From Novosphingobium sp. G106 (lineage in GTDB: Bacteria > Pseudomonadota > Alphaproteobacteria > Sphingomonadales > Sphingomonadaceae), in NCBI RefSeq assembly GCF_019075875.1, contig NZ_JAHOOZ010000001.1:806001-870000 (forward strand): a stretch of DNA of 64,000 nt. The letters are read 5' to 3'. Positions within the stretch are counted from its first letter, which is position 1. Each line of letters opens with the position of its first letter. A program made the position numbers and the translations under genes. Positions 1 through 64,000 of this stretch are shown one piece after another. The notes below the pieces were generated by a model. That model saw only the letters and a program-made list of their open reading frames with translations. It had not been told where the DNA came from and did no database searches.

Positions 1-561
1 GGCCCAGCCGATGCCGAGCCCGACATAACCACCGCGCCAGCCCCAGGTCTCGATCAGCAGCCGCGCGACCGTCGGACCCAGAGCCGTCGCGATCGCGCTG
101 CCGCAGAGCATCACCGCGAGCGCGAGGCCGCGCCCGCTGCTAAAGGCGGCGGAGATCGAGCTGCCCCATACCAGCGTGCGCGTGAGCAGCGAGGCGAGGG
201 TATAGGCGACCCAGATCAGCACCCACTGGTAGTACGGCCCGCTCATGAGGCCGAAGGCGGCGAAGCAGGTGCCACTGAGCAGCAGGCCGGGGAGTGCCAC
301 GCGCCGTGCGCCGAAGCGATCGACCAGGATGCCGGCGAAAGGCGCCAGCGGCATCGAGACCAGCGCGAAAATGGTCAGGCCGATCGATATCTCGGTCCGG
401 CTCCAGCCGAATTCGTCTCCGAGCGGCTGCATGAACAGTCCCAGCGTGGCCGTCGGCAGCGTGCCCACCGACATGCCGAACATGCCGGCAATGACCAGCA
501 ACCAGTAACGACGCCACTCCTGCGAGGCGGGTACACTGCCTGGATTTGCATTCGTCGGCAT
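1..561 (-). CDS. MFS transporter, N-terminal part (gene runs off the window start)
   Basis: Inner-membrane secondary transporter of the major facilitator superfamily; substrate unknown. The visible 187 residues begin MPTNANPGS and contain a short soluble leader, hydrophobic segments and the loop 2-3 motif A (GILVDRFGARR). The remaining helices lie before base 1. The start is the ATG at 561-559, preceded by GGAGAG on the minus strand. It has the same N-terminal plan (EWRRYWLLVIAGM against EWKAHWPLVIAGM) as the complete MFS protein just upstream in the same direction, so the two look like paralogues. Being in line with an LLM oxidoreductase and an F420 locus, it may import or export the substrate of that pathway; this is inference. 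Confidence 0.85.
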   Translation of the reverse strand, partial: MPTNANPGSVPASQEWRRYWLLVIAGMFGMSVGTLPTATLGLFMQPLGDEFGWSRTEISIGLTIFALVSMPLAPFAGILVDRFGARRVALPGLLLSGTCFAAFGLMSGPYYQWVLIWVAYTLASLLTRTLVWGSSISAAFSSGRGLALAVMLCGSAIATALGPTVARLLIETWGWRGGYVGLGIGWA

Positions 562-598
562 TGTCTCTCCTCGAATTTTCTTTTTATAGCCCGGCCGG

Positions 599-1873
599 TC
601 ACTCCGCCGGGGCGAGCTGGCTCCCTGCAATGGCCTCATCGGGCCTGGCGAAAGTGGGATAGGGGCCGAGCCCGACGAACATCAGCGAGCAGAGCAGCAT
701 GACCGGCATCGCCGTCCACAACAGCGCGGCGTAGGAACCGGTGGCATCGTGGATCGCGCCGGCGATCAGCGGGCCGAAAGACGAGCCGAGCATCATCGAA
801 CTGGCGATGACGCCGAAGATCACCCCGAAGTTGCGCAGTCCGGCATAGCGCGAGATCAGGTAGGTGCTCACCTGCAAGCCGGCGCCGGCGGAATAGCCGA
901 GGCACAGAGTGCCCGCGAGCAGGGCGATCGGCGTGTGGAACAGATCGATCAGCAGGAAATAGCCGATGGCACCGACCGCGAAGCTGCTGAAGGGGACCAC
1001 GCTACCCTGGACGCGGTCGAGCAGCCAGCCCGAAAGGAACTTGCCGGCAATCCCGCCGAATCCCGCAAAGGCCGCGATTTCCGCCGCCTCGGTCTTGCCC
1101 ACGCCAGTCTGCGCGATCAGTGGAACGAGGTGCACGGTGATGCCCGCGCCGACGAAGGACATCAGTAGATTGGCCACCGCGATGCGGATGACCCGCGAAT
1201 TGCGGCAGGCTTCGCCGATGGTCAGACCGGGCAGACGGGTCACCTCACCGGCAGCATTGGTCCTGCGCTGGCCCAAAGCATGGGCGTCATAGAACATCAG
1301 CGCCACCAGAACGGCTCCGAGGCCGGCCCAGCCAAAGCCGATCCAGACATAGGCGGCGCGCCAGCCCTGGGTCTGGATCAGCGCATTGGCCACCAGCGGC
1401 GCAAAGGCCTGGCCCAGCGCCGAGCCGGTGAGCACGGCGGCGAGCGCGAGGCCGCGGCTGGCAGTGAAGACGCTCGACGTGCCGGCGCTCCACACGGTCG
1501 ACTTGATCATGACCGAACAGAGCGAGAAGACGATCCACAGCACGACCCATTGCGTGATCGAACCGGTCGCCAGGCTGAGGCAGGCGAAAGTCGCGCCCGA
1601 CAGGATCAGCCCGAACAGCGCCATGCGCCGAGACCCGAACCGGTCGATCACCGCACCCATCACCGGTCCTGCGAACGTCGCGGAAAGCCCGAAGATGGTC
1701 AGGCCCAGCGAGATCTGGGCGCGGGTCCAGCCGAAGGCCTGTTCGAGCGGCTCCATGAAGGTGCCGAGCGAATAGGTGACCATCGAATAGAACGAAAAAC
1801 CGATCATCCCCGCGATGACCAGCGGCCAGTGCGCCTTCCATTCCTGGAGCGCGGTCCGTTCGGTTTGGCTCAT
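599..1873 (-). CDS. MFS transporter
   Basis: Complete 424-residue major facilitator protein, the usual length for a 12-helix carrier. Motif A (GAVIDRFGSRR) sits near residues 73-83, and repeated hydrophobic stretches fill the sequence. The N-terminus is short and cytosolic with no signal peptide. It lies 37 bases upstream of the truncated paralogous MFS gene and 25 bases downstream of the LLM oxidoreductase gene, all on the minus strand, so co-transcription is likely. Monocarboxylate-porter-like families share this layout, but I cannot name the substrate. Confidence 0.88.
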   Translation of the reverse strand: MSQTERTALQEWKAHWPLVIAGMIGFSFYSMVTYSLGTFMEPLEQAFGWTRAQISLGLTIFGLSATFAGPVMGAVIDRFGSRRMALFGLILSGATFACLSLATGSITQWVVLWIVFSLCSVMIKSTVWSAGTSSVFTASRGLALAAVLTGSALGQAFAPLVANALIQTQGWRAAYVWIGFGWAGLGAVLVALMFYDAHALGQRRTNAAGEVTRLPGLTIGEACRNSRVIRIAVANLLMSFVGAGITVHLVPLIAQTGVGKTEAAEIAAFAGFGGIAGKFLSGWLLDRVQGSVVPFSSFAVGAIGYFLLIDLFHTPIALLAGTLCLGYSAGAGLQVSTYLISRYAGLRNFGVIFGVIASSMMLGSSFGPLIAGAIHDATGSYAALLWTAMPVMLLCSLMFVGLGPYPTFARPDEAIAGSQLAPAE

Positions 1874-1898
1874 CGCGGGGTATCGTCTCCCTTCCGGC

Positions 1899-2819
1899 TT
1901 AGAAATCGATCTTGCTGATCACTTTCTCACCGAACTCCTGCGCCATGTCGCACCATTCGCTGCGCGTGGTGGCCGGGATGCTGGTGCCCGAGGCGGCGAC
2001 GCCGATCGACTTGAGATGCGCGTAGGAATCGATCGCTTCCTGGGCGCTCCAGCCCGGCGTCATCGCGAAAGTGCTCGAGGCGATCACCGACGGCGGCGTC
2101 TTGCGGCCGACCTTCTCGCAGTGCTCGGCCATGTATTCGATCGCGGCGATGATGTCCTCGTCGCCCGAGATATTGGCGGTGCGCGCGGTGTCGGTCACCA
2201 TCTTGGGGACGATGAACGGATGCCAGGCATCGCCGAGCTCGACCGTGCGGCGCAGCGCGCGCTTGGAATTGCCGCCGACCAGCAGCGGCGGGTGCGGCTT
2301 CTGCACGGGCGTAGGCAGCACGCGGTTGCCGACGGCGGTGTAGCCGGTGCCTTCGAACGAGAAGTCCTCCCCGGTCCAGGCCAGCTTCATCGCACGCATG
2401 TATTCGTCCATCAGGTCGTTGCGGCTATCGAAGTCGACGCCAAGCGCCTTGTATTCGGGCTTCAGGTAACCCGCGCCGAGGCCGAGCAGGACGCGGCCGT
2501 TCGAGAAGGCATCGAGCGACGACACGGCGCGCGCGGTGATGAACGGGTTGCGGTAGGGCAGCACGACGATGTTGGTCTGCAGCATGAGCTTGGTTGTGCA
2601 GGCCGCGACCATCGACAGCATGACGAAGGGATCCTGCGCATAGTGCCCGCCGTTATCGAGCCAGCGGTAGGACGGCACCGGGTGGTCGGTGACCGTGCCC
2701 GAATAGAAGCCCGCGGCTTCGGCTGCCTGCGAGCATTCCTTGACCGCGGCCATCGAGATGAACTCGTCGCCGTGCTGGATGTGGTCGAATGGAAGGGTGA
2801 CGCTGAGTGTGAAGGTCAT
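1899..2819 (-). CDS. LLM class (luciferase-like) oxidoreductase, probably F420-dependent
   Basis: A 306-residue TIM-barrel protein of the bacterial luciferase-like superfamily. Such enzymes use FMN or F420H2 to transfer hydride to or from alcohols, alkenes or nitro compounds. Family signatures visible are the TDHP loop near residue 44, the segment around RNPFITARAVSSLDAFSNGR and the GLGAGYLKPEYKALG motif, which resemble the Rv2161c-like group predicted to bind F420. The start has AGGA about 10 bases upstream. It is in one minus-strand run with cofC and the F420 reductase gene, which strongly favours F420 as the cofactor here. Substrate unknown; an FMN-dependent monooxygenase is the main alternative. 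Confidence 0.82.
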   Translation of the reverse strand: MTFTLSVTLPFDHIQHGDEFISMAAVKECSQAAEAAGFYSGTVTDHPVPSYRWLDNGGHYAQDPFVMLSMVAACTTKLMLQTNIVVLPYRNPFITARAVSSLDAFSNGRVLLGLGAGYLKPEYKALGVDFDSRNDLMDEYMRAMKLAWTGEDFSFEGTGYTAVGNRVLPTPVQKPHPPLLVGGNSKRALRRTVELGDAWHPFIVPKMVTDTARTANISGDEDIIAAIEYMAEHCEKVGRKTPPSVIASSTFAMTPGWSAQEAIDSYAHLKSIGVAASGTSIPATTRSEWCDMAQEFGEKVISKIDF

Positions 2820-2847
2820 TTAACAATATCCTGATAGCAATAAAAAA

Positions 2848-3705
2848 TCAGTCGGTGACTTCGGGCGGAAGGATCCAGTTGTCCTTGGAGTCGCGCACCC
2901 AGCCGCTCGAGGCCCAGGAGCCGCCGTCGACGGGCAGGATCGTTCCGGTGACATAGCTCGCCATCTTCGAGGCGAGGAACACCGCAGCCATGCCGCATTC
3001 CTCGTCGATGCCGGCGCGGCCCTGCGGCACGCGGGCGCGGACCGAGGCTTCGGCGCTGGGGCCGGGCTTGTACCATTTGCTCTCGTCGACCGGACCCGTG
3101 AAGTTGCCGCGGATGCCCGGCGTGACGGTGATGTCCGGGGCGATCGTGTTGACGCGGATGCCGTGTTCGGCAAGCTCAACCGCCAGGGTGCGGGTGAGGT
3201 TGTTGATGCCGGCCTTGCAGGCGGCATAAACGGCATAGCCCGGCGCCGCGCGCGAGCCTTCGATGCTCGACACGTTGATGATCGAGCCGCCGCGGCCGCC
3301 CTCGATCATGATCGGGATTGCGGCGGAAGTGGCGGCCAGGTTGCTGACCAGGTTGAGGTCGATGTGGCGCCGCCAGTTCTTTTCCAGCAGGTCCTTGAAC
3401 GCCCGCCGGGTGACGCCCCCGGCATTGTTGACCAGAATATCGAGCCGGCCGAAGCGCTCGCCCGTCGAGGTCACTGCTTCGGCGACCTTGTCGGCTTCCA
3501 TGACGTTGTAGGGGAAGGTCAGCACTTCGCGGCCGCGCTCGCGGACTCGCGCGGCTACTTCGTCGCAGCGCTCGGGAATGTTGTCGATCACCGCCACGTT
3601 GGCACCCATGTCGGCCATGCACAGCGCGATCGCGCGGCCGATGCCGCCGCCGCCGCCGGTGACGAGTGCCACCTGTCCGGTCAGATCTATCGCGCTTGCA
3701 TCCAT
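2848..3705 (-). CDS. SDR family NAD(P)-dependent oxidoreductase
   Basis: Classical short-chain dehydrogenase of 285 residues. The nucleotide-binding motif TGGGGGIG is at residues 17-24, NNAG at 93-96 and the catalytic Ser/Tyr/Lys at about S147, Y160 and K164 (YAACK). It ends with a typical SDR C-terminal region around TGTILPVDGG. An AGGAAG ribosome-binding site lies upstream. Position between the LLM enzyme and cofC in one transcription unit suggests it oxidises or reduces an alcohol/ketone in the same pathway; substrate unknown. Confidence 0.88.
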   Translation of the reverse strand: MDASAIDLTGQVALVTGGGGGIGRAIALCMADMGANVAVIDNIPERCDEVAARVRERGREVLTFPYNVMEADKVAEAVTSTGERFGRLDILVNNAGGVTRRAFKDLLEKNWRRHIDLNLVSNLAATSAAIPIMIEGGRGGSIINVSSIEGSRAAPGYAVYAACKAGINNLTRTLAVELAEHGIRVNTIAPDITVTPGIRGNFTGPVDESKWYKPGPSAEASVRARVPQGRAGIDEECGMAAVFLASKMASYVTGTILPVDGGSWASSGWVRDSKDNWILPPEVTD

Positions 3706-3730
3706 TTCCCAGCTTCCTCTTCCTGGCGGC

Positions 3731-4309
3731 CTACTCTTTCAGCAGCGCCGCCGCATCGATCAGATCGTCAGGCTCATCGACATCCCGCGCGAGGCCTTGA
3801 CTGTGAATTTCCTCGAGCCTCAGGCCGATCCGATCGGCTTCGGCCTTGTGCCGTGCAAAGCTGTCAGTCCCGAAGGCGAATGAAAAGCCCTTTGCTGCCG
3901 GCAGCGGCAAGGAAATCGCATTGGTCCCGGTGCCGTGGCGGTCCGGTGCAATCGCGATCGTTCCGGCGGGCGCTGCGGCCAGCAGTTCGATGTCCTGCGC
4001 GGTGACCAGTGGCAGGTCGGCGTGGATTACGATGAGGCGGCTCGCTTCCGCCTGGGCGAGGGCCGAGGCGGCCGCGGCATTGAGCCCGCCGCCCGGATCG
4101 CTCAGCACCGCGACATCGCCAGGCAGCGCCGTCCGCGACGTGCCCATCAGGCAGACCCGCGAGACGTTGCGCGCGCCGCATGCCGCGTCTACCACCCGTT
4201 CCAGCATCGCATCGACCAGTGCCGCGCGCGCCGGGGCGTCGAGCACCCCGGCGAGCCGGCTCTTGCTGTCCGGCGTGGCCCTCAGCGGTATGACGGCCCA
4301 GACGGTCAT
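3731..4309 (-). CDS. cofC: 2-phospho-L-lactate guanylyltransferase (CofC/FbiD)
   Basis: Nucleotidyltransferase that activates a three-carbon phosphoacid (2-phospholactate, phosphoenolpyruvate or 3-phosphoglycerate, depending on lineage) with GTP to give the donor used by CofD in F420 synthesis. The 192-residue protein has the expected length and CofC signatures: an N-terminal AVIPLR/K-type nucleotide loop (SKSRL), HADLPL, DRHGTGTNA, FGTDSFARH and LARDVDEPDDL near the C-terminus. Its ATG begins one base after the stop of the F420 reductase gene, so the two are probably translationally coupled. Which phosphoacid it prefers cannot be told by eye. Confidence 0.92.
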   Translation of the reverse strand: MTVWAVIPLRATPDSKSRLAGVLDAPARAALVDAMLERVVDAACGARNVSRVCLMGTSRTALPGDVAVLSDPGGGLNAAAASALAQAEASRLIVIHADLPLVTAQDIELLAAAPAGTIAIAPDRHGTGTNAISLPLPAAKGFSFAFGTDSFARHKAEADRIGLRLEEIHSQGLARDVDEPDDLIDAAALLKE

Positions 4310-4310
4310 C

Positions 4311-4964
4311 TTATGGGATCGCGGGGGCTGCGGTCAGTCCGGTGAAGCGGATGCCCGCGCCGTCGGCCTTGTAGGTCTTGTTCATGTAGATCAGCAGCGA
4401 GGTGATCGCTTCGGCCGCGGCCGAATTGACCAGCGCGCCGCCAGAAAGCCCGCGCAGGTCCATGTCGTTCACCAGACCGACGACGGTGTTGCGCGCTTCG
4501 ACGTCGTCGCTGAACACCAGAACGTCGCAATCAACTTTGGCATCCGTATCAAGGATATGCGCGGCGACATTGTGAAACGCCGTGACGAAGCGGATATCGG
4601 GTCCCAGGTGCTCGCGCGCTTCGGCGGCGGCGCTGCCTGCGGCGGGAAGCTGGACGCGCATGACCTTGGGCGGCACCAGCGGCACCGTCGTGTCGACGAC
4701 GATCGCCGAGCCGACCTTGTCCTTGATCTGCTTTAGCGTGGCTTCCTGGTTCTCGTAGGGGACGGTGACGATCACTACGTCCTTGCCGACCGCGGCGTCG
4801 TCATTCGACGCGCCCTTGGTGCCCAGGCCCATTTCGGCGGCGATGCCTTCAGCCTTCTCCGCCGCGCGGCTACCGATGGTGACATCGTGTCCGGCTTTGG
4901 CCAGACGGCGGGCAATGCCCTTGCCGAGGTGGCCCGTGCCGCCGATGACTGCGATGGATGCCAT
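4311..4964 (-). CDS. npdG: NADPH-dependent F420 reductase (Fno/NpdG-like)
   Basis: Interconverts NADPH and F420H2, supplying reduced F420 to F420-dependent enzymes in the cytosol. The 217-residue protein opens with a Rossmann motif GGTGHLG at residues 8-14 followed by TIGSR, the NADP-contacting segment of this family. VTVPYE and the C-terminal part (TGLTAAPAIP) fit Fno/NpdG in length and order. The start has CGGAGAG six bases upstream. It is the first gene of the minus-strand F420 run and diverges from cofE. A generic NADP-binding oxidoreductase would be the alternative without this context. Confidence 0.9.
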   Translation of the reverse strand: MASIAVIGGTGHLGKGIARRLAKAGHDVTIGSRAAEKAEGIAAEMGLGTKGASNDDAAVGKDVVIVTVPYENQEATLKQIKDKVGSAIVVDTTVPLVPPKVMRVQLPAAGSAAAEAREHLGPDIRFVTAFHNVAAHILDTDAKVDCDVLVFSDDVEARNTVVGLVNDMDLRGLSGGALVNSAAAEAITSLLIYMNKTYKADGAGIRFTGLTAAPAIP

Positions 4965-5079
4965 ATGAACTCTCCGGATTCTGTCGTTGCTTGCACGGGC
5001 TCATGCCGATAGCGGCTGGGTACGCCAAGCCATAAAAGCGAAATTGCGAAAGATTTTTCCTGTGAGCGAACAGAACGAG
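4965..5079. promoter_or_regulatory. Divergent promoter region between npdG and cofE
   Basis: This 115-base gap separates the two oppositely transcribed halves of the F420 locus and must hold both promoters. It is richer in A and T near its right end (CATAAAAGCGAAATTGCG). I could not identify convincing -35/-10 pairs or an operator. Confidence 0.45.
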
Positions 5080-5871
5080 ATGTCCCGCGCGCTAACCGTC
5101 ACGCCTTTGCATGGCATGCCTCTGTTCACTACCGGAAGTTCGGTCGCGCGCGAAATCGCAGCAGCGATGCAGCGTGCGGACGTCGCGCTGGGCGACGGCG
5201 ACGTCGTGGTCGTGGCGCAGAAAATCGTCTCGAAGGCCGAGGGAAGGACCGCAAGGCTGCGCGACGTTACGCCAGGCGACGAGGCGGTGCGGCTGGCCGG
5301 CGAGACGGCGCGCGAGCCGCAGGCGGTGCAACTGATCCTCGACCAGTCGAGCGAGATCCTGCGCGCGCACCCCGCTGCAATCATCGCGCGGCATCGGACC
5401 GGGCACGTCCTGGCCAATGCCGGGATAGATGCTTCCAACGTCGAGGGCGGCAATGTCGAGGGCGGCGAGGACGACAAGGTCCTGCTCTGGCCTATCGACC
5501 CGGACGCCAGCGCGCGAGCGATCCGTGCCGAACTGTTCGTGCTCACCGGCCGGCGCCCGGCCGTGGTCATAGCCGACTCGATGGGCCGCGCCTGGCGGAT
5601 CGGCACGGTGGGCACAGCGATCGGCTGCGCCGGGCTCTGCGTCGTCGATGACCGGCGCGGCGTGGACCAGGACCTCTATGGGCGGACATTGCAGGCGACG
5701 ATGATCGCGGTGGCCGATGCCGTCGCGGGCGCGGCGGTGCTGGTCATGGGTGAGGGCGCCGAGGGCGTCCCCGCGACCTTAGTGCGCGGCGTCAGCCGCT
5801 GGGTTTCGGACGACGACGGGCCGGGAATGGTCGCGGGCCTGCGCCCGGTAGAACAGGATATGTTTCGATGA
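5080..5871 (+). CDS. cofE: Coenzyme F420-0:L-glutamate ligase (CofE)
   Basis: GTP-dependent ligase that adds gamma-linked glutamates to F420-0. From the ATG at 5080 it is 263 residues, close to stand-alone CofE. An in-frame GTG at 5062 and an ATG at 4987 are possible longer starts, but family proteins begin near the LTVTPLHGMP segment. Signatures are GDVVVVAQKIVSKAEG (40-55), GHVLANAGIDASNVEGG (109-123) and IADSMGRAWRIGTVG (about 164-178). NVEGG occurs twice in a row (120-129). The nitroreductase-like C-terminal domain found in mycobacterial FbiB is absent. It overlaps cofD by four bases (ATGA), indicating coupling. Confidence 0.92.
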   Translation: MSRALTVTPLHGMPLFTTGSSVAREIAAAMQRADVALGDGDVVVVAQKIVSKAEGRTARLRDVTPGDEAVRLAGETAREPQAVQLILDQSSEILRAHPAAIIARHRTGHVLANAGIDASNVEGGNVEGGEDDKVLLWPIDPDASARAIRAELFVLTGRRPAVVIADSMGRAWRIGTVGTAIGCAGLCVVDDRRGVDQDLYGRTLQATMIAVADAVAGAAVLVMGEGAEGVPATLVRGVSRWVSDDDGPGMVAGLRPVEQDMFR

Positions 5872-6812
5872 GTGGTCATGTACTTGCGCTTTCCGGAGGC
5901 GTCGGTGGCGCGAAGCTTGCGGCGGGCCTCGCCGCGGTGCTGCCGCCCGAGCAATTGACGATCGCGGTCAATACCGGCGACGACTTCGAGCATCTCGGGC
6001 TCACCGTCTGTCCGGACATCGACTCGGTGACCTATGCACTCGCCGGGCTCAACGACACCGAGCGCGGCTGGGGTATCGTCGACGAGTCGTGGCGGACTAT
6101 GGAGCGGCTCGGCGCGCTCGGTGAGGCGACGTGGTTCAACCTCGGCGACCGCGACATGGCGATGCATATCGCCCGCTCGTGGCGGCTGCGCGCGGGCGAA
6201 AGCCTGTCCGAGATCACCGCGCGGCTGACTTCCGCGCTGGGCATTGCCCACAGGGTCGTGCCGATGAGCGACGCACCAGTGCGCACCCAGGTCGAGACCG
6301 GGGACGGCTGGCTCGACTTCCAGCACTATTTCGTCCGCGAGCAATGCCGCCCGGCTGCCAGGGCGATCCGCTTCGAGGGCACGCCGGGCGCGGCGATGTC
6401 TCCGGGGCTGGCCGAGGCGCTGGGGCGCGACGATCTCGCCGCGGTGATCCTCTGCCCGTCAAATCCTTTCCTCAGCGTCGATCCGATCCTTGCGGTCGAC
6501 GGGGTGCGCGACGCGCTGGCGGCACGCGACGTACTTTTCGTCGCGGTGTCTCCGCTGGTTGGCGGCCAGTCGCTCAAGGGACCGCTGGGCAAGCTGCTCG
6601 GGGAGCTCGGCCGCGAGAATAGCAACCGTGCCATTGCGGAGCACTATGCCGGCCTGCTCGACCATCTGATAATCGACGAGGCCGACGCCGCTGACGCTGA
6701 GGGCTTGCGCGCCATGGGAATTTGCGCAACGGTAACGGGAACAGTCATGTACGGAGCTGCTGAACGGGAGCGGCTCGCGCGCGTAGCACTGTCAGCTGCC
6801 CGACTTGGATAG
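5868..6812 (+). CDS. cofD: 2-phospho-L-lactate transferase (CofD/FbiA)
   Basis: Transfers the phosphoacid moiety from its GDP- or GPP-activated form to Fo, giving F420-0 or an analogue. The 314-residue protein shows the hallmark GGVGGAKLAAGL at residues 10-21, NTGDDFEHLGL at 35-45, WFNLGDRDMAMH at 89-100, CPSNPFLSVDPIL around 200 and VSPLVGGQSLKGP around 227. Length and order match CofD fully. It sits between cofE (4-base overlap) and fbiC (6-base gap) in one plus-strand operon. Confidence 0.95.
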   Translation: MSGHVLALSGGVGGAKLAAGLAAVLPPEQLTIAVNTGDDFEHLGLTVCPDIDSVTYALAGLNDTERGWGIVDESWRTMERLGALGEATWFNLGDRDMAMHIARSWRLRAGESLSEITARLTSALGIAHRVVPMSDAPVRTQVETGDGWLDFQHYFVREQCRPAARAIRFEGTPGAAMSPGLAEALGRDDLAAVILCPSNPFLSVDPILAVDGVRDALAARDVLFVAVSPLVGGQSLKGPLGKLLGELGRENSNRAIAEHYAGLLDHLIIDEADAADAEGLRAMGICATVTGTVMYGAAERERLARVALSAARLG

Positions 6813-6818
6813 GATGAC

Positions 6819-9143
6819 ATGGCACTTGCTGACCGTGAGCTGATTACACGCCTCCTGACTTCGCCTCTGGAAGATGTCCTCGCCGAAGCCTGCGCGCGCC
6901 GCGATGCGCGCGGTCCGGCCCGGATGACCTACTCCCCGAAGGTCTTCATTCCGCTGACACGGCTCTGCACCGACGTCTGCCACTACTGCACTTTCGCGAC
7001 CACGCCCTCGCAGGTTCACGCGCCCTACCTGACGCCCGAGGAAGTGCTCGACATCGCCCGCGCCGGTGCTGCCGAGGGCTGCAAGGAAGCGCTGTTCACG
7101 CTCGGCGATGCTCCCGAGCGCCGCTACGCCGCCGCGCGCGACTGGCTGGCCGAGCGCGGTTTCAGCCGCACGATCGACTATGTCCGCCACTGCGCCGAGC
7201 TGGTGCTCAAAGAGACCGGCCTGCTGCCGCACGTCAACGCGGGCGTGCTCGAAGAGGCCGACTACCTGATGCTGCGTCCGGTCGCGGCCTCGTGCGGGCT
7301 GATGCTGGAAAGCACTTCGACCAAGATCCTCGAAAAAGGCGGGGCGCATTACGGCTCGCCCGACAAGGTGCCGGCCGTGCGCTTGGCCTCGCTCAAAGCC
7401 GCTGGCCGCGCGCGGGTGCCGATGACTTCGGGCATCCTGATCGGCATCGGCGAGACGCCTGAGGAGCGCATCGAGTCGCTGATCGCGCTGCGCGACGTGC
7501 ATCTGGCCCACGGCCACCTCCAGGAAATCATCGTCCAGAACTTCTGCCCCAAGCCCGGCACAAAGATGGCCGAAGCGCCCGAGGCGACCGAGGCTGATTT
7601 CCTGCGCGTGATCGCCGCCGCGCGGATCATCCTGCCAGACGAAGTCTCGGTCCAGGCACCGCCCAATCTCAACGACGAGCGACTGGTCGAGCTGATCGGC
7701 GCGGGCATCGACGACTGGGGCGGCATCTCGCCCGTCACGCGCGACCATGTGAACCCCGAGGCGCCCTGGCCCGAGATCGAGCGGATGGAAGCGATCTGCG
7801 CGCGCGAAGGCCTGCCATTGGTCGAGCGTCTGACCGTCTATCCACGCTTCGTCGCCACCGATGATCTCTCGTGGATCGACGCCAAGCTGCGTCCGGCCGT
7901 GCTCAAGCTGTCCGACGCCGAGGGCCTCGGCCGCGACAGCCGCTGGAGCCCCGGCGTTTCCGATCACGCGCCCGCTACGCCTGCGCTGCCGCTCGGCCGT
8001 CGTTATGAGGGCCCGACCACGCCGGCGCTGCACCGCATCCTCGATCGTGCCGCCGGTGGCAACGAGCTGTCGGTCGAAGACATCGTCGCGCTGTTCGCCA
8101 CGCGCGGCGCCCAAGCCCAGGCCGTGGTCGAAGCGGCTGACACGCTGCGCCGCGAGGCCAAGGGCGAGACGGTGACCTATGTCATCAACCGCAACATCAA
8201 CTACACCAACATCTGTACCCATTCGTGCAGCTTCTGCGCCTTCTCGAAGACCAGCTCCAAGGGCGGTTTCCGCGACAAGCCCTACAACCTCGACCTCGGC
8301 GAGATCGCCGACCGTGCGCGCGAGGCCGTAGCCAAGGGCGCGACCGAGGTCTGCCTGCAGGGCGGCATCCATCCGACCTACACGGGCGACACCTATGCGA
8401 GCATCGTCCGCGCGGTGAAGGACGCCTGCCCGGATCTCCACGTCCATGCCTTCTCGCCGCTTGAAGTGTCGCAGGGTGCGAAGACGCTGGGTGTTTCGGT
8501 TAGCGACTACCTGAAGCGGCTCAAGGACGAGGGGCTGGGCTCACTGCCCGGCACCGCCGCCGAGATACTCCACGACGACATCCGCGCGCAGATCTGCCCC
8601 GACAAGCTGACCACGGCCGAATGGCTCGGCGTGGTGCGCGACGCCCACCTGGTCGGCCTGCCGACGACCTCGACGATCATGTACGGCCACCTCGAGCGGA
8701 CCGAGCACTGGGCGCACCACTTGCTCGCCCTGCGGCGGCTTCAGGAGGAAACCGGCGGCATCACTGAATTCGTGCCGCTGCCGCTCGTTCACATGGAAGC
8801 GCCGATGTACCGGCGCGGGCAGAGCCGCAAGGGTCCGTCCTGGCGCGAGGCGCTGATGATGCACGCGGTGGCGCGGCTCGCGCTCTACGGGCAGATCGAC
8901 TCGATCCAGTGCTCGTGGGTCAAGCTCGGCGTCGATGGCGCCGCGGCGGTGCTCGCGGCCGGTGCGAACGACCTCGGCGGCGTGCTGATGAACGAAAGCA
9001 TTAGCCGCGCGGCGGGCGCCAGCCACGGGCAGGAGCTCAGCGTCGACGAACTGTTCCACGCCGCGGCTTCGGCCGGGCGGCCGCTCAAGCGGCGCACGAC
9101 GCTTTACAAGATGCTGGACGAGGCGGAGCCGGAGATCGCTTAG
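6819..9143 (+). CDS. fbiC: Fo synthase, fused CofG-CofH (FbiC)
   Basis: Makes the deazaflavin Fo from 5-amino-6-ribitylamino-uracil and tyrosine using two radical-SAM centres in one chain. The 774-residue protein carries a first CxxxCxxC cluster motif (C50, C54, C57 in CTDVCHYC) for the CofG half and a second (C466, C470, C473 in CTHSCSFC) for the CofH half. The halves are joined around residues 390-440. It is somewhat shorter than mycobacterial FbiC (about 856 residues). Separate CofG and CofH proteins are usual in archaea, so the fused form resembles the actinobacterial type. It ends the cofE-cofD-fbiC operon and is followed by a REP-like doublet. Confidence 0.96.
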   Translation: MALADRELITRLLTSPLEDVLAEACARRDARGPARMTYSPKVFIPLTRLCTDVCHYCTFATTPSQVHAPYLTPEEVLDIARAGAAEGCKEALFTLGDAPERRYAAARDWLAERGFSRTIDYVRHCAELVLKETGLLPHVNAGVLEEADYLMLRPVAASCGLMLESTSTKILEKGGAHYGSPDKVPAVRLASLKAAGRARVPMTSGILIGIGETPEERIESLIALRDVHLAHGHLQEIIVQNFCPKPGTKMAEAPEATEADFLRVIAAARIILPDEVSVQAPPNLNDERLVELIGAGIDDWGGISPVTRDHVNPEAPWPEIERMEAICAREGLPLVERLTVYPRFVATDDLSWIDAKLRPAVLKLSDAEGLGRDSRWSPGVSDHAPATPALPLGRRYEGPTTPALHRILDRAAGGNELSVEDIVALFATRGAQAQAVVEAADTLRREAKGETVTYVINRNINYTNICTHSCSFCAFSKTSSKGGFRDKPYNLDLGEIADRAREAVAKGATEVCLQGGIHPTYTGDTYASIVRAVKDACPDLHVHAFSPLEVSQGAKTLGVSVSDYLKRLKDEGLGSLPGTAAEILHDDIRAQICPDKLTTAEWLGVVRDAHLVGLPTTSTIMYGHLERTEHWAHHLLALRRLQEETGGITEFVPLPLVHMEAPMYRRGQSRKGPSWREALMMHAVARLALYGQIDSIQCSWVKLGVDGAAAVLAAGANDLGGVLMNESISRAAGASHGQELSVDELFHAAASAGRPLKRRTTLYKMLDEAEPEIA

Positions 9144-9160
9144 GCGCGATCTTCTCTCAA

Positions 9161-9263
9161 CCGTCACCCCTGCGAAGGCAGGGGTCCAGCTAAGCTCTCG
9201 TCACGGCACGGTTGGTGCGATGATGCAGCGTTAGCTGGGCCCCTGCCTTCGCAGGGGTGACGG
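9161..9263. repeat. REP-like inverted doublet, family A copy 1
   Basis: Two 33-base arms (9161-9193 and 9231-9263) are inverted copies that differ at one base. Each arm contains a smaller hairpin, CCCCTGCGAAGGCAGGGG. It lies between convergent fbiC and the NTF2-fusion dehydrogenase, where it may also act as a transcript end. The same core recurs at 23035-23135. Confidence 0.85.
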
Positions 9264-9282
9264 TTCGTTTTGTGGTTTGGTC

Positions 9283-10479
9283 TCAACCCCGCATATAGAC
9301 CGTCAGCGACCTGATCTTGCCCTCGTCGTCGAACCGGTAATGGTTCGTCGTGTGCCGCACGCTGCCGTCGGGCAGCTGCGCCTCGATCTCCGCCGCTATA
9401 CCTTCCGATCCCACGAACCGGCCGCCCGGATTGGGGAAGGGAGAGCCCGAACCGAACACCATCGTCTGGAACTCGCGGATCGCAGCCTTACCCTCGAAGA
9501 CCTGGCCATTCGGCAAGGCATAGGTCGCGTCCTCGGCGAACAGCGCCATCCAGGCGTCGATGTCCTTGGCGCGCACGGCCGCGAAATAGGCGTCGACCGT
9601 TGCCGAGCGATCGGCAGGGGCGGGCTTGCCTTCGGCCTCCGCGGCGGCGCGACGGAGCCGAGCCAGCATGACGTCGCAGGAGGCGAGCAGGCCGGCGAGC
9701 TGCGTGGTCTCGCGCACCTCCAACTCGCGGCAGTGATCGACGTCCTTCTTGAGCAGATCGTGCAGGCCCCGGATGCTCCCGGTTGCGCCCGTGCCTTCGC
9801 GCGGCAGGACCATGCCGGGACCGACGCGCAAGGCGAAGCTCTGCGCCGAACCGGCCATGAAGGCGTCGATCAGCTGCTGACGATCGAAGCCCATGTCGAC
9901 GCCGATATCGACGATCGCCGCCGACATGCCGTAGTTGGCGATCGAGATCAGGTTGTTTAGCAACTTGCCTTCCTGCCCCCGGCCGACGGGGCCGAGGTGG
10001 GCGAGGTTCTTGCCGATCGCCTCGAGCCAGGGCCGGGCACGTTCCAGGTCTTCCGGTTCGGCGCCGACGTAAAGCGAGAGCTGGCCCTCGATCGCCGCCG
10101 GGCCGCCGCCCGAGACGCCGACGTCGACGAAACCGACGCCGTATTCCCTGGCTTTGGCAGCCAGCTTCTGCGCGAGCTCGGGCGAGACGGTCGAATGCAG
10201 GATCACCGTGCCGCCTTGGCCCAGCGCCTCGAACAGCCTGCCGTCGCCGGCCACGCTTTCGAGCTGATCGTCGGTCCGTACGCAGATGCCGAGCAATTCG
10301 GATTTCCCCGCCGTCTCGATCGGATCGCTGGTCGTCTCGGTTCCCGGCTCGTCGAAGGCGGCGAGCATTTCGGGCGAGTTGTCGCAGCCGATCACGGCGA
10401 AGCCGCTGCGCGCCAGCCGCCGCGCGATCGGCGCGCCCATGGAACCGAGGCCGATGAAGCCTGCGCGCGGCGTGCTCAC
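9283..10479 (-). CDS. Beta-hydroxyacid dehydrogenase fused to a C-terminal NTF2/SnoaL-like domain
   Basis: The first ~285 residues are a 3-hydroxyisobutyrate dehydrogenase-like enzyme: GFIGLGSMGAPIARRL near residues 7-22 binds NAD(P), VSGGGPAA is the substrate loop and the Lys in QEGKLLNN is the expected catalytic residue. Residues ~290-398 (TVDAYFAAVRAKDIDAWMALFAEDATYALPNG onward in short) form a SnoaL/NTF2-like domain. I chose the GTG at 10479 because it overlaps the preceding SDR stop codon as GTGA and directly precedes the Rossmann motif; a longer frame reaches 10548. The fusion is unusual, since the two domains are normally separate genes. Confidence 0.85.
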   Translation of the reverse strand: MSTPRAGFIGLGSMGAPIARRLARSGFAVIGCDNSPEMLAAFDEPGTETTSDPIETAGKSELLGICVRTDDQLESVAGDGRLFEALGQGGTVILHSTVSPELAQKLAAKAREYGVGFVDVGVSGGGPAAIEGQLSLYVGAEPEDLERARPWLEAIGKNLAHLGPVGRGQEGKLLNNLISIANYGMSAAIVDIGVDMGFDRQQLIDAFMAGSAQSFALRVGPGMVLPREGTGATGSIRGLHDLLKKDVDHCRELEVRETTQLAGLLASCDVMLARLRRAAAEAEGKPAPADRSATVDAYFAAVRAKDIDAWMALFAEDATYALPNGQVFEGKAAIREFQTMVFGSGSPFPNPGGRFVGSEGIAAEIEAQLPDGSVRHTTNHYRFDDEGKIRSLTVYMRG

Positions 10480-11261
10480 GGCCGCATCACCCAGCCGCCG
10501 TCGATGTGGATCACCTGGCCGGTGATCCAGGCGCCGGCTTCGGAGCACAGCAGGATCGCCGCGCCGACCAGCTCATCGGGCTCGCCGCGGGGGCGGGTCG
10601 CGCAGGTCATCTGGAGGAACTGGATGAACGGGCTGTCGTCGGGTACGAGCAGCTTGCCGGCGTCGGACTTGACGTTGCCCGGCGCAATCGCGTTGCAGGT
10701 GATGTTGTCCTTGCCCCACTGCTTGGCGAGCGAGGTGGTCAGACCTACCAGCGCCAGCTTCGAGATGCCGTAGAGGCTGGTCGCGGGGAAGGCACCGCCC
10801 GAGGTCTGGTTGACTATCCGCCCGCCGCCGCGCTCGCGCATCGAGGGTGCGACCGCTCGGGCGCAGAGGAGCGCGCCGGTCAGGTTGACCGCGAAGGCCT
10901 TGTTCCAGGCCTCGACCGAGACCGTGTCGATCGAGTCGTAGGACACGTCGACCATCAGCGCGGCGTTGTTGATCAGGATGTCGACGCCGCCGAAAGCCGC
11001 TTTGGCCGCTTCCGCCATGGCCAGCGTCTGTTCCTCGTTGGAGACATCGACGCCTACCGCGATGGCCTTGCCGCCCGCCGCATTGATCTCGTCGGCGACG
11101 ATCTGGGCGCCGTCCTTGTTGAGGTCTGCGACGACCACCGAGGCGCCGGCATTGGCGAAGCCCAGCGCATAGGCGCGGCCGATCGAATTGCCGCGGCCGC
11201 CGGCGCCGGTGACGACGGCGACCTTGCCGTCGAGGCGGAACTGGTCGAGCGAGAATGCCAT
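10476..11261 (-). CDS. SDR family oxidoreductase
   Basis: A 261-residue classical SDR: TGAGGRGNSIGRA replaces the common TGxxxGIG with a slightly longer glycine loop near residues 17-26. NNAA is present, and the catalytic set is S in NQTSGGA with YGISK. It ends with the usual WITGQVIHIDGG segment. It is translationally coupled to the next gene (GTGA overlap) and sits in a minus-strand operon of dehydrogenases. Probably a hydroxy/keto step on the same substrate; not assignable further. Confidence 0.86.
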   Translation of the reverse strand: MAFSLDQFRLDGKVAVVTGAGGRGNSIGRAYALGFANAGASVVVADLNKDGAQIVADEINAAGGKAIAVGVDVSNEEQTLAMAEAAKAAFGGVDILINNAALMVDVSYDSIDTVSVEAWNKAFAVNLTGALLCARAVAPSMRERGGGRIVNQTSGGAFPATSLYGISKLALVGLTTSLAKQWGKDNITCNAIAPGNVKSDAGKLLVPDDSPFIQFLQMTCATRPRGEPDELVGAAILLCSEAGAWITGQVIHIDGGWVMRP

Positions 11262-11286
11262 TTTCGATTTCCTATCAAAATCCGTC

Positions 11287-11371
11287 CATCCTGAGCTTGT
11301 CGAAGAACTGTCCTTCTTGCGGCAGGTGCTGGGACGAAGAAAAAATGCAGCCCTTCGACAAGCTCAGGGTG
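11287..11371. repeat. REP-like inverted doublet, family C copy 1
   Basis: Arms at 11287-11310 and 11348-11371 are inverted copies with the core CTGAGCTTGTCGAAG. They match in 21 of 24 positions and flank a 37-base spacer. It sits between two same-strand genes of one likely operon. A second copy of the family is at 40976-41061. Confidence 0.82.
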
Positions 11372-11394
11372 ATCGGGGTTAGGTGGTTAGCGGA

Positions 11395-12198
11395 TCATTC
11401 CGGATTGGCCGCGGCGAGGAAGCGCGCAGAAATGGCGGCGATCTCGTCCGCGCCTTCATGGCCGGGGAGAACCGCCTTGAGCAGGTTCATGTCCTTGAGC
11501 AGCATCGGCGCGCCGGTGGCGAAGGCCGCGGGCGAAGGCAGGCGGGCGAAGACGCCGAAGCCGAAGCTGTTGCCGCTGCTCGCGGGGATTAGCTCGACGA
11601 AGGCCGCGCGGTCGATGCCGAGCGCCTGCGCCGCCTCGATCGCCGCCTGAGCTACGCCCATGTGCGCCGAGAGCATGGCGTTGTTTACGATCTTGGCGCG
11701 CTGGCCGGCACCGGCGGGGCCGAGCAGCGGGATCAGCCGGCCGAAGGTCTTGAACACCGGCAGGGCAGCCTCGTAAGCCTCCTGCCGCCCGCCGCACATC
11801 ACGGTCAGCGTGCCCGCCTCGGCGCCGGGTGAGCCGCCGCTGACCGGGGCGTCGATGAGCTGGAGGTCGCGCGCGTCGCACTGGGCTTCGAGCTTGGCGA
11901 CGGTCTCGGGCAGGATCGTCGAATGGATCGCGATGCGGCTGCCGGGCTTCATCACGGGGATGAGCTGGTCGGTGATCGACAGCACGTCGGCATCGTTGAC
12001 CACGCAGATGCCGACATGGTTGCAGGCCGCGCCGAGCTCGGCGACGGTAGCCGCCGCTTTCGCACCCTTGGCCGTATAGGCCTCAAGCACTTCGGGCCGC
12101 CGCGCCCAGACGACGAGGTTCATGCCCGCGTCGACGATGCGGTGCGCCATGGGGCCGCCCTGGCTGCCGACGCCGATGAAGCCGATGGTTTCGCTCAT
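11395..12198 (-). CDS. NAD(P)-dependent beta-hydroxyacid dehydrogenase
   Basis: A 267-residue member of the 3-hydroxyisobutyrate/tartronate-semialdehyde reductase family. GFIGVGSQGGPMAHRI at the N-terminus binds the nucleotide, DAPVSGGSPGAE is the substrate-binding signature and the Lys in RAKIVNN is the catalytic position. It lacks the NTF2-like tail of its relative two genes downstream. It starts six bases after the upstream SDR stop codon, so co-translation is likely. Confidence 0.88.
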   Translation of the reverse strand: MSETIGFIGVGSQGGPMAHRIVDAGMNLVVWARRPEVLEAYTAKGAKAAATVAELGAACNHVGICVVNDADVLSITDQLIPVMKPGSRIAIHSTILPETVAKLEAQCDARDLQLIDAPVSGGSPGAEAGTLTVMCGGRQEAYEAALPVFKTFGRLIPLLGPAGAGQRAKIVNNAMLSAHMGVAQAAIEAAQALGIDRAAFVELIPASSGNSFGFGVFARLPSPAAFATGAPMLLKDMNLLKAVLPGHEGADEIAAISARFLAAANPE

Positions 12199-12204
12199 AT
12201 GCCC

Positions 12205-12960
12205 TCAGCCTGCCGTTATGCCGGCATCGATCGAGATGCAGGCGCCGTGATAGGAACGCCCCGCGGGCGAGGCGAGCAGCGCGAAGAGGTCGGCGACGTC
12301 GTCCACCTCGACCTGGCCGCGCAGGCCCGAGAAGCGCTGGATCAGATCGTACTCGACGCCCTCGGGCATGGTCATGCCGTTGGCGATGTTGGTTATCATC
12401 CCGCCCGGCGCGACCGCGTTGATGCGGATCGGCTTGCGCGAATATTCCATCGCCATGGACTTGGTCATGTTCAGGATTCCCGCCTTGCTCGCGCAATAGG
12501 CCGCGGCATAGGCCTCGCCGATGAGCGCTGCCGAGGAGGCGCAGTTGACGATCGCGCCATTGCTCTCAAGCAAATGCGGGATCGCCGCCTGCGAGAGGAA
12601 GAACGGTGCATTGAGGTTGACCGCGATGGTCAGCAGGTAGTCGCTCTGCGCCATCTCGTGGCTGTTGGCGAACTTGACGATCCCCGCGATGTTGCAGAGC
12701 GCATCGAGCCGGCCGAACTTCGCCACCGCCGCCGCCACCGCGCCCTTGCAGGCCTCGGGCTCGGCGAGGTTGGCGACGTGGGTCAGGACCTGCACGCCGT
12801 CCAGCATCGCCGCGGTCTCGGCCAGGGCATCGGCGTTGACGTCGACGATGCAGAGGTCCGCACCGGCCTGGGCGAGCTTGACCGCGGTCGCGCGGCCTAG
12901 CCCCGATGCGGCGCCGGTCACCAGCGCCGCTTTGCCCTTCATGTCGATTTCAATGCCCAT
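12205..12960 (-). CDS. SDR family oxidoreductase
   Basis: A 251-residue classical SDR with TGAASGLGRATA near residues 16-27, a shortened CNIAG in place of NNAG and a Ser/YCASK catalytic set. It starts three bases after the stop of the carboxymuconolactone-decarboxylase-like gene, in the run of minus-strand genes headed by the aldehyde dehydrogenase. Substrate unknown. Confidence 0.87.
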   Translation of the reverse strand: MGIEIDMKGKAALVTGAASGLGRATAVKLAQAGADLCIVDVNADALAETAAMLDGVQVLTHVANLAEPEACKGAVAAAVAKFGRLDALCNIAGIVKFANSHEMAQSDYLLTIAVNLNAPFFLSQAAIPHLLESNGAIVNCASSAALIGEAYAAAYCASKAGILNMTKSMAMEYSRKPIRINAVAPGGMITNIANGMTMPEGVEYDLIQRFSGLRGQVEVDDVADLFALLASPAGRSYHGACISIDAGITAG

Positions 12961-12963
12961 GTC

Positions 12964-13749
12964 TTACTCGTTCCAGCCAAGGCCGGCTTCGACCTTCTGT
13001 GCCATCTGCATGATGATCCCGTTGACCAGCGAGGCGCGCGGCCAGCCGGCGTGGACGCCGTATTGAAGCGAGAACTCGAGCATCTCTTCGCGGGTGCAGT
13101 TGCCGCTCTTCATGCCCGCATAGAAGTGCGACTTGATCGGGATTTCGGCAGCGCTGTTGGCGACGGCGACCAGCGTGATCCAGCGGCGCGCGCGCTCGTC
13201 GAGACCCGGACGCCACCACATCTCGCCGAAGACGAAGTTGTTGATCGCTTCCTGGAACGGGTTCGACGAAGGCCCGCCGGGGAAGGTCATCGTCTTGGTG
13301 AATTCGGCCTGGCCCTTCTCGCCGCGCTCGACGGGATCCCAGGCTTCACCACGGATCGGCGGACATTCGGCGGGCTTGAGGCCCAGCGCCTGCTGCGCGC
13401 GGTTGATCGCCGCGTCGAGTTCCTGGCCGCGCGGCCAGCCGCCATAGACCGAGAGATGCAGCGCCGCCTCGCGCAGTTCGGCAAGGCTCAGCTCGCCGCT
13501 TTTCAGCGCACCACGGACGTAGCCGTCGATCATCGCGTCGCCGGCGGCGCTCATCACCGCGCCGGCCATCGAGATCAGATAGCGCGAACGGCGGTCGAGG
13601 CCGGGCCGGCTCCAGACTTCGGCATAGACGAAGTCGCGGACGGACTCCTCTACCGGCGTGCCCGCTGGCGCAGGAGACTGGCCGTTGACCTCGGCCTGCA
13701 GCGCAATGCCGCGATCGGTTCTTTCCCGGGGATCGAGTAACTGGCTCAC
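12964..13749 (-). CDS. Double carboxymuconolactone decarboxylase-like (CMD/AhpD-fold) protein
   Basis: The 261-residue protein contains two tandem CMD-type halves. One ends around VYGGWPRGQELDAA and the other around VHAGWPRASLVNG, each preceded by an RSRYLIS/RARRWIT-type helix. The CxxC pair of AhpD peroxidases is absent, so a thiol-peroxidase role is unlikely. Gamma-carboxymuconolactone decarboxylase is one known activity of the fold, but many such proteins are uncharacterised. It overlaps the aldehyde dehydrogenase stop by four bases, showing it belongs to that operon. Confidence 0.83.
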   Translation of the reverse strand: MSQLLDPRERTDRGIALQAEVNGQSPAPAGTPVEESVRDFVYAEVWSRPGLDRRSRYLISMAGAVMSAAGDAMIDGYVRGALKSGELSLAELREAALHLSVYGGWPRGQELDAAINRAQQALGLKPAECPPIRGEAWDPVERGEKGQAEFTKTMTFPGGPSSNPFQEAINNFVFGEMWWRPGLDERARRWITLVAVANSAAEIPIKSHFYAGMKSGNCTREEMLEFSLQYGVHAGWPRASLVNGIIMQMAQKVEAGLGWNE

Positions 13750-15233
13750 TGTCCGCCTCCCAGCTTTGCGACGTTCATGTAGACGTTCTTGGGTTGCATG
13801 AATTCGTGCAGCCCCTCTATGCCGCCGAGCCGGCCGTGGCCGCTCTGCTTCCAGCCGCCGAACGGGACGTTGGGCTGCATCGCCTCGCCCGAGCCGTTGA
13901 CCTGGATCTGGCCGGCCTGCAGCTCCCGCGTGACGTAGTGCGCGCGGTGCAGGTTGGTGGTGTGGACGTAGGCGCCGAGGCCGTAGGGCGTGCCGTTGGC
14001 CAGCGCGATCGCCTCGTCCTCGGTGTCGAAAGGCGTGACCGCCAGAACCGGTCCGAACACTTCGTTCTGCGCGATTTCGCTCTCGTGAGCGACATCGGCG
14101 AGGATGGTCACCGGCAGGTAGAAACCGTCAGCATGGTCGCCGCCCAGCCGCTCCCCGCCCGAGACGAGGCGGCCGCCCTGCGTGATGCCGCGCTCGACCA
14201 TGCCGAGGATGCGGCTGATCGCCGGCTCGGAGATGACAGGGCCGAGCGTGGTCGCCTGATCCATCGGATCGCCGACTTTGATATGGCCGGCCATCGCGCT
14301 CAGGGTCTGGAGATAGGCATCATAGACGCCGCGCTGCACGAGCAGCCGAGTGCCGTTGACGCAGCCCTGGCCGTTCGCCGAAACGGCGCCCGAGAGCCCG
14401 CGCTTGGCCGCATCCTGCAAGTCGGCGTCGTCGAAGACGATGACCGCCGATTTGCCGCCCAGCTCCAGCCCGACAGGCTTCAGGCTCTGCGCGGCGCTGG
14501 TGAGGATCTTCTTGGCGGTCGCGCCCGAGCCGATGAATTCGATCTTGTCGACACCCGGATGCGCGACCAGCGCCTCGCCGGCATCGGGGCCGCCCGTGAC
14601 GAGATTGACCACGCCCGCCGGAAAGCCGGCTTCCTGGATCAGTTCGACCAGCTTCATCGGGCTGTACGGCGCGAGCTCCGGCGCCTTGAGGACGATGCAG
14701 TTGCCCGCCGCCAGGGCCGGGGCCATGACCATCGTCGCTGCGAACAGCGGGCCGTTCCACGGCACGATGACGCCGACGACGCCGTAGGGTTCGTAGTTGA
14801 CGAAGTCGTGCACCTCGCCCTGCCACATCGGGATCGTGCGGCCGTGGATCTTGTCGGCCCAGCCGCCGAAGTAGCGGAACTTCTGCGCGGCATCGTAGCC
14901 CATGTAGTTGGCGAAGGCCGCAAGCGAGCCGTTCTCGGCAATCAGCGAGGGGCCGAACTCGGCCGATTTCGCCTCGAACAGGGCGGCGAGCTTGAAGAAC
15001 AGGTCGCGGCGCTTGTCGCCGGGCATGGCGCGCCAGGCGGGAGCGGCGGCGCGCGCAGCGGCCACGGCGCGATCGACGTCATCGGCATTGGCCATCGTGA
15101 TCTCGCGGGTGACAGTGCCGGTACCGGGATAGACGTGAGCGAGGGTCGCGCCGCTGCCCTTTTCCTCACGGGTGTCGCCGATGATCAACGGATAGCGCGG
15201 CAGCGCGTCGAGCGCCGGTTGCCTGAAGGCCAT
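13746..15233 (-). CDS. Aldehyde dehydrogenase family protein
   Basis: NAD(P)-dependent oxidation of an aldehyde to an acid. The 495-residue length is typical. E257 in LELGGK and C291 in NGQGC occupy the catalytic general-base and nucleophile positions, and VIVPWNGP marks the cofactor site. I prefer the ATG at 15233 because GGAGAGG lies seven bases upstream; the open frame extends 15 codons further without a better signal. First gene of the minus-strand catabolic operon, divergent from a GntR-type regulator that probably controls it. Confidence 0.9.
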   Translation of the reverse strand: MAFRQPALDALPRYPLIIGDTREEKGSGATLAHVYPGTGTVTREITMANADDVDRAVAAARAAAPAWRAMPGDKRRDLFFKLAALFEAKSAEFGPSLIAENGSLAAFANYMGYDAAQKFRYFGGWADKIHGRTIPMWQGEVHDFVNYEPYGVVGVIVPWNGPLFAATMVMAPALAAGNCIVLKAPELAPYSPMKLVELIQEAGFPAGVVNLVTGGPDAGEALVAHPGVDKIEFIGSGATAKKILTSAAQSLKPVGLELGGKSAVIVFDDADLQDAAKRGLSGAVSANGQGCVNGTRLLVQRGVYDAYLQTLSAMAGHIKVGDPMDQATTLGPVISEPAISRILGMVERGITQGGRLVSGGERLGGDHADGFYLPVTILADVAHESEIAQNEVFGPVLAVTPFDTEDEAIALANGTPYGLGAYVHTTNLHRAHYVTRELQAGQIQVNGSGEAMQPNVPFGGWKQSGHGRLGGIEGLHEFMQPKNVYMNVAKLGGGQ

Positions 15234-15366
15234 GATGTCCTCTCCATGGGCGAGGCAAGGGGCCTCGCGAATCGTCATAATTAAATAGGCATATTTTTAG
15301 GCTGGCAAGCGGAATATGATGCGAGTATCATCGTCCTATCGATAAAAACATGCACATAATTGGATT
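15234..15366. promoter_or_regulatory. Divergent promoter region with palindromes, aldehyde dehydrogenase / GntR regulator
   Basis: This AT-rich gap between divergent genes holds ATGAT-N6-ATCAT at 15316-15331. The perfect palindrome CATAAT-TGG-ATTATG at 15355-15369 runs into the regulator's start codon. These are candidate operators for the GntR-type protein. No ribosome-binding site is seen before the regulator start. Confidence 0.55.
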
Positions 15367-16089
15367 ATGCCGATGGTTGAGGAGGTTGAAGCCAAGAGCG
15401 GTGCGGGCAAGCGCCAGCTGGTCCAGCAGACCACCGATGCACTGCGCGAGCTGATCTTCGCGCGCGAGCCCGACGAGTTGATCGGATCGCTGCCCGACCT
15501 GGCGCGATTGCTGGGCGTAGGCATCGTCACGGTCCAGCAGGCGGCGCGCATCCTCGAGCACGAGGGGGCGCTCGAAGTGCGACGCGGGCCGGGCGGGGGC
15601 TACTACGGCAAGCGGCCCGATGCGGCGGCGCTCGAACGCTCGCTCGCGGCCTACATGCGCACGCGGCCGCACGGCTGGGAAGAGGCGCTCGACATGACCT
15701 CGCTGCTGTTCAACGAGCTCTGCGCCGCCGCGGCGCGCGAGGGCGACGCGGCGCTCCATCCCGAACTGCGCGGAATCGCCGACCGCATTGACCTCTGCCT
15801 GCGCGAGATCGATACGGGTGAGTGGGAAGAGGAATTCCAGGACCTGCTGTTCCGCATGGTCGAACGGCCGCTGTTCGAGCTGCTGACCCGCGTGACGCTT
15901 CGCTTCTCCACTACCCGCCCGCGGACCGAGCCGATCTATCGCGACGCCGCCGCGATCGAGGGTTGGAAGGCGGGCCGGCACCGGATCATCGACGCGATCC
16001 TGGCGCGCGACGGCGAACTGGCGCACTTCGAGGCGAACCGGAGTAACCGCGTAGTCGTGCTGGACTGGCTGCGCCGGGCGCGGGGATAA
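15367..16089 (+). CDS. GntR-family transcriptional regulator (FadR/FCD-like)
   Basis: A 240-residue DNA-binding regulator. The N-terminal winged helix-turn-helix covers about residues 12-75 (LIFAREPDELIGSLPDLARLLGV, then TVQQAARILEHEGALEVRRGPGGG in two blocks), followed by an all-helical effector domain of FCD type. It diverges from the aldehyde dehydrogenase operon and probably represses it until an acid ligand binds. Two in-frame ATGs (15367, 15373) are possible; neither has a clear Shine-Dalgarno sequence, so a leaderless transcript is possible. Confidence 0.85.
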   Translation: MPMVEEVEAKSGAGKRQLVQQTTDALRELIFAREPDELIGSLPDLARLLGVGIVTVQQAARILEHEGALEVRRGPGGGYYGKRPDAAALERSLAAYMRTRPHGWEEALDMTSLLFNELCAAAAREGDAALHPELRGIADRIDLCLREIDTGEWEEEFQDLLFRMVERPLFELLTRVTLRFSTTRPRTEPIYRDAAAIEGWKAGRHRIIDAILARDGELAHFEANRSNRVVVLDWLRRARG

Positions 16090-16117
16090 TTCCTCCTCAA
16101 GCAAGCTCGAGGAGGAA
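16090..16117. terminator. Hairpin between convergent genes
   Basis: TTCCTCCTC (16090-16098) pairs perfectly with GAGGAGGAA (16109-16117) around a 10-base loop. It begins one base after the GntR stop and ends seven bases before the VOC gene stop, so it may end transcripts from both sides. No long T run follows. Confidence 0.6.
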
Positions 16118-16123
16118 CCGAAA

Positions 16124-16591
16124 TTACATCTTCCGGGTCTGTTCCCAGGCCGCGTCGGTCATCCAGGTATATTCGAGGTAGTGGCCGAACTTGGCGCGGC
16201 CATCGAGGTAGAGAAACTTGAGGTTGTCCCCGCCCATGTCGCGCTCCATCGCCACGGGCAGATCCTGCTGATCGACGCGGGCGCGGAAATCGGCCCAGTC
16301 CTTTACCCGCATGCATGTCTGATGGAAACGGATCGGACCGCCGTTCGACGGAGCATTGGCATAGATGCCGAGCGGGTCCTTGATTGCCTGGATCAGCTCG
16401 TACTGCATCTCGCCGATCCAGATGAAGCAGAGCCGGATGTGGTTGATGTACTCGCGGCCGTTGGCGTTCACCGGCTGCTCGACTTCGATGATGTGCGGTT
16501 CGTGCGTCATCCCGCGGCCGCGGAACTGGGCGATCCCTTCCTCGAGATTGTCGCATGCGTAGCCGAGCTGGTAGAGATGTCCTTCAAGCAT
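16124..16591 (-). CDS. VOC (glyoxalase/dioxygenase-fold) family protein
   Basis: A 155-residue protein that looks like a vicinal-oxygen-chelate fold member. It opens with YQLGYACDNLEEGIAQF, the typical first beta-alpha unit, and ends with GHYLEYTWM, where a metal-binding Glu is usual. Histidines H5 and H95-type positions and E in YLEY could bind metal. A GGGAG ribosome-binding site precedes the start. Possible activities include isomerase or dioxygenase; I cannot choose. Confidence 0.75.
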   Translation of the reverse strand: MLEGHLYQLGYACDNLEEGIAQFRGRGMTHEPHIIEVEQPVNANGREYINHIRLCFIWIGEMQYELIQAIKDPLGIYANAPSNGGPIRFHQTCMRVKDWADFRARVDQQDLPVAMERDMGGDNLKFLYLDGRAKFGHYLEYTWMTDAAWEQTRKM

Positions 16592-16629
16592 TTCCGTTTC
16601 TCCCGATGTTTTCTCGCCAAAACCCGCAC

Positions 16630-16722
16630 CGTCATCCCGGACTTGATCCGAGGTCCCGCTGTTCTTCCAGCGGTCGCAGACAACCGCGAGAAGTGGGACC
16701 CCGGGTCAAGCCCGGGGTGACG
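16630..16722. repeat. REP-like inverted doublet, family B
   Basis: Arms at 16630-16660 (CGTCATCCCGGACTTGATCC onward) and 16691-16722 are imperfect inverted copies. Each has an internal CCCGG..TTGA..CCGGG hairpin. It lies between the sulfotransferase and VOC genes, both on the minus strand. Only one copy is seen in this window. Confidence 0.75.
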
Positions 16723-16742
16723 AGAATGGGGAGGCGCCTAGT

Positions 16743-17909
16743 TTACTTCCCTTCCGGCTCCACGTCGTAGCGCGACAGGTAGCGCTCGAAGTGCGGCGCG
16801 AGGCTTTCCTTCGACAGGCCGAACTGCGCCAGCTTGTATTCGTGGACGCCGAACTTGTCCTGCGGGTTGTCGTCGACCCAGCCCTGGATGCCGGCTTCGG
16901 CCTCTGCGGTGAATTCGTCGCCGAGCTCGGCATAAAGCTTCTTCGTCGTGCCGATCGGGTCGCGCGTCAGATCGGCGTAGTGGACGTCGATGATCTTGTC
17001 CTCGCCGAACTTGTCGCGGAAATCCATGATCCGGTTGACGTGCTGGAACTGCTGCCACGAATAGTTCTCGCCCAGCCACTGATGATCGACCTTGCCCATG
17101 AACATGTTGTGGCTGAGCTGGATCAGGCTCGCGAGCGAACCGGTGGCGGTATAGGGATCGCGGTGCGTCCAGATCACCCGCGCGTCCGGATAGACCTTGA
17201 ACAGGTATTCGAGGAACAGTGAGTGCGACGGTTTCTTCAGGTTCCACACGCCCGGCGCCTTGTGCTGGAGCACCTGGAGGAACTTCTTGTGGTACTCGTA
17301 GGACGAGGTCATGTCGGTGCTGAAGATGAAGTCGCGGTACTTGGGCAGGATGCCCTTGGACTCGATCATCAGCGTCTTGAAATCGCCGGCCATCATGAAC
17401 ACGCATTCGTTCGGATAGACCGCCGAGCCGCGGTAGAACTTGCCCGCGGCGGGATTGGCCGCGAGCATCGCGCGCTCCTGCTCGAGCCGGGCGAGGGCGC
17501 GCGGATCGGTGTAGAGCGTCTCGGGCGTCGCCGGCGGTACCGGATCGTCGATCTCCCAGGTCAGCGGCGAGCGGCGGCCGGGATCGGCGGCGAGCAGGTT
17601 CGACATCAGCGTGGTGCCGGTGCGCGCCATGCCCATGACGAAGACGGGGCGTTCGATCTTGCGTTCGAGCAGTTCGGGGTTCTGCTTGAGGTAGCCGGCG
17701 ATCTTCAGGCGGCTGCGCAGGTAGTGCAGCGTATCGTCCTTGGCACGCTGGATGCCCGCGTCGACATAGCGGCCGATGGCGATGCCGTCGTTGAAGTCCT
17801 CGACGAAGACTTCGAGGCCTTCGCGGTAGGTCTCGGCATCGAACGCGTCGATGCCGGTATCCTTGTGCGCCTGGTCGATCAGCGCGTCGACGGAGATGAG
17901 CTCGGCCAT
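16743..17909 (-). CDS. PAPS-dependent sulfotransferase family protein
   Basis: Transfers sulfate from PAPS to an acceptor, probably a small molecule or lipid. The 388-residue protein has the 5'-phosphosulfate loop GMARTGTT at residues 93-100 and the 3'-phosphate motif around VIWTHRDPYTATGSLASL, as in the bacterial Sulfotransfer_3 group. No signal peptide is seen, so it acts in the cytosol. AGGA-type ribosome-binding sequence precedes the ATG. Its donor could be made by the cysD-cysNC genes about 6.5 kb away. Acceptor unknown. Confidence 0.88.
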   Translation of the reverse strand: MAELISVDALIDQAHKDTGIDAFDAETYREGLEVFVEDFNDGIAIGRYVDAGIQRAKDDTLHYLRSRLKIAGYLKQNPELLERKIERPVFVMGMARTGTTLMSNLLAADPGRRSPLTWEIDDPVPPATPETLYTDPRALARLEQERAMLAANPAAGKFYRGSAVYPNECVFMMAGDFKTLMIESKGILPKYRDFIFSTDMTSSYEYHKKFLQVLQHKAPGVWNLKKPSHSLFLEYLFKVYPDARVIWTHRDPYTATGSLASLIQLSHNMFMGKVDHQWLGENYSWQQFQHVNRIMDFRDKFGEDKIIDVHYADLTRDPIGTTKKLYAELGDEFTAEAEAGIQGWVDDNPQDKFGVHEYKLAQFGLSKESLAPHFERYLSRYDVEPEGK

Positions 17910-17933
17910 CGTCAGGGTCCTTCTTCCCGATGT

Positions 17934-18941
17934 TCAGTGACTAAGGCCCTGCGGCCCGTTGTGCGCGAGGTAACCCCTCCGGGGAGGGGGTTGGCAATGC
18001 GCTTGCAACCAGAGAACGGGACGGCTCGTCGAAATCGGGACAAGACCCGTCAGCCCGCGCCAATTCCCCCGCATCTGCCTTTGCCGGAACTGGCTGGGGC
18101 TGATCCCGACCGCGCGGCGGAAGGCGAAAGTGAAGCTCGACGGTGAGGAGAAGCCGAGCGTGAAGGCGATCGTCTTGACGTTCTCGCCCGCCACCAGCAG
18201 CCGCTTGGCGCCTTCCATGCGGCGGCTCTCGACATAGTCGCCGATCGAGCAGCCTCGGCTGACCTTGAAGCCGCGCGTGAGCTGGCGGACCGAGATGTTG
18301 CAGAGGTCGGCCAGCTCGCCGAGCGAGGGGAAGGTCGGATCGTCGGCCAGCCGCTCGTCGATCAGCCGCAGCCGCCAGCCGGCGAGGCCGCCCGTGGTCG
18401 GGCGCTCGTCGACTTCGAGGCAGAAGCGCGCCAGTTCGATCGCCAGTTCGCCGGTAAGGAATTCGAGCATGCGGCCGGCGGCGAAGCCGGGGTGGCGGAC
18501 TTCCTGGGTCAGGCGGAACAGCAGCGCGCGGATGCGGGCGCTGGTGAGGTCGATCGTCGCCGCGAGCTTCTGGTCGGTCCAGGCGAGCTCGTGGCCGATC
18601 ACCGCGCCCACCGCGGCGCGGTCGAGGAAGCAGAGCAGCGAGGCCTGCCGGCCGCTGTCGCCCTTGATATGCATGGCCTCGCCCGGCGGGATCATAAAGA
18701 TGTCGCCGAGCCGTTCGAAGCGATGCGGCCCCCAGTGCTCGTGATAGCAGGCGCGCGCGTTGAGCGGGCGCGGTGTGAGGCACATGTTGATCTGATAGCA
18801 TTCGGCGTCGCCGAGCGTGGATTCGGTCGCCGCGGGAATGTCGTAGCGGACGAGCTGCGCGACTGCCGCCTCGCCGCGCAGTTCCGCGTCGACGATGATC
18901 GTTGCCTCGCGCGTGGCTATCGGATCCTGTCCCAGCGGCAT
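17934..18941 (-). CDS. AraC-family transcriptional regulator
   Basis: The C-terminal ~100 residues hold two helix-turn-helix units (LGELADLCNISVRQLTRGF and VKTIAFTLGFSSPSSFTFAF) followed by GISPSQFRQRQ, the standard AraC/XylS signature. The N-terminal ~200 residues form a ligand-sensing domain. I use the ATG at 18941 (MPLGQDPIA, 335 residues); the open frame runs to 19067 but the extra segment has no domain character. It diverges from the SDR-SDR-ADH-MBL operon and is the likely regulator of that operon. Confidence 0.86.
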   Translation of the reverse strand: MPLGQDPIATREATIIVDAELRGEAAVAQLVRYDIPAATESTLGDAECYQINMCLTPRPLNARACYHEHWGPHRFERLGDIFMIPPGEAMHIKGDSGRQASLLCFLDRAAVGAVIGHELAWTDQKLAATIDLTSARIRALLFRLTQEVRHPGFAAGRMLEFLTGELAIELARFCLEVDERPTTGGLAGWRLRLIDERLADDPTFPSLGELADLCNISVRQLTRGFKVSRGCSIGDYVESRRMEGAKRLLVAGENVKTIAFTLGFSSPSSFTFAFRRAVGISPSQFRQRQMRGNWRGLTGLVPISTSRPVLWLQAHCQPPPRRGYLAHNGPQGLSH

Positions 18942-19084
18942 CGGAGCATTGTGTCTCTGATTAAACGGTCTGTCCCGGAATCTACAGATAGCGAGGTTGC
19001 GGCACAAGCGCGTCGGGAGGAAATCTGCGCGCCATAACGCGCCTGGGAAAAGGCGCCGTTCGCTCATGCCGAGGAGAGATGTTC
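18942..19084. promoter_or_regulatory. Divergent promoter region, AraC regulator / SDR operon
   Basis: A 143-base gap between divergent start codons. Promoters for both genes must lie here. GAGGAGA at 19072-19078 is the ribosome-binding site for the SDR start at 19085. I see no clear operator repeat. Confidence 0.4.
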
Positions 19085-19894
19085 ATGGCGAAGGGCCTGT
19101 TCGATTGCACCGGCAAAGTGACCATGGTCACGGGCGGCAACAGCGGCCTCGGCCTTGGCTTCGCCATGGGCTGCGCCAGGATGGGCAGCGATGTCGCGAT
19201 CTGGGCGCGGAACGAGGAAAAGAACGCCGCGGCCAAGGAGAAGCTGCTCGCTGCCGGCGCACGCCGGGTCGAGACTTACAAGATCGACGTGAGCTCGGAA
19301 GAGCAGGTCGCCGAAGGCTACAAGCAGCTCAAGGCCGACTTCGGCCGGCTCGACTGCGTCTTCGCCAATTCGGGCCGCAGCGCGAAAATGGGGCCGTTCA
19401 TCGACATGGACTCGGCGGAATGGCATGATCTACTCGCGGTCAACCTGCACGGCGCCTTCTATACGCTGCGCGAAGGCGCGCGGCTGATGATCGAGCGCGC
19501 GGAAGCGGGCGAACCCGGAGGCAGCCTGGTGTTCTGCGGCAGCCTCTCGATGTTCCACGGCGTTGCCGGGATCTACAACTACGCGGCCTCTAAGGGCGGC
19601 ATGGGTGCGGTCATCCGCAGTATCTCCTCGGAACTCGGCAAGTACGGCATCCGTGCCAACACGATCGCGCCGGGCTATATCAAGACGGGCATGGGCGAGG
19701 GCGGCGATCCCGCGCAGATGGCGCAGGTCGATGCGCATTTCTCGGCCAAGACGCCGATCCATCGACCCGGCTATCCCGAGGATTTCGAGGGCATCGCCGC
19801 CTACCTCTGCAGCGATGCTTCGAGCTTTCACACCGGCGACACCATCGTGATCGACGGCGGCAGCGTGATCCAGCCGCCCTACGCATTCAATTGA
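19085..19894 (+). CDS. SDR family oxidoreductase (tandem copy 1)
   Basis: A classical SDR of 269 residues from MAKGLFDCTG. TGGNSGLGLGFA near residues 15-26 binds NAD(P), and the catalytic set is Ser in CGSLS with Tyr/Lys in YAASK. I choose 19085 rather than 19079 because the GAGGAGA site is correctly spaced only for the later ATG. The next gene is a close paralogue with the same first residues, pointing to tandem duplication followed by divergence of the substrate loop. Confidence 0.88.
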   Translation: MAKGLFDCTGKVTMVTGGNSGLGLGFAMGCARMGSDVAIWARNEEKNAAAKEKLLAAGARRVETYKIDVSSEEQVAEGYKQLKADFGRLDCVFANSGRSAKMGPFIDMDSAEWHDLLAVNLHGAFYTLREGARLMIERAEAGEPGGSLVFCGSLSMFHGVAGIYNYAASKGGMGAVIRSISSELGKYGIRANTIAPGYIKTGMGEGGDPAQMAQVDAHFSAKTPIHRPGYPEDFEGIAAYLCSDASSFHTGDTIVIDGGSVIQPPYAFN

Positions 19895-19903
19895 ACGGTA
19901 TTC

Positions 19904-19927
19904 GCGCGGCCCGTTTCGCCGCGCTTT
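19904..19927 (+). other. Intercistronic hairpin between the tandem SDR genes
   Basis: GCGCGGC (19904-19910) pairs with GCCGCGC (19918-19924) and is followed by TTT, directly before the AGGAGG ribosome-binding site of the next gene. It could partly end or stabilise the transcript. Confidence 0.5.
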
Positions 19928-19937
19928 AGGAGGAATA

Positions 19938-20732
19938 ATGGCTAAAGGTTTGTTCGACTGCACCGGCAAGGTCACGCTGGTCACCGGTGGCAATGGCGGC
20001 ATCGGCCTGGGCTTCGCCATGGGCTGTGCCAAGATGGGTGGCGACATCGCGATCTGGGCGCGCAATGCGGAAAAGAACGCCGCCGCCAAGGCCGAGCTGC
20101 TCGCGGCGGGCGCGGGCCGGGTCGAGACCTACATCGTCGATGTCGGGTCGGAAGAGGCCATCATCGCGGGCTACGAGCAGCTGATGGAAGACTTCGGCCG
20201 GCTCGACTGCGTCTTCGCGAACTCGGGCGCCAGCCCGCGCTACAATTCGGTCTTCGAGATGTCGACCGAGCACTGGCACGACTTCCAGAGCGTCGCGCTC
20301 CACGGCGCCTTCTTTACCCTGCGCGAGGGTGCGCGGCTGATGAAGGCGCGCGCCGAAGCCGGCGAGCCGGGCGGCAGCCTCGTCGCCTGCGGTTCGCTCT
20401 CGCTGTTTCAAGGGCTGGCGGGCAAGATGGAATATGCCGCTTCGAAGGCAGGCGTCGCCGCGGTCATCCGCTGCCTTGCCGCCGAGATGGGCGAATACAA
20501 TATCCGCGCCAACATCGTCGCTCCGGGCCTGATCATCACCCCGATGATGGGTGACCGCGAAGGCCCTGCCGCCAAGTACCTCGAAGGCACCTATGGCCCG
20601 ACGACCCCGCTCAAGCGCACCGGCTACCCCGAGGATTTCGAGGGCATCGGCGCGTTCCTCTGTTCCGACGCTTCGTCGTTCATCACCGGTGAGACCATCA
20701 CCGTCGATGGCGGCTACATGATCCGCGCCTGA
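19938..20732 (+). CDS. SDR family oxidoreductase (tandem copy 2)
   Basis: A 264-residue SDR that begins MAKGLFDCTGKVTLVTGGNG and matches its upstream neighbour over most of its length, with clear differences in the region after the YAASK motif (LIITPMMGDREGP). The catalytic Ser/Tyr/Lys are intact. A strong AGGAGG site lies about six bases before the ATG. It probably handles a related substrate or the other stereoisomer; this is inference. Confidence 0.89.
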   Translation: MAKGLFDCTGKVTLVTGGNGGIGLGFAMGCAKMGGDIAIWARNAEKNAAAKAELLAAGAGRVETYIVDVGSEEAIIAGYEQLMEDFGRLDCVFANSGASPRYNSVFEMSTEHWHDFQSVALHGAFFTLREGARLMKARAEAGEPGGSLVACGSLSLFQGLAGKMEYAASKAGVAAVIRCLAAEMGEYNIRANIVAPGLIITPMMGDREGPAAKYLEGTYGPTTPLKRTGYPEDFEGIGAFLCSDASSFITGETITVDGGYMIRA

Positions 20733-20755
20733 TCGGCGACCTGGGAGAAAAGACG

Positions 20756-21775
20756 ATGAAGGTCCTCAACATCCACGAAGTCGGCGATGTCCGCCTCGAC
20801 GACTACGAGCTGCCCGAAGCCGGTCCCAAGGACGTGGTGGTCAAGATGAAGGCCGTAGGCATCTGCGGCAGCGACCTGTCCTACATCAAGTGGGGCGGGA
20901 TCATGCGCAAGCCGGGCGGCGTGACGCCGATCGGTCACGAGGGCGCGGGCGAAGTGTTGCGCGTGGGCAGCGAGGTCACGGGCATCACGCCTGGCGATGC
21001 GGTGATCATCAACCCGATGAACACGCCGAGCGCGGTCGGCAGCGGCGGTCCCGAAGGCGCCTTCGTCAACGAGCTGCTGGTGCGCGAAGCGCGCCTCAAC
21101 GACTCGATCCTGCCGATCCCCGAGGGCATTCCCTACGAGATCGCCGCGATGTGCGAGCCGCTGGCGGTCGCGATGCACGGCGTCAACCGCATGGAGGTCA
21201 AGGCCGGCGACAAGGCCGTGGTCTTCGGCTGCGGCCCGATCGGGCTGGGCATGATCCTCTGGCTGGTCGACCGCGGCGTGACCGACGTCATCGCGCTGGA
21301 TCTCGCGCAAGAGCGGCTCGACCGCGCCTTGGCGCTGGGTGCGCGTGCCGCGTTCAACCCACGCGAGGTGAACATCGCGGAGGAGATCGGCAAGCTCCAC
21401 GGCACCGAGATGTGCATGCACAAGCAGGCTGTCGGCACCGACGCCTTCATCGATGCCGCGGGCGGCCCTACTGTCATTAGCGATGTGATCAACATGGCGA
21501 AGTTTCATTCGCGCCTAGTCGTTACGGCGGCCTACATGAAGCCGGTCGAGACGCCGTTCTCCACGATGCTGACCAGTGAGATGACGATCACTACTGCGGT
21601 CGGCTATCCGACCGAGATGCCCGACGTGATCGCGGCGATGCCGCGGCTCAAGGACAAGATCGCCTCGTTGATCAGCCACCGTGTGGCTTTCGACGACGTG
21701 CTCGACGGGCTGAAGATCGCGGCGCAGCCGGATTCGGCCAAGGTCATGGTGCATTTCGACGGGGCTGGGGCATGA
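20756..21775 (+). CDS. Zinc-type medium-chain alcohol dehydrogenase
   Basis: A 339-residue MDR enzyme. Catalytic-zinc ligands are visible as Cys in GICGSD, His/Glu in GHEGAG and Glu in CEPLAVAMHG. The NAD site is GCGPIGLGM. The cluster of four cysteines that binds structural zinc in threonine/sorbitol dehydrogenases is missing, with the lobe shortened to INPMNTPSAVG. It starts 23 bases after the second SDR and overlaps the MBL gene by four bases, so it belongs to the same operon. Confidence 0.87.
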   Translation: MKVLNIHEVGDVRLDDYELPEAGPKDVVVKMKAVGICGSDLSYIKWGGIMRKPGGVTPIGHEGAGEVLRVGSEVTGITPGDAVIINPMNTPSAVGSGGPEGAFVNELLVREARLNDSILPIPEGIPYEIAAMCEPLAVAMHGVNRMEVKAGDKAVVFGCGPIGLGMILWLVDRGVTDVIALDLAQERLDRALALGARAAFNPREVNIAEEIGKLHGTEMCMHKQAVGTDAFIDAAGGPTVISDVINMAKFHSRLVVTAAYMKPVETPFSTMLTSEMTITTAVGYPTEMPDVIAAMPRLKDKIASLISHRVAFDDVLDGLKIAAQPDSAKVMVHFDGAGA

Positions 21776-23016
21776 GCGACACCAAAGAGGTCAACCCGCT
21801 CGCCAAGCTGGTTCGTGCGGGTGACGTGCAGACCGAGGCCGTGCAGGTCACCCCCTTCATCTTCCTCGCGCACGGCGTTTCGAACGCGCACCTCGTCACC
21901 ACGAGCGATGGTGACGCCATCATCAACGCCGGCATGCCCGAGGACGGCGAGCGCGCGAAGAAGCTGTTCGCGCCGCATCGCACGGGGCCGGTGCGCTACG
22001 TCATCCTGACGCAGAGCCACGCCGACCACTTTGGCGGCGTGCCCGAGTTCCTCGAAGAGGGCACGAAGATCGTCGGCGGTCCCGACTATGTCGGCGCGCG
22101 CGACGACATGATGGGGCTGCAGTCGTTCTTCGGGAAGCGGACCTTCAAGCTCTGGGGCACGGCGCTCAAGCGCGACAAGCCGCCGCTGCCGATCCCGCAC
22201 ATCACGCCGGACATCTTCGTCGACCGCGAGCTGACGCTCGAAGTCGGCGACCGCACCTTCCAGCTGATCCACGCGCCCGAAGGCGAGACGGTCGACAACA
22301 TCGCGGTCTGGATGCCGAAGGAGAAGGTGGTCTTCACCGGCAACACCTTCGGCCCGATCTGGCTGTCGATGCCGTTCCTCAACACGCTGCGCGGCGACAA
22401 GCCGCGGCTGGTCAAGACCTACCTGAAGTCGCTCGAGAAAATCCGCGATCTCGGCGCCGAGATCGTCGTGACCGGCCACGGCGAGCCGATCGTCGGCAAG
22501 GACAAGATCAAGGCGGATCTCGACAAGATGCACGCCGCGGTCAGCTATGTCCGCGACTACACGCTCGAGGGCATGAAGAAGGGCAAGACCGTGCACCAGC
22601 TGATGCACGAATTCGCTTTTCCCGACGACATCCGGATCGGCGACTTCCACGGCAAGGCGATGTGGGCGGTCAAGTCGATCTGGCGCGAATATTCGGGCTG
22701 GTTCCACTATGAGGACGGCACGACGGAGCTTTACGGCGTGCCGCGGTCGAGCATCGATGCCGACATTGTCGAGCTCGCGGGCGGGGCGGACAAGCTCGCA
22801 GCGCGGGCGCAGGCGCGGCTCGATGCCGGTGAGCCGCTGCAGGCGCTGCATCTCGTCGCCATCGCTCTCGGCGCCGAGCCGAGCAACCGTGCCGCATTGG
22901 GCGTGAAGAAGGCGGCTTCGCAGCTCCTGCTCGAGCGCTCGGGCCAGGGCAATCTCAGCGAGACGATGTGGCTGCGTTCTGAGATCGCCGAGGTGGACGC
23001 GGCGCTGGGGGAGTAG
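21772..23016 (+). CDS. MBL-fold hydrolase with alkyl-sulfatase-type dimerisation region
   Basis: The N-terminal ~260 residues are a metallo-beta-lactamase fold (LTQSHADHFGGV at 79-90, then HAPEGETVDNIAVW and TGHGEPIVG). The C-terminal ~150 residues, including ADKLAARAQARLDAGEPLQA and a following helix pair, resemble the dimerisation domain of SdsA1-type alkyl sulfatases. The metal motif reads QSHADH instead of HxHxDH, so one usual zinc ligand (position 81) is Gln. At 414 residues it is shorter than SdsA1 and lacks a signal peptide and SCP2-like tail. It may cleave a sulfate ester or act as a different hydrolase. Confidence 0.78.
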   Translation: MSDTKEVNPLAKLVRAGDVQTEAVQVTPFIFLAHGVSNAHLVTTSDGDAIINAGMPEDGERAKKLFAPHRTGPVRYVILTQSHADHFGGVPEFLEEGTKIVGGPDYVGARDDMMGLQSFFGKRTFKLWGTALKRDKPPLPIPHITPDIFVDRELTLEVGDRTFQLIHAPEGETVDNIAVWMPKEKVVFTGNTFGPIWLSMPFLNTLRGDKPRLVKTYLKSLEKIRDLGAEIVVTGHGEPIVGKDKIKADLDKMHAAVSYVRDYTLEGMKKGKTVHQLMHEFAFPDDIRIGDFHGKAMWAVKSIWREYSGWFHYEDGTTELYGVPRSSIDADIVELAGGADKLAARAQARLDAGEPLQALHLVAIALGAEPSNRAALGVKKAASQLLLERSGQGNLSETMWLRSEIAEVDAALGE

Positions 23017-23034
23017 CTCTCACTTATCCTCCAT

Positions 23035-23135
23035 CGTCACCCCTGCGAAGGCAGGGGCCCAGCTGACGGCGCCTCCATGCGCCCTTCGTTTCGAGCCGAG
23101 AGCTCGGTTGGGCCCCTGCCTTCGCAGGGGTGACG
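23035..23135. repeat. REP-like inverted doublet, family A copy 2
   Basis: Arms at 23035-23061 and 23109-23135 are exact 27-base inverted copies sharing the CCCCTGCGAAGGCAGGGG hairpin with the doublet at 9161-9263. It lies between convergent MBL and LuxR-type genes. Confidence 0.85.
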
Positions 23136-23168
23136 GGCTTTACATTAGGGGCCGACCAAGCGGGCTTG

Positions 23169-24275
23169 CTAGGCAAACGGCACCAGCCCCGTCAGCATCA
23201 TCCGCACTAGGTCGGCCTGTCCGCTCGCCCCGGTCTTGGCATAGATCCGCTTCGAGTAGTTGCGCGCCGTCTCCTGCGTGAGCTGGAGCTCGGCGCCGGC
23301 CTCGACGATCGAGCTGCCCTGGCTGATCGCTTCGGCCAGCGCCGCCTCGCGCGTCGACAGGCCCAGGGTTGCGGCCACAACGGGCACCGCGCTTTTCGCG
23401 TTTTCGCGCCGGTCGCGGCGCACGAGGCCTATCGAATAGCCGCTGCTGAGCGGGCTGTCGGCGGCGATCGGCGCGCGCCGCAGCAGCATGTCCTTGCCCA
23501 GCCGGTCGTCGAAGCGGACCGTTCGGCGTGCGTCGGACCCGGCGGTCGACAACTCCCGGCAGGCAGCGCTGAGTGCTTGCATCGGTCCGGCGCGGAGCTG
23601 GGCGCGGCCGGTGCTTTGCCCGGTGCTCTGGATGTCGAGTTCCTCGGTCGCGATGCGGTCGGCAATGATCGCCTGGCTGCTGGCGTCGAAGATCGCCTGG
23701 CCGACGCCGAGCAGGGCCAGCGCGTCCTCGGCGATCGTCGCACGCAGACGCAGGCCGCGCAGTTCCATGAGCAGGCCCAGCGCCAGCGCGACATGCGGGG
23801 CGAGCGCGGAAAGCAGCGCGCTGTCGCCCGCGCCGAAATCGAGCCGGTCGTGCAGCAGCACCAGCCATGCGTTGTGATCGCCGCGCGCGACGATGCGGAT
23901 GAAGCGGGCATGGGCGACCCAGGCCGCATCGAGCACGCCCCGCTGGCGCCGGATCGCCTCGGGGCTTTCCGACAATGTCGTCTCTTCGAGCGAATAGACG
24001 CGATTGGGGCGCAGCGCAGCATAGGGCAGCAGGCCGGCCTCGCTGAAGGCTTCGAGATCGAACGGCGTCGCGCTCGGCGCATAGCCGTGGACGCGGATGG
24101 TCCGTTTGATCGGCGGCATGCCCGACATCCCGCCCGGTCGGATGAACAGGTGCAGCCGCTGCGCGCGGGTGCGCGCGAGCAGGCGGTGAAGGAAAGTGTC
24201 CCAGAGCGGCTCCTCGTCGACGCCGGTGAACAGCGGCAATAGGAGGTCGCGTTCGTCGATCGTACCGAGCGCCAT
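23169..24275 (-). CDS. LuxR-family transcriptional regulator
   Basis: A ~368-residue protein whose last ~65 residues are a LuxR/GerE helix-turn-helix (GLSTREAALAEAISQGSS then AGAELQLTQETARNYSKRIY). The N-terminal ~300 residues show no recognisable sensor motif; no receiver aspartate pattern is evident. The ATG at 24275 has GGGAG eight bases upstream, while the first ATG at 24290 has none, so I use the later one. It diverges from cysD. It could regulate PAPS synthesis or the convergent SDR-ADH-MBL operon; this is inference. Confidence 0.82.
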   Translation of the reverse strand: MALGTIDERDLLLPLFTGVDEEPLWDTFLHRLLARTRAQRLHLFIRPGGMSGMPPIKRTIRVHGYAPSATPFDLEAFSEAGLLPYAALRPNRVYSLEETTLSESPEAIRRQRGVLDAAWVAHARFIRIVARGDHNAWLVLLHDRLDFGAGDSALLSALAPHVALALGLLMELRGLRLRATIAEDALALLGVGQAIFDASSQAIIADRIATEELDIQSTGQSTGRAQLRAGPMQALSAACRELSTAGSDARRTVRFDDRLGKDMLLRRAPIAADSPLSSGYSIGLVRRDRRENAKSAVPVVAATLGLSTREAALAEAISQGSSIVEAGAELQLTQETARNYSKRIYAKTGASGQADLVRMMLTGLVPFA

Positions 24276-24282
24276 GCACTTT

Positions 24283-24298
24283 GCTCCCATATGGGAGC
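24283..24298. promoter_or_regulatory. Perfect 16-bp palindrome upstream of the LuxR-type gene
   Basis: GCTCCCATATGGGAGC is a perfect inverted repeat lying just upstream of the chosen LuxR start and about 75 bases before cysD. Its right half supplies the GGGAG used as ribosome-binding site. It is a candidate operator for autoregulation. Confidence 0.55.
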
Positions 24299-24372
24299 GT
24301 TCTGGTCAAGCGCGACTCGTCATGTAGCCGTCAACCGCACCCGAGAAAACGCCGGGTGCTGGAGAGGGATCG

Positions 24373-25290
24373 ATGAGCACACTTTCCAGAACCACACTGA
24401 CGCACCTGCAGCGGCTCGAAGCCGAAGCCATCCACATCATGCGCGAAGTCGTCGCCGAAGCAGAGCGCCCCGTGCTCATGTATTCGGTCGGCAAGGACAG
24501 CGCCGTCATGCTGCACCTGGCGCGCAAGGCGTTCTATCCGTCGCCGCCGCCGTTCCCGCTGCTCCACGTCGACACGACCTGGAAGTTCCAGGAAATGTAC
24601 AAGCTGCGCGACAAGATGGCGACCGACAGCGGCATGGATCTGATCGTCTATCAGAACCCCGAAGCGATCGAGCGCGGGATCAACCCGTTCGACCACGGCG
24701 CGCTCCACACCGACATGTGGAAGACCGAGGGGCTCAAGCAGGCTCTCGACAAGTACGGCTTCGATGCGGCCTTCGGCGGCGCCCGCCGCGACGAGGAAAA
24801 GAGCCGCGCCAAGGAGCGCATCTTCTCGTTCCGCACGGCCTCTCACGGCTGGGACCCGAAGAACCAGCGGCCCGAGCTGTGGAACCTCTACAACGCCCGC
24901 AAGAACAAGGGCGAGTCGATCCGCGTCTTCCCGATCTCGAACTGGACCGAGCTCGACGTCTGGCAGTACATCCACCTCAACGACATCCCGATCGTGCCGC
25001 TTTACTTCGCGGACGAGCGCCCCACGGTGGAGCGCGACGGCATGCTGCTGATGGTCGATGACGACCGCTTCCCGCTGAAGCCCGGCGAAGAGCCGGTGAT
25101 GCGCTCGATCCGTTTCCGCACGCTCGGCTGCTACCCGCTGACCGGCGCGGTCGAGAGCCATGCCAAGACGCTTCCCGAAATCATCCAGGAAACGCTTCTG
25201 ACCACCACGTCGGAGCGCCAGGGCCGCGCCATCGACAAGGACGCCGGCGGTGCCGGCATGGAAGTCAAGAAGCAGCAGGGGTACTTCTGA
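24373..25290 (+). CDS. cysD: Sulfate adenylyltransferase subunit 2 (CysD)
   Basis: Small catalytic subunit of ATP sulfurylase, forming APS from sulfate and ATP with CysN. The 305-residue length is canonical. The PP-loop [10 protein letters not shown] is at residues 37-46 and the [20 protein letters not shown] segment is the conserved PAPS-reductase-family region. GAGAGGG precedes the ATG. It shares one base with the cysNC start (TGATG), indicating coupling. Confidence 0.97.
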
Positions 25291-27272
25291 TGTCGGATAC
25301 CAACACCCAGGACCCGATCTACGTCACCGAGGCGCTGATCGCCGAGGACATCGACGCCTATCTCGACCAGCACCAGCACAAGACCATGCTGCGCTTCATC
25401 ACCTGCGGGTCGGTGGACGACGGCAAGTCGACGCTGATCGGCCGTCTGCTCTACGATTCGAAGATGATCTTCGAGGACCAGCTCGACGCGTTGACTGCCG
25501 ATTCCAAGAAGGTCGGCACCCAGGGCGCCGAGATCGACTTCGCGCTGCTCGTCGACGGCCTTGCCGCCGAACGAGAGCAGGGTATCACGATCGACGTCGC
25601 CTACCGCTTCTTCAACACCGAGAAGCGCAAGTTCATCGTCGCCGACTGCCCGGGCCACGAGCAGTACACGCGCAACATGGTGACGGGTGCCTCGACCGCC
25701 GACCTCGCGGTCATCCTGATCGACGCGCGCAAGGGCGTGCTCGTCCAGACGCGGCGGCACTCGTACCTGTGCCACCTGATCGGCATCAAGAATCTGGTCC
25801 TCGCGGTCAACAAGATGGACCTCGTCGACTACAGCCAGGACGTCTTCGACAAGATCGTTGCCGACTATACCGAATTCGCCAAGTCGATCGGTATCGAGAG
25901 CTTCACCGCGATGCCGATCTCGGGCTTCAAGGGCGACAACATCACGGGCTCTTCGGAGAACACGCCCTGGTACAAGGGTCCGAACCTGATCGAGCACCTC
26001 GAGGCTGTCGAAGTAAATTCGGCGCGCGACGCCAGCAAGCCGTTCCGCATGCCGGTGCAGTGGGTCAACCGCTCGAACCTGTATTTCCGCGGCTTCTCGG
26101 GCCTCGTTGCCACGGGCAGCGTCAAGGTCGGCGACACCGTTCGCGTCCTGCCCTCGGGCAAGACCTCGACTGTGTCGAAGATCGCCGCAATGGGGTCATC
26201 GACCGCGCTGCCCGACGCCAAGGATCTCACCACCGAGCAATACCTCGAACACATCACTGGCCAGGACGAGGCCGTCGCGGGTGAATCGGTGACGATCTGC
26301 TTCGCCGACGAGATCGACTGCTCGCGCGGCGACGTCATCGCCACGGCGGACAATCCGCCCGAAGCGGCCGACCAGTTCGAATCGACCGTGGTCTGGCTCA
26401 ACGACGAGCCGCTCCACGTCGGCCGCGCCTATTGGCTGAAGCTCGGCACGCAGACCGTCTCCGCGACGGTCCGTGAGCCAAAATATACGGTCAATGTCAA
26501 CACGATGGAGCACGTTGCGGCCAAGACGCTCGAACTCAATGCCATCGGCGTCGCCGAGCTTTCGACCGACAAGCCGATCGTGTTCGAGGCCTATGCTGAG
26601 AACCGCACGCTCGGCGGCTTCATCCTGATCGACAAGATCACGAATGCCACCGTCGCTGCGGGCATGCTGAACTTCTCGCTTCGCCGCGCCCAGAACGTGC
26701 ATTGGCAGGCGCTCGATATCAGCCGCGAGAAGCACGCCGATCTCAAGAACCAGAAGCCTGCGGTGCTGTGGTTCACCGGGCTCTCGGGCTCGGGCAAATC
26801 GACGATCGCCAACCTCGTTGAGAAGAAGCTGCACCGGATGAACCGGCACACCTTCCTGCTCGACGGCGACAACGTGCGCCATGGCCTGAACAAGGACCTG
26901 GGCTTCACTGAGGCCGACCGCATCGAGAACATCCGCCGCGTCGGCGAAGTGGCGAAGCTGATGACCGACGCCGGTCTGATCGTCATCACCGCCTTCATCT
27001 CGCCGTTCAAGGCGGAGCGCGAGATGGTGCGGTCGATCCTGCCCGACGGCGAGTTCTTCGAAGTGTTCATCGATACGCCGCTGAGCGTGGCCGAGGAGCG
27101 CGACGTGAAGGGCCTATACAAGAAGGCGCGTGCGGGCGATCTCAAGAACTTCACCGGCATCGACAGCCCCTACGAGGCGCCGGCACGTCCCGAGATCCGC
27201 ATCGACACGACCAGCGTGACGCCCGACCAGGCGGCCGAGATAATCGTCGACAAGCTGCTGGGAGACGCATGA
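25290..27272 (+). CDS. cysNC: Bifunctional sulfate adenylyltransferase subunit 1 / APS kinase (CysN-CysC)
   Basis: The N-terminal ~480 residues are the GTPase subunit CysN: P-loop GSVDDGKS at 40-47, switch motif [12 protein letters not shown] and NKMD. The C-terminal ~170 residues are APS kinase CysC: P-loop GLSGSGKS at 497-504 and DGDNVRHGL. The fusion makes PAPS directly from sulfate, ATP and GTP together with CysD. At 660 residues both domains are intact. It overlaps cysQ by four bases. No PAPS reductase gene is nearby, so the PAPS may feed sulfotransferases. Confidence 0.97.
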
Positions 27273-28024
27273 TGACCATTTCTCCGGAGAACATGACCGA
27301 CGCCGATCTCGCCGCCCATCTCGCCGAAGTCTGCGGCAAACTGCTTCTCGAAGTCCGTGCCTCGGGCATGCTGTCGCTGAAGGCGCTGGGCAAGGCAGGC
27401 GACGCCACTGCCAACCAGTTCCTCTGCCACGCCCTGCGCGAGCAGCGGCCGAACGACGGGCTGCTGTCCGAGGAGGAAAAGGATAATCCGGCGCGGCTCG
27501 AGCAGAGCCGCGTGTGGATCGTCGATCCGGTCGACGGCACGCGCGAATATGGCGAGGAGCGCGCCGACTGGGCGGTCCACGTCGGCCTGGCGATCGACGG
27601 TGTTGCCACGGTTGGTGCGGTGGCGCTGCCGGGGCTGGGCGTGGTCCTGCGCACCGACACGCCAACGCTGATCCCCTCGGCGCCTGAGAAGCTGCGCATG
27701 GTCGTCAGCCGCACGCGTCCGGCGCGCGAAGCGACCGAAGTGGCGGAGCGCATCGGCGCCGAGCTGGTGCCGATGGGCTCGGCCGGGGCCAAGGCCATGG
27801 CGATCCTGCGCGGCGAGGCGGATATCTACCTGCATTCGGGCGGCCAGTATGAATGGGACAGCTGCGCGCCGGTTGCCGTTGCGCTGGCGCACGGGCTCCA
27901 TTGCTCGCGCATCGACGGCAGCCCGCTCGTCTACAACCAGGCCGACGTCTACATGCCCGACCTGCTCATCTGCCGGAAGGAACATGCCGAGCGCGTGCTG
28001 GCGGAAGTTGCCGCGATCGGCTGA
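27269..28024 (+). CDS. cysQ: 3'(2'),5'-bisphosphate nucleotidase (CysQ)
   Basis: Removes PAP, the by-product of PAPS use, by hydrolysing its 3'-phosphate. The 251-residue inositol-monophosphatase-fold protein has the metal motifs LLSEEE (65-70) and WIVDPVDGT (83-91) and the C-terminal YEWDSCAP signature. Two adjacent ATGs (27269, 27272) are possible starts. As last gene of the operon it relieves product inhibition of both sulfotransferases and assimilation enzymes. Confidence 0.94.
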
Positions 28025-28329
28025 AATCCGCGCTTTCCTGAATGATCGAACGCGAGCGCGCATCGGCCTCCAATAGGGCCGGTGCGCGCTCTCTGTTTGA
28101 ACCACGTATTTTTCCCTAGGCCCCAAAAGACACACCCGCAAAAAAACTGAGGGTATCTCGTTAAAAAGAAGAGAACGCCTCGTTTTTGCTCTGGCCAAGC
28201 ATTTGCACGGCCTCTAGCAGCCCCTCCCGTGCCTGGTCAGGAGTGACCGGCCAGCGTCGTTCCGTTGACCGGAACGGAACGATACGTGCTCACGGGCCCG
28301 CAAGGAGGGCCCACAGGGAGGAACTGCTC
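28025..28329. promoter_or_regulatory. Intergenic region before the TonB receptor: terminator, IclR-like motif and leader
   Basis: This 305-base gap holds the cysQ terminator hairpin (28054-28091), then an AT-rich stretch, the motif GAGAACGCCTCGTTTTT at 28171-28187 that recurs near the IclR gene, and an inverted repeat CGTTCCG-N5-CGGAACG around 28257-28275. AGGGAGG precedes the TTG start of the receptor. No riboswitch class is recognisable. Confidence 0.6.
28054..28091 (+). terminator. Rho-independent-type terminator after cysQ
   Basis: GAGCGCGCATCGGCC (28054-28068) pairs with GGCCGGTGCGCGCTC (28077-28091) with one G-U pair and an eight-base loop, then TCTGTTT. It ends the cysD-cysNC-cysQ operon. 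Confidence 0.8.
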
Positions 28330-30714
28330 TTGAAACGCATTAGCTTTGTTGCATTGGCCAGCGTCAGCCTGCTCAGCCTTGCCGCGCCCGCCATGGCTCA
28401 GGAAGCCGCCGCGAAGGATGGGGACGAAAACGTCGCCGATACCGGCGATATCGTCGTCCAGGCGCGCCGCCGCGACGAATCGTCGCAGGAAGTGCCGCTG
28501 GTGGTCAACGCCGTTACGGCGGACTCCATGGCCAAGCTCAACATCCGCGAGTTCCAGGATGTCCAGTCGCTCGTTCCAGGCCTGCAGATGTCGAGCAGCG
28601 CCAACGGCATCGGCACCCAGGCCACGCTGCGTGGCGTCGCCTATGACGTGAACGCCAGCGGCAACAACGGCACGATCGAATTCTATCAGAACGACGCGCC
28701 GATTTCATCGGGCATGCTGTTCCAGTCGATGTTCGACGTCGGCCAGGTCGAAGTCCTGCGCGGGCCCCAGGGCACGCTGCGCGGCCGTGCCTCCCCGTCT
28801 GGCTCGATCACCGTCACCACGCACCGTGTCGATCTCAACGAGGCCGGCGGCTATGTCCAGGGCACGGTCACCGATACCGGCACGACCAATGCCAATGTCG
28901 CGCTGAACGTGCCGATCATCGAAGACAAGCTCGGTGTTCGCGTCGCCGGCGTTTACGACGAAGGCGACGGCAACGAGGTTCGCAGCGTCAACAATGCGCT
29001 CGATCCCTACATCAAGACCCGCGGTGGCCGCGTCTCGCTGCGCGCCGAACCGGTGGACTTCCTCAGCCTGTCGGGCAGCTACACGACGACCAACCGCAAG
29101 GCGCTGCAGTACGACCAGGTCGGATCCATGTCGATCTCGACGGTCGGCGGTGCGACCGGACCGGTCCTGATCGACGCCGACGATCGCCGCGCGGTGCAGT
29201 TCATCCCGCGCAACTACGAGCAGACTTTCAAGATCTGGAACTGGCAGGCCCAGGCCCGCTTCGCCGGCCAGAAGCTCGACTACGTCGGCTCGCACTCGAC
29301 GCAGAAGCTGCACACGGTAGATCCCAACGACGACGGCGGCTTCTTCAGCGCGACCAATCCGGCCGCGCTGCTCGGGGCCAACCAGACCACCAACACAGGT
29401 GCCACGCAGACGACGCATGAGCTTCGCCTGTCGAACGAAGAGCGCATCGCGGGCATGTTCGACTACGTTGTCGGCGGTCTCTACAACAAAATGAGCACGA
29501 GCACGTCGCTGGTCACGCAGACGCCGCTGTTCGCCGGTCCCGGTCCCAGCTTCTTGGCCATCGTAAACACGCCGGTAGCGCGTCCTTCGGCGACCAAGGA
29601 GCAGTCGCTGTTTGGCAATGTCACCGCGCACATCGGTGAGAAGACCGAGATCTCGGTCGGCACGCGCTACATCGACTACCACGCCGAGGGCAATCTGATC
29701 ATCAGCGGTGTGACCATCCCGGCGGCTGCGGAAAATCGCGATGCAAGCCACTGGATCTACTCTGCCTCGGTCAAGCACAACGTGACGCCGGACCTGATGG
29801 TCTACGCCTCGTTCGGCAGTTCGTGGCGTCCGGGCTCTTCGACCAACGCGATCCAGTTCCGCGATCTCGCCAACCCCGGTCCGCTACTCTCGTCGTTCTA
29901 CTTCCCGGGTGACGAGACCTCGAACTCCTACGAAATCGGCTTCAAGTCGAGCTGGCTGGACCGCCGCCTGCGCGTGAACGTCACGGCCTATCACCAGGAC
30001 TTCAAGAACTACGCTTATTCCTCGCCGAACGTCTATGCGGCCGGCCTGGACGCCACGGGTTCGCAGCGCGTGTTCCTGGCGGCCCCCGCCATTGCGGTCG
30101 GCGTGCCGGCGAAGGTCGACGGTGTCGAAGGCGAGATCGATTTCCGCGCCAGCGATCGCTTCAACATCGGCGTTTCGGCCAGCTACTCGCTCAGCAAGAT
30201 CAAGAACGGCGTGGTTCCGTGCAACAACTACGGTGGTACGGTTCCGACCTATGCGCAGATCATTGCCGCCAACAACGGCCAGCAGATCGCGACTTGCACG
30301 GTGAACTACCGCGCCGGTCTCAGCGCACCGTTCGCCGCGACGGCCCAGTCCGAGTACAAGCATCCCATCAATGACACGATGGAAGGCTACGTTCGCGGCC
30401 TGATGACCTTCAGCGGCAAGTCGCAGAACGATCCTGCCAACGCGTTCGACGACGTCAGCAGCTATGCCCTGTTCAACTTCTTCGCCGGCATCCGCGCTGC
30501 GGACGGTGGCTGGGAACTGGGCGGCTACGTCAAGAACGTGTTCAACGCGGAGCGCGTGCTGTCGCGGACCGCGCAGCCGCTGGGCGTGAGCTACACGCAG
30601 ATCACGTCCACGGGGGCCATCGGCCAGTCGGGTGCCAGCGCCTATCGCGGCATCACGATGACCGCGCCGCGCGAGTTCGGCGTGTCGCTGACGGCGCGCT
30701 TCGGGTCGCGCTGA
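28330..30714 (+). CDS. TonB-dependent receptor
   Basis: Outer-membrane beta-barrel importer of 794 residues driven by TonB. Starting from TTG at 28330 the protein has a clear signal peptide ending APAMAQ, then a TonB-box-like DIVVQARRR, the plug domain (LRGPQGTLRGRASPSGS) and a C-terminal barrel ending in an aromatic-poor GVSLTARFGSR. TTG is chosen because AGGGAGG is eight bases upstream and the signal peptide begins there; an ATG-less longer frame has no such features. The plug differs from the common GTLFGRNxTGG. Substrate unknown. Confidence 0.9.
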   Translation: MKRISFVALASVSLLSLAAPAMAQEAAAKDGDENVADTGDIVVQARRRDESSQEVPLVVNAVTADSMAKLNIREFQDVQSLVPGLQMSSSANGIGTQATLRGVAYDVNASGNNGTIEFYQNDAPISSGMLFQSMFDVGQVEVLRGPQGTLRGRASPSGSITVTTHRVDLNEAGGYVQGTVTDTGTTNANVALNVPIIEDKLGVRVAGVYDEGDGNEVRSVNNALDPYIKTRGGRVSLRAEPVDFLSLSGSYTTTNRKALQYDQVGSMSISTVGGATGPVLIDADDRRAVQFIPRNYEQTFKIWNWQAQARFAGQKLDYVGSHSTQKLHTVDPNDDGGFFSATNPAALLGANQTTNTGATQTTHELRLSNEERIAGMFDYVVGGLYNKMSTSTSLVTQTPLFAGPGPSFLAIVNTPVARPSATKEQSLFGNVTAHIGEKTEISVGTRYIDYHAEGNLIISGVTIPAAAENRDASHWIYSASVKHNVTPDLMVYASFGSSWRPGSSTNAIQFRDLANPGPLLSSFYFPGDETSNSYEIGFKSSWLDRRLRVNVTAYHQDFKNYAYSSPNVYAAGLDATGSQRVFLAAPAIAVGVPAKVDGVEGEIDFRASDRFNIGVSASYSLSKIKNGVVPCNNYGGTVPTYAQIIAANNGQQIATCTVNYRAGLSAPFAATAQSEYKHPINDTMEGYVRGLMTFSGKSQNDPANAFDDVSSYALFNFFAGIRAADGGWELGGYVKNVFNAERVLSRTAQPLGVSYTQITSTGAIGQSGASAYRGITMTAPREFGVSLTARFGSR

Positions 30715-30737
30715 GCTCCGTCGGAGCGACAAAGAGA

Positions 30738-30767
30738 GGCCGGCGGGAAACCGCCGGCCTTTTCGTT
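30738..30767 (+). terminator. Rho-independent terminator after the TonB receptor
   Basis: GGCCGGCGG (30738-30746) and CCGCCGGCC (30751-30759) form a perfect nine-base stem with a GAAA loop, followed by TTTTCGTTT. It is the clearest intrinsic terminator in the window. Confidence 0.9.
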
Positions 30768-30829
30768 TGACCGGGCGGCTCGCGGGAAATAGGCGACAGT
30801 GCTGATCATCAGAGGGTGAAGGCGAGAGG

Positions 30830-31507
30830 ATGGAAAGTCGACCCAAGCGGCGGCCGCGCGATCCCGATGCGACGCGCGAGGTGATCCTCGAGGCCGCGCG
30901 TACCCTGTTAGCCAAGGACGGGCCCGAAGGCATCAGCCTTTCCGAAGTCGCCCATCTCGCCGGCGTCAACCGCGGCACCGCCTACCAGCATTTCGAAACG
31001 CGCGAGAAGCTGATCGAGGCGACCGTCGCCTGGGCTTCGGACAAGCTGTTCCGCGCAGCTTTCGGCGATCCCGAAAAGATCGGCGAGCGCCGTATCGAAG
31101 AGACCGACATTGCCGCCATGACCGAGCGGCTGGCCGCTTTCGCCATGGAGAACCACGAGCTCTGCCGCGTCTGGCTGATGCAGGTGCTGGCTTCGCCGGA
31201 CCCGTCGCAGGACCCGTTCTGGCGTGAATATTGCGGCTCGCTCGAACGCTGGGCGGCCAGCGATCTGGCCGTGCCGGGGATCGACGCAGAGGTGCTTTCG
31301 GTGATGAACCTCGCCGGCATTTTCCTCTGGCCGATCTGGGCGCGTGCCCATGCCGAGGATGACGCCGGCCGCGCCGCGCTGGGGCAGCGTTTCGCCCGCG
31401 AAACGCTGCGTTTGTCGATGTATGGCTCCTTGCGGGCCGAGGCTTACCCCGGCATAGCTGAACGCCTGCGCAGCATGCGAGACGGAGAGTCGGACGCAGG
31501 CGCCTGA
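30830..31507 (+). CDS. TetR-family transcriptional regulator
   Basis: A 225-residue repressor-like protein. The N-terminal helix-turn-helix (ISLSEVAHLAGVNRGTAYQHF, given in part, about residues 31-51) and the KLIEATV continuation are typical of TetR. The ligand-binding half shows no assignable ligand. It precedes the AcuI-like reductase and acyl-CoA synthetase genes on the same strand and may control them. Confidence 0.87.
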   Translation: MESRPKRRPRDPDATREVILEAARTLLAKDGPEGISLSEVAHLAGVNRGTAYQHFETREKLIEATVAWASDKLFRAAFGDPEKIGERRIEETDIAAMTERLAAFAMENHELCRVWLMQVLASPDPSQDPFWREYCGSLERWAASDLAVPGIDAEVLSVMNLAGIFLWPIWARAHAEDDAGRAALGQRFARETLRLSMYGSLRAEAYPGIAERLRSMRDGESDAGA

Positions 31508-31565
31508 CCCCCATTCCACGGTCCGAAAGACCGACCCAGATCGACCATCATTCAAGGGAGTTCTT

Positions 31566-32549
31566 ATGTTTAAAGCGATCCTGATCGAAAAGACCGACGA
31601 CGGCCAGAAGGTCTCGGTGACTGAGCTCGACGAGAGCCAGCTGCCCGAAGGCGACGTCACGATCGACGTCGACTATTCGACAATGAACTACAAGGACGGC
31701 CTCGCCATCACCGGCGACGGCCCGGTCGTGCGCCGCTGGCCGATGGTCCCGGGCATCGACCTTGTCGGCACGGTCAGCGAGTCGTCGAACCCGAACTTCA
31801 AGGCGGGCGATTCCGTCCTGCTCAACGGCTGGGGCGTGGGCGAAGTGCACTGGGGCGGTTTCGCCACCAAGGCGCGGCTCAAGGGCGACTGGCTGGTCAA
31901 GCTGCCGTCGACCTTCACCGGCCTTCAGGCCATGGGCATCGGCACTGCCGGCTACACCGCTTCGCTCAGCGTCGACGCGCTGGTGAACTTCGGCGTGACG
32001 CCGGCCGACGGCGAAGTCCTCGTCACCGGCACGCCCGGTGGCGTCGGCTCGGTCGCGGTGGCGCTGCTCAAGAAGGCGGGCTTCACCGTCGTCGCGTCGA
32101 TCGGCGACGAGAGCGAGAAGGACTATCTGACCAGCCTCGGCGCCGACGACTTCGTCTTGCGCTCGGACTATTCGGAGCCCGGCAAGCCGTTCCAGAAGGA
32201 GCGCTGGGGCGCGGTGGTCGACTCGGTCGGCAGCCACACGCTGGCCAATGCCATCGCCCAGACCAAGTACCGCGGTACGGTCACTGCCTGTGGCCTCGCC
32301 CAGGGCAGCGACCTCGCCACTACCGTCATGCCGTTCATCCTGCGCGGCGTCTCGCTGCTCGGCATCGACAGCGTGATGTGCCCGCAGAAGCCGCGCCAGG
32401 CTGCCTGGGATCGCCTCGGCCGCGATCTCAATCCGGCGCTGCTCAACACGATCGCCACCGAGATTAGCCTCGGCGAGACGATCCAGGGCGCGCGCGATCT
32501 GATCGACGGCAAGATCCGGGGGCGCCTGATTGTCGACGTGAAGCGCTGA
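31566..32549 (+). CDS. Acryloyl-CoA reductase-like MDR protein (AcuI/YhdH family)
   Basis: A 327-residue zinc-free medium-chain reductase. STMNYKDGLAITG, PMVPGIDLVGTV and VTGTPGGVGSVAVALL match the AcuI/YhdH family, whose characterised members reduce acryloyl-CoA to propionyl-CoA with NADPH. The whole length fits. Followed by an acyl-CoA synthetase and an NTF2-like gene, it may reduce an enoyl intermediate in that pathway; the true substrate could be larger than acryloyl-CoA. Confidence 0.85.
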   Translation: MFKAILIEKTDDGQKVSVTELDESQLPEGDVTIDVDYSTMNYKDGLAITGDGPVVRRWPMVPGIDLVGTVSESSNPNFKAGDSVLLNGWGVGEVHWGGFATKARLKGDWLVKLPSTFTGLQAMGIGTAGYTASLSVDALVNFGVTPADGEVLVTGTPGGVGSVAVALLKKAGFTVVASIGDESEKDYLTSLGADDFVLRSDYSEPGKPFQKERWGAVVDSVGSHTLANAIAQTKYRGTVTACGLAQGSDLATTVMPFILRGVSLLGIDSVMCPQKPRQAAWDRLGRDLNPALLNTIATEISLGETIQGARDLIDGKIRGRLIVDVKR

Positions 32550-32558
32550 AGACTTCCT

Positions 32559-32589
32559 GTCGGTCGCAGTCGATCGGGCTGCGACCGAC
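32559..32589. other. Strong intercistronic hairpin
   Basis: GTCGGTCGCAG (32559-32569) pairs perfectly with CTGCGACCGAC (32579-32589) around a nine-base loop. There is no T run, so it is more likely an attenuating or mRNA-stabilising structure than a full terminator. Confidence 0.55.
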
Positions 32590-32611
32590 GGGGCTAGGGA
32601 GAGATGAGGAC

Positions 32612-34318
32612 ATGACCAGCAAGGTCCAGGTAGCGGACGGCCTGTCGATCGCCCGCGGCATTCCGCTTGCCGAAGAGACTGGCATCGGCCCTCTGACGCT
32701 CGGCCGCTACGTGCGCGAGATCGTGCAGCGTTACGGCCCGCGCGAGGCGGCGATGATCGAGCTCGATGGAAAGGTCGAGCGCTGGACCTATGACCAGATG
32801 CTGGCCAAGTCGCTTGAAGTCGCCAAGGCGTTGATCGCCAGCGGCACCGGCAAGGGTACGCGCGTCGGTATCCTCGTGACCAACCGGCTCGAATTCCTCT
32901 CGAGTGTGTTCGGCGCAGCGCTGGCCGGTTGCATCGCCAATCCGATCAGTACCTTCTTCACCGCGACCGAGCTCGACGAAGTGCTCAAGCAGTCGGGCTG
33001 CTCGGTGCTGCTGCTCGAACGCAAGGTCCTCAAGAAGGACTTCGCGAGCATGATGATCGAGCTCGAACCCGCGATCGCCTCGGCCAAGCCCGGCGAGCTC
33101 GCCTCGCAGCGCTATCCCTATCTTCGCCACCTGGCGTTGGTCGACAGCGACACGGGTGAGGGCGCGATCGAGGGCTGGAGCACGTTCCTCGCGCGTGGCC
33201 GCGGCGTGGCTGACGAACTTGTCGAGGCGACGACCGAGCAGGTCTCGCCCGCCGACCCGGGGCTGCTGTTGTTCTCCTCGGGCTCGACCGGTAAGGCCAA
33301 GGGCATCCTGAGCGCCAATCGTGCGGTCTGCCTCCAGATTTGGCGTTGGCCGCAGTGGTACGACATTCAGCCCGAGGCGCCGCCGCGGACCTGGTCGGCG
33401 AACGGCTTCTTCTTCTCGGGCAATTTCGTCATGGCGCTCGGTGGCGCGCTGTCTTTGGGCGGCACACTGCTGCTCCAGCGTTGGTTCGACGCCGAGGAGG
33501 CGCTGGCACTGATGGACAAGGAAAAGGCGACGATGCCGCTCGCCTGGCCGCACCAGTGGGCCCAGCTCGCCGCTGCGCCGAACTACGACAGCGTCAACCT
33601 TTCGTCGCTGCGCTATCTCGACAAGACGATGCTGTTGGCCAAGCATCCGACCGTCCATACCGAATGGACGGAACCGGGCCAGGCCTATGGCAATACCGAG
33701 ACCTTCACGCTGATCACGGTGTTCAAGGCGGGCACGCCGCGCGAGGTGGCCAGCACCAGCCACGGTCAGCCCACCGCCGGATCGACAGTCAAGATCGTCG
33801 ATCCGCTGACCGGCGAGACGATGCCGCTGGGCGAGGAGGGCGAGATCGCGGTCAAGGGTCCGACCCTGATGCTCGGCTACGTCGGCATCCCGCTCGACCA
33901 GAGCCTCGACGACGAGGGCTTCCTACGCACCAGCGACGGTGGCTATCTCGATGCCGAGGGTCGGCTGTTCTGGAAGGGCCGGCTCAACGACATCATCAAG
34001 ACCGGCGGCGCCAACGTTTCCCCGCTCGAGATCGACGCGGTCATCCGCGATCACCGCGGCGTCAAGCTGACCCAGACCGTCGGCGTGCCCGACGAGCTTC
34101 TGGGCGAGCTGGTCGTCGCCTGTATCGTGGCGCGTGAGGGCGTGACCCTGACCGAGGACGAGATCAAGGCCTTCGCCAAGGAGAAGCTCGCCGCCTACAA
34201 GGTGCCGCGCCGCGTGCTGTTCTTCGCTGAAAGCGATTTCGCGACCACCGGCAGTTCCAAGATCAAGACCGCGGATCTGCGCAAGCTCGCCGGCGATCGT
34301 CTGAAGGAGAGTGCATGA
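32612..34318 (+). CDS. Class I adenylate-forming acyl-CoA synthetase
   Basis: A 568-residue AMP-dependent ligase that activates a carboxylic acid as a CoA thioester. The AMP motif LLFSSGSTGKAKG is near residues 214-226, YGNTETFT is the acyl-pocket signature and KTGGANVSPLEIDAVI leads to the C-terminal domain with the catalytic-Lys region SSKIKTADLRK. AAGGAGAG before the next start and a four-base overlap link it to the NTF2-like gene. Acid substrate unknown. Confidence 0.9.
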   Translation: MTSKVQVADGLSIARGIPLAEETGIGPLTLGRYVREIVQRYGPREAAMIELDGKVERWTYDQMLAKSLEVAKALIASGTGKGTRVGILVTNRLEFLSSVFGAALAGCIANPISTFFTATELDEVLKQSGCSVLLLERKVLKKDFASMMIELEPAIASAKPGELASQRYPYLRHLALVDSDTGEGAIEGWSTFLARGRGVADELVEATTEQVSPADPGLLLFSSGSTGKAKGILSANRAVCLQIWRWPQWYDIQPEAPPRTWSANGFFFSGNFVMALGGALSLGGTLLLQRWFDAEEALALMDKEKATMPLAWPHQWAQLAAAPNYDSVNLSSLRYLDKTMLLAKHPTVHTEWTEPGQAYGNTETFTLITVFKAGTPREVASTSHGQPTAGSTVKIVDPLTGETMPLGEEGEIAVKGPTLMLGYVGIPLDQSLDDEGFLRTSDGGYLDAEGRLFWKGRLNDIIKTGGANVSPLEIDAVIRDHRGVKLTQTVGVPDELLGELVVACIVAREGVTLTEDEIKAFAKEKLAAYKVPRRVLFFAESDFATTGSSKIKTADLRKLAGDRLKESA

Positions 34319-34725
34319 TGGCCGATTTCTCGGACTGGCTGGCGATCGCCAATCTCAAAGCTGCCTATTGCCGGTTGCTCGACACCAAGGACTGGGAGGG
34401 CTGGGGCCAGCTCTTCACCGAGGATTTCCTGCAGGACGTCTCGCCCAGCGGCGGCGGAGTGTTCCATGGCCGCGAGGCTGCGGTCGCAGCGACCCACGCA
34501 TCGATCGAAACCGCCAAGACCGCGCACCAGGTGCATTTCCCCGAGATCACCATCGACGGCGACGAAGCGCGCGCGATCTGGCCGTTGCAGGACCGGCTGA
34601 TCTGGGAGGACGGCCGCTCGCTGAATGCTTTCGGCCACTACCACGAACGCTATGTCCGCACTGCCGAAGGCTGGCGCATCGCCGAGCAGAAGCTGACCAG
34701 GCTGATCGTGGATTATGAACAATAA
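34315..34725 (+). CDS. NTF2/SnoaL-like protein
   Basis: A 136-residue protein of the SnoaL-like group: DWLAIANLKAAYCRLLDTKDW forms the first helices, followed by FTEDF, a HFPEITIDGDEARAIW beta region and a YHERYVRTAEGWRI close. Family members isomerise or dehydrate small molecules, or act in ring chemistry, and a His/Asp pair is often catalytic. It is translationally coupled to the acyl-CoA synthetase gene. Confidence 0.83.
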   Translation: MMADFSDWLAIANLKAAYCRLLDTKDWEGWGQLFTEDFLQDVSPSGGGVFHGREAAVAATHASIETAKTAHQVHFPEITIDGDEARAIWPLQDRLIWEDGRSLNAFGHYHERYVRTAEGWRIAEQKLTRLIVDYEQ

Positions 34726-34775
34726 CGAGATTGCTCAGCTGGTTTGTTCACCTAGCTGAGGATAAGACTGGATTA

Positions 34776-34793
34776 TAGTAAGCTTTGTTACTA
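34776..34793. promoter_or_regulatory. Inverted repeat before the MarR gene
   Basis: TAGTAA-GCTTTG-TTACTA is a perfect six-base inverted repeat ending 10 bases before the MarR ATG at 34804. Such spacing suits MarR autoregulation. Confidence 0.6.
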
Positions 34794-34803
34794 ATTGCCC
34801 GGC

Positions 34804-35250
34804 ATGGACGAGAACATCGGTACAATGCTGGCCCAGGTGTCCCGCCTGTTGCGACGCAGCTTCGATGCGCGTGCCCGCGGTATCGGCGTGACGCGGCCGC
34901 AGTGGCAGGTTCTCAGTCTGCTCAGCTTCAACGCCGGGATCAACCAGGGCGGGCTGGCTGAACTGCTCGAGGTCGAGCCGATCACGCTCGGCCGCATGAT
35001 CGACCGGTTGCAGGACGCGCAGCTCGTCGAGCGGCGGCCCGATCCCTCGGACCGCCGCGCCTGGCGGCTGTTCCTGACCGACAAGGGCCAGTTGCTGCTC
35101 GACCAGTTGCGGCCTTTCGCGCTCGAGACCTACGACATCGCGCTCGACGGCATCGACGAGACGGAGCGCGCGGCGCTGATGGCCGCGCTTGGGCGGATGC
35201 GCGCCAATCTCTCTCGCCGGCAGTCGCTCGAAAACGCCGCCGATGACTAA
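34804..35250 (+). CDS. MarR-family transcriptional regulator
   Basis: A 148-residue winged-helix repressor: TRPQWQVLSLLSFNAGINQGG is the alpha helix pair, LAELLEVEPITLGRMIDRLQ the recognition region and VERRPDPSDRRAWRLFLT the wing. I prefer the ATG at 34804 over the TTG at 34795. It precedes a DHA2-type efflux pump on the same strand, a common MarR-efflux arrangement, so it probably controls the pump. Confidence 0.88.
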   Translation: MDENIGTMLAQVSRLLRRSFDARARGIGVTRPQWQVLSLLSFNAGINQGGLAELLEVEPITLGRMIDRLQDAQLVERRPDPSDRRAWRLFLTDKGQLLLDQLRPFALETYDIALDGIDETERAALMAALGRMRANLSRRQSLENAADD

Positions 35251-35312
35251 AGCGGCGGTCGGATCGCTGCCGCTACCAGCCGACATAGTCTCCTGCGCCG
35301 GGCGGTTCACGC

Positions 35313-36905
35313 ATGTCGAGAACAATAGCTGCCGCTAGTCCGAGCGAGGGCGCGTCCGTTGTCGCGCCACTGCTCGACGACCGGCCAATGCTGCAAACCA
35401 GGAACCGGCCGTTGCTGCTCGCCGCGGTCATGGCCGTATCGATCTGCCAGTTTCTCGATGCGACGATCGCCAATGTGGCCCTGCCGCATATGCAGGCGGC
35501 GCTAGGCGCTTCCTCGGGATCGATCAGTTGGGTACTGACGACCTTCATCGTCACCACCGCGATCGCGACGCCGATCACCGGCTGGCTGTCGGACCGGGTG
35601 GGATCGCGGCGGCTATTCATCTCCGCGACCCTGCTTTTCCTGTTGACCTCGGCCGCCTGCGGGGCAGCGACTTCGCTGCCGGAAATGGTGCTGTTTCGCG
35701 GGCTCCAGGGGATCGCGGCAGCGTTCATCGGGCCGTTGACGCTGACGATCATGTTCGACATCAGCGCACCCAGCAAGCAGGCCATGACGGTGGCCGTATT
35801 CAGCATGATCGTGATGGTCGCGCCGATCAGCGGACCTTTTCTCGGCGGTTTCCTGACCGAATACCTCAACTGGCGCTGGATATTCTACGTCAACCTGCCG
35901 CTAGGGATTCCCGCGCTCGCGCTGCTGTGGTTGTTGCTGCCGAGCCGCCCGCTCGAACGCCGCCCGCTGGACATCTTCGGTTTCGTCATGATCGGGGTGG
36001 GCCTCGCGTCGCTGCAGCTCATGCTCGATCGCGGCCAGCACAACGACTGGTTCAACAGCTGGGAAACGATCTTTGAGCTGCTGATAGCGCTATGCGCGAT
36101 CTGGGTGTTCGTGCTGCACAGCCGGGATACCGCAACGCCGCTGTTCAAGCGCGAGCTCTACAAGAATACTAACTTCCTCTTCAGCCTTGCTTTCATGGCG
36201 GTCATGGGCATCGCGGTCGTCGGCCTCTCGTCGGTGCTGCCGATGATGTTCCAGACGATCTACGGTTACCCGGTGATGGAGACCGGACTGATGATGGGGC
36301 CGCGCGGGATCGGCGTGATGATTTCCTCGTTGCTGGCAGGTGTCCTCGCGCGTCAGGTCGATCCGCGCCTGATCATGTCGGTGGGCTATGTCATCGCTGC
36401 AGCGGGCATGTTTTCGATGACGCGCTGGGCGATCGAGATGGATTCGACCCCCATCCTGCTCGCCAGCTTCGTCCAGGGAATCGGCTTCGGCTTCGTCACT
36501 TCGCCGATGAACCTCCTGGCCTTCGCCACGCTTAGCCCTGCAGTGCGTCCCGATGGGTCCAGCCTGAGCTCGCTGTTCCGCAGTCTTGGCGGATCGATCG
36601 GCATCTCGATCATCGTCATGATGCTGGCGCGCAACCAGCAGGTGAGCCACGCCGATCTTGCCGCGCACGTCGTGGGCTACAGCACGCCGGCGCTCGACAT
36701 GCAGGCTTCGCCCGACCAGGTCTCCGAGCTGGGCGCGGGCACGCTGGCGGCGATCGAGGGACAGGTCTCACGCCAGGCCTTGATGATCGCCTATCTCGAC
36801 AATTTCTACATGTTGAGCTGGGTTCTGCTTGCCTTCGCGCCGTTGCCCTATCTGCTGAAGCGGCCGCCCCGAATGGGCGCCAATCCGCCGCCGCCGATGG
36901 AATAG
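35313..36905 (+). CDS. DHA2-family MFS multidrug efflux transporter
   Basis: A 530-residue inner-membrane drug:H+ antiporter of the EmrB/QacA type with about 14 hydrophobic segments. FLDATIANVALPHMQAAL is the family motif in the first helix, GWLSDRVGSRR is motif A and GPFLGGFLTEYLNWRWIFYVN is motif C with its continuation. The start is uncertain: an ATG at 35388 would shorten the cytosolic leader. No HlyD-type adaptor or TolC-like gene is adjacent. Confidence 0.9.
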   Translation: MSRTIAAASPSEGASVVAPLLDDRPMLQTRNRPLLLAAVMAVSICQFLDATIANVALPHMQAALGASSGSISWVLTTFIVTTAIATPITGWLSDRVGSRRLFISATLLFLLTSAACGAATSLPEMVLFRGLQGIAAAFIGPLTLTIMFDISAPSKQAMTVAVFSMIVMVAPISGPFLGGFLTEYLNWRWIFYVNLPLGIPALALLWLLLPSRPLERRPLDIFGFVMIGVGLASLQLMLDRGQHNDWFNSWETIFELLIALCAIWVFVLHSRDTATPLFKRELYKNTNFLFSLAFMAVMGIAVVGLSSVLPMMFQTIYGYPVMETGLMMGPRGIGVMISSLLAGVLARQVDPRLIMSVGYVIAAAGMFSMTRWAIEMDSTPILLASFVQGIGFGFVTSPMNLLAFATLSPAVRPDGSSLSSLFRSLGGSIGISIIVMMLARNQQVSHADLAAHVVGYSTPALDMQASPDQVSELGAGTLAAIEGQVSRQALMIAYLDNFYMLSWVLLAFAPLPYLLKRPPRMGANPPPPME

Positions 36906-37040
36906 CCGAGGTGCAGCTCACTTTTTGCCAAGCCCGAGATATTTTGTGCCAAGCATCGCCCGCGCGTTGCGCAAAGCCCCTTGTGAACGTGACGGCTTTC
37001 TGGGAACCGTGCGCCCGATAACAATCATGCGAGTGTAACC

Positions 37041-37781
37041 GTGGGTAAGACGATCGTCATAACGGGAGCGGGAGTTGGTCTCGGCCGGGCGCTGGCACGG
37101 CGCTTTGCCAGCGAAGGCGAGACGGTGATCCTGCTCGGCCGGACTTTCTCCAAGGTCCAAGCTCTGGCAGAGGAACTCGGCGAGCCGCACTTCGCGGTGG
37201 AATGCGATGTCGGTTCGGCCGACTCGGTGCGTGCCGCTTTCGCGAAGATCGCCGAACGTCATCCCAAGATCGACGTGCTGATCAACAATGCCGCGATCTA
37301 CGAGCCGTTCATGGTGGAGAAGGCCACGGACGATCAGATCCTGACGATCATGAACACCAATTTCGCCGGGCCGATCTTCACCTGCAGGGCCGCGATTCCG
37401 ATGATGGAGAAAGGCGGCACGATCCTCAACGTCACCAGCGAATCGGTGGCGCTCGAGTTCCCGATGCTCTCGCTCTACGCCAGCACCAAGACCGGGCTGG
37501 AGCGCTTCACCGACTCGCTGTCGCTCGAATTGCAGCCCGCCGGCATCCGCGTCTCGACCGTCCGCGCGGGGCCGATGTACGAAGCAGGCAAGGACATGAA
37601 CGTGCATTGGGATCCGGCCGCGGCCCAGCAGTTCTATCAGCTCTGCGGTGAGGCCGGCATCCACCTGGCTAAGCGCCCGATCAGCAATGTCACCTCGGTC
37701 ACCAGCGTGTTCCGCGCAATGATCGATCTGCCGCCCGATGTTCGTGTAACCCACGCTTCCATCGAAGCCCGCCACGCTTAA
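37041..37781 (+). CDS. SDR family oxidoreductase
   Basis: A 246-residue SDR starting from GTG. TGAGVGLGRALA near residues 8-19 binds the nucleotide, NNAA is present and YASTK is the catalytic pair, with Ser in NVTSES. The C-terminal part is atypical in lacking a DGG ending; it ends with ATIEARHA-like residues, so it belongs to an SDR subset distinct from its neighbours. It is followed after 46 bases by an aldehyde dehydrogenase, suggesting alcohol to aldehyde to acid chemistry. Confidence 0.84.
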   Translation: MGKTIVITGAGVGLGRALARRFASEGETVILLGRTFSKVQALAEELGEPHFAVECDVGSADSVRAAFAKIAERHPKIDVLINNAAIYEPFMVEKATDDQILTIMNTNFAGPIFTCRAAIPMMEKGGTILNVTSESVALEFPMLSLYASTKTGLERFTDSLSLELQPAGIRVSTVRAGPMYEAGKDMNVHWDPAAAQQFYQLCGEAGIHLAKRPISNVTSVTSVFRAMIDLPPDVRVTHASIEARHA

Positions 37782-37827
37782 TATAACTCCCAACACTCAA
37801 AACTATTCCAGATAGGGAACGAGGACC

Positions 37828-39300
<1,473 letters not shown>

Positions 39301-39313
39301 TACGGAGCAGGGG

Positions 39314-40057
39314 ATGGGGGCAGCGAGCAAGAGAGTGACGAGCGAGGCCACACCGGCCTTGTCCGAATTGCCAGCCGCTGCCGCCATCCATCCGGTCAGC
39401 CACAACCTCAACGGGCAGCGGCTCGGCCGCAAGGGGCGGGATACGCGCGAGCGCATCCTCGCCGCCTGCACCGAACTGCTCGCCGATCCCGAGGAAGTGC
39501 TGACGATGAGTGCGGTCGCTCGGCGCGCATCGCTCGGCATGACCTCGCTCTACAACTACTTCGCCGATCTCACCGAACTACTGCTGGCCGTGCTCGAGCC
39601 GGTCATGGCGACCGCCGAGGAAAGCTTCCTCGGTATCTTGCGCGAACATTGGCCCGACACCGAACTCGGCACGCGGAGCCGGGCGTTCATAGACGCCTAC
39701 CACGGCTTCTGGGCGCGCCATTCGCGCCTGCTCCACCTGCGCAATACCATGGCCGACAGCAACGACCATCGCCTGATGATCCAGCGCGTGCTGTCGACCC
39801 AGCCGCTGATCGCGCTGTTTGTCGCACAGATGGGCGGCGATGCTGATGACATGCAATCGCCGGTGCGCGGCCTGGCGACCGTGCTGATGACGGGGATCGA
39901 GCGTACCGTGACGGTGGCGACCGATACCGGGCTCACCAGCCTGTTCGGCGATGGCCAGCGCCGCAGCAAGGATCACTATCTGGTTCCGGCCTCACGCATG
40001 ATCGAACTCATGCTCGCCGATACGCGTGCGCGCCTCGCACAGGGCGAACTGGGCTAA
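39314..40057 (+). CDS. TetR-family transcriptional regulator
   Basis: About 247 residues from the ATG at 39314, which has GGAGCAGGGG just upstream; a longer frame starts inside the aldehyde dehydrogenase gene. The helix-turn-helix spans TMSAVARRASLGMTSLYNYF around residues 62-81, preceded by RDTRERILAACTELL. An unusually long (~45 residue) N-terminal arm precedes it. It is a probable local regulator of the SDR-aldehyde dehydrogenase pair. Confidence 0.85.
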   Translation: MGAASKRVTSEATPALSELPAAAAIHPVSHNLNGQRLGRKGRDTRERILAACTELLADPEEVLTMSAVARRASLGMTSLYNYFADLTELLLAVLEPVMATAEESFLGILREHWPDTELGTRSRAFIDAYHGFWARHSRLLHLRNTMADSNDHRLMIQRVLSTQPLIALFVAQMGGDADDMQSPVRGLATVLMTGIERTVTVATDTGLTSLFGDGQRRSKDHYLVPASRMIELMLADTRARLAQGELG

Positions 40058-40061
40058 GGCC

Positions 40062-40085
40062 CCCCTCTCCCGCCGGGAGAAGGGG
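40062..40085. terminator. Hairpin between convergent TetR and enoyl-CoA hydratase genes
   Basis: CCCCTCTCCC and GGGAGAAGGGG pair with a single-base bulge and a three-base loop. It lies four bases after the TetR stop and before the opposing gene end. It lacks a T run, so its terminator role is uncertain. Confidence 0.5.
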
Positions 40086-40098
40086 CAGGCATTCCGCC

Positions 40099-40917
40099 TT
40101 ACTTCTTGCCGCCGACACCCTTCAGGTACTCTTCCATGCCCTTGATGTAGGACGGGTTGAGCATCAGCCCCGAATTGCCCATGCGCTCGACATGGCGTCC
40201 GGCCTCGCGGCCCAGATCGGCGCAGAGTTCGATTGCGACCTTGGCCGCGCCCATCTGTTCGCCGTTCTGCTTGGTCAGGTGGCGGCAGAAGTCCATGACT
40301 TCCTGCTCGAAGGTCTCATCGGGGAAGACCTGGTGGACGAGGCCCATGGTGAAGGCCATGTCGGCCGGAGCCGGCTTGTTCGCCATCACCAGCCAGCGCG
40401 CCCAGTGCGGCCCGCAGATGCGGGTCAGCCGGCTGACGCCGTTCGAGGCGGGCAGCACGCCGAACAGGCCTTCGGGGAAGGCATAGCCCGCGCTCTTGGC
40501 CGCGAAGCGGAAGTCGCAGGACAGACTCATCTCGAGCCCGCCGCCGACGCACATGGCATGATGCGCGACGACGATCGGCTTCTCGATATGCTCCATCTCG
40601 TCCCACAGCTGCTGCATACCGTTGAGATTGAGGCGGTGGTTCTCGCGGATCGCTCGGGCGCTGGAAACGCCGCTGACCGATGGTGAGACGACCTTCTGGT
40701 TGCCCGCCTTGAGATCGGCACCAGCACTGAAATAGCGCCCCGTGGAGCGGATCAGCATGACCTTCAGCTCGTCGGCGTCGCGGAAGCGCAGCACGGCTTC
40801 GGTCAGCAGGTCCATCATCTGGCGCGAGATCGCGTTGAGCTTGTCGGGCCGGTTGAGCGTGGCGATGAGGATGCCGTCTGCCTCCTCGGTCAGCAGGTGG
40901 GGGGCTTCTTCGGTCAT
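40099..40917 (-). CDS. Enoyl-CoA hydratase/isomerase family protein
   Basis: A 272-residue crotonase-fold protein acting on CoA thioesters. SAGADLKAG forms the first oxyanion-hole element and CVGGGLEMSLSCDFRFAA the second; PEGLFGVLPASNGVSRL carries the region of the catalytic Glu. Full length for the family. It follows the fused acyl-CoA dehydrogenase on the same strand, with a REP doublet between them, suggesting consecutive beta-oxidation steps. Confidence 0.88.
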   Translation of the reverse strand: MTEEAPHLLTEEADGILIATLNRPDKLNAISRQMMDLLTEAVLRFRDADELKVMLIRSTGRYFSAGADLKAGNQKVVSPSVSGVSSARAIRENHRLNLNGMQQLWDEMEHIEKPIVVAHHAMCVGGGLEMSLSCDFRFAAKSAGYAFPEGLFGVLPASNGVSRLTRICGPHWARWLVMANKPAPADMAFTMGLVHQVFPDETFEQEVMDFCRHLTKQNGEQMGAAKVAIELCADLGREAGRHVERMGNSGLMLNPSYIKGMEEYLKGVGGKK

Positions 40918-40975
40918 GGTGCTCCTTCCAAGTCCATCCCTTGAGGGATTGGTCTATTGGATATGAAAATCCGCT

Positions 40976-41061
40976 CATCCTGAGCTTGTCGAAGGACTGC
41001 TTTTCTTTCGGCCAGCGCTGAGGCGCAAGGGGAAGAACAGCCCTTCGACAAGCTCAGGGTA
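40976..41061. repeat. REP-like inverted doublet, family C copy 2
   Basis: Arms at 40976-40999 and 41038-41061 repeat the CTGAGCTTGTCGAAG core in opposite orientation and match the arms at 11287-11371. It lies between the acyl-CoA dehydrogenase and enoyl-CoA hydratase genes. Confidence 0.83.
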
Positions 41062-41084
41062 GTGGGAATAGGGGGGTTAGCTCT

Positions 41085-41111
41085 GCTCCTCCCCCATCGT
41101 AGGGGAGGAGC
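41085..41111 (-). other. Hairpin just downstream of the acyl-CoA dehydrogenase gene
   Basis: GCTCCTCCCC (41085-41094) pairs perfectly with GGGGAGGAGC (41102-41111) around a seven-base loop, ten bases past the stop codon on the minus strand. No T run follows; it may stabilise the 3' end. Confidence 0.5.
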
Positions 41112-41120
41112 GATACGTCG

Positions 41121-43337
41121 TCACTGGCGCGAACGCGGCAGGCCGAGGCCCTTTTCGGCGACCATCGAGCGATGGACCTCGCTCGACCCGCCGTAGATCG
41201 TCGTGCCATGGGCATGGCGATAGTCCTGATTGAGCGCGCCCGCCGGGCCCTTGCGCTTGGACAGTGAATAGGGCGCGGTAAGGTCGAGCAGATCGCGCGA
41301 GTCCGTGGTGAACTTCTCCGACGAGAACACCTTGGTCATCGGACCATAGGCGTAGTTCGTCTTCTGCTCCACCTGCGCCCAGTTCGCGCGGTACTGGAGC
41401 AGTTCGGCGGCCAGATAGTTGGCATGGGCCCTGGCGAGGCGGGCCTGCGCGTTCGGCTGGTCGATCAGCTTGCCGCCACCAGGCGCCTTGATCTCGCGGC
41501 AGAGCTCGGCTGCTTCCTCAACCATGACCCGCTGCACCTTGGCGAAGCCACCGCCGTGCTCGAGCTCTAGGCTCGCGGCCATGGTCCGTGCGCCGCCGTC
41601 GACTTCGCCCAGGCGCCAGGAATCGGGGATCTTCACGCCGTCATAGAAAGTGATGTTGGTGCGCTCGTCCATGAAGGTGTGGACGCCCTGGATCGTCACG
41701 CCCTCGGCCTTCAGCGGCACGATGAACATGGTCAGGCCCTTGTGCTTGGCCGCTTCGGTATTGGTGCGCGTCAGCATCAGAACGTAGTCGGTCAGGTTGG
41801 CACCGCTGGTCCACATCTTGGTGCCTTCGATCTTCCAGCCGTTGCCGTCCGGAATAGCGCGGCACTGCGCGGCGAAGACGTCCGAGCCGCTGCCCGGCTC
41901 CGAATAGCCGAGCGAACAGATCGCATCCCCCGACATGACCTTGGACAGCACGTCCTGCTTGAGCTCGTCGGTGCCGAAGCGGTGCATGATCAGCGCGACC
42001 ATCTGCGCGACGCCGGCGACCGGGTTGTTCCAGCCCTCTTCCTCGAAGGCATCGCGCGCGGCGGTAACGGCATAGGCGTTCAGGCCGCGGCCGCCGACGT
42101 CCTTGGGCATCTGCAGATAGGCAAGATCGTTCTCCACCAGCAGCTTGTGGATGCGCGGGTTATGGCCCTCCCACGAATAGTGGAACTTCTCGCGCTCCTC
42201 GGCGGTGACGTGCTTGGCGAAGAAATCGTGGATTTCCTTCTGCACCGCGCGCGCCTCTTCACCGAGGTCGAACTCGATTGGCAGGTCGCCGACGTCAGGT
42301 AGACTGGGGGCCAGGCTCGCGGTCTCGTTGCCGTAGAGCCGCCGACCGGCTTCGCCCAGCAGCAGCTGCGGGTCGCCTGCGACCAGCGGCCAGGCCTTGG
42401 CGCGCAGGTTGTAGAGGTGGATGTCGTGCTCGAGCGTAAGGCCGATGCCGCCGAAGGTGTGCAGCGACTGGGTGACCGTTCGCGCGGCGGTTTCGGCATT
42501 CCACCAGGCGGCCAGCGAGACCTGCCCGGCGGCATCGGCCTCGCCGTCGGCGATCGAGCGGATCGCCTTCCAGACCATGAACTTGCCGCTGTCGATCTCG
42601 GCGATCAGGTCGGCCATCGGGTGGCTGATCGCCTGGAACGTGCCGATGAACACGCCGAAGGCCTTGCGCTCGCCGGCATAGGCTGCGGCCAATTGCAGCG
42701 CCGCGCGCGACAGGCCCGCGAGCGCCGCGCCGAGCAGCAGCTTCCACTCTTCGATACCGGCCGCAAAAGTCGCCAGCGCGGTTTCGCCGCTGCCGAGTAC
42801 TGTGGCGGGCAGGGCGGCCAGATCGATCTCGGCGATCGGCGTCGAGGCCAGGTTCTCTTCGGCGACGCGCGCTGCGGCGGGCACCTCGATCAGCACCACG
42901 TCATTGCCCTTGCGCGCCACGACCGCCTCGGCCACGAGGCCGCCGGCGATCCACTGGCGCGGGAATTCGGCGACGTCGCGCATCGCGATCGTGGCGACGG
43001 TCTCGCCGCCGATCACCTTGCCGAGCAGTTCCTCGGAACCGCCGAGCTGGGCCAGCAGCCGCGCGGCGACCAGCGCTTCTGCGAGCGGGCCGGAAGCGAG
43101 CGTGCGCCCGGCCTCTTCCATCACCACTGCGGCATCGAACAGGCCAAGACCCAGACCACCGGATGCCTCGGGTACCCGCAGCGCGAAGGCGCCCAGTTCG
43201 GCCAGGCCCTGCCACAGCGCGGGATCGAAGCCACTGGGCAGCGCGGCGCGGACGCGCGCGGTCGAGGAATTGTCGTCGAGGAAGCGGGCGAAGGTGTCGC
43301 GCACCATTTCCTGTTCGTCGGTGAGGTCGAAATTCAT
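41121..43337 (-). CDS. Fused double acyl-CoA dehydrogenase (FadE34-like layout)
   Basis: The 738-residue protein contains two acyl-CoA dehydrogenase units in one chain. The first (residues ~1-340) has a degenerate middle domain but keeps FGGIGLTLEHDIHLY. The second (~355-738) has the canonical LGYSEPGSGSD, GTKMWTSGANLTDYVL and YGGSSEVHRSMVAEKGLGL. Mycobacterial FadE34, used on steroid side chains, has a similar fused architecture in place of the usual two-subunit enzyme. This hints at oxidation of a bulky acyl-CoA, but the substrate is not proven. Confidence 0.88.
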   Translation of the reverse strand: MNFDLTDEQEMVRDTFARFLDDNSSTARVRAALPSGFDPALWQGLAELGAFALRVPEASGGLGLGLFDAAVVMEEAGRTLASGPLAEALVAARLLAQLGGSEELLGKVIGGETVATIAMRDVAEFPRQWIAGGLVAEAVVARKGNDVVLIEVPAAARVAEENLASTPIAEIDLAALPATVLGSGETALATFAAGIEEWKLLLGAALAGLSRAALQLAAAYAGERKAFGVFIGTFQAISHPMADLIAEIDSGKFMVWKAIRSIADGEADAAGQVSLAAWWNAETAARTVTQSLHTFGGIGLTLEHDIHLYNLRAKAWPLVAGDPQLLLGEAGRRLYGNETASLAPSLPDVGDLPIEFDLGEEARAVQKEIHDFFAKHVTAEEREKFHYSWEGHNPRIHKLLVENDLAYLQMPKDVGGRGLNAYAVTAARDAFEEEGWNNPVAGVAQMVALIMHRFGTDELKQDVLSKVMSGDAICSLGYSEPGSGSDVFAAQCRAIPDGNGWKIEGTKMWTSGANLTDYVLMLTRTNTEAAKHKGLTMFIVPLKAEGVTIQGVHTFMDERTNITFYDGVKIPDSWRLGEVDGGARTMAASLELEHGGGFAKVQRVMVEEAAELCREIKAPGGGKLIDQPNAQARLARAHANYLAAELLQYRANWAQVEQKTNYAYGPMTKVFSSEKFTTDSRDLLDLTAPYSLSKRKGPAGALNQDYRHAHGTTIYGGSSEVHRSMVAEKGLGLPRSRQ

Positions 43338-43494
43338 GGGTGCTCTCTTCCCGGTCTATGGCGTGCAAGCCTTGCGGCTCGGCCCGATTATGGCTTGAGC
43401 CCGCGCGTTTCCGCGCCGCTCTGGACGATCCGCCTCAGCACGGAATCACCGGGTCCGGCAATGGGAATTTCTCCCCATCGCGACGACGATGCCC

Positions 43495-43529
43495 AAAAGA
43501 AAGCGGCGCCTCCCGAGGGAGACGCCGCC
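43495..43529 (-). terminator. Rho-independent terminator of the second TonB receptor
   Basis: On the minus strand a GC-rich stem (GCGGCG-CCTCCC region, 43503-43528, one mismatch) is followed by TTTCTTTT. It lies about 30 bases after the receptor stop codon. Confidence 0.8.
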
Positions 43530-43557
43530 TTCAAGGTCAACAATCTATGTGTCTGAT

Positions 43558-46206
43558 TTATTCGGCGCCGAAGCGAACCTTGGCGCGGAAGCCGAACATG
43601 CGCGGCTCGCCGACGATCGACGAGATGAAGCCGCGGGCCGTGTTGTCGTTGATCTGCAGGATCACGTGCTCGTTGGTCACGTTGGTCATGAAGAAGCTGA
43701 GGTCGAACGGATGACCTCCGACGTTTTCCCAGGTGGCATTGAGGTTCAACACGCTGGACGAGGGCGCGACGCCGCTACCGGAGGTGATGGGCAGCGCCGG
43801 ATTGGTCCGGTTGACCACGCCGTCGGCAACGATACGGCGGCGCGACTGGTAGACGAAGGTAGCGCCGACCGAGAACTTGCCGATCGATTCGGGGAACGGC
43901 AGCGTATAGTTGCCCCCGGCGACCACCTGATGCGGGGGCCCGGAGTTGGCGATCGTATTGCACTGTTCGCCGCCGCAAGGTTGCGTCAGCGAAGGCGTGA
44001 TGTCGTTGTAGGGCGCCGGTACCGTCGGAATAACAATCTTCAGCAGCTTTGCGTTGATGTAGCCATAGGCCAGATCGAGCCGCAGACCATCGAACGGCAT
44101 GACGTTCAGGTCTGCTTCGATACCCCAGATGCGCGACTTGCCCGCGTTGATGATCGTCGCGTTGCCCGAGCAGTTCACGAATGTCGTCTGGCCGGGCGGA
44201 AGGGGCTTGGCCGGATTACAGGCGACGCCCAGCTGCAGCTGCTGGTTGCGCAGGTTGTTATAGTAGCCCGAGACGTTGAAGCTGCCCGGCAGGGCGCCGC
44301 GCCAGCTGGTCTTCGCGCCCGCCTCGAACGTATCGACGGTTTCCTTGTCGTACTTCTGGAGAGGGTCGGGACCGAAGATCGCGATGCCGCCCTGGCGGTA
44401 GCCACGCGACCACTTGCCATAGACCATGACGTTGTCGATCGGCTTGTAGTCGGCCTGGAGCAGCCAGGTCGGTGCCGAGGTGTTCTTCTCGAGGTTCTGC
44501 TGGCAGTTGTTCAGGGTCTGCGCGAACGTATAGGGGAATGTCGCCGGGTTCGCGGGCGAGGGGATGCCCGTGTATCCGGGCGCCGTGGGATTGGTGCAAC
44601 CGAACCTGACGTTGCTGGGCACGGTCTGGAACACGGCGGTCTCGTTGATCAGGAACGTGTGCATCTTGTCCCAAGTATAGCGGATGCCGCCGGTCAGCGT
44701 CAGCTGATCGGTCAGCTTGTAGCTGGCTTGGGCATAGAGCGCGTAGTCGCGGAACTTTGTCTTCTGCAGCGAATAGGATCCGGTGCCGCCCGAGATCGTG
44801 CCCTGGCCGGTGCCGGCCGGGAAGGCCGGGCCGCCGACAGCAGAGGAGGGAAGGCAGGCGAAGCTGGGGACGTCGGTGCAGGCCGTGAACGAGGCGGTCT
44901 GGACGCCCGAGAAGCCTAGCGGATCGTTGATTTCGGCATAGCCGCCCGCCTGCCAGGTGAACGTGCCGTCACCCGGATGGCCCTGGAACTGCAGTTCGCC
45001 GACCATCGAGCGTTCGGCATTGGTGTAGCCGGTAAGCCCGTTGTTATGGGTGAAGGCGAAGCCGCGGACCTGGAGGCCGGTCTCGGTGCCCGGGACTACA
45101 CCGGGAAGAAGCGAGTAGTTGCCGAACAGGTCGAGGTTGGTCTTGCCCTTGAACTCGCCGTAGGAAAGGATGTTCTTGACCGTCAGGCTATCGCTGGCGG
45201 TCCAGGTCAGCGTGTTGATGATCTGGAACTGGTCGCTGATCGACTGAGAGTCGGGCAGGCGGTTCGATACCGACCAGAAGCCGGCCGAGGCTTCGCGCGC
45301 TATCTGCGCGACCGATTCGTTGCCGAAGAATGCTTGGTTGGAGCTGGTCGGACATGGCGCGGTGACGCCCTGGGCGCAAGGGAACGCCGCCGTCACCTTC
45401 GGGATGACGCCGTTGCTCTGCGAATGCGTATAGGTGCCGACCGTGTAATTCTCGAGGTCGGGGGTCACGTCCCACAGCGCGCTGACGCGGCCGGCCCAGT
45501 AGTTGACGTCGCCCATCCCGCGGCCGGCGAACTTGCCGTCGCCGAACCGGCCGAGGTTCTTGAGATAGCCCTCGCGGTCCATGTGGTCGACGCCGAGCCG
45601 GAGCTTGAAGGTGTCGGACACCGGAAGGTTGATCACGCCCTGCAGGCGCCACATGTTGTAGTCGCCGGCGCTGCCTTCGACATAGCCTTCGAGCTTGTCG
45701 GTCGGCTTGCGCGGGACAAGCAGTACGGCGCCGCCGGTCACGTTGCGGCCGAACAGGGTACCCTGCGGGCCCTTGAGCACCTGGACGTTCTGCAAGTCGA
45801 ACAGTGCGCCCGGGCCCGCGCCATCGCCGCCGAAAGTCGCGCCGGAACCACGCGGCGCGACGACGTCGTTGAAGAACACGCCCACTGTCGCGAAGCTGCG
45901 CTGCTCCTGATAGAAGCCCCGGATCGTGAAGGTCGTGTTGTCGGCGCCGTAGCGGCTGTTGACTGCGAAGCCCGGAGTCAGGTTTGCCACGTCTTTCAGA
46001 TTGCTGATGTTGTTGTTGGCCAGTTTGCCCTGATCGAGCACCGTGATCGAAATCGGCACGTCCTGCAGGCGCTGTTCGACACGCTGCGCGGTGACGATGA
46101 TGTCGTTGCTCGAATTTTCGTCTGCGCTCTGCGCCCAGGCGGGCGTGGCAGTGGTAGCGCCCAGAACCGTGGCGGCCAGCAAGGTCGCCCTGAAGCTATT
46201 CGTCAT
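43558..46206 (-). CDS. TonB-dependent receptor
   Basis: An 882-residue outer-membrane receptor. The signal peptide (MTNSFRATLLAATVLGA through TPAWA) is followed by a TonB-box-like IIVTAQRVEQ, a plug with LKGPQGTLFGRNVTGGAVLL and a long barrel with a C-terminal Ala-Glu-ending strand KVRFGAE. The ATG at 46206 is chosen because GGGGGAAG lies at the right distance and the signal peptide starts there; a longer frame reaches 46311. Numerous Cys residues in extracellular loops (such as CTDVPSFACLP) are notable. Substrate unknown. Confidence 0.91.
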   Translation of the reverse strand: MTNSFRATLLAATVLGATTATPAWAQSADENSSNDIIVTAQRVEQRLQDVPISITVLDQGKLANNNISNLKDVANLTPGFAVNSRYGADNTTFTIRGFYQEQRSFATVGVFFNDVVAPRGSGATFGGDGAGPGALFDLQNVQVLKGPQGTLFGRNVTGGAVLLVPRKPTDKLEGYVEGSAGDYNMWRLQGVINLPVSDTFKLRLGVDHMDREGYLKNLGRFGDGKFAGRGMGDVNYWAGRVSALWDVTPDLENYTVGTYTHSQSNGVIPKVTAAFPCAQGVTAPCPTSSNQAFFGNESVAQIAREASAGFWSVSNRLPDSQSISDQFQIINTLTWTASDSLTVKNILSYGEFKGKTNLDLFGNYSLLPGVVPGTETGLQVRGFAFTHNNGLTGYTNAERSMVGELQFQGHPGDGTFTWQAGGYAEINDPLGFSGVQTASFTACTDVPSFACLPSSAVGGPAFPAGTGQGTISGGTGSYSLQKTKFRDYALYAQASYKLTDQLTLTGGIRYTWDKMHTFLINETAVFQTVPSNVRFGCTNPTAPGYTGIPSPANPATFPYTFAQTLNNCQQNLEKNTSAPTWLLQADYKPIDNVMVYGKWSRGYRQGGIAIFGPDPLQKYDKETVDTFEAGAKTSWRGALPGSFNVSGYYNNLRNQQLQLGVACNPAKPLPPGQTTFVNCSGNATIINAGKSRIWGIEADLNVMPFDGLRLDLAYGYINAKLLKIVIPTVPAPYNDITPSLTQPCGGEQCNTIANSGPPHQVVAGGNYTLPFPESIGKFSVGATFVYQSRRRIVADGVVNRTNPALPITSGSGVAPSSSVLNLNATWENVGGHPFDLSFFMTNVTNEHVILQINDNTARGFISSIVGEPRMFGFRAKVRFGAE

Positions 46207-46422
46207 TAGCATCTTCCCCCAATCTGCACGGCCGGTTCCCCATGGAATCCTTGTGCTGTGCAGATGTTCAAACCTAGGCGAAGCGCGCCGAGTGGCGAGG
46301 GAAAATTGCAACGAATGCGTCGAAAGTCATGATACCGTTGCGTATATGCAACGCATTTCAAAAGTTATGATAAATAGTGTCTACGTTCTGCTAACCTATA
46401 ATATGGTAAGCATCCATAGCAT
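46207..46422. promoter_or_regulatory. Regulatory region upstream of the second TonB receptor
   Basis: The gap contains an imperfect palindrome GTTGCGTATATGCAAC at 46337-46352 (14 of 16 positions symmetric) and two direct repeats, 46307-46334 and 46347-46372, that share TGCAACG at one end and ATGATA at the other. It is AT-rich from 46360 on. These are candidate binding sites for an unidentified regulator. Confidence 0.55.
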
Positions 46423-46617
46423 CTATTCCTCGATAACTTCGATGACCCGTTCGGGACAAGCGCGGGCGCCACGCTTTGCTATGGCTTCGAGCCCTTCGGG
46501 AACGTCGAAACCTTCGATCGAAATATAGCCGTCGTCGTCCAAGGGATAAAGATCGGGCGCGATCGCCCAGCAGCGGGCGTTGCCGACGCAGCGTGCCTTG
46601 TCGATGCGGATCTTCAT
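46423..46617 (-). CDS. Small ferredoxin, single [3Fe-4S]-type cluster
   Basis: A 64-residue ferredoxin with cysteines at C10, C16 (CVGNARC) and C54 (ARACPERV). The residue where a fourth cluster Cys would sit in [4Fe-4S] ferredoxins is Asn13, so a [3Fe-4S] or variant cluster is expected. Such ferredoxins commonly feed cytochrome P450s or Rieske-type oxygenases. The ATG at 46617 has GGGAGAGG nine bases upstream. No P450 or ferredoxin reductase is in this window. It diverges from the DUF2889-like gene. Confidence 0.85.
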   Translation of the reverse strand: MKIRIDKARCVGNARCWAIAPDLYPLDDDGYISIEGFDVPEGLEAIAKRGARACPERVIEVIEE

Positions 46618-46770
46618 GTCATCCTCTCCCTTAACGACGCCGTGCCTGCGCCTGATCCGCAGTTGATTGCCATTCTGCGGTGCGGATTGTCGATGCCCGG
46701 CACAGCCATCGCTCGGACGATGTGCCCTTTGCGGTCGACAGGTGCACCGGCCTGTGAAATCGTGCCCGAC

Positions 46771-47502
46771 ATGACCCGTGCCGCCGACGATCTCCCGGGC
46801 TATCGCCGCCGCATCCGCATAGAACCGCGGGACGGTGCCGTGCTGGCGATGCTCGAGGACGACATGCACTGCATGGCCGTGACCTTGCGCCACGAGAGCA
46901 GTGTCGTGACCGCCGTCGAAGCGGTGATGGAACGCGCCCCATGGACGACCTGTCCGGGCGCGCGCGACCAGCTCGTTCGGACCTTCGCCGGCCAGCCGCT
47001 CGCCGAAGTCACCGCGCGGCGCGAGAAGCGGGCGAACTGCACTCATCTCCACGATCTCGCGGTCCTCGCCGCCGTCCATGCTTTGGACCGCAGGCCTATG
47101 ATCTACGACCTATTCGTCAGCGATCCGGCCGAGGGCGAGCGCCTCCTCGAACTGTGCCGCGACGGCGAGCGCCTGCTGCATTGGCGCGAGCGCGATGGCG
47201 TACTGACAGAGGCCGGCGGCGTGCCGCTGACGGCGCTGCGCGACTGGATCGCGACGCTGCCGGCCGAGCAGCAGGAACCGGCGCGCCTGCTGCAATGGGC
47301 AGGGCTGGTCGCGCACGGCCGGACGATCCCGATCGAGCGGCAGTCGCGCGCCACGGACCTGCCGCCCAACTGCTACAGCTTCCAGCCCGAGCGCGCGGTG
47401 GTGGCCGAACGCATCGGTCTGCTGCGCGATTTCAGCCACGGCCCGCAGGCGCCGCTCGATGGTTTTGCAGACAGGGAACTGGCCCGGGTGCACGGGCATT
47501 AG
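46771..47502 (+). CDS. DUF2889-like conserved protein
   Basis: A protein of about 243 residues that resembles the DUF2889 family of unknown function. Visible conserved stretches are LPGYRRRIRIEP near the N-terminus, ERAPWTTCPGA, ANCTHLHDLAVLAA and LPPNCYSFQPERAV. The start is uncertain: the frame is open to a GTG at 46642, but that leaves almost no room for the divergent ferredoxin promoter, and family similarity seems to begin near residue 44 of the longer form. Two Cys-bearing motifs could bind a metal or ligand. Function unknown. Confidence 0.72.
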   Translation: MTRAADDLPGYRRRIRIEPRDGAVLAMLEDDMHCMAVTLRHESSVVTAVEAVMERAPWTTCPGARDQLVRTFAGQPLAEVTARREKRANCTHLHDLAVLAAVHALDRRPMIYDLFVSDPAEGERLLELCRDGERLLHWRERDGVLTEAGGVPLTALRDWIATLPAEQQEPARLLQWAGLVAHGRTIPIERQSRATDLPPNCYSFQPERAVVAERIGLLRDFSHGPQAPLDGFADRELARVHGH

Positions 47503-47535
47503 GCGAAGAACTGCGCACTCCGTCGGAGCCCGAGA

Positions 47536-48189
47536 ATGACGATCACGATCACCGCCTTCGAAAACTCACCGGACAAAGGCAGGGGCCTCGCGCGCGACAT
47601 GCGGGTGCGCTGGGCGCTGGAGGAAGTGGGCCAGCCCTATGAGGTGCGCTTGCTTTCGTTCGCCCAGATGAAGGAGCCGGCTCATCTGGCGCTGCATCCG
47701 TTCGGCCAGATTCCGACTTACGAGGAACGCGAATTCACCCTGTTCGAAACCGGCGCGATCATCCTCCATATCGCCGAGCGCTATCCGGGCCTGCTGCCCG
47801 AAGGCGCCGCGGCCCGTGCCCGCGCGATCACCTGGATGTTCGCTGCGCTCAACACTATGGAGCAGCCGATCGTCGAACTCGAGACTGTGCGGCTGCTGGA
47901 GAGCAAGGAGCCCTGGTACGAGCAGCGCCTGCCAGCGGTCCAGGGGCGCGTGCGCAACCGGCTGGGCCAGCTGTCGCGTCGGCTCGGCAATGCCGAGTGG
48001 CTCGACGGTGGGTTCAGCGCTGGAGACCTGATGATGGTTGAAGTCCTGGTCCGCCTGGAGAGCTCGAGCCTGCTCGACGACTATCCGAACCTCATCGCCT
48101 ACGTCGCACGCGCCAAGGCGCGGCCCGCTTTCGAGCGCGCCTTCGCCGCGCAGCTTGCGGTTTTCACGGCGCAATCGTCCGCCGGCTGA
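47536..48189 (+). CDS. Glutathione S-transferase family protein
   Basis: A 217-residue protein with an N-terminal thioredoxin-like domain (FAQMKEPAHLALHPFGQIPTYE, shown in part, with the cis-Pro in GQIP and the ETGAIILHIAERYP helix) and an all-helical C-terminal domain with FSAGDLMMVEVLVRLE. It matches bacterial GSTs in size. It may detoxify or cleave ether/epoxide intermediates of the local pathway, or be a general detoxifier. Confidence 0.87.
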   Translation: MTITITAFENSPDKGRGLARDMRVRWALEEVGQPYEVRLLSFAQMKEPAHLALHPFGQIPTYEEREFTLFETGAIILHIAERYPGLLPEGAAARARAITWMFAALNTMEQPIVELETVRLLESKEPWYEQRLPAVQGRVRNRLGQLSRRLGNAEWLDGGFSAGDLMMVEVLVRLESSSLLDDYPNLIAYVARAKARPAFERAFAAQLAVFTAQSSAG

Positions 48190-48269
48190 CCGAAAATATT
48201 CGCGCCGGCCAGTGCTTGTCCGCCGCTCGCTGCGATGCAACAAGGTTCTCCGGCATCGGAGACCGCTGT

Positions 48270-49769
48270 ATGTTGAAGCGAGTTGGCGCAGTTCTGGCGG
48301 TCTTGTTCCTGTCGTCTATCCCCGCCAGCGCTTTCGCGGACGAGCCCGACGCGGCCACGCTCGCAGCGATCGACCGCAATTTCGACGAATGGCGGCTCGA
48401 AGCCCATGTGCCGGGCCTCGTCTATGGCGTGGTCAAGGATGGTCGCGTGATCGTGATCAAGGGGCAGGGCGTTCAGGACCTGGAGGCCAAGCGCCCGGTC
48501 GATAGCGGAACGCGGTTCCGCATCGCCTCGATGAGCAAGGCCTTCACCGCGCTGGCCATCCTCAAGCTGCGCGACGAAGGGAAGCTGTCGCTCGACGCGC
48601 TGGCCGAAACCTATATCCCCGAAATGCGCGGCTGGACCTACCCGACCAGCGACAGCCCGCGCATACGCGTGCGCGACCTGCTGAACCACGACGCCGGATT
48701 CGTGACCGACGATCCCTGGGGCGACCGGCAGCAGCCGATGTCGGAGGCTGACTTCACCGCCATGCTCAAGACGGGCGTGCGGTTCGCACGGCCGCCCGGC
48801 CTGACCATGGAATATTCCAACTTCGGCTATGCGACGCTGGGCCGGATTGTCACCCGCGTCTCGGGCAAGCGTTTTCAGGACTATATCCGTGACAGCTTCT
48901 TCATTCCGCTCGGAATGACCTCGACCACATACGACATCGCCCGGTCTCCGGCCGACCGGCGCGCGCTCGGCTATCGCTGGCAGGACGAGGCCTGGCTGCG
49001 CGAACCCGACATGCCCGATGGCGTGTTCGGCGCGATGGGCGGGGTCGAGACCACGGCGCAGGACTATGCGCGCTGGACCGCCTTCCTGCTTTCCGCCTGG
49101 CCGCCGCGCGACGATCCCGACACCGGGCCGGTGAAGCGGGCCACCGTGCGCGAGATCGCCGAAGGGTCGAACTTCGTCCAGACCGCGATGCGCGCGGCCG
49201 CGATCGGCGGCGCGCCGTGCCGCCAGGCGATCGCCTATGGCATGGGCTGGCGGGTGGTCGACGATTGCGACCTCGGCCACGCGTTGATCCATGCCGGCGG
49301 CTATCCGGGCTATGGATCGAACGTGCTGCTGCTGCCCGACAAGGGGCTGGCCGTCTTTGCCTTCACCAATCGCACCTATAGCGGCCCGTCCGTACCCGTA
49401 TTCAGGACGGCCCTGGCGCTCCATGCGGGGAATGCCCTTACGTCGCATCCGATCCCCGTGAGCAAGGCGGTCGCCGACGGCTACGCCCTGGCCAAGGCGA
49501 TCTGGGCCGCGGGCGATGCGTCCGTCGCGCAGGATAGCCTGGCGATGAATTTCCTGCTCGATCACGACCTAGCGCACCGGAAGGCCGAACTGGCCGAGGT
49601 AAGAAATCAGGTTGGGCTCTGCCCGGCCTCGGAGCCGGTGGTCGCCGAAAGTGCGCTGGCGGGGAACTTCACCTGGACCTGCGAACGCGGGCGTCTCAAG
49701 GGCAGCCTGCTGGTGGCACCGACCCAGAAACTGGGGCTGCAGGCGCTCGGCTTCGAGGTCGTGAAGCTT
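48270..49769 (+). CDS. Serine hydrolase, beta-lactamase/D-Ala-D-Ala-peptidase fold, secreted
   Basis: A ~500-residue protein with a signal peptide (VLAVLFLSSIPASAFA) and the class C beta-lactamase-like motifs: SxxK at S87-K90 (SMSK), YSN at 182-184 and HAGG near residue 347. Such proteins are esterases or peptidases in the periplasm. The ATG at 48270 is preferred for its signal peptide and GGAGA site; the frame opens at 48216. The last ~120 residues form an extra domain. Not necessarily an antibiotic-resistance enzyme. Confidence 0.85.
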
Positions 49770-50587
49770 TAGGCCGCCGTCGGCAGCTTTTCCACGGTCG
49801 AGTCCGAAACTGGCTCGCCCAGCGCCTGCGCGATCGCGTCGTCGAGGCAGCGCAGCAGGCTGTCGCGGCTGACGCGGTCCTCGTCGCCATAGACGATGCC
49901 GATGGCCAGCGGGTGCGCCTCGTCCTGGCCCGGCAGCAGCGCGGCGACGACATCGGCCTGAGAGCCGAAGCCGAGCTTGCCGCGAACGTGCCGGCTGTCG
50001 CGGCAGGCATCGAGCTTGGCGCTCATGTCGGCTACCGCGAACTTGCGCTCATCGGCGGCCTCGGCGTTGAGCCGTCGCACGACGCCGTCGCGGCGCGGCT
50101 GGTCGACGGTGGAGAGCAGCAGCCAGCCGGGGGCGCCGTCCGACATCGGTTCCTGCAGGCCGCCGTAGATCCCGCGCACGGCCTTTGCCGAGGCACGCGG
50201 GCCGGCGTGCCAGGAGACGATCTGGGTCTTGAGCGCGACGCGGCCGAACACCGCGACGGAAAGGCCGGTCTGCGCGGCCAGCCGGTCGATCAGGCCGACG
50301 AGGCGGCCATCGCGGATGACACCGCTCTGGCCGGCGGCCCCGATCAACGCGGCGCGCGGGGCGAGGCTGTAGGAGCGCGAATTGGGATCCTTGTAGAGCA
50401 GGCCCAGCTCGACGAGGCTCGAGAGCAGCTCGGACGTGCTCGACTGCGGCCGGTCATAGCGGCGCACGATGTCCATCACGGTTGCCTCGCGGTGCGCGTC
50501 GTCGAAATATTCGAGCACCTCGATCACCCGGCGGGCGATCTTGGCCTTGTTCGAAGGTGCTTTGGACACGGCTGACGCGGCAGGCAT
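49769..50587 (-). CDS. IclR-family transcriptional regulator
   Basis: About 272 residues from the ATG at 50587, which has GAGGAGAG upstream. The N-terminal winged helix (VIEVLEYFDDAHREATVMDIVRR in part, then QSSTSELLSSLVELGLLYKD) and the C-terminal effector domain (SVAVFGRVALKTQIVSW) fit IclR. It overlaps the end of the serine hydrolase by one base on the opposite strand. It diverges from an enoyl-CoA hydratase gene; the motif at 50653-50669 in the gap may be its own operator. Confidence 0.84.
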   Translation of the reverse strand: MPAASAVSKAPSNKAKIARRVIEVLEYFDDAHREATVMDIVRRYDRPQSSTSELLSSLVELGLLYKDPNSRSYSLAPRAALIGAAGQSGVIRDGRLVGLIDRLAAQTGLSVAVFGRVALKTQIVSWHAGPRASAKAVRGIYGGLQEPMSDGAPGWLLLSTVDQPRRDGVVRRLNAEAADERKFAVADMSAKLDACRDSRHVRGKLGFGSQADVVAALLPGQDEAHPLAIGIVYGDEDRVSRDSLLRCLDDAIAQALGEPVSDSTVEKLPTAA

Positions 50588-50652
50588 GGAAGCTCTCCTC
50601 AATCCCTTATGCGCTCAGAGTCGCGCGATTTGCGGTATTTGTCAATATAAGT

Positions 50653-50669
50653 GAGAATGCCTCGTTTTT
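50653..50669 (+). promoter_or_regulatory. Candidate IclR operator, IclR/hydratase divergent region
   Basis: GAGAATGCCTCGTTTTT differs at one base from the motif upstream of the TonB receptor at 28171-28187. It lies in the 188-base divergent gap between the IclR and enoyl-CoA hydratase genes. Confidence 0.55.
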
Positions 50670-50775
50670 CCCTGACCTTGGTTAGCGTTCCACGGGCTGA
50701 ACGCGATGTCCAGCCCGATTCGATTTGGCGAACTAAGCACTTGATGAAACAGGCCCGATTCGCGAGGGAAGAGGC

Positions 50776-51717
50776 GTGAACATCGGCGAATGGACCATCG
50801 ATCCGGCGCGGCTCTGGCCGGGCGAGGCGGCCTGGGACGGGCCGGTGGCTTTCGTCGATCTTGACGCTGCGCGCGAGGTTCCGGCGGAGGTCGCACTGCC
50901 GGCCTGTCCGGTGATCGGGCTGGGCGATTCGTCTCATCCGCTGGCGGCGGCACTCGACGCGGTGGTGGAGCCCCCGGTCGGTGCCGACCTGCTGGTGCGG
51001 CAGATCCTGGTGGCGCCGCAGGCCGCGGCCGTGATCGTGCAACTGTTGCGGTTGCTGCCGGCGCTGTCGGTGGAGCAGGGGCTGACTGCGGAATCGCTTG
51101 CCTACGCGGTCTTGCAGGGGAGCGGGGAGCACCTGGCCTGGCGGGGGGCGAATATTGTGGGCGTGGCGCCTGCGCCCGGCCGTCTCGCGGTGATGCGCGA
51201 GGGTGCGCGGCTGATGTTGACGCTCGATAGCCCGGAGAGCGGCAACGCCATCGACCGAGCCATGCGCGATGCGCTTTACGAGGCCTTCTCGCTCGCAGCG
51301 CTCGATACCGAGATTGCCGCGATCGAACTGCGCGCGAACGGTAAAGCCTTCAGCCTCGGCGCCGAACTCGGCGAATTCGGCACGACCACCGATCCCGCGA
51401 CCGCCCACGCGATCCGCGGGCGCACGCTACCGGCGCGCGCCGCTGCGCGCTGTGCAGACCGGCTTGCGGTGCATGTTCAGGGGGCCTGCGTCGGCTCCGG
51501 GCTCGAACTCGCGGCATGGGCGCGGCGCGTCACGGCTTCGCGCGAGGCATGGTTCCAACTGCCCGAGCTCGCCATGGGCATCCTGCCGGGAGCGGGGGGC
51601 TGCGTTTCGCTGAGCCGGCGGATCGGACGGCAGCGGACCGCGCTGATGATCCTGTCGGGCAAGCGGATCGGCGCCGCGCAGGCGCTAGGCTGGGGCCTGG
51701 TGGACGAGATCGCCTGA
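50776..51717 (+). CDS. Enoyl-CoA hydratase/isomerase-like protein with N-terminal extension
   Basis: A 313-residue protein from a GTG start. Residues ~1-125 match no domain I know. Residues ~130-313 are a crotonase core with FSLGAELGEFG and the GACVGSGLELAAWARRVTAS oxyanion segment, followed by LPELAMGILPGAGG. It stops directly after QALGWGLVDEIA, where crotonases usually continue for 60-80 residues of C-terminal helices. I find no frameshift that would restore them. The last 33 bases overlap the convergent amidohydrolase gene. Confidence 0.75.
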   Translation: MNIGEWTIDPARLWPGEAAWDGPVAFVDLDAAREVPAEVALPACPVIGLGDSSHPLAAALDAVVEPPVGADLLVRQILVAPQAAAVIVQLLRLLPALSVEQGLTAESLAYAVLQGSGEHLAWRGANIVGVAPAPGRLAVMREGARLMLTLDSPESGNAIDRAMRDALYEAFSLAALDTEIAAIELRANGKAFSLGAELGEFGTTTDPATAHAIRGRTLPARAAARCADRLAVHVQGACVGSGLELAAWARRVTASREAWFQLPELAMGILPGAGGCVSLSRRIGRQRTALMILSGKRIGAAQALGWGLVDEIA

Positions 51718-53052
51718 GAAGATCGTGGCGCGCACGGCCGTGGACGAGAGCGCTTCGCGGGCGGCCGACCAGGGTTGGTTTAGCAGGCAGAGGTCTGCGG
51801 GATCGCCCGGCGCGATGCGGCGCCGACGCGTGAGGTCGAGCGGATCGGCGACGTAGAGCGCCAGCGATTCTTCCGGCGTCAGCGCTTCCTCGGCGCCGAT
51901 GATCTGCCCTTCGCGGGTCCGGCGGCTGACCGCAGCGGCCATCGCCTCCCATGGATCGTGACTGACGAAAGGCGCGTCACTGCCGCCGGCGAGCGGGAGG
52001 CCGGCTTCGATCAGGCTGCGCAGGCGATAGAGGTCGCCGTGGTGCTGCGGTTCGACATCGGCGAGATAGCGGTCGCCGCGCTCGGCGACGAAATGCGGCT
52101 GGACACAGACCGCCAGTCCGAGGGCTGCCATCCGCGCCACCAGTTCGAGCGAGGCGACCGATGCATGCTCGATCCGATCGCCACGCTGCGCCCCGGCCGC
52201 CTCGAGCACGGCCAGCGCGAAGACCAGCTCGATCTCGGACACGCAATGGACCGCCACGCCGCGCCCCTGGCCGTGGGCGGCGGCGATGAAGCCCACGGTT
52301 TCGTCGAAGTCCGGAAAGGCAGCCTCGTGCAGGTGGAGCTTGGCCGGGCCGAGCCCCCAGTTGCCGGGCAGTGCGTCGGCGAGCGACAACTCACCCGCCA
52401 GAACGCAGTGTTGGAGTAATGCACCGGTGGCACGTTGGCGGCTGACATGTGCCGCGTTGGCTGCGTCGTTGCGCGGCGACATGTCGGTCACGCCGGTCAC
52501 TCCGAAGCGCCCCAGTTCGGCGGAAATCCGCGCGAAATCGGGCGGACTGCTGCCCAGCGCCGCCTGCAGCCAGCGGTCCTCGTCGAACAGATGGCCTTTC
52601 TCCCGATCGAGCCCCGGCGGCGCTTCCGTCCGTTCGAGCAGTTCCGCCAGCGCCAGCGAATTGAGCAGCCAGAGCCGTCCCGAGCGATGCTGGATGCGCA
52701 AAGGGCGGTCTGCCACCAGCCGGTCGAGCGCCCTGGCATCGGGCAGGCCCATTACGCTCTCGTGGTAGCCGATCCCGCGGATCCAGCCGCTGCCCGGCTC
52801 CTGGAGTTGGCGAGCCAGTGCGTCGGCCGTTGTCACCTCGGGCGGCCCGCAAAGCAGGGAAGAGGCACGCACGGCCAGGCCCGCAAGGTGGATGTGATGA
52901 TCGTGCAGGCCCGGCAGCAGCGCGCCGCCAGCAGCATCGACCACCGCTTCGCCGGGATGCGGACTGAGGGTTCCCACTTCGGCGATCCGGTCTCCAGTCA
53001 ACCGAACGTCGGCAATGCCGTGATCCCAGACTTCGGCGCGGCGGATCAACAC
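51685..53052 (-). CDS. Amidohydrolase family protein
   Basis: A ~455-residue metal-dependent hydrolase of the YtcJ-like amidohydrolase group. HDHHIHLAGL near residues 59-68 is the first metal motif, VAVHCVSE and DRIEHAS are later ligands, and GSDAPFVSHDPW near the C-terminus carries the conserved Asp. The open frame extends to 53466, but similarity begins at VLIRRAEVWDHG. The GTG at 53052 (or TTG at 53049) overlaps the CoA-transferase stop codon, indicating coupling. Probably cleaves an amide or lactam; substrate unknown. Confidence 0.84.
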   Translation of the reverse strand: MLIRRAEVWDHGIADVRLTGDRIAEVGTLSPHPGEAVVDAAGGALLPGLHDHHIHLAGLAVRASSLLCGPPEVTTADALARQLQEPGSGWIRGIGYHESVMGLPDARALDRLVADRPLRIQHRSGRLWLLNSLALAELLERTEAPPGLDREKGHLFDEDRWLQAALGSSPPDFARISAELGRFGVTGVTDMSPRNDAANAAHVSRQRATGALLQHCVLAGELSLADALPGNWGLGPAKLHLHEAAFPDFDETVGFIAAAHGQGRGVAVHCVSEIELVFALAVLEAAGAQRGDRIEHASVASLELVARMAALGLAVCVQPHFVAERGDRYLADVEPQHHGDLYRLRSLIEAGLPLAGGSDAPFVSHDPWEAMAAAVSRRTREGQIIGAEEALTPEESLALYVADPLDLTRRRRIAPGDPADLCLLNQPWSAAREALSSTAVRATIFSGDLVHQAPA

Positions 53053-54263
53053 GGCGCGAGGCCCGGGAAATAGCGCCCTGTGTCGGCGCCGATAGGCCGC
53101 ACGTCGCCGAGCATCGGCCGGCGCGGCACATGCGGGAAAACCATGCCCACTGCCGCAGCCCAGCCGCGCAATTCGGCACCGAGTGCGGCGGCATCGTAGG
53201 CGCGCTCCTCGGCGAGCGCCTGCGCCGTCACCGCGCTCATCGCGAAACCGAGCCGCTGGGCCTGGCCGTTCCTGTAGGCGCGCCAGCCTTCGATCGCCGC
53301 GAAAATACCGGTGAGCGGATCGGCCAGGGCGTCGCCGACATAGCCGATCTCGCCGCTCGCCTGCTCCATCGCGCGGGCGAGCCCGCCGGCGACGCCGCAG
53401 TCGTGGCCGATCCCCGCCCAGTTCGCCGCCTCCCCGCTGGCGCCGTGGCCGGTGACCGAGAGCCAAACGAGCCCCGGCACCTCGCGCACCAGGGCATCGG
53501 CATCGATGCCGAGCTGGCGCAAGGCGCGCGGTCGCGAGCTTTCGATGACGATGTCGGCGCGGCGGATCAGCGCGATCAGCGCAGTGCGGTCGGCCTCTCG
53601 CGCGAGGTCGATCGCGGCATTGGCCTTGCCCTGGTTGATGATTTCGAAAGTCGCCGGGTCGTCGCGGCGGATCAGGTCGGGACGGCCGGCGCTCTCGACT
53701 TTCACCACTTCGGCGCCGGCCTGCCAGAGCAGGTGCCCAACGAGCGGCCCCGCCCAGATAGCGGAAAGATCCACCACCAGCGGTAGTGTGGCAAAGTCGC
53801 GTCGCCGGTGCGAGCCGGTGGCCAGCACCTCTACCGGCGCTGACACCGGAACTTCGTCGGCATCGGCCACTGTAAGGCCCAGCAGCCGCCCGCGTTCGAG
53901 CAGGTCGGCACCATCGAACCGCGCAACGGCCTGCGCAATCGCATCCTGGTCATGGACGTCGATCGCATCGTCGAGGAACAGCGCGGGCAGGTATTCGCGG
54001 TCGATCGGGCGGATCAGAGTCAGCGCGAACCAACGCCCGTCGCGCGTCGGCAGCAATCGGCTTCCGCCCATTCCCGCGGAAGTCCTGCCGGCGATGACGT
54101 AGCGATTGGCCGAACCGCGCTCGCCCACGATCGTAGCGCCGTCGAGCGCGGCAACTCGCGCCGAGCCGGTTTCCTCGGCGAATACACGCAGCTGTCGGTC
54201 GGCCCAGCGCGCCAGCGGGATCGCCGGTGTGCTGGAACCTTCGGGACCGTCAGCAGTCGGCAA
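53046..54263 (-). CDS. CaiB/BaiF-like CoA-transferase, apparently circularly permuted
   Basis: A 405-residue class III CoA-transferase with unusual order. Segments typical of the middle/C-terminal part of the family (TRDGRWFALTL at 73-83, GLTVADADEVPVSAPVEVLA at 129-148) come first. The normally N-terminal Rossmann half (LVVDLSAIWAGPLVGHLLW at 162-180, EVVKVES) comes second, with the probable catalytic Asp D311 in GDALADPLTG. Catalytic residues seem kept. It overlaps the acyl-CoA ligase gene by 14 bases and the amidohydrolase start by 7. Confidence 0.8.
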   Translation of the reverse strand: MPTADGPEGSSTPAIPLARWADRQLRVFAEETGSARVAALDGATIVGERGSANRYVIAGRTSAGMGGSRLLPTRDGRWFALTLIRPIDREYLPALFLDDAIDVHDQDAIAQAVARFDGADLLERGRLLGLTVADADEVPVSAPVEVLATGSHRRRDFATLPLVVDLSAIWAGPLVGHLLWQAGAEVVKVESAGRPDLIRRDDPATFEIINQGKANAAIDLAREADRTALIALIRRADIVIESSRPRALRQLGIDADALVREVPGLVWLSVTGHGASGEAANWAGIGHDCGVAGGLARAMEQASGEIGYVGDALADPLTGIFAAIEGWRAYRNGQAQRLGFAMSAVTAQALAEERAYDAAALGAELRGWAAAVGMVFPHVPRRPMLGDVRPIGADTGRYFPGLAPC

Positions 54264-55749
54264 GGATCTTCTTGACTTCGCGGCGCAGCAGCTTGCCCAT
54301 TTCGTTGTAGGGCAGCTCTGCGACGAAGGCGACCTTGTCGGGCACGCGGCTCGAACGCAGGCGGCCGCGGATCAGTTCCTTGAGTTCGCTTTCGCCAGGC
54401 GTGTCGTGGCCTTCGCGCACGACGACGGCGATGCCCACGGCTTCGCCCCATTCGATCGACGGCACCGCGCAGGCGCAGGCATCGGCGATGGCGGCATGGG
54501 TCAGCAGCACGTCCTCGATCTCCCCCGGCGACATGTTTTCGCCGCCGCGGACGATGACGTCGTCGGCACGCCCGGAGAGGAAGATGTAGCCGTCCTCGTC
54601 GATGAAGCCGGCGTCGCGCGTCGGGAACCAGCCGCCTTCGACGAGCGCGCTCTTTTCCTTGTACTCGCCCGAAACCTGGTCGCCGCGCACGTAGATCTCG
54701 CCCGCTTCGCCCGGCGGCAGCGTCTTGCCGTCCTCGTCGCGGATCTCGATCTCGACGGTCGGCAGCGCCTGGCCGAGCGAGGTCAGGCGCGCGCGCACCT
54801 TGGGATCGTCCGAAGCCAGCGCCGCGCGGTGGTCGTCGGGGCCGAGCAGCGCGACGGTCGAGCTCGTTTCGGTCAGGCCATAGGCGTTGGTGAAGCCCGT
54901 GTTCGGGAACAGCGCCAGCGCCTTCTGGATCACTTCGATCGGCATCTTGCCGCCGCCGTAGGAGATTGCGCGCAGCGACGAGACGTCCGTCGGGTTCTTC
55001 TCGAAGGCCTCGATGATGCGGCCCAGCATGGTCGGCACGACGAAGGCGTTGGTGACCTTCTCGCTCTCCACCAGCTTGAGCCAGCCATGGGGGCTGAAAG
55101 CCGGCAGCATGACGATGCGGCGGTTCGAATAGACCGAGGACATGATCGCCGAGATGCCGGCAATATGGTAGGGCGGCACGACCATGATCGCCGCGTCATC
55201 CTCGCCCGCGGAGGCGAATTCGACCGACCCGAGGATATAGCCGAGCAGGTTCGAGTGGCGCAGGATCGCGGCCTTGGGCGCCGCGGTCGTGCCGCTGGTG
55301 AACAGCTGCACCGCCACGCCTTCGCCCGGATCGTATTCGCGGTCGACGCTCTCGGGGACCAGTTCCTGGACCTTGAGCGTGAATTCCTCGCGCGGGAGCA
55401 CGGTATGGCCCTGATCGCCGGCGATCCGCGCAACGCGTTCCTCGTCACCGATCACCAGTGCCGGCGCGATCCGGCCGAGCAGCGCCGCCAGGTCGGTATC
55501 GGCCAGGCGGTAGTTCAGCGGGCAATAGGGAACCCCGGCCAGCGCCGCGCCGAACAGCGCGATCACTGCCGCTTCGCTGCTCTCGTCCAGCAGTGCGACA
55601 TATTGCGCGCCGCTCTGCTCGATCAACTCGAAGGCACCGCGCGCCGCGCTCAGCAGCTCGGAATAGGTCCAACGCTTGCCGTCGCAGACGAGACCGACGC
55701 GGTCGGGAGCGGCCTCGGCGGCCATTTCGAGAAGAAGCGCGATGTTCAT
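54250..55749 (-). CDS. AMP-dependent acyl-CoA synthetase/ligase
   Basis: A 499-residue class I adenylate-forming enzyme. LFTSGTTAAPKAAI is the AMP-binding P-loop, YGLTETSSTVALLG the acyl-site motif, GGWFPTRDAG the adenosine-binding Asp region, VRGGENMSPGEIEDVL the domain hinge and LLRREVKKIL the end with the catalytic Lys. Starts 27 bases after the CGGAPM small-protein gene. Probably activates an acid to its CoA ester for the adjacent CoA-transferase and beta-oxidation genes. Confidence 0.91.
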   Translation of the reverse strand: MNIALLLEMAAEAAPDRVGLVCDGKRWTYSELLSAARGAFELIEQSGAQYVALLDESSEAAVIALFGAALAGVPYCPLNYRLADTDLAALLGRIAPALVIGDEERVARIAGDQGHTVLPREEFTLKVQELVPESVDREYDPGEGVAVQLFTSGTTAAPKAAILRHSNLLGYILGSVEFASAGEDDAAIMVVPPYHIAGISAIMSSVYSNRRIVMLPAFSPHGWLKLVESEKVTNAFVVPTMLGRIIEAFEKNPTDVSSLRAISYGGGKMPIEVIQKALALFPNTGFTNAYGLTETSSTVALLGPDDHRAALASDDPKVRARLTSLGQALPTVEIEIRDEDGKTLPPGEAGEIYVRGDQVSGEYKEKSALVEGGWFPTRDAGFIDEDGYIFLSGRADDVIVRGGENMSPGEIEDVLLTHAAIADACACAVPSIEWGEAVGIAVVVREGHDTPGESELKELIRGRLRSSRVPDKVAFVAELPYNEMGKLLRREVKKILADC

Positions 55750-55776
55750 GCGGTTATCGGGGTCCTGTAGTGCAGA

Positions 55777-56067
55777 TCAGTCGGAAGCAGGAAGCGGCTT
55801 GGCGTCCTTGACGACCAGCGCAACGCCGTCGACCGAAAGCGAGCCCTTGCCAGGCTTGACACAGAGCAGCTCGTATTTGCCGTCGGCATCGACATAGCGC
55901 TTGCCCATCAGCGTGCCGGCCGAGAAGTCGGGGCTCAGCGGGGCGGGTTCGGCAGGCTTGGCTTCGCCCATCGGCGCGCCGCCGCATTCGATCGTGCCGC
56001 CGCCGGTCTTGATCACCATGACTTCGGTGTCGTCGGCAGCGCTCTTCAAACGGGTTCCGGGCTTCAT
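55777..56067 (-). CDS. Small conserved protein with CGGAPM motif
   Basis: A 96-residue cytosolic protein of unknown function. It opens KPGTRLKSAADDTEVMVIKTGGG and has a CGGAPM motif at about residues 28-33, which I recall in small proteins next to CoA and lipid catabolism genes in actinobacteria. A second Cys (LLCVKPGKGSL, near 69) is present. It sits between an acyl-CoA ligase and a CoA-transferase on the same strand. It could be a carrier or metal-site protein, but no function can be claimed. Confidence 0.7.
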   Translation of the reverse strand: MKPGTRLKSAADDTEVMVIKTGGGTIECGGAPMGEAKPAEPAPLSPDFSAGTLMGKRYVDADGKYELLCVKPGKGSLSVDGVALVVKDAKPLPASD

Positions 56068-56113
56068 GTTTCAATCCTCTGTGTAGTTTCGTATGTCGAA
56101 TATATGTTCGCGA

Positions 56114-57340
56114 TCAGGCGATCGCACCCGACGCCTTTAGGCGCGCAATCCGCTCCCAATCAAGACCGAGCTCCAACAGTACCGTTTCAGTATGTTCTGA
56201 GTGCTCGGGCGCGCGGGGTGTCGTCATCGCGGCATGGTCGAATTGGACGGGACTGCGCACGACGCGAAGCGAGTCCGAACCGTCGATCGGATCGATGTTG
56301 AAGAAGGCGTCGTTGGCGATCGCCTGTTCGTCGCCGCCGAGATCGAGCAGGCTCTGCACGGCCGCCCACTGGCCTTTCATCGTCTTGAGATGCTCGCGCC
56401 AGTAGTCGAAGCTCTGCGAAGCGAAGGCCGCGACGATGAGCTCGTTGATCTCGGCGCTGTGCTCGGTCAGGCCGGCCGAACTGGCGAAACGCTGGTCGTT
56501 GGCGGCGTCGTGCAGGCCCAGGTGCTCGAAGGTGTCGCGGATGTAGAGGTCCGGCACCATGATGAACAGGCTGATCACCCGTCCGTCCGAAGTCTGGAAG
56601 TGGCCCATGAACGGATTGAACGCCGCGCCGCCGACCTTGGGCAGGCCGACGCGCATCATCTGGCCGCCGTGGAGGTAGGGGGCGATTACCATGCCCGACA
56701 TCCACATCGCGCTCGACAGCAGCGATACGTCGACCTCGGTCGCCTCGCCGGTCTGAGAGCGGTGGAACAGCGCCCCGGCGATGCCGCCGGCGAGGTACAT
56801 GCCGCTCATCGAATCGCCCATGCCGCCGATGCCCATCTGCAGCGGCACGTCGAATTCCTGCGGCGTCAACGCGTGGGCGACGCCGCTGTGGATCCAGAAC
56901 GCTGTCATGTCGTAGCCGCCGCGGTCACGGTCGGGGCCCTTGTCGCCATAGCCGCTGCCGCGCGCGTAGATGATCTTGGGATTGACCGCGCGGATGTGCT
57001 CGACGTCGATCTTCAGCTTCTGGCGCGCCGCGGGGAGGTAGTTGGTCAGGAAGACGTCGGCGTCCTTGGCCAGTTCGTAGACGAGTTCCTGCCCTTCGGG
57101 ATTATTGAGGTCGATCGCGATGCTGCGCTTGCCCCGGTTGGGGTGCTGGATCATCGGATTGGCGACGGGATCGAAGGTCATGCCCGCGATCGTGCGCATG
57201 CCGCGCTGCGAATCGCCGCGCACGGCGTGTTCGACCTTGATCACGTCGGCCCCCCAGTCGGCGAGGACGGCTCCGGCACAGGGCACGAAGACGAACTGCG
57301 CGACTTCGAGGACCTTCACGCCCTTCATTACCTGGGTCAT
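56114..57340 (-). CDS. CaiB/BaiF family CoA-transferase
   Basis: A 408-residue class III CoA-transferase moving CoA between carboxylic acids. The N-terminal Rossmann part ([21 protein letters not shown]) with DVIKVEH is canonical, and the catalytic Asp is D176 in GGMGDSMSG. It is a paralogue of the next gene upstream, with long shared stretches such as HPNRGKRS and [15 protein letters not shown]. Conventional domain order, unlike the third family member at 53046-54263. Confidence 0.9.
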
Positions 57341-57455
57341 TGGCGGCTTTCTCCCGGGCGGGCCGCCGATGGTAGCGAGCCCGCTTGCAGATACCCTAGC
57401 CGTACGATCCGCGCGAAGTCGAGGGCAGGGGCCGTAAAGGACCCGCGCCGCCGCC

Positions 57456-58685
57456 TCAGGCGATGGCGCCCTTGGCCTTCAACTGCTCGATGCGGTCCCA
57501 GTCGATGCCCGCTTCCATGAGCACGATCTCGGTGTGCTCGCTGGCCTGGGGCGCGCGGGTTGTCTCGGTCGGCTCGCCGTTCCACTGGACCGGGCCGCGC
57601 ACGAGGCGCATCGGCGCGCCGCCGTCGGCGCCCTCGACCTCGATGATCATGTCGTTGGCGATCGTCTGGTCGTCGGTCAGCAGGTCGCGCACGGTCTGGA
57701 TCGGCGCCCACTGGCCCTTCATCGTCTTGAGATGCTGGCGCCAGTATTCGAACGGCTTCTTCGAGAAGGCGTCGACGATGTAGCCGCTGGCAATCGCAGC
57801 GTTCTGGAACAGCTGGACCGGTTCGGCGAAGCGCGGGTCGTCGGCCATTTCGGGCAGGCCGAGATGCTCGAAGGTGTCGCGGATGATGCCCGAGGGGCTC
57901 AGCACGCAGAGGTTGATCCAGCCGCCGTCCGAGGTGCGGAAGTTACCCATGAACGGATTGACGCTGACGCCGCCCGACTTGGGCATCGAATTGGGGCTGT
58001 ACTGGTCGGTCTCCATGACCTGCGCGATCAGCGCGCCCTGGGCCCACCAGGCGGTGGACAGCAGCGAAACGTCCATCTCGACCGCTTCGCCGGTGTTCTT
58101 GCGGTGGAACAGCGCGGCCGAGATGCCGCCGGCGATGAACATGCCGCCGATCGAGTCGCCGAAGGCGGGCATGCCCTGGCCGAGCGGACCGTCGAGTTCT
58201 GCCGGCGACATGGCGTGGGCGATGCCGCTACGCGACCAGAAGCAGGTGCCGTCGAAACCGCCAATCTCGCGTTCGGGCCCCTTGTTGCCCAGGGCCGAGC
58301 CGCGGGCATAGATGATGTTCGGATTGACCGCGCGGATGTGCTCGACGTCGAACTTGTTCTTCTGGCGGTGCTGGGGGAGGTAGTTGGTCAGGAACACGTC
58401 CGCGGTCTTGGCCAGTTCATAGAGCACTTCCTGGCCCTCGGGCGTCGACAGGTCGATGCCGACCGAGCGCTTGCCGCGGTTCGGGTGCTCGATCAGCGTG
58501 TGGCGCAGCGGGTCGAGCTTGACGCCGCCCATGTTGAGGAACCCGCGCTGCGTGTCGCCGCGCACCGGGTGCTCGACCTTGATGACGTCGGCGCCCCAGT
58601 CGGCGAGGATTGCGCCGGCGGCCGGCGTGAAGGTGAACTGCGCCACCTCGAGAATGCGAACGCCCTGCATCACCTTGGTCGTCAT
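57456..58685 (-). CDS. CaiB/BaiF family CoA-transferase
   Basis: A 409-residue class III CoA-transferase, paralogous to its downstream neighbour. Rossmann start [34 protein letters not shown], and catalytic Asp D177 in AFGDSIGG. Both could act as subunits or on different acyl groups. First gene of a minus-strand run that includes the second CoA-transferase, the small CGGAPM protein, acyl-CoA ligase, permuted CoA-transferase and amidohydrolase. A double IclR-like motif lies about 140 bases upstream. Confidence 0.9.
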
Positions 58686-59023
58686 GATCGTCCTGTCCCT
58701 AGTTCGGAGCGCGTTGTCGCGCGCTGGTCTATAGTGAGGGGCGGCCTGGCCGCTCCATTGGCCTCGTCCTGCGCGGATTCTCGGCGGCGATCAACCTGCA
58801 CGGCATCGCCGAGACGATAACGCCTGAAACGAGGCGTAAAACGAGGGGTTGATTTCTCGATGCTGGGTCGCGATATGCCGCGTTGCAACATAGTAAGCGT
58901 GCTTAGTTGTTTGCGAAAAACGCCACAGCTATTGCATTCTATGCAATTGACAGGGTGCTTATACTAAGCAAGGTTAGGGTTGCTTTAAAATTCCTCCCCC
59001 CTGGTCCATACCGGAGAATTGTC
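58686..59023. promoter_or_regulatory. Divergent promoter region with an array of palindromes
   Basis: A 338-base gap between the CoA-transferase and the small secreted protein genes. On the left it has ACGCCT-N6-AGGCGT (58820-58837) next to AAAACGAGG, related to the IclR-like motif. Further right come GTTGCAAC (58882-58889), an AGTAAGC-GT-GCTTAGT near-palindrome (58892-58907), ATTGCAT-TCT-ATGCAAT (58931-58947, perfect) and TGCTTA-TAC-TAAGCA (58956-58970, perfect). TTGACA at 58947-58952 and TATACT at 58960-58965 are promoter-like, although their spacing is not standard. Confidence 0.6.
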
Positions 59024-59341
59024 ATGAAGAAGTTTGCTGCTCTCGCCGCCGTCGCGACCCTCGCCACGCTCGCCGCTCCGGCCGCTTTCGCCGCTGAATC
59101 GTCGCAGTCGGTTCGCGCCGCTACCGACGCTGCCGCGGGTTCGGTCGCCGTCAACGCCGGCAAGATGCTCTACACCAGCAACGGTTCGCGCGTCGCCGCG
59201 ATCTATCGCGTCACCGCCGAAGGCAACCCGCAGGTCATCCTGAACGGCAAGCTGGTCACCGTGCCGGCCTCGACCCTCTCGGACGTCAACGGCAAGGTCA
59301 CGACCTCGCTGTCGAAGGCCGAACTGGGCCGCGCTCAGTAA
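59024..59341 (+). CDS. Small secreted or periplasmic protein of unknown function
   Basis: A 105-residue protein with a signal peptide (MKKFAALAAVATLATLAAPA, cleavage likely after AFA). The mature ~80 residues are Ala/Ser/Thr/Val-rich with GKMLYTSNGSRVAAIYRV, resembling a small beta-strand PRC-like or pilus-independent domain; no cysteines. The ATG has GGAGAA nine bases upstream and the frame upstream lacks signal-peptide features. A strong terminator follows, so it is a monocistronic, probably well expressed gene behind an elaborate promoter. Confidence 0.82.
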   Translation: MKKFAALAAVATLATLAAPAAFAAESSQSVRAATDAAAGSVAVNAGKMLYTSNGSRVAAIYRVTAEGNPQVILNGKLVTVPASTLSDVNGKVTTSLSKAELGRAQ

Positions 59342-59364
59342 GCGTCGGACGCAACCGATAAAGC

Positions 59365-59398
59365 AAAGGGCGGCGCGATTGCGCCGCCCTTTCTGTTT
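59365..59398 (+). terminator. Rho-independent terminator after the small secreted protein gene
   Basis: AAAGGGCGGCGC (59365-59376) and GCGCCGCCCTTT (59381-59392) form a perfect 12-base stem around GATT, followed by CTGTTT. Confidence 0.88.
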
Positions 59399-59457
59399 GT
59401 GCGTCCTTTATTTGTGCAGTGCGCAATGCCGCCGGACGGATCTATGCTCGGCGGCGC

Positions 59458-59928
59458 TCAGCCCTTGAGGGTGTTGCCGTAGATCCGGTCCACGTAGTCC
59501 TGGAGCCGCTCGAGCTCGCTCGTCGAAAAGCCCTTGAACATGCGGTCCTCGGCTTCCCGGGCGATCGTCGCCAGCTTGTCGAGCAGGGGCTCGGCGGCAT
59601 CGGTGAGGTAGACCGCGCGGGCGCGGCGATCGTCGTCGCGCTCCCGGCGTTCAAGCAGTCCGTCGGCGCAGAGCCGGTCGATCAGCCTTCCGGCCGAAGC
59701 TTCGGACATTTCCAGCGCTTCGGCGATGACCCGCTGGGTCGCGCCGGGTACACGGGAAACAACGGCAATCATGGCCCATTGCGAGCGGGTTACATGCAGG
59801 CCGGCGACCTGGCGGTCGAAATTGTTGCGGAGCAGGCGGGCGAGCACGGTGAGGCGCAGGCCGATAGCCCGCCGGGTCTCGTGATCGTTGTCTACGGTCG
59901 CCTCTATGATCATCTCCCACCCATTCAT
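59458..59928 (-). CDS. MarR-family transcriptional regulator
   Basis: A 156-residue winged-helix regulator: TRSQWAMIAVVSRVPGATQR, IAEALEMSEASAGRLIDRLCADG and LERRERDDDRRARAVYLTDAA cover the DNA-binding region and wing. A 17-bp perfect palindrome lies 68 bases upstream. It is convergent with the small secreted protein gene and precedes nothing on its own strand, so it is probably an autoregulated regulator of the neighbouring thiolase or others. Confidence 0.88.
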   Translation of the reverse strand: MNGWEMIIEATVDNDHETRRAIGLRLTVLARLLRNNFDRQVAGLHVTRSQWAMIAVVSRVPGATQRVIAEALEMSEASAGRLIDRLCADGLLERRERDDDRRARAVYLTDAAEPLLDKLATIAREAEDRMFKGFSTSELERLQDYVDRIYGNTLKG

Positions 59929-59995
59929 CGCCTCATCCGGCGAGAATTAGCCGGAATGTGGCGAGAATGCACGAATTTTTGTCGGCCGCACAATG

Positions 59996-60012
59996 TGATA
60001 CACAGTGTATCA
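59996..60012. promoter_or_regulatory. 17-bp perfect palindrome upstream of the MarR gene
   Basis: TGATACAC-A-GTGTATCA is a perfect inverted repeat with a one-base centre, in the 106-base gap between the MarR start and the thiolase stop. Its size and symmetry fit a MarR-dimer operator. Confidence 0.65.
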
Positions 60013-60034
60013 AGCGCCCGCTTCAAAGGGTGGT

Positions 60035-61291
60035 TCAGACGCGTTCGATGATGATCGCAGGAGCCATGCCGCCCGCGGCGCACATGGTGACCAGGCCATA
60101 GCGGCCGCCGGTGCGCTCGAGCTCGTCGAGAGCCGTGCCGATGAGGATCGCACCGGTGCCGGCGATCGGGTGGCCGAGGGCGATCGAGCCGCCGTTCGGG
60201 TTCACCTTGGCGCGGTCGAGGTCGAGGTCGCGGATGAACTTCTCGACGACGACGGCGAAAGCCTCGTTGACTTCCCAGACGTCGATATCGTCCTTGGTCA
60301 GGCCGGCCTTGGCCAGCACCTTCTTGGCGGCGGGCCCGGGCGCGTTCAGCATCAGCGTCGGATCGTCGCCGATCTCGGCCATGGCGACGATGCGCGCGCG
60401 CGGCTTGAGGCCGTGCTTGTCGGCATAGTCCTTCGAGGCGAGCAGGATCGCGGCCGCGCCGTCGACCACGCCCGACGAGATGCCGACGTGGTGGATCGGC
60501 TTGATGTCGACGTCGGGATATTTCTGGTTGATCAGCTCGGCATAGGTCTTGCCGCCTTCCTGCGAGGGCATGTTCAGGAACATCTCGAAAGCGGGCTTGA
60601 GCTGGGCCAGGCCTTCCTTGGTCGTGTCTGGGCGCGGGTATTCCTCATGGTCGAGGATCACGTTGCCTTCGTCGTCCTTCACCGTGATCGTCGACTTGTC
60701 GAAGCGGCCTTCCTTAAGCGCGACCGCGGCGCGGCGCTGGCTCTCGACGCCCATGTCTTCGAGTTCCTCGCGGGTAATGCCTTCCATCGCGGCGATCGCA
60801 TCGGCGCAGACGCCCTGGTTCGACTGCGGATGCTTGGCCTGGAGGCGGGGGTTGCCCGTGCCCATGCCGCCGCTGCCGCCGAGGCCGGCCTCGCGCTGCT
60901 TCATGCCGTACCAGTTGACATAGGACAGCATGTCCATGCCGCCGGCGATGACGAGGTCGTGCATGCCCGACATGATCATGGCCGCGGCGAAGTTGGTCGT
61001 GGTGATCGACGAGCCGCAGAAGCGGTTCATCGTCACGCCGCCGGCCTTGACGTCATAGCCTGCGTCGAGCGCGGCGTTGCGGCCGATGTCGCCGCCCTGG
61101 AGGCCGATCGCGCCCGACACGCCCCAGATCACGTCGTCGACGTCGGCGGTGTTCAGGTTGTTGCGGTCGCGCAGCGCGGCCAGGACCGTGGCCGAGAGAT
61201 GTTCGGGATGCATGGTGGAGAGGGCGCCTTTGCCCATCTTGCCGATGCTGCGATAGGTACGAACGGCGTCGATGATATAGGCGTCGGCCAC
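60035..61291 (-). CDS. Thiolase (acetyl-CoA C-acyltransferase)
   Basis: A 418-residue beta-ketothiolase from a GTG start with GAGGAGAG upstream. The nucleophile is C92 in NRFCGSS, VNEAFA and NPNGGSIALGHPIAGTGA carry the catalytic His, and CAAGGMAP near the C-terminus the second Cys. It cleaves a beta-ketoacyl-CoA with CoA, the last step of beta-oxidation, and would complete the set with the acyl-CoA dehydrogenase and hydratase genes in the window. Confidence 0.93.
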   Translation of the reverse strand: MADAYIIDAVRTYRSIGKMGKGALSTMHPEHLSATVLAALRDRNNLNTADVDDVIWGVSGAIGLQGGDIGRNAALDAGYDVKAGGVTMNRFCGSSITTTNFAAAMIMSGMHDLVIAGGMDMLSYVNWYGMKQREAGLGGSGGMGTGNPRLQAKHPQSNQGVCADAIAAMEGITREELEDMGVESQRRAAVALKEGRFDKSTITVKDDEGNVILDHEEYPRPDTTKEGLAQLKPAFEMFLNMPSQEGGKTYAELINQKYPDVDIKPIHHVGISSGVVDGAAAILLASKDYADKHGLKPRARIVAMAEIGDDPTLMLNAPGPAAKKVLAKAGLTKDDIDVWEVNEAFAVVVEKFIRDLDLDRAKVNPNGGSIALGHPIAGTGAILIGTALDELERTGGRYGLVTMCAAGGMAPAIIIERV

Positions 61292-61529
61292 GGATTCTCT
61301 CCTCGAACGGTGTTGGCCTGCTCATGCTAGGCCGACGGGGGGATTTGCAATCGCCAAACCACCGCCATCGCCGAGGCGATTGGGCGCGTTCGACACTAAT
61401 GTGTCAATTTTTCGTGGCGCTACAAGAGGTCATTGGAGCAACCGTCGATCTTCGGACATTCTACGCTTCGAGCCTTGACGCAACTGCCTGGGGCGACAAC
61501 TACAAGACCTCAGGAAAAGAGGGGATTCC

Positions 61530-63203
61530 ATGGCCACCAGCGCTGACATGCCGAGCGAAGAGCGTGGCGGCACATTCGCGCCGCTGCGCGAAAAGACGTT
61601 CCGCACGATCTGGACGGCCAGCCTGTTCTCGAACTTCGGCCAGCTCATCCTGGGTGTCGGCGCGGCGTGGGAAATGGTCCGGCTCAGCAACAATTCGCCG
61701 AGCATGGTCGCGCTCGTGCAGACGGCGCTGATGGTGCCGCTGATGCTGGTCGCGCTGCCGGCGGGCGCGGTGGCCGACATGTTCGACCGGCGCAAGATCG
61801 CATTGGTCGGCCTCGGTTTCGCCATTCTGGCGAGCACGGTGCTGACGACGCTGGCCTTCCTCGGGCTGACGACGCCCTGGATGCTCCTAGGCTTCCTCGT
61901 GCTCGTCGGCGGCGGCGTCGCGCTTTACAGCCCGTCCTGGCAGGCCTCGATCGGTGAGCAGGTCAGCTCGCAGAACCTGCCCGCCGCGGTGGCGCTCGGC
62001 ACGATCAGCTACAACGTCGCGCGCAGCTTCGGTCCGGCTCTGGGCGGCCTCATCGTGCTCGCCTTCGGTGCCAAGGCCGCGTTCGGCATCAATGCCGTGT
62101 TCTACATCCCGCTCTGGCTCGCCTTCTTCGCCTGGACGCGAAAGCACGTGCCGTCGCGCCTGCCGCCCGAACGGATCGACCGGGCGATCATATCGGGCGC
62201 ACGCTATGCGCTGCATTCGCCGCCGGTACGCACGGTGCTGCTGCGGGCGCTGACCTACGGCCTCTCCAGCGCGACCGCTTCGGCGCTGGCACCGCTGGTG
62301 GCCAAGGACCTGCTGAACGGGAACGCCGGCGTCTATGGCATCCTGCTCGGCGCGACCGGGGTGGGGGCGGTCCTGGGCGCGCTCTTCGTCAGCCAGATCC
62401 GCGACCGCCTGTCGACCGAGACCGCGATGCGCCTGCTTGCCGTGGGCAGCGGCCTGCCGCTGATGGTGGTCGGAACCAGCCATTCGCTGGTGCTGACCTG
62501 CGCTGCGTTCTTCGTCATGGGCGCTTGCAACATCCTCAGCGTGTCGATGCTCAACGTCACGATCCAGCTCTCGGCGCCGCGCTGGGTGACGGCCCGGGCG
62601 CTGTCGCTCTACTCGTCGGCGCTCACCGCCGGCATCGGCATCGGCGCCTGGGCCTGGGGCGTGGTCGCTGCCCATACCGATGTGGGCTTTGCCTTCGTCG
62701 CCTCCGGGGTTGCGATGCTGGCGACCGTGGGGCTCGGTATGCTGTTCCCGCTCCATGCCGACAAGGAGGTCGATACCGACTCCGTCGACATCGGCTACGA
62801 GCCCGAAGTCGGCCTAGGGCTGAGCCTGCGCTCGGGGCCGGTGGTGATCGAGGTCGAATACGATGTCGACCCCGAGCAAGCCCGCGAATTCTACGGCGTC
62901 ATGGTTCGGCTGCAGCGAGCACGCAACCGCATCGGCGCCTTCGACTGGTCGATCTCACGCGACATTGCCAACCCCGCGCTCTGGGTCGAGCGCTATCATT
63001 GCCCGACCTGGGGCGACTACTTGCGCATGCGCGACCGGTATACACAAACCGAGTTCGAACTGCAGGAAATGGCCGACAGCTTCAACCGCACGGGCCACGG
63101 TCATCGTGTCCGCCGGCGGCTCGAGCGGCCGTTCGGATCGGTCCGCTGGAAGGCTGATTCGCCCGATCTCTATCGGGGGACGGTCGGATACATCGGCCCC
63201 TGA
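61530..63203 (+). CDS. MFS exporter (MFS_3/EntS-like) with C-terminal soluble domain
   Basis: A 557-residue transporter. The first ~410 residues form about 12 hydrophobic segments with motif A-like AGAVADMFDRRK, typical of the MFS_3 group that includes the enterobactin exporter EntS. The last ~140 residues (VEVEYDVDPEQAREFYGVMVRLQ in part, then FDWSISRDIANP and RRLERPFGSVRW) look like a dimeric ferredoxin-like / antibiotic-monooxygenase-type domain, as in longer family members. GAGGGG precedes the ATG. Cargo unknown. Confidence 0.87.
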   Translation: MATSADMPSEERGGTFAPLREKTFRTIWTASLFSNFGQLILGVGAAWEMVRLSNNSPSMVALVQTALMVPLMLVALPAGAVADMFDRRKIALVGLGFAILASTVLTTLAFLGLTTPWMLLGFLVLVGGGVALYSPSWQASIGEQVSSQNLPAAVALGTISYNVARSFGPALGGLIVLAFGAKAAFGINAVFYIPLWLAFFAWTRKHVPSRLPPERIDRAIISGARYALHSPPVRTVLLRALTYGLSSATASALAPLVAKDLLNGNAGVYGILLGATGVGAVLGALFVSQIRDRLSTETAMRLLAVGSGLPLMVVGTSHSLVLTCAAFFVMGACNILSVSMLNVTIQLSAPRWVTARALSLYSSALTAGIGIGAWAWGVVAAHTDVGFAFVASGVAMLATVGLGMLFPLHADKEVDTDSVDIGYEPEVGLGLSLRSGPVVIEVEYDVDPEQAREFYGVMVRLQRARNRIGAFDWSISRDIANPALWVERYHCPTWGDYLRMRDRYTQTEFELQEMADSFNRTGHGHRVRRRLERPFGSVRWKADSPDLYRGTVGYIGP

Positions 63204-63337
63204 TTGTATCCACCGTGGTAAGTGGAACACAGGTGCGTTCTAAAATGCTCGTACTGATGATCGCCCACTGGACAGCGTAAACGCGGTTGGGATAGCGGCG
63301 TGAATTGTACAAGCGTCCAAAAAGCCTGGGAGGGGTT

Positions 63338-64000
63338 ATGCGCACCGATACCATCCGCACCGCCACGTCTATTTTCGGCCTGATCGGCCTCGTCGCCGTT
63401 TCTGCGCCGGCCTTTGCTCAGGCCAGCGAGGCGGGCGCCATTGTCTCGGACGAGATCGTCGTCACCGCGCAGCGCCGCGAGGAGCGCTCGGTCGACGTGC
63501 CGATTACCATCACGGCAATCGGCTCTCAGCAACTCGCGACTGCAAATGTCCAGACCTTGACCGATATCAGCAAGGTGACCCCGGCACTACGCTTCGACAA
63601 TAACAGTGCTTTCGTGCAGCCGACCATCCGCGGCGTCGGCACACCGGTGACCACCTCGGGTGGCGGCAGCAACGTCGGTATCTATATCGACAACTTCTAT
63701 TCGCCCAATCCGCTTGCAGCCGACTTTCAATTCCTCAACGTCCAGAGCGTCCAGGTGCTGAAGGGTCCGCAGGGGACACTGTTTGGTCACAATACGACCG
63801 GCGGTGCGATTCTGGTGCAGACCGCCGACCCGAGCACGACCACCGCGATGCGGGCCAAGGTCTCGTACGCGCGCTTCAATGACGTCAATGCTCAGGCCTA
63901 CGGCACGTTTGGCCTAGCCGATAACGTCGCTCTCGACCTCGAAGGTCTCTATCACCGCGGTGACGGCTGGAAGACGAACATCATCGACGGGAAGAAAGTC
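63338..64000 (+). CDS. TonB-dependent receptor, N-terminal part (gene runs off the window end)
   Basis: The visible 221 residues hold a signal peptide (TATSIFGLIGLVAVSAPAFA), a TonB-box-like EIVVTAQRREE and the plug domain with LKGPQGTLFGHNTTGGAIL; the barrel lies beyond base 64000. The ATG at 63338 follows GGGAGGGG. It is the third TonB receptor in the window and lies just after an exporter gene, a pairing also seen in siderophore systems, but the plug alone does not identify the ligand. Confidence 0.88.
   Translation, partial: MRTDTIRTATSIFGLIGLVAVSAPAFAQASEAGAIVSDEIVVTAQRREERSVDVPITITAIGSQQLATANVQTLTDISKVTPALRFDNNSAFVQPTIRGVGTPVTTSGGGSNVGIYIDNFYSPNPLAADFQFLNVQSVQVLKGPQGTLFGHNTTGGAILVQTADPSTTTAMRAKVSYARFNDVNAQAYGTFGLADNVALDLEGLYHRGDGWKTNIIDGKKV

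Follow-up and report, generated by a model that had tools for sequence, protein, structure and literature searches.

A conserved coenzyme F420 synthesis locus with a candidate LLM-SDR user module in Novosphingobium sp. G106

In Novosphingobium sp. G106, genes for the synthesis of coenzyme F420 adjoin genes for an LLM-class oxidoreductase and an SDR-family dehydrogenase, an arrangement that raises two questions: (i) which form of F420 the locus could make, and (ii) whether the adjoining enzymes use it. We examined a stretch of 64,000 nucleotides (hereafter, the window), the 7.2-Mb genome from which it comes, and related genomes. On our reading, the locus probably makes F420 and supplies the reduced form to the LLM enzyme, which would act together with its SDR neighbour in a catabolic pathway.

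Open reading frames for all of the named genes were found at the positions given in Table 1. Identities were assigned using curated NCBIfam cut-offs; Pfam agreed with these and added the MFS and SDR assignments. The five genes that the first-pass annotation had listed for this pathway, cofC, fno/npdG, cofE, cofD, and a fused fbiC, are all present, each scoring above its curated cut-off, and the matches on which these predicted identities rest are far beyond chance. A second CofE model, NF009809, gave 225.8 bits, below its cut-off of 274, and the Pfam content of CofE is PF01996 only, with no nitroreductase domain. The CofG and CofH halves of FbiC each exceeded their own cut-offs (TIGR03550 and TIGR03551), and both radical-SAM CX3CX2C motifs, at residues 50 and 466, are intact, in keeping with the signature motifs claimed earlier. 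Solved structures related by sequence include 3c3d and 6uvx for CofD, aligned across nearly its full length; 2phn, 7uld, and 2g9i for CofE; 5n2i, an F420:NADP oxidoreductase, as the best match of Fno (E 4.2e-43); and 7p97, 2i5e, and 6bwg for CofC. The proposed division into two divergent units also held, with MFS-LLM-SDR-CofC-Fno on the minus strand and CofE-CofD-FbiC on the plus strand. The earlier count of two MFS genes comprises one that is complete in the window and one that crosses its left edge. A 12-base palindrome conserved upstream of fno had four matches in the window with at most one mismatch (1.31 expected), a number reached in 6 of 100 shuffles and thus not clearly above chance.

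Table 1. Features of the F420 locus and its surroundings, in window coordinates
Feature	Position	Strand	Basis
Second MFS transporter, start of gene	1..528	-	Crosses left window edge; tblastn 46% match to complete MFS at L046 9314-10528, reaching approximately window 528
MFS transporter, complete, possible substrate carrier	599..1873	-	PF07690, 134 bits
LLM-class oxidoreductase, probably F420-dependent, TIGR03619 family	1899..2819	-	222.9 bits (cut-off 166.9)
SDR-family dehydrogenase, LLM partner	2848..3705	-	PF13561, 197.3 bits
CofC guanylyltransferase, 2-phospholactate/PEP type	3731..4309	-	TIGR03552, 144.5 bits (cut-off 105)
Fno/NpdG, NADPH:F420 oxidoreductase	4311..4964	-	TIGR01915, 182.8 bits (cut-off 149.8)
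Divergent intergenic region, presumably with both promoters (predicted)	4965..5079		Sequence, with 27 loci aligned
CofE, F420-0:gamma-glutamyl ligase, single domain	5080..5871	+	TIGR01916, 243.7 bits (cut-off 180.65)
CofD transferase	5868..6812	+	TIGR01819, 280.3 bits (cut-off 257.45)
FbiC, fused CofG-CofH FO synthase	6819..9143	+	NF006687, 1093.7 bits (cut-off 1018)
Neighbouring block, F420 link uncertain	9283..16089		Pfam

The proposed mechanism builds on gene identities, motifs, conserved order, and co-occurrence, all of which were read from sequence. FbiC would produce FO, CofC would activate either 2-phospholactate or phosphoenolpyruvate (PEP) with GTP, CofD would join the activated precursor to FO, and CofE would append the glutamate tail. 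If PEP were the precursor, the resulting dehydro-F420 would be reduced by an enzyme that we did not recognise here. Fno would then reduce F420 with NADPH. For the remaining steps, we infer the activities, the cofactor of the LLM enzyme, and the order in which the SDR and LLM act: a substrate, itself part of the inference, may be brought in by the MFS transporter, a hydroxyl group on it may be oxidised by the SDR, and the LLM enzyme may add or remove a hydride with F420.

Gene order was compared across sphingomonad genomes, as the first-pass annotation had proposed. A scan of named genomes for the LLM gene returned 39 loci, nearly all from sphingomonads, and 24 of them, N. resinovorum and N. 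guangzhouense (L119 and L121) among them, share the order and strands of the window (LLM-SDR-CofC-Fno / CofE-CofD-FbiC); in 13 of these 24, an MFS match adjoins the LLM gene. An SDR of at least 45% identity lies within 300 bases of the LLM gene in 34 of the 39 named loci, the other five having no such SDR, and the fetched flank contains two or more F420 genes in 29. The LLM-SDR pair also adjoins F420 genes, differently ordered, in further sphingomonad genera (L062, L063, L068, and L073), and in other arrangements in a Caulobacter bin (L140), a Hydrocarboniphaga bin (L141), and Solimonas terrae (L142); in a Verrucomicrobia bin (L143), the LLM gene is present and an adjacent SDR is absent. The CofD sequences of L062, L063, L068, L073, and L140 fall in a supported group distinct from that of the window, so that the pair is linked to F420 genes on different backgrounds. 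This repeated linkage is the best sign that the LLM and SDR form a working unit.

Novosphingobium-type sequences formed one clade, with support of 100/100, in each of the CofD (82 rows) and FbiC (52 rows) trees that we built along the lines proposed earlier; few rows in either tree come from beyond the family, so they say little about ultimate origin. In both, the window adjoins L107 and L137, two Novosphingobium loci that also supply its nearest CofD rows. CofD and FbiC of one genome given as congeneric (G288) are identical to those of Novosphingobium album B2580 (L113), which places the host within Novosphingobium or a close offshoot of it, in agreement with the earlier call of a probable sphingomonad. 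The suggestion that such a locus is rare was not supported by the survey: cofD was present in 43 of 298 sampled genomes of the family (41 above cut-off), representing 25 of 96 genera, as compared with four genomes, including that of the window, in a phylum-wide sample of 200. With the window's order in 24 of 39 named loci as well, the predicted F420 synthesis locus is ordinary in Novosphingobium-like hosts.

The LLM gene tracks cofD closely. At E 1e-30 or better, with at most seven candidates scored per genome, it was found in 18 of the 298 family genomes, and every one of these belongs to the 43 that carry cofD (hypergeometric probability 1.9e-17); by genus, all 12 LLM genera lie inside the 25 of 96 that carry cofD (8e-9). 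As the genomes are related and FMN-type LLM enzymes are enriched too, this co-occurrence overstates independence; with the candidates per genome capped as well, the probabilities serve as guides. All 18 genomes with PF04075, a family of F420H2-dependent reductases going by its name, likewise carry cofD (at most 13 candidates scored per genome), that of one genome (G152) scoring below the curated cut-off. The FMN-type control family, TIGR03860 (at most five candidates per genome), is enriched (2.4e-8) but not bound to cofD, which was present in 22 of its 52 genomes. PF00296 was tried as a family-wide marker and set aside, since 270 of 298 genomes contain it (at most seven candidates scored in each) and it gave no discrimination. 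Where the LLM locus lies apart from the F420 set, cofD was nevertheless found in all seven genomes searched, one of which (that of L134) is apparently a member of the 298-genome sample (G031), their CofD sequences being identical; the remaining three of these ten loci are in assemblies already covered (L132 with L130, L133 with L144, and L136 with L117). As sampled, then, the LLM gene is confined to genomes with F420 synthesis genes (18/18 and 7/7, with one genome apparently shared and relatives among them).

These counts bear on the alternative that fares best, namely that the locus makes F420 but the adjoining LLM enzyme is an FMN-dependent monooxygenase, its proximity being incidental. A search of solved chains with the LLM protein yielded partial matches only, at E 5e-16 or weaker, with FMN-type enzymes among the best, and when its predicted structure (pLDDT 91.9) was submitted to Foldseek, the FMN enzymes SfnG and MsuD ranked first, with FGD2 and Mer lower. 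Because the TM-scores of the FMN and F420 enzymes are similar, the fold does not settle the cofactor. Against an FMN enzyme stand the membership of the window LLM in TIGR03619, a family named as F420-dependent, and the presence of cofD in every LLM genome sampled, including those without a linked F420 set, as compared with fewer than half of the genomes bearing the FMN-type family. We therefore consider an FMN-dependent LLM unlikely and retain F420 as the probable cofactor. No close TIGR03619 member with a solved structure was found among the solved chains searched; a protein search with the LLM sequence returned 3498 relatives at E 1e-30.

The LLM enzyme need not be the only user. The genome of the host contains 47 matches to PF00296, the LLM family, at least two of which exceed the FMN-type (TIGR03860) cut-off, and five to PF04075; given these numbers, F420 probably serves several enzymes in this host. 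The earlier proposal of a dedicated F420-dependent catabolic step is thus upheld in part: synteny and co-occurrence with cofD tie the LLM and SDR to F420, but these matches speak against a single user, and a catabolic role is read from the neighbouring genes.

A second alternative concerns the product rather than its user. If the precursor is PEP, the dehydro-F420 that results needs reducing, and a 2021 review assigns this reduction to the C-terminal domain of FbiB or to FbiE (PMC8498797). None of the 37 candidates in the host genome, all of them scored, exceeded the TIGR03553 (FbiE) cut-off of 249.55, the best, a weak nitroreductase candidate at C1:1502040-1502555 of that genome, reaching 49.9 bits, and none of the 298 family genomes held a protein above it (at most 10 candidates scored per genome); seven of the 298 had weak matches at E 1e-15, and three of these seven carry cofD. 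The final cofactor might then be dehydro-F420 itself, or another F420 variant, the reductase being absent. However, none of 14 control genomes scored above the TIGR03553 cut-off either, so that its silence does not prove the absence of a separate FbiE, and a divergent nitroreductase could perform the reduction. The host genome has 14 matches to PF00881; a BLAST search that compared nitroreductase open reading frames with the proteins predicted from the loci gave a match in L111 only, a weak comparison as the frames came from 10 of those 14 matches and some, including the best TIGR03553 candidate, were taken from the wrong strand.

Two reports on other producers also count against dehydro-F420 as the end product. 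F420 itself, in traces, has been described from Paracoccus and Oligotropha (PMC8498797), and 2-phospholactate was the best substrate in vitro for the CofC enzymes of both, a route that has no need of the reductase (PMC8764529); according to the latter, in vitro CofC assays cannot discriminate between 2-phospholactate and PEP as the substrate used in nature. We regard dehydro-F420 or another variant as the end product as quite unlikely, and continue to favour synthesis of F420. As no FbiE scored above cut-off, however, the word “complete” in the first-pass annotation is too strong: the synthesis genes and the recycling enzyme, Fno, are in place, and a dehydro-F420 reductase at cut-off is not.

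The choice of precursor was narrowed further by CofC. The best-scoring solved relative of this protein, 7p97, is a 3-phosphoglycerate (3PG) enzyme, and CofE is free-standing, as in the 3PG pathway described in PMC8498797, which raised the possibility that 3PG-F420 is made here, as in Mycetohabitans. In PMC8764529, eight contact residues of the M. tuberculosis FbiD are given, with one serine marking the use of 3PG. When aligned, K16, L76, D98, T129, G147, S150, D176, and D178 of the window CofC match all eight contact positions, and Gly147 occupies the column of the 3PG-diagnostic serine (S162 in Mrhiz-CofC). All 74 aligned loci have Gly and Ser at the two key columns, a set in which the window's own stretch appears twice (L046 and L077) and some genomes are repeated; the Leu column has Leu in 71, Thr in two, and a gap in one. 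With Gly, Ser, and Leu at the diagnostic columns, the predicted precursor is 2-phospholactate or PEP, not 3PG. The 3PG-F420 pathway was accordingly rejected on the diagnostic residue, Gly where Ser or Thr is expected, to which is added a second position that is Leu here rather than Met, following the criterion of PMC8764529; we hold it to be very improbable.

A reading of the synthesis genes as remnants in decay, as might be supposed from L131, whose fetched flank has cofD as its sole synthesis gene, is scarcely credible, because every gene in the window is intact with its motifs kept, gene order is conserved in most of the named loci, and the genome of L131 still contains two fbiC loci elsewhere.

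Beyond fbiC, the neighbouring block listed in Table 1 contains a pair of genes resembling 3-hydroxyisobutyrate dehydrogenase, one of which carries a SnoaL domain, together with an SDR, another gene that looks SDR-like, a CMD-family gene, and an aldehyde dehydrogenase, as well as a putative GntR-like regulator that had no Pfam match at 1e-8. Parts of this block recur in L037, L107, L131, L137, and L144. In the window, it separates FbiC from a sulfotransferase and a small neighbour, whose clusters are found on the FbiC side in 20 of 40 LLM-bearing loci (window included), as counted from crude gene calls with some starts shortened. Elsewhere, the LLM-SDR pair keeps other company: in L133, where it is apart from the F420 genes, its neighbours include a dioxygenase of the TauD family, a phosphotriesterase-family gene, a 2-hydroxyacid dehydrogenase, a FAS1-like dehydratase, and genes of the CoA-ligase type; in L141, they include genes of the FAD_binding_2, alpha/beta hydrolase, and AMP-binding types; and in L142, they include a FAS1-like dehydratase gene. 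Such neighbours suggest that the pair may act in a CoA-linked degradation route.

A wider proposal can be put forward only tentatively, as one that we would not yet favour over its opposite: the LLM-SDR pair may constitute an obligately F420-dependent, two-enzyme catabolic module with an undescribed reaction, distributed across sphingomonads, Caulobacter, and Nevskiaceae, where it would have become linked anew to F420 genes from different lineages, in hosts that would finish F420 without FbiE, by way of either 2-phospholactate or an unknown reductase.

As compared with the bacterial pathway outlined in PMC8498797 (FbiC, FbiD/CofC, FbiA/CofD, and FbiB/CofE), the window encodes the same enzymes, with a fused FbiC common to both and Fno as the F420 reducer, and its CofC has contact residues in common with M. 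tuberculosis FbiD. It differs in that (i) its CofE lacks the nitroreductase domain of FbiB, with no separate FbiE above cut-off, and (ii) it adds the LLM-SDR pair and an MFS transporter. Linkage as such is not new, as LLM genes are drawn near F420 genes according to the legend of Figure 10 in that review. Paracoccus denitrificans and Oligotropha carboxidovorans (PMC8498797 and PMC8764529), compared here by description, are F420 producers of the same class, the Alphaproteobacteria, and a CofC that prefers 2-phospholactate is expected; the Novosphingobium-type locus is distinguished by its link to LLM-SDR. Coenzyme F420 biosynthesis is listed among the cofactor genes of six Novosphingobium strains in a passage of PMC13318209, so the pathway had already been noted in this genus; that passage gives the category only, without the locus, a user enzyme, or the gap in the pathway. 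In searches combining F420 with sphingomonads, Novosphingobium, or Solimonas, no title or abstract among the papers listed treated this locus or the LLM-SDR module, subscription papers being mostly outside the coverage.

The locus is therefore of a known kind, well conserved in its host group, and comes with a clear candidate user module. It sharpens a question about the pathway, namely, the source of the saturated lactyl side chain in bacteria without a recognisable FbiE. In addition, according to the 2021 review (PMC8498797), experimental work on enzymes that use or reduce F420 had until then covered no producer other than Actinobacteria; the LLM and SDR provide a specific candidate user, in named Novosphingobium species, with the genes for its cofactor adjoining.

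The candidate F420-using pair, the TIGR03619-family LLM oxidoreductase and its adjoining SDR, was also found beside cofD in Novosphingobium sp. MW5 (genome G495, locus L131). A search of the flank of this locus for the remaining F420 genes found none there besides cofD; the same genome carries two fbiC loci, both located away from L131. Three of the sampled Sphingomonadaceae genomes encode two full cofD loci apiece. A wide distance separates the two sequences of G150 (L054/L040) in the CofD tree and a moderate one those of G204 (L032/L073); those of G017 (L031/L058) lie close together. Further, the protein search with the window LLM returned a relative (P0054) that is 78% identical to the query and is listed under Haliea sp. 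E17; Haliea does not belong to the sphingomonads. Across the whole Novosphingobium sp. G106 genome, the luciferase-like family PF00296 yielded 47 matches (E 1e-10) and PF04075 yielded five.

Upstream of fno lies a palindrome. An alignment of 27 loci shows its core, GCTATCGG, upstream of this gene in 11 of them, one being the window; words resembling the palindrome occur in the window at a frequency near chance.

Features of the window outside the F420 genes' coding sequences
Feature	Position	Strand	Content
Palindrome upstream of fno	5005-5016	minus	GCCGCTATCGGC
Dehydrogenase block	9283-16089		3-hydroxyisobutyrate-dehydrogenase-like, SDR, CMD and aldehyde dehydrogenase genes; putative regulator
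Sulfotransferase region	16746-27272		sulfotransferase family gene, AraC-type regulator, SDR, alcohol dehydrogenase; alkyl-sulfatase-like gene (metallo-beta-lactamase fold); GTP-binding/APS kinase fusion
Acyl-CoA dehydrogenase-type protein	41121-43337		738 aa

The acyl-CoA dehydrogenase-type protein contains, in a single chain, two stretches each of the N- and C-terminal domains of that family. Between FbiC and the sulfotransferase gene is the dehydrogenase block, one gene of which encodes an NAD-binding dehydrogenase fused to a SnoaL domain. The gene group that includes the sulfotransferase gene possibly serves in sulfate ester metabolism.
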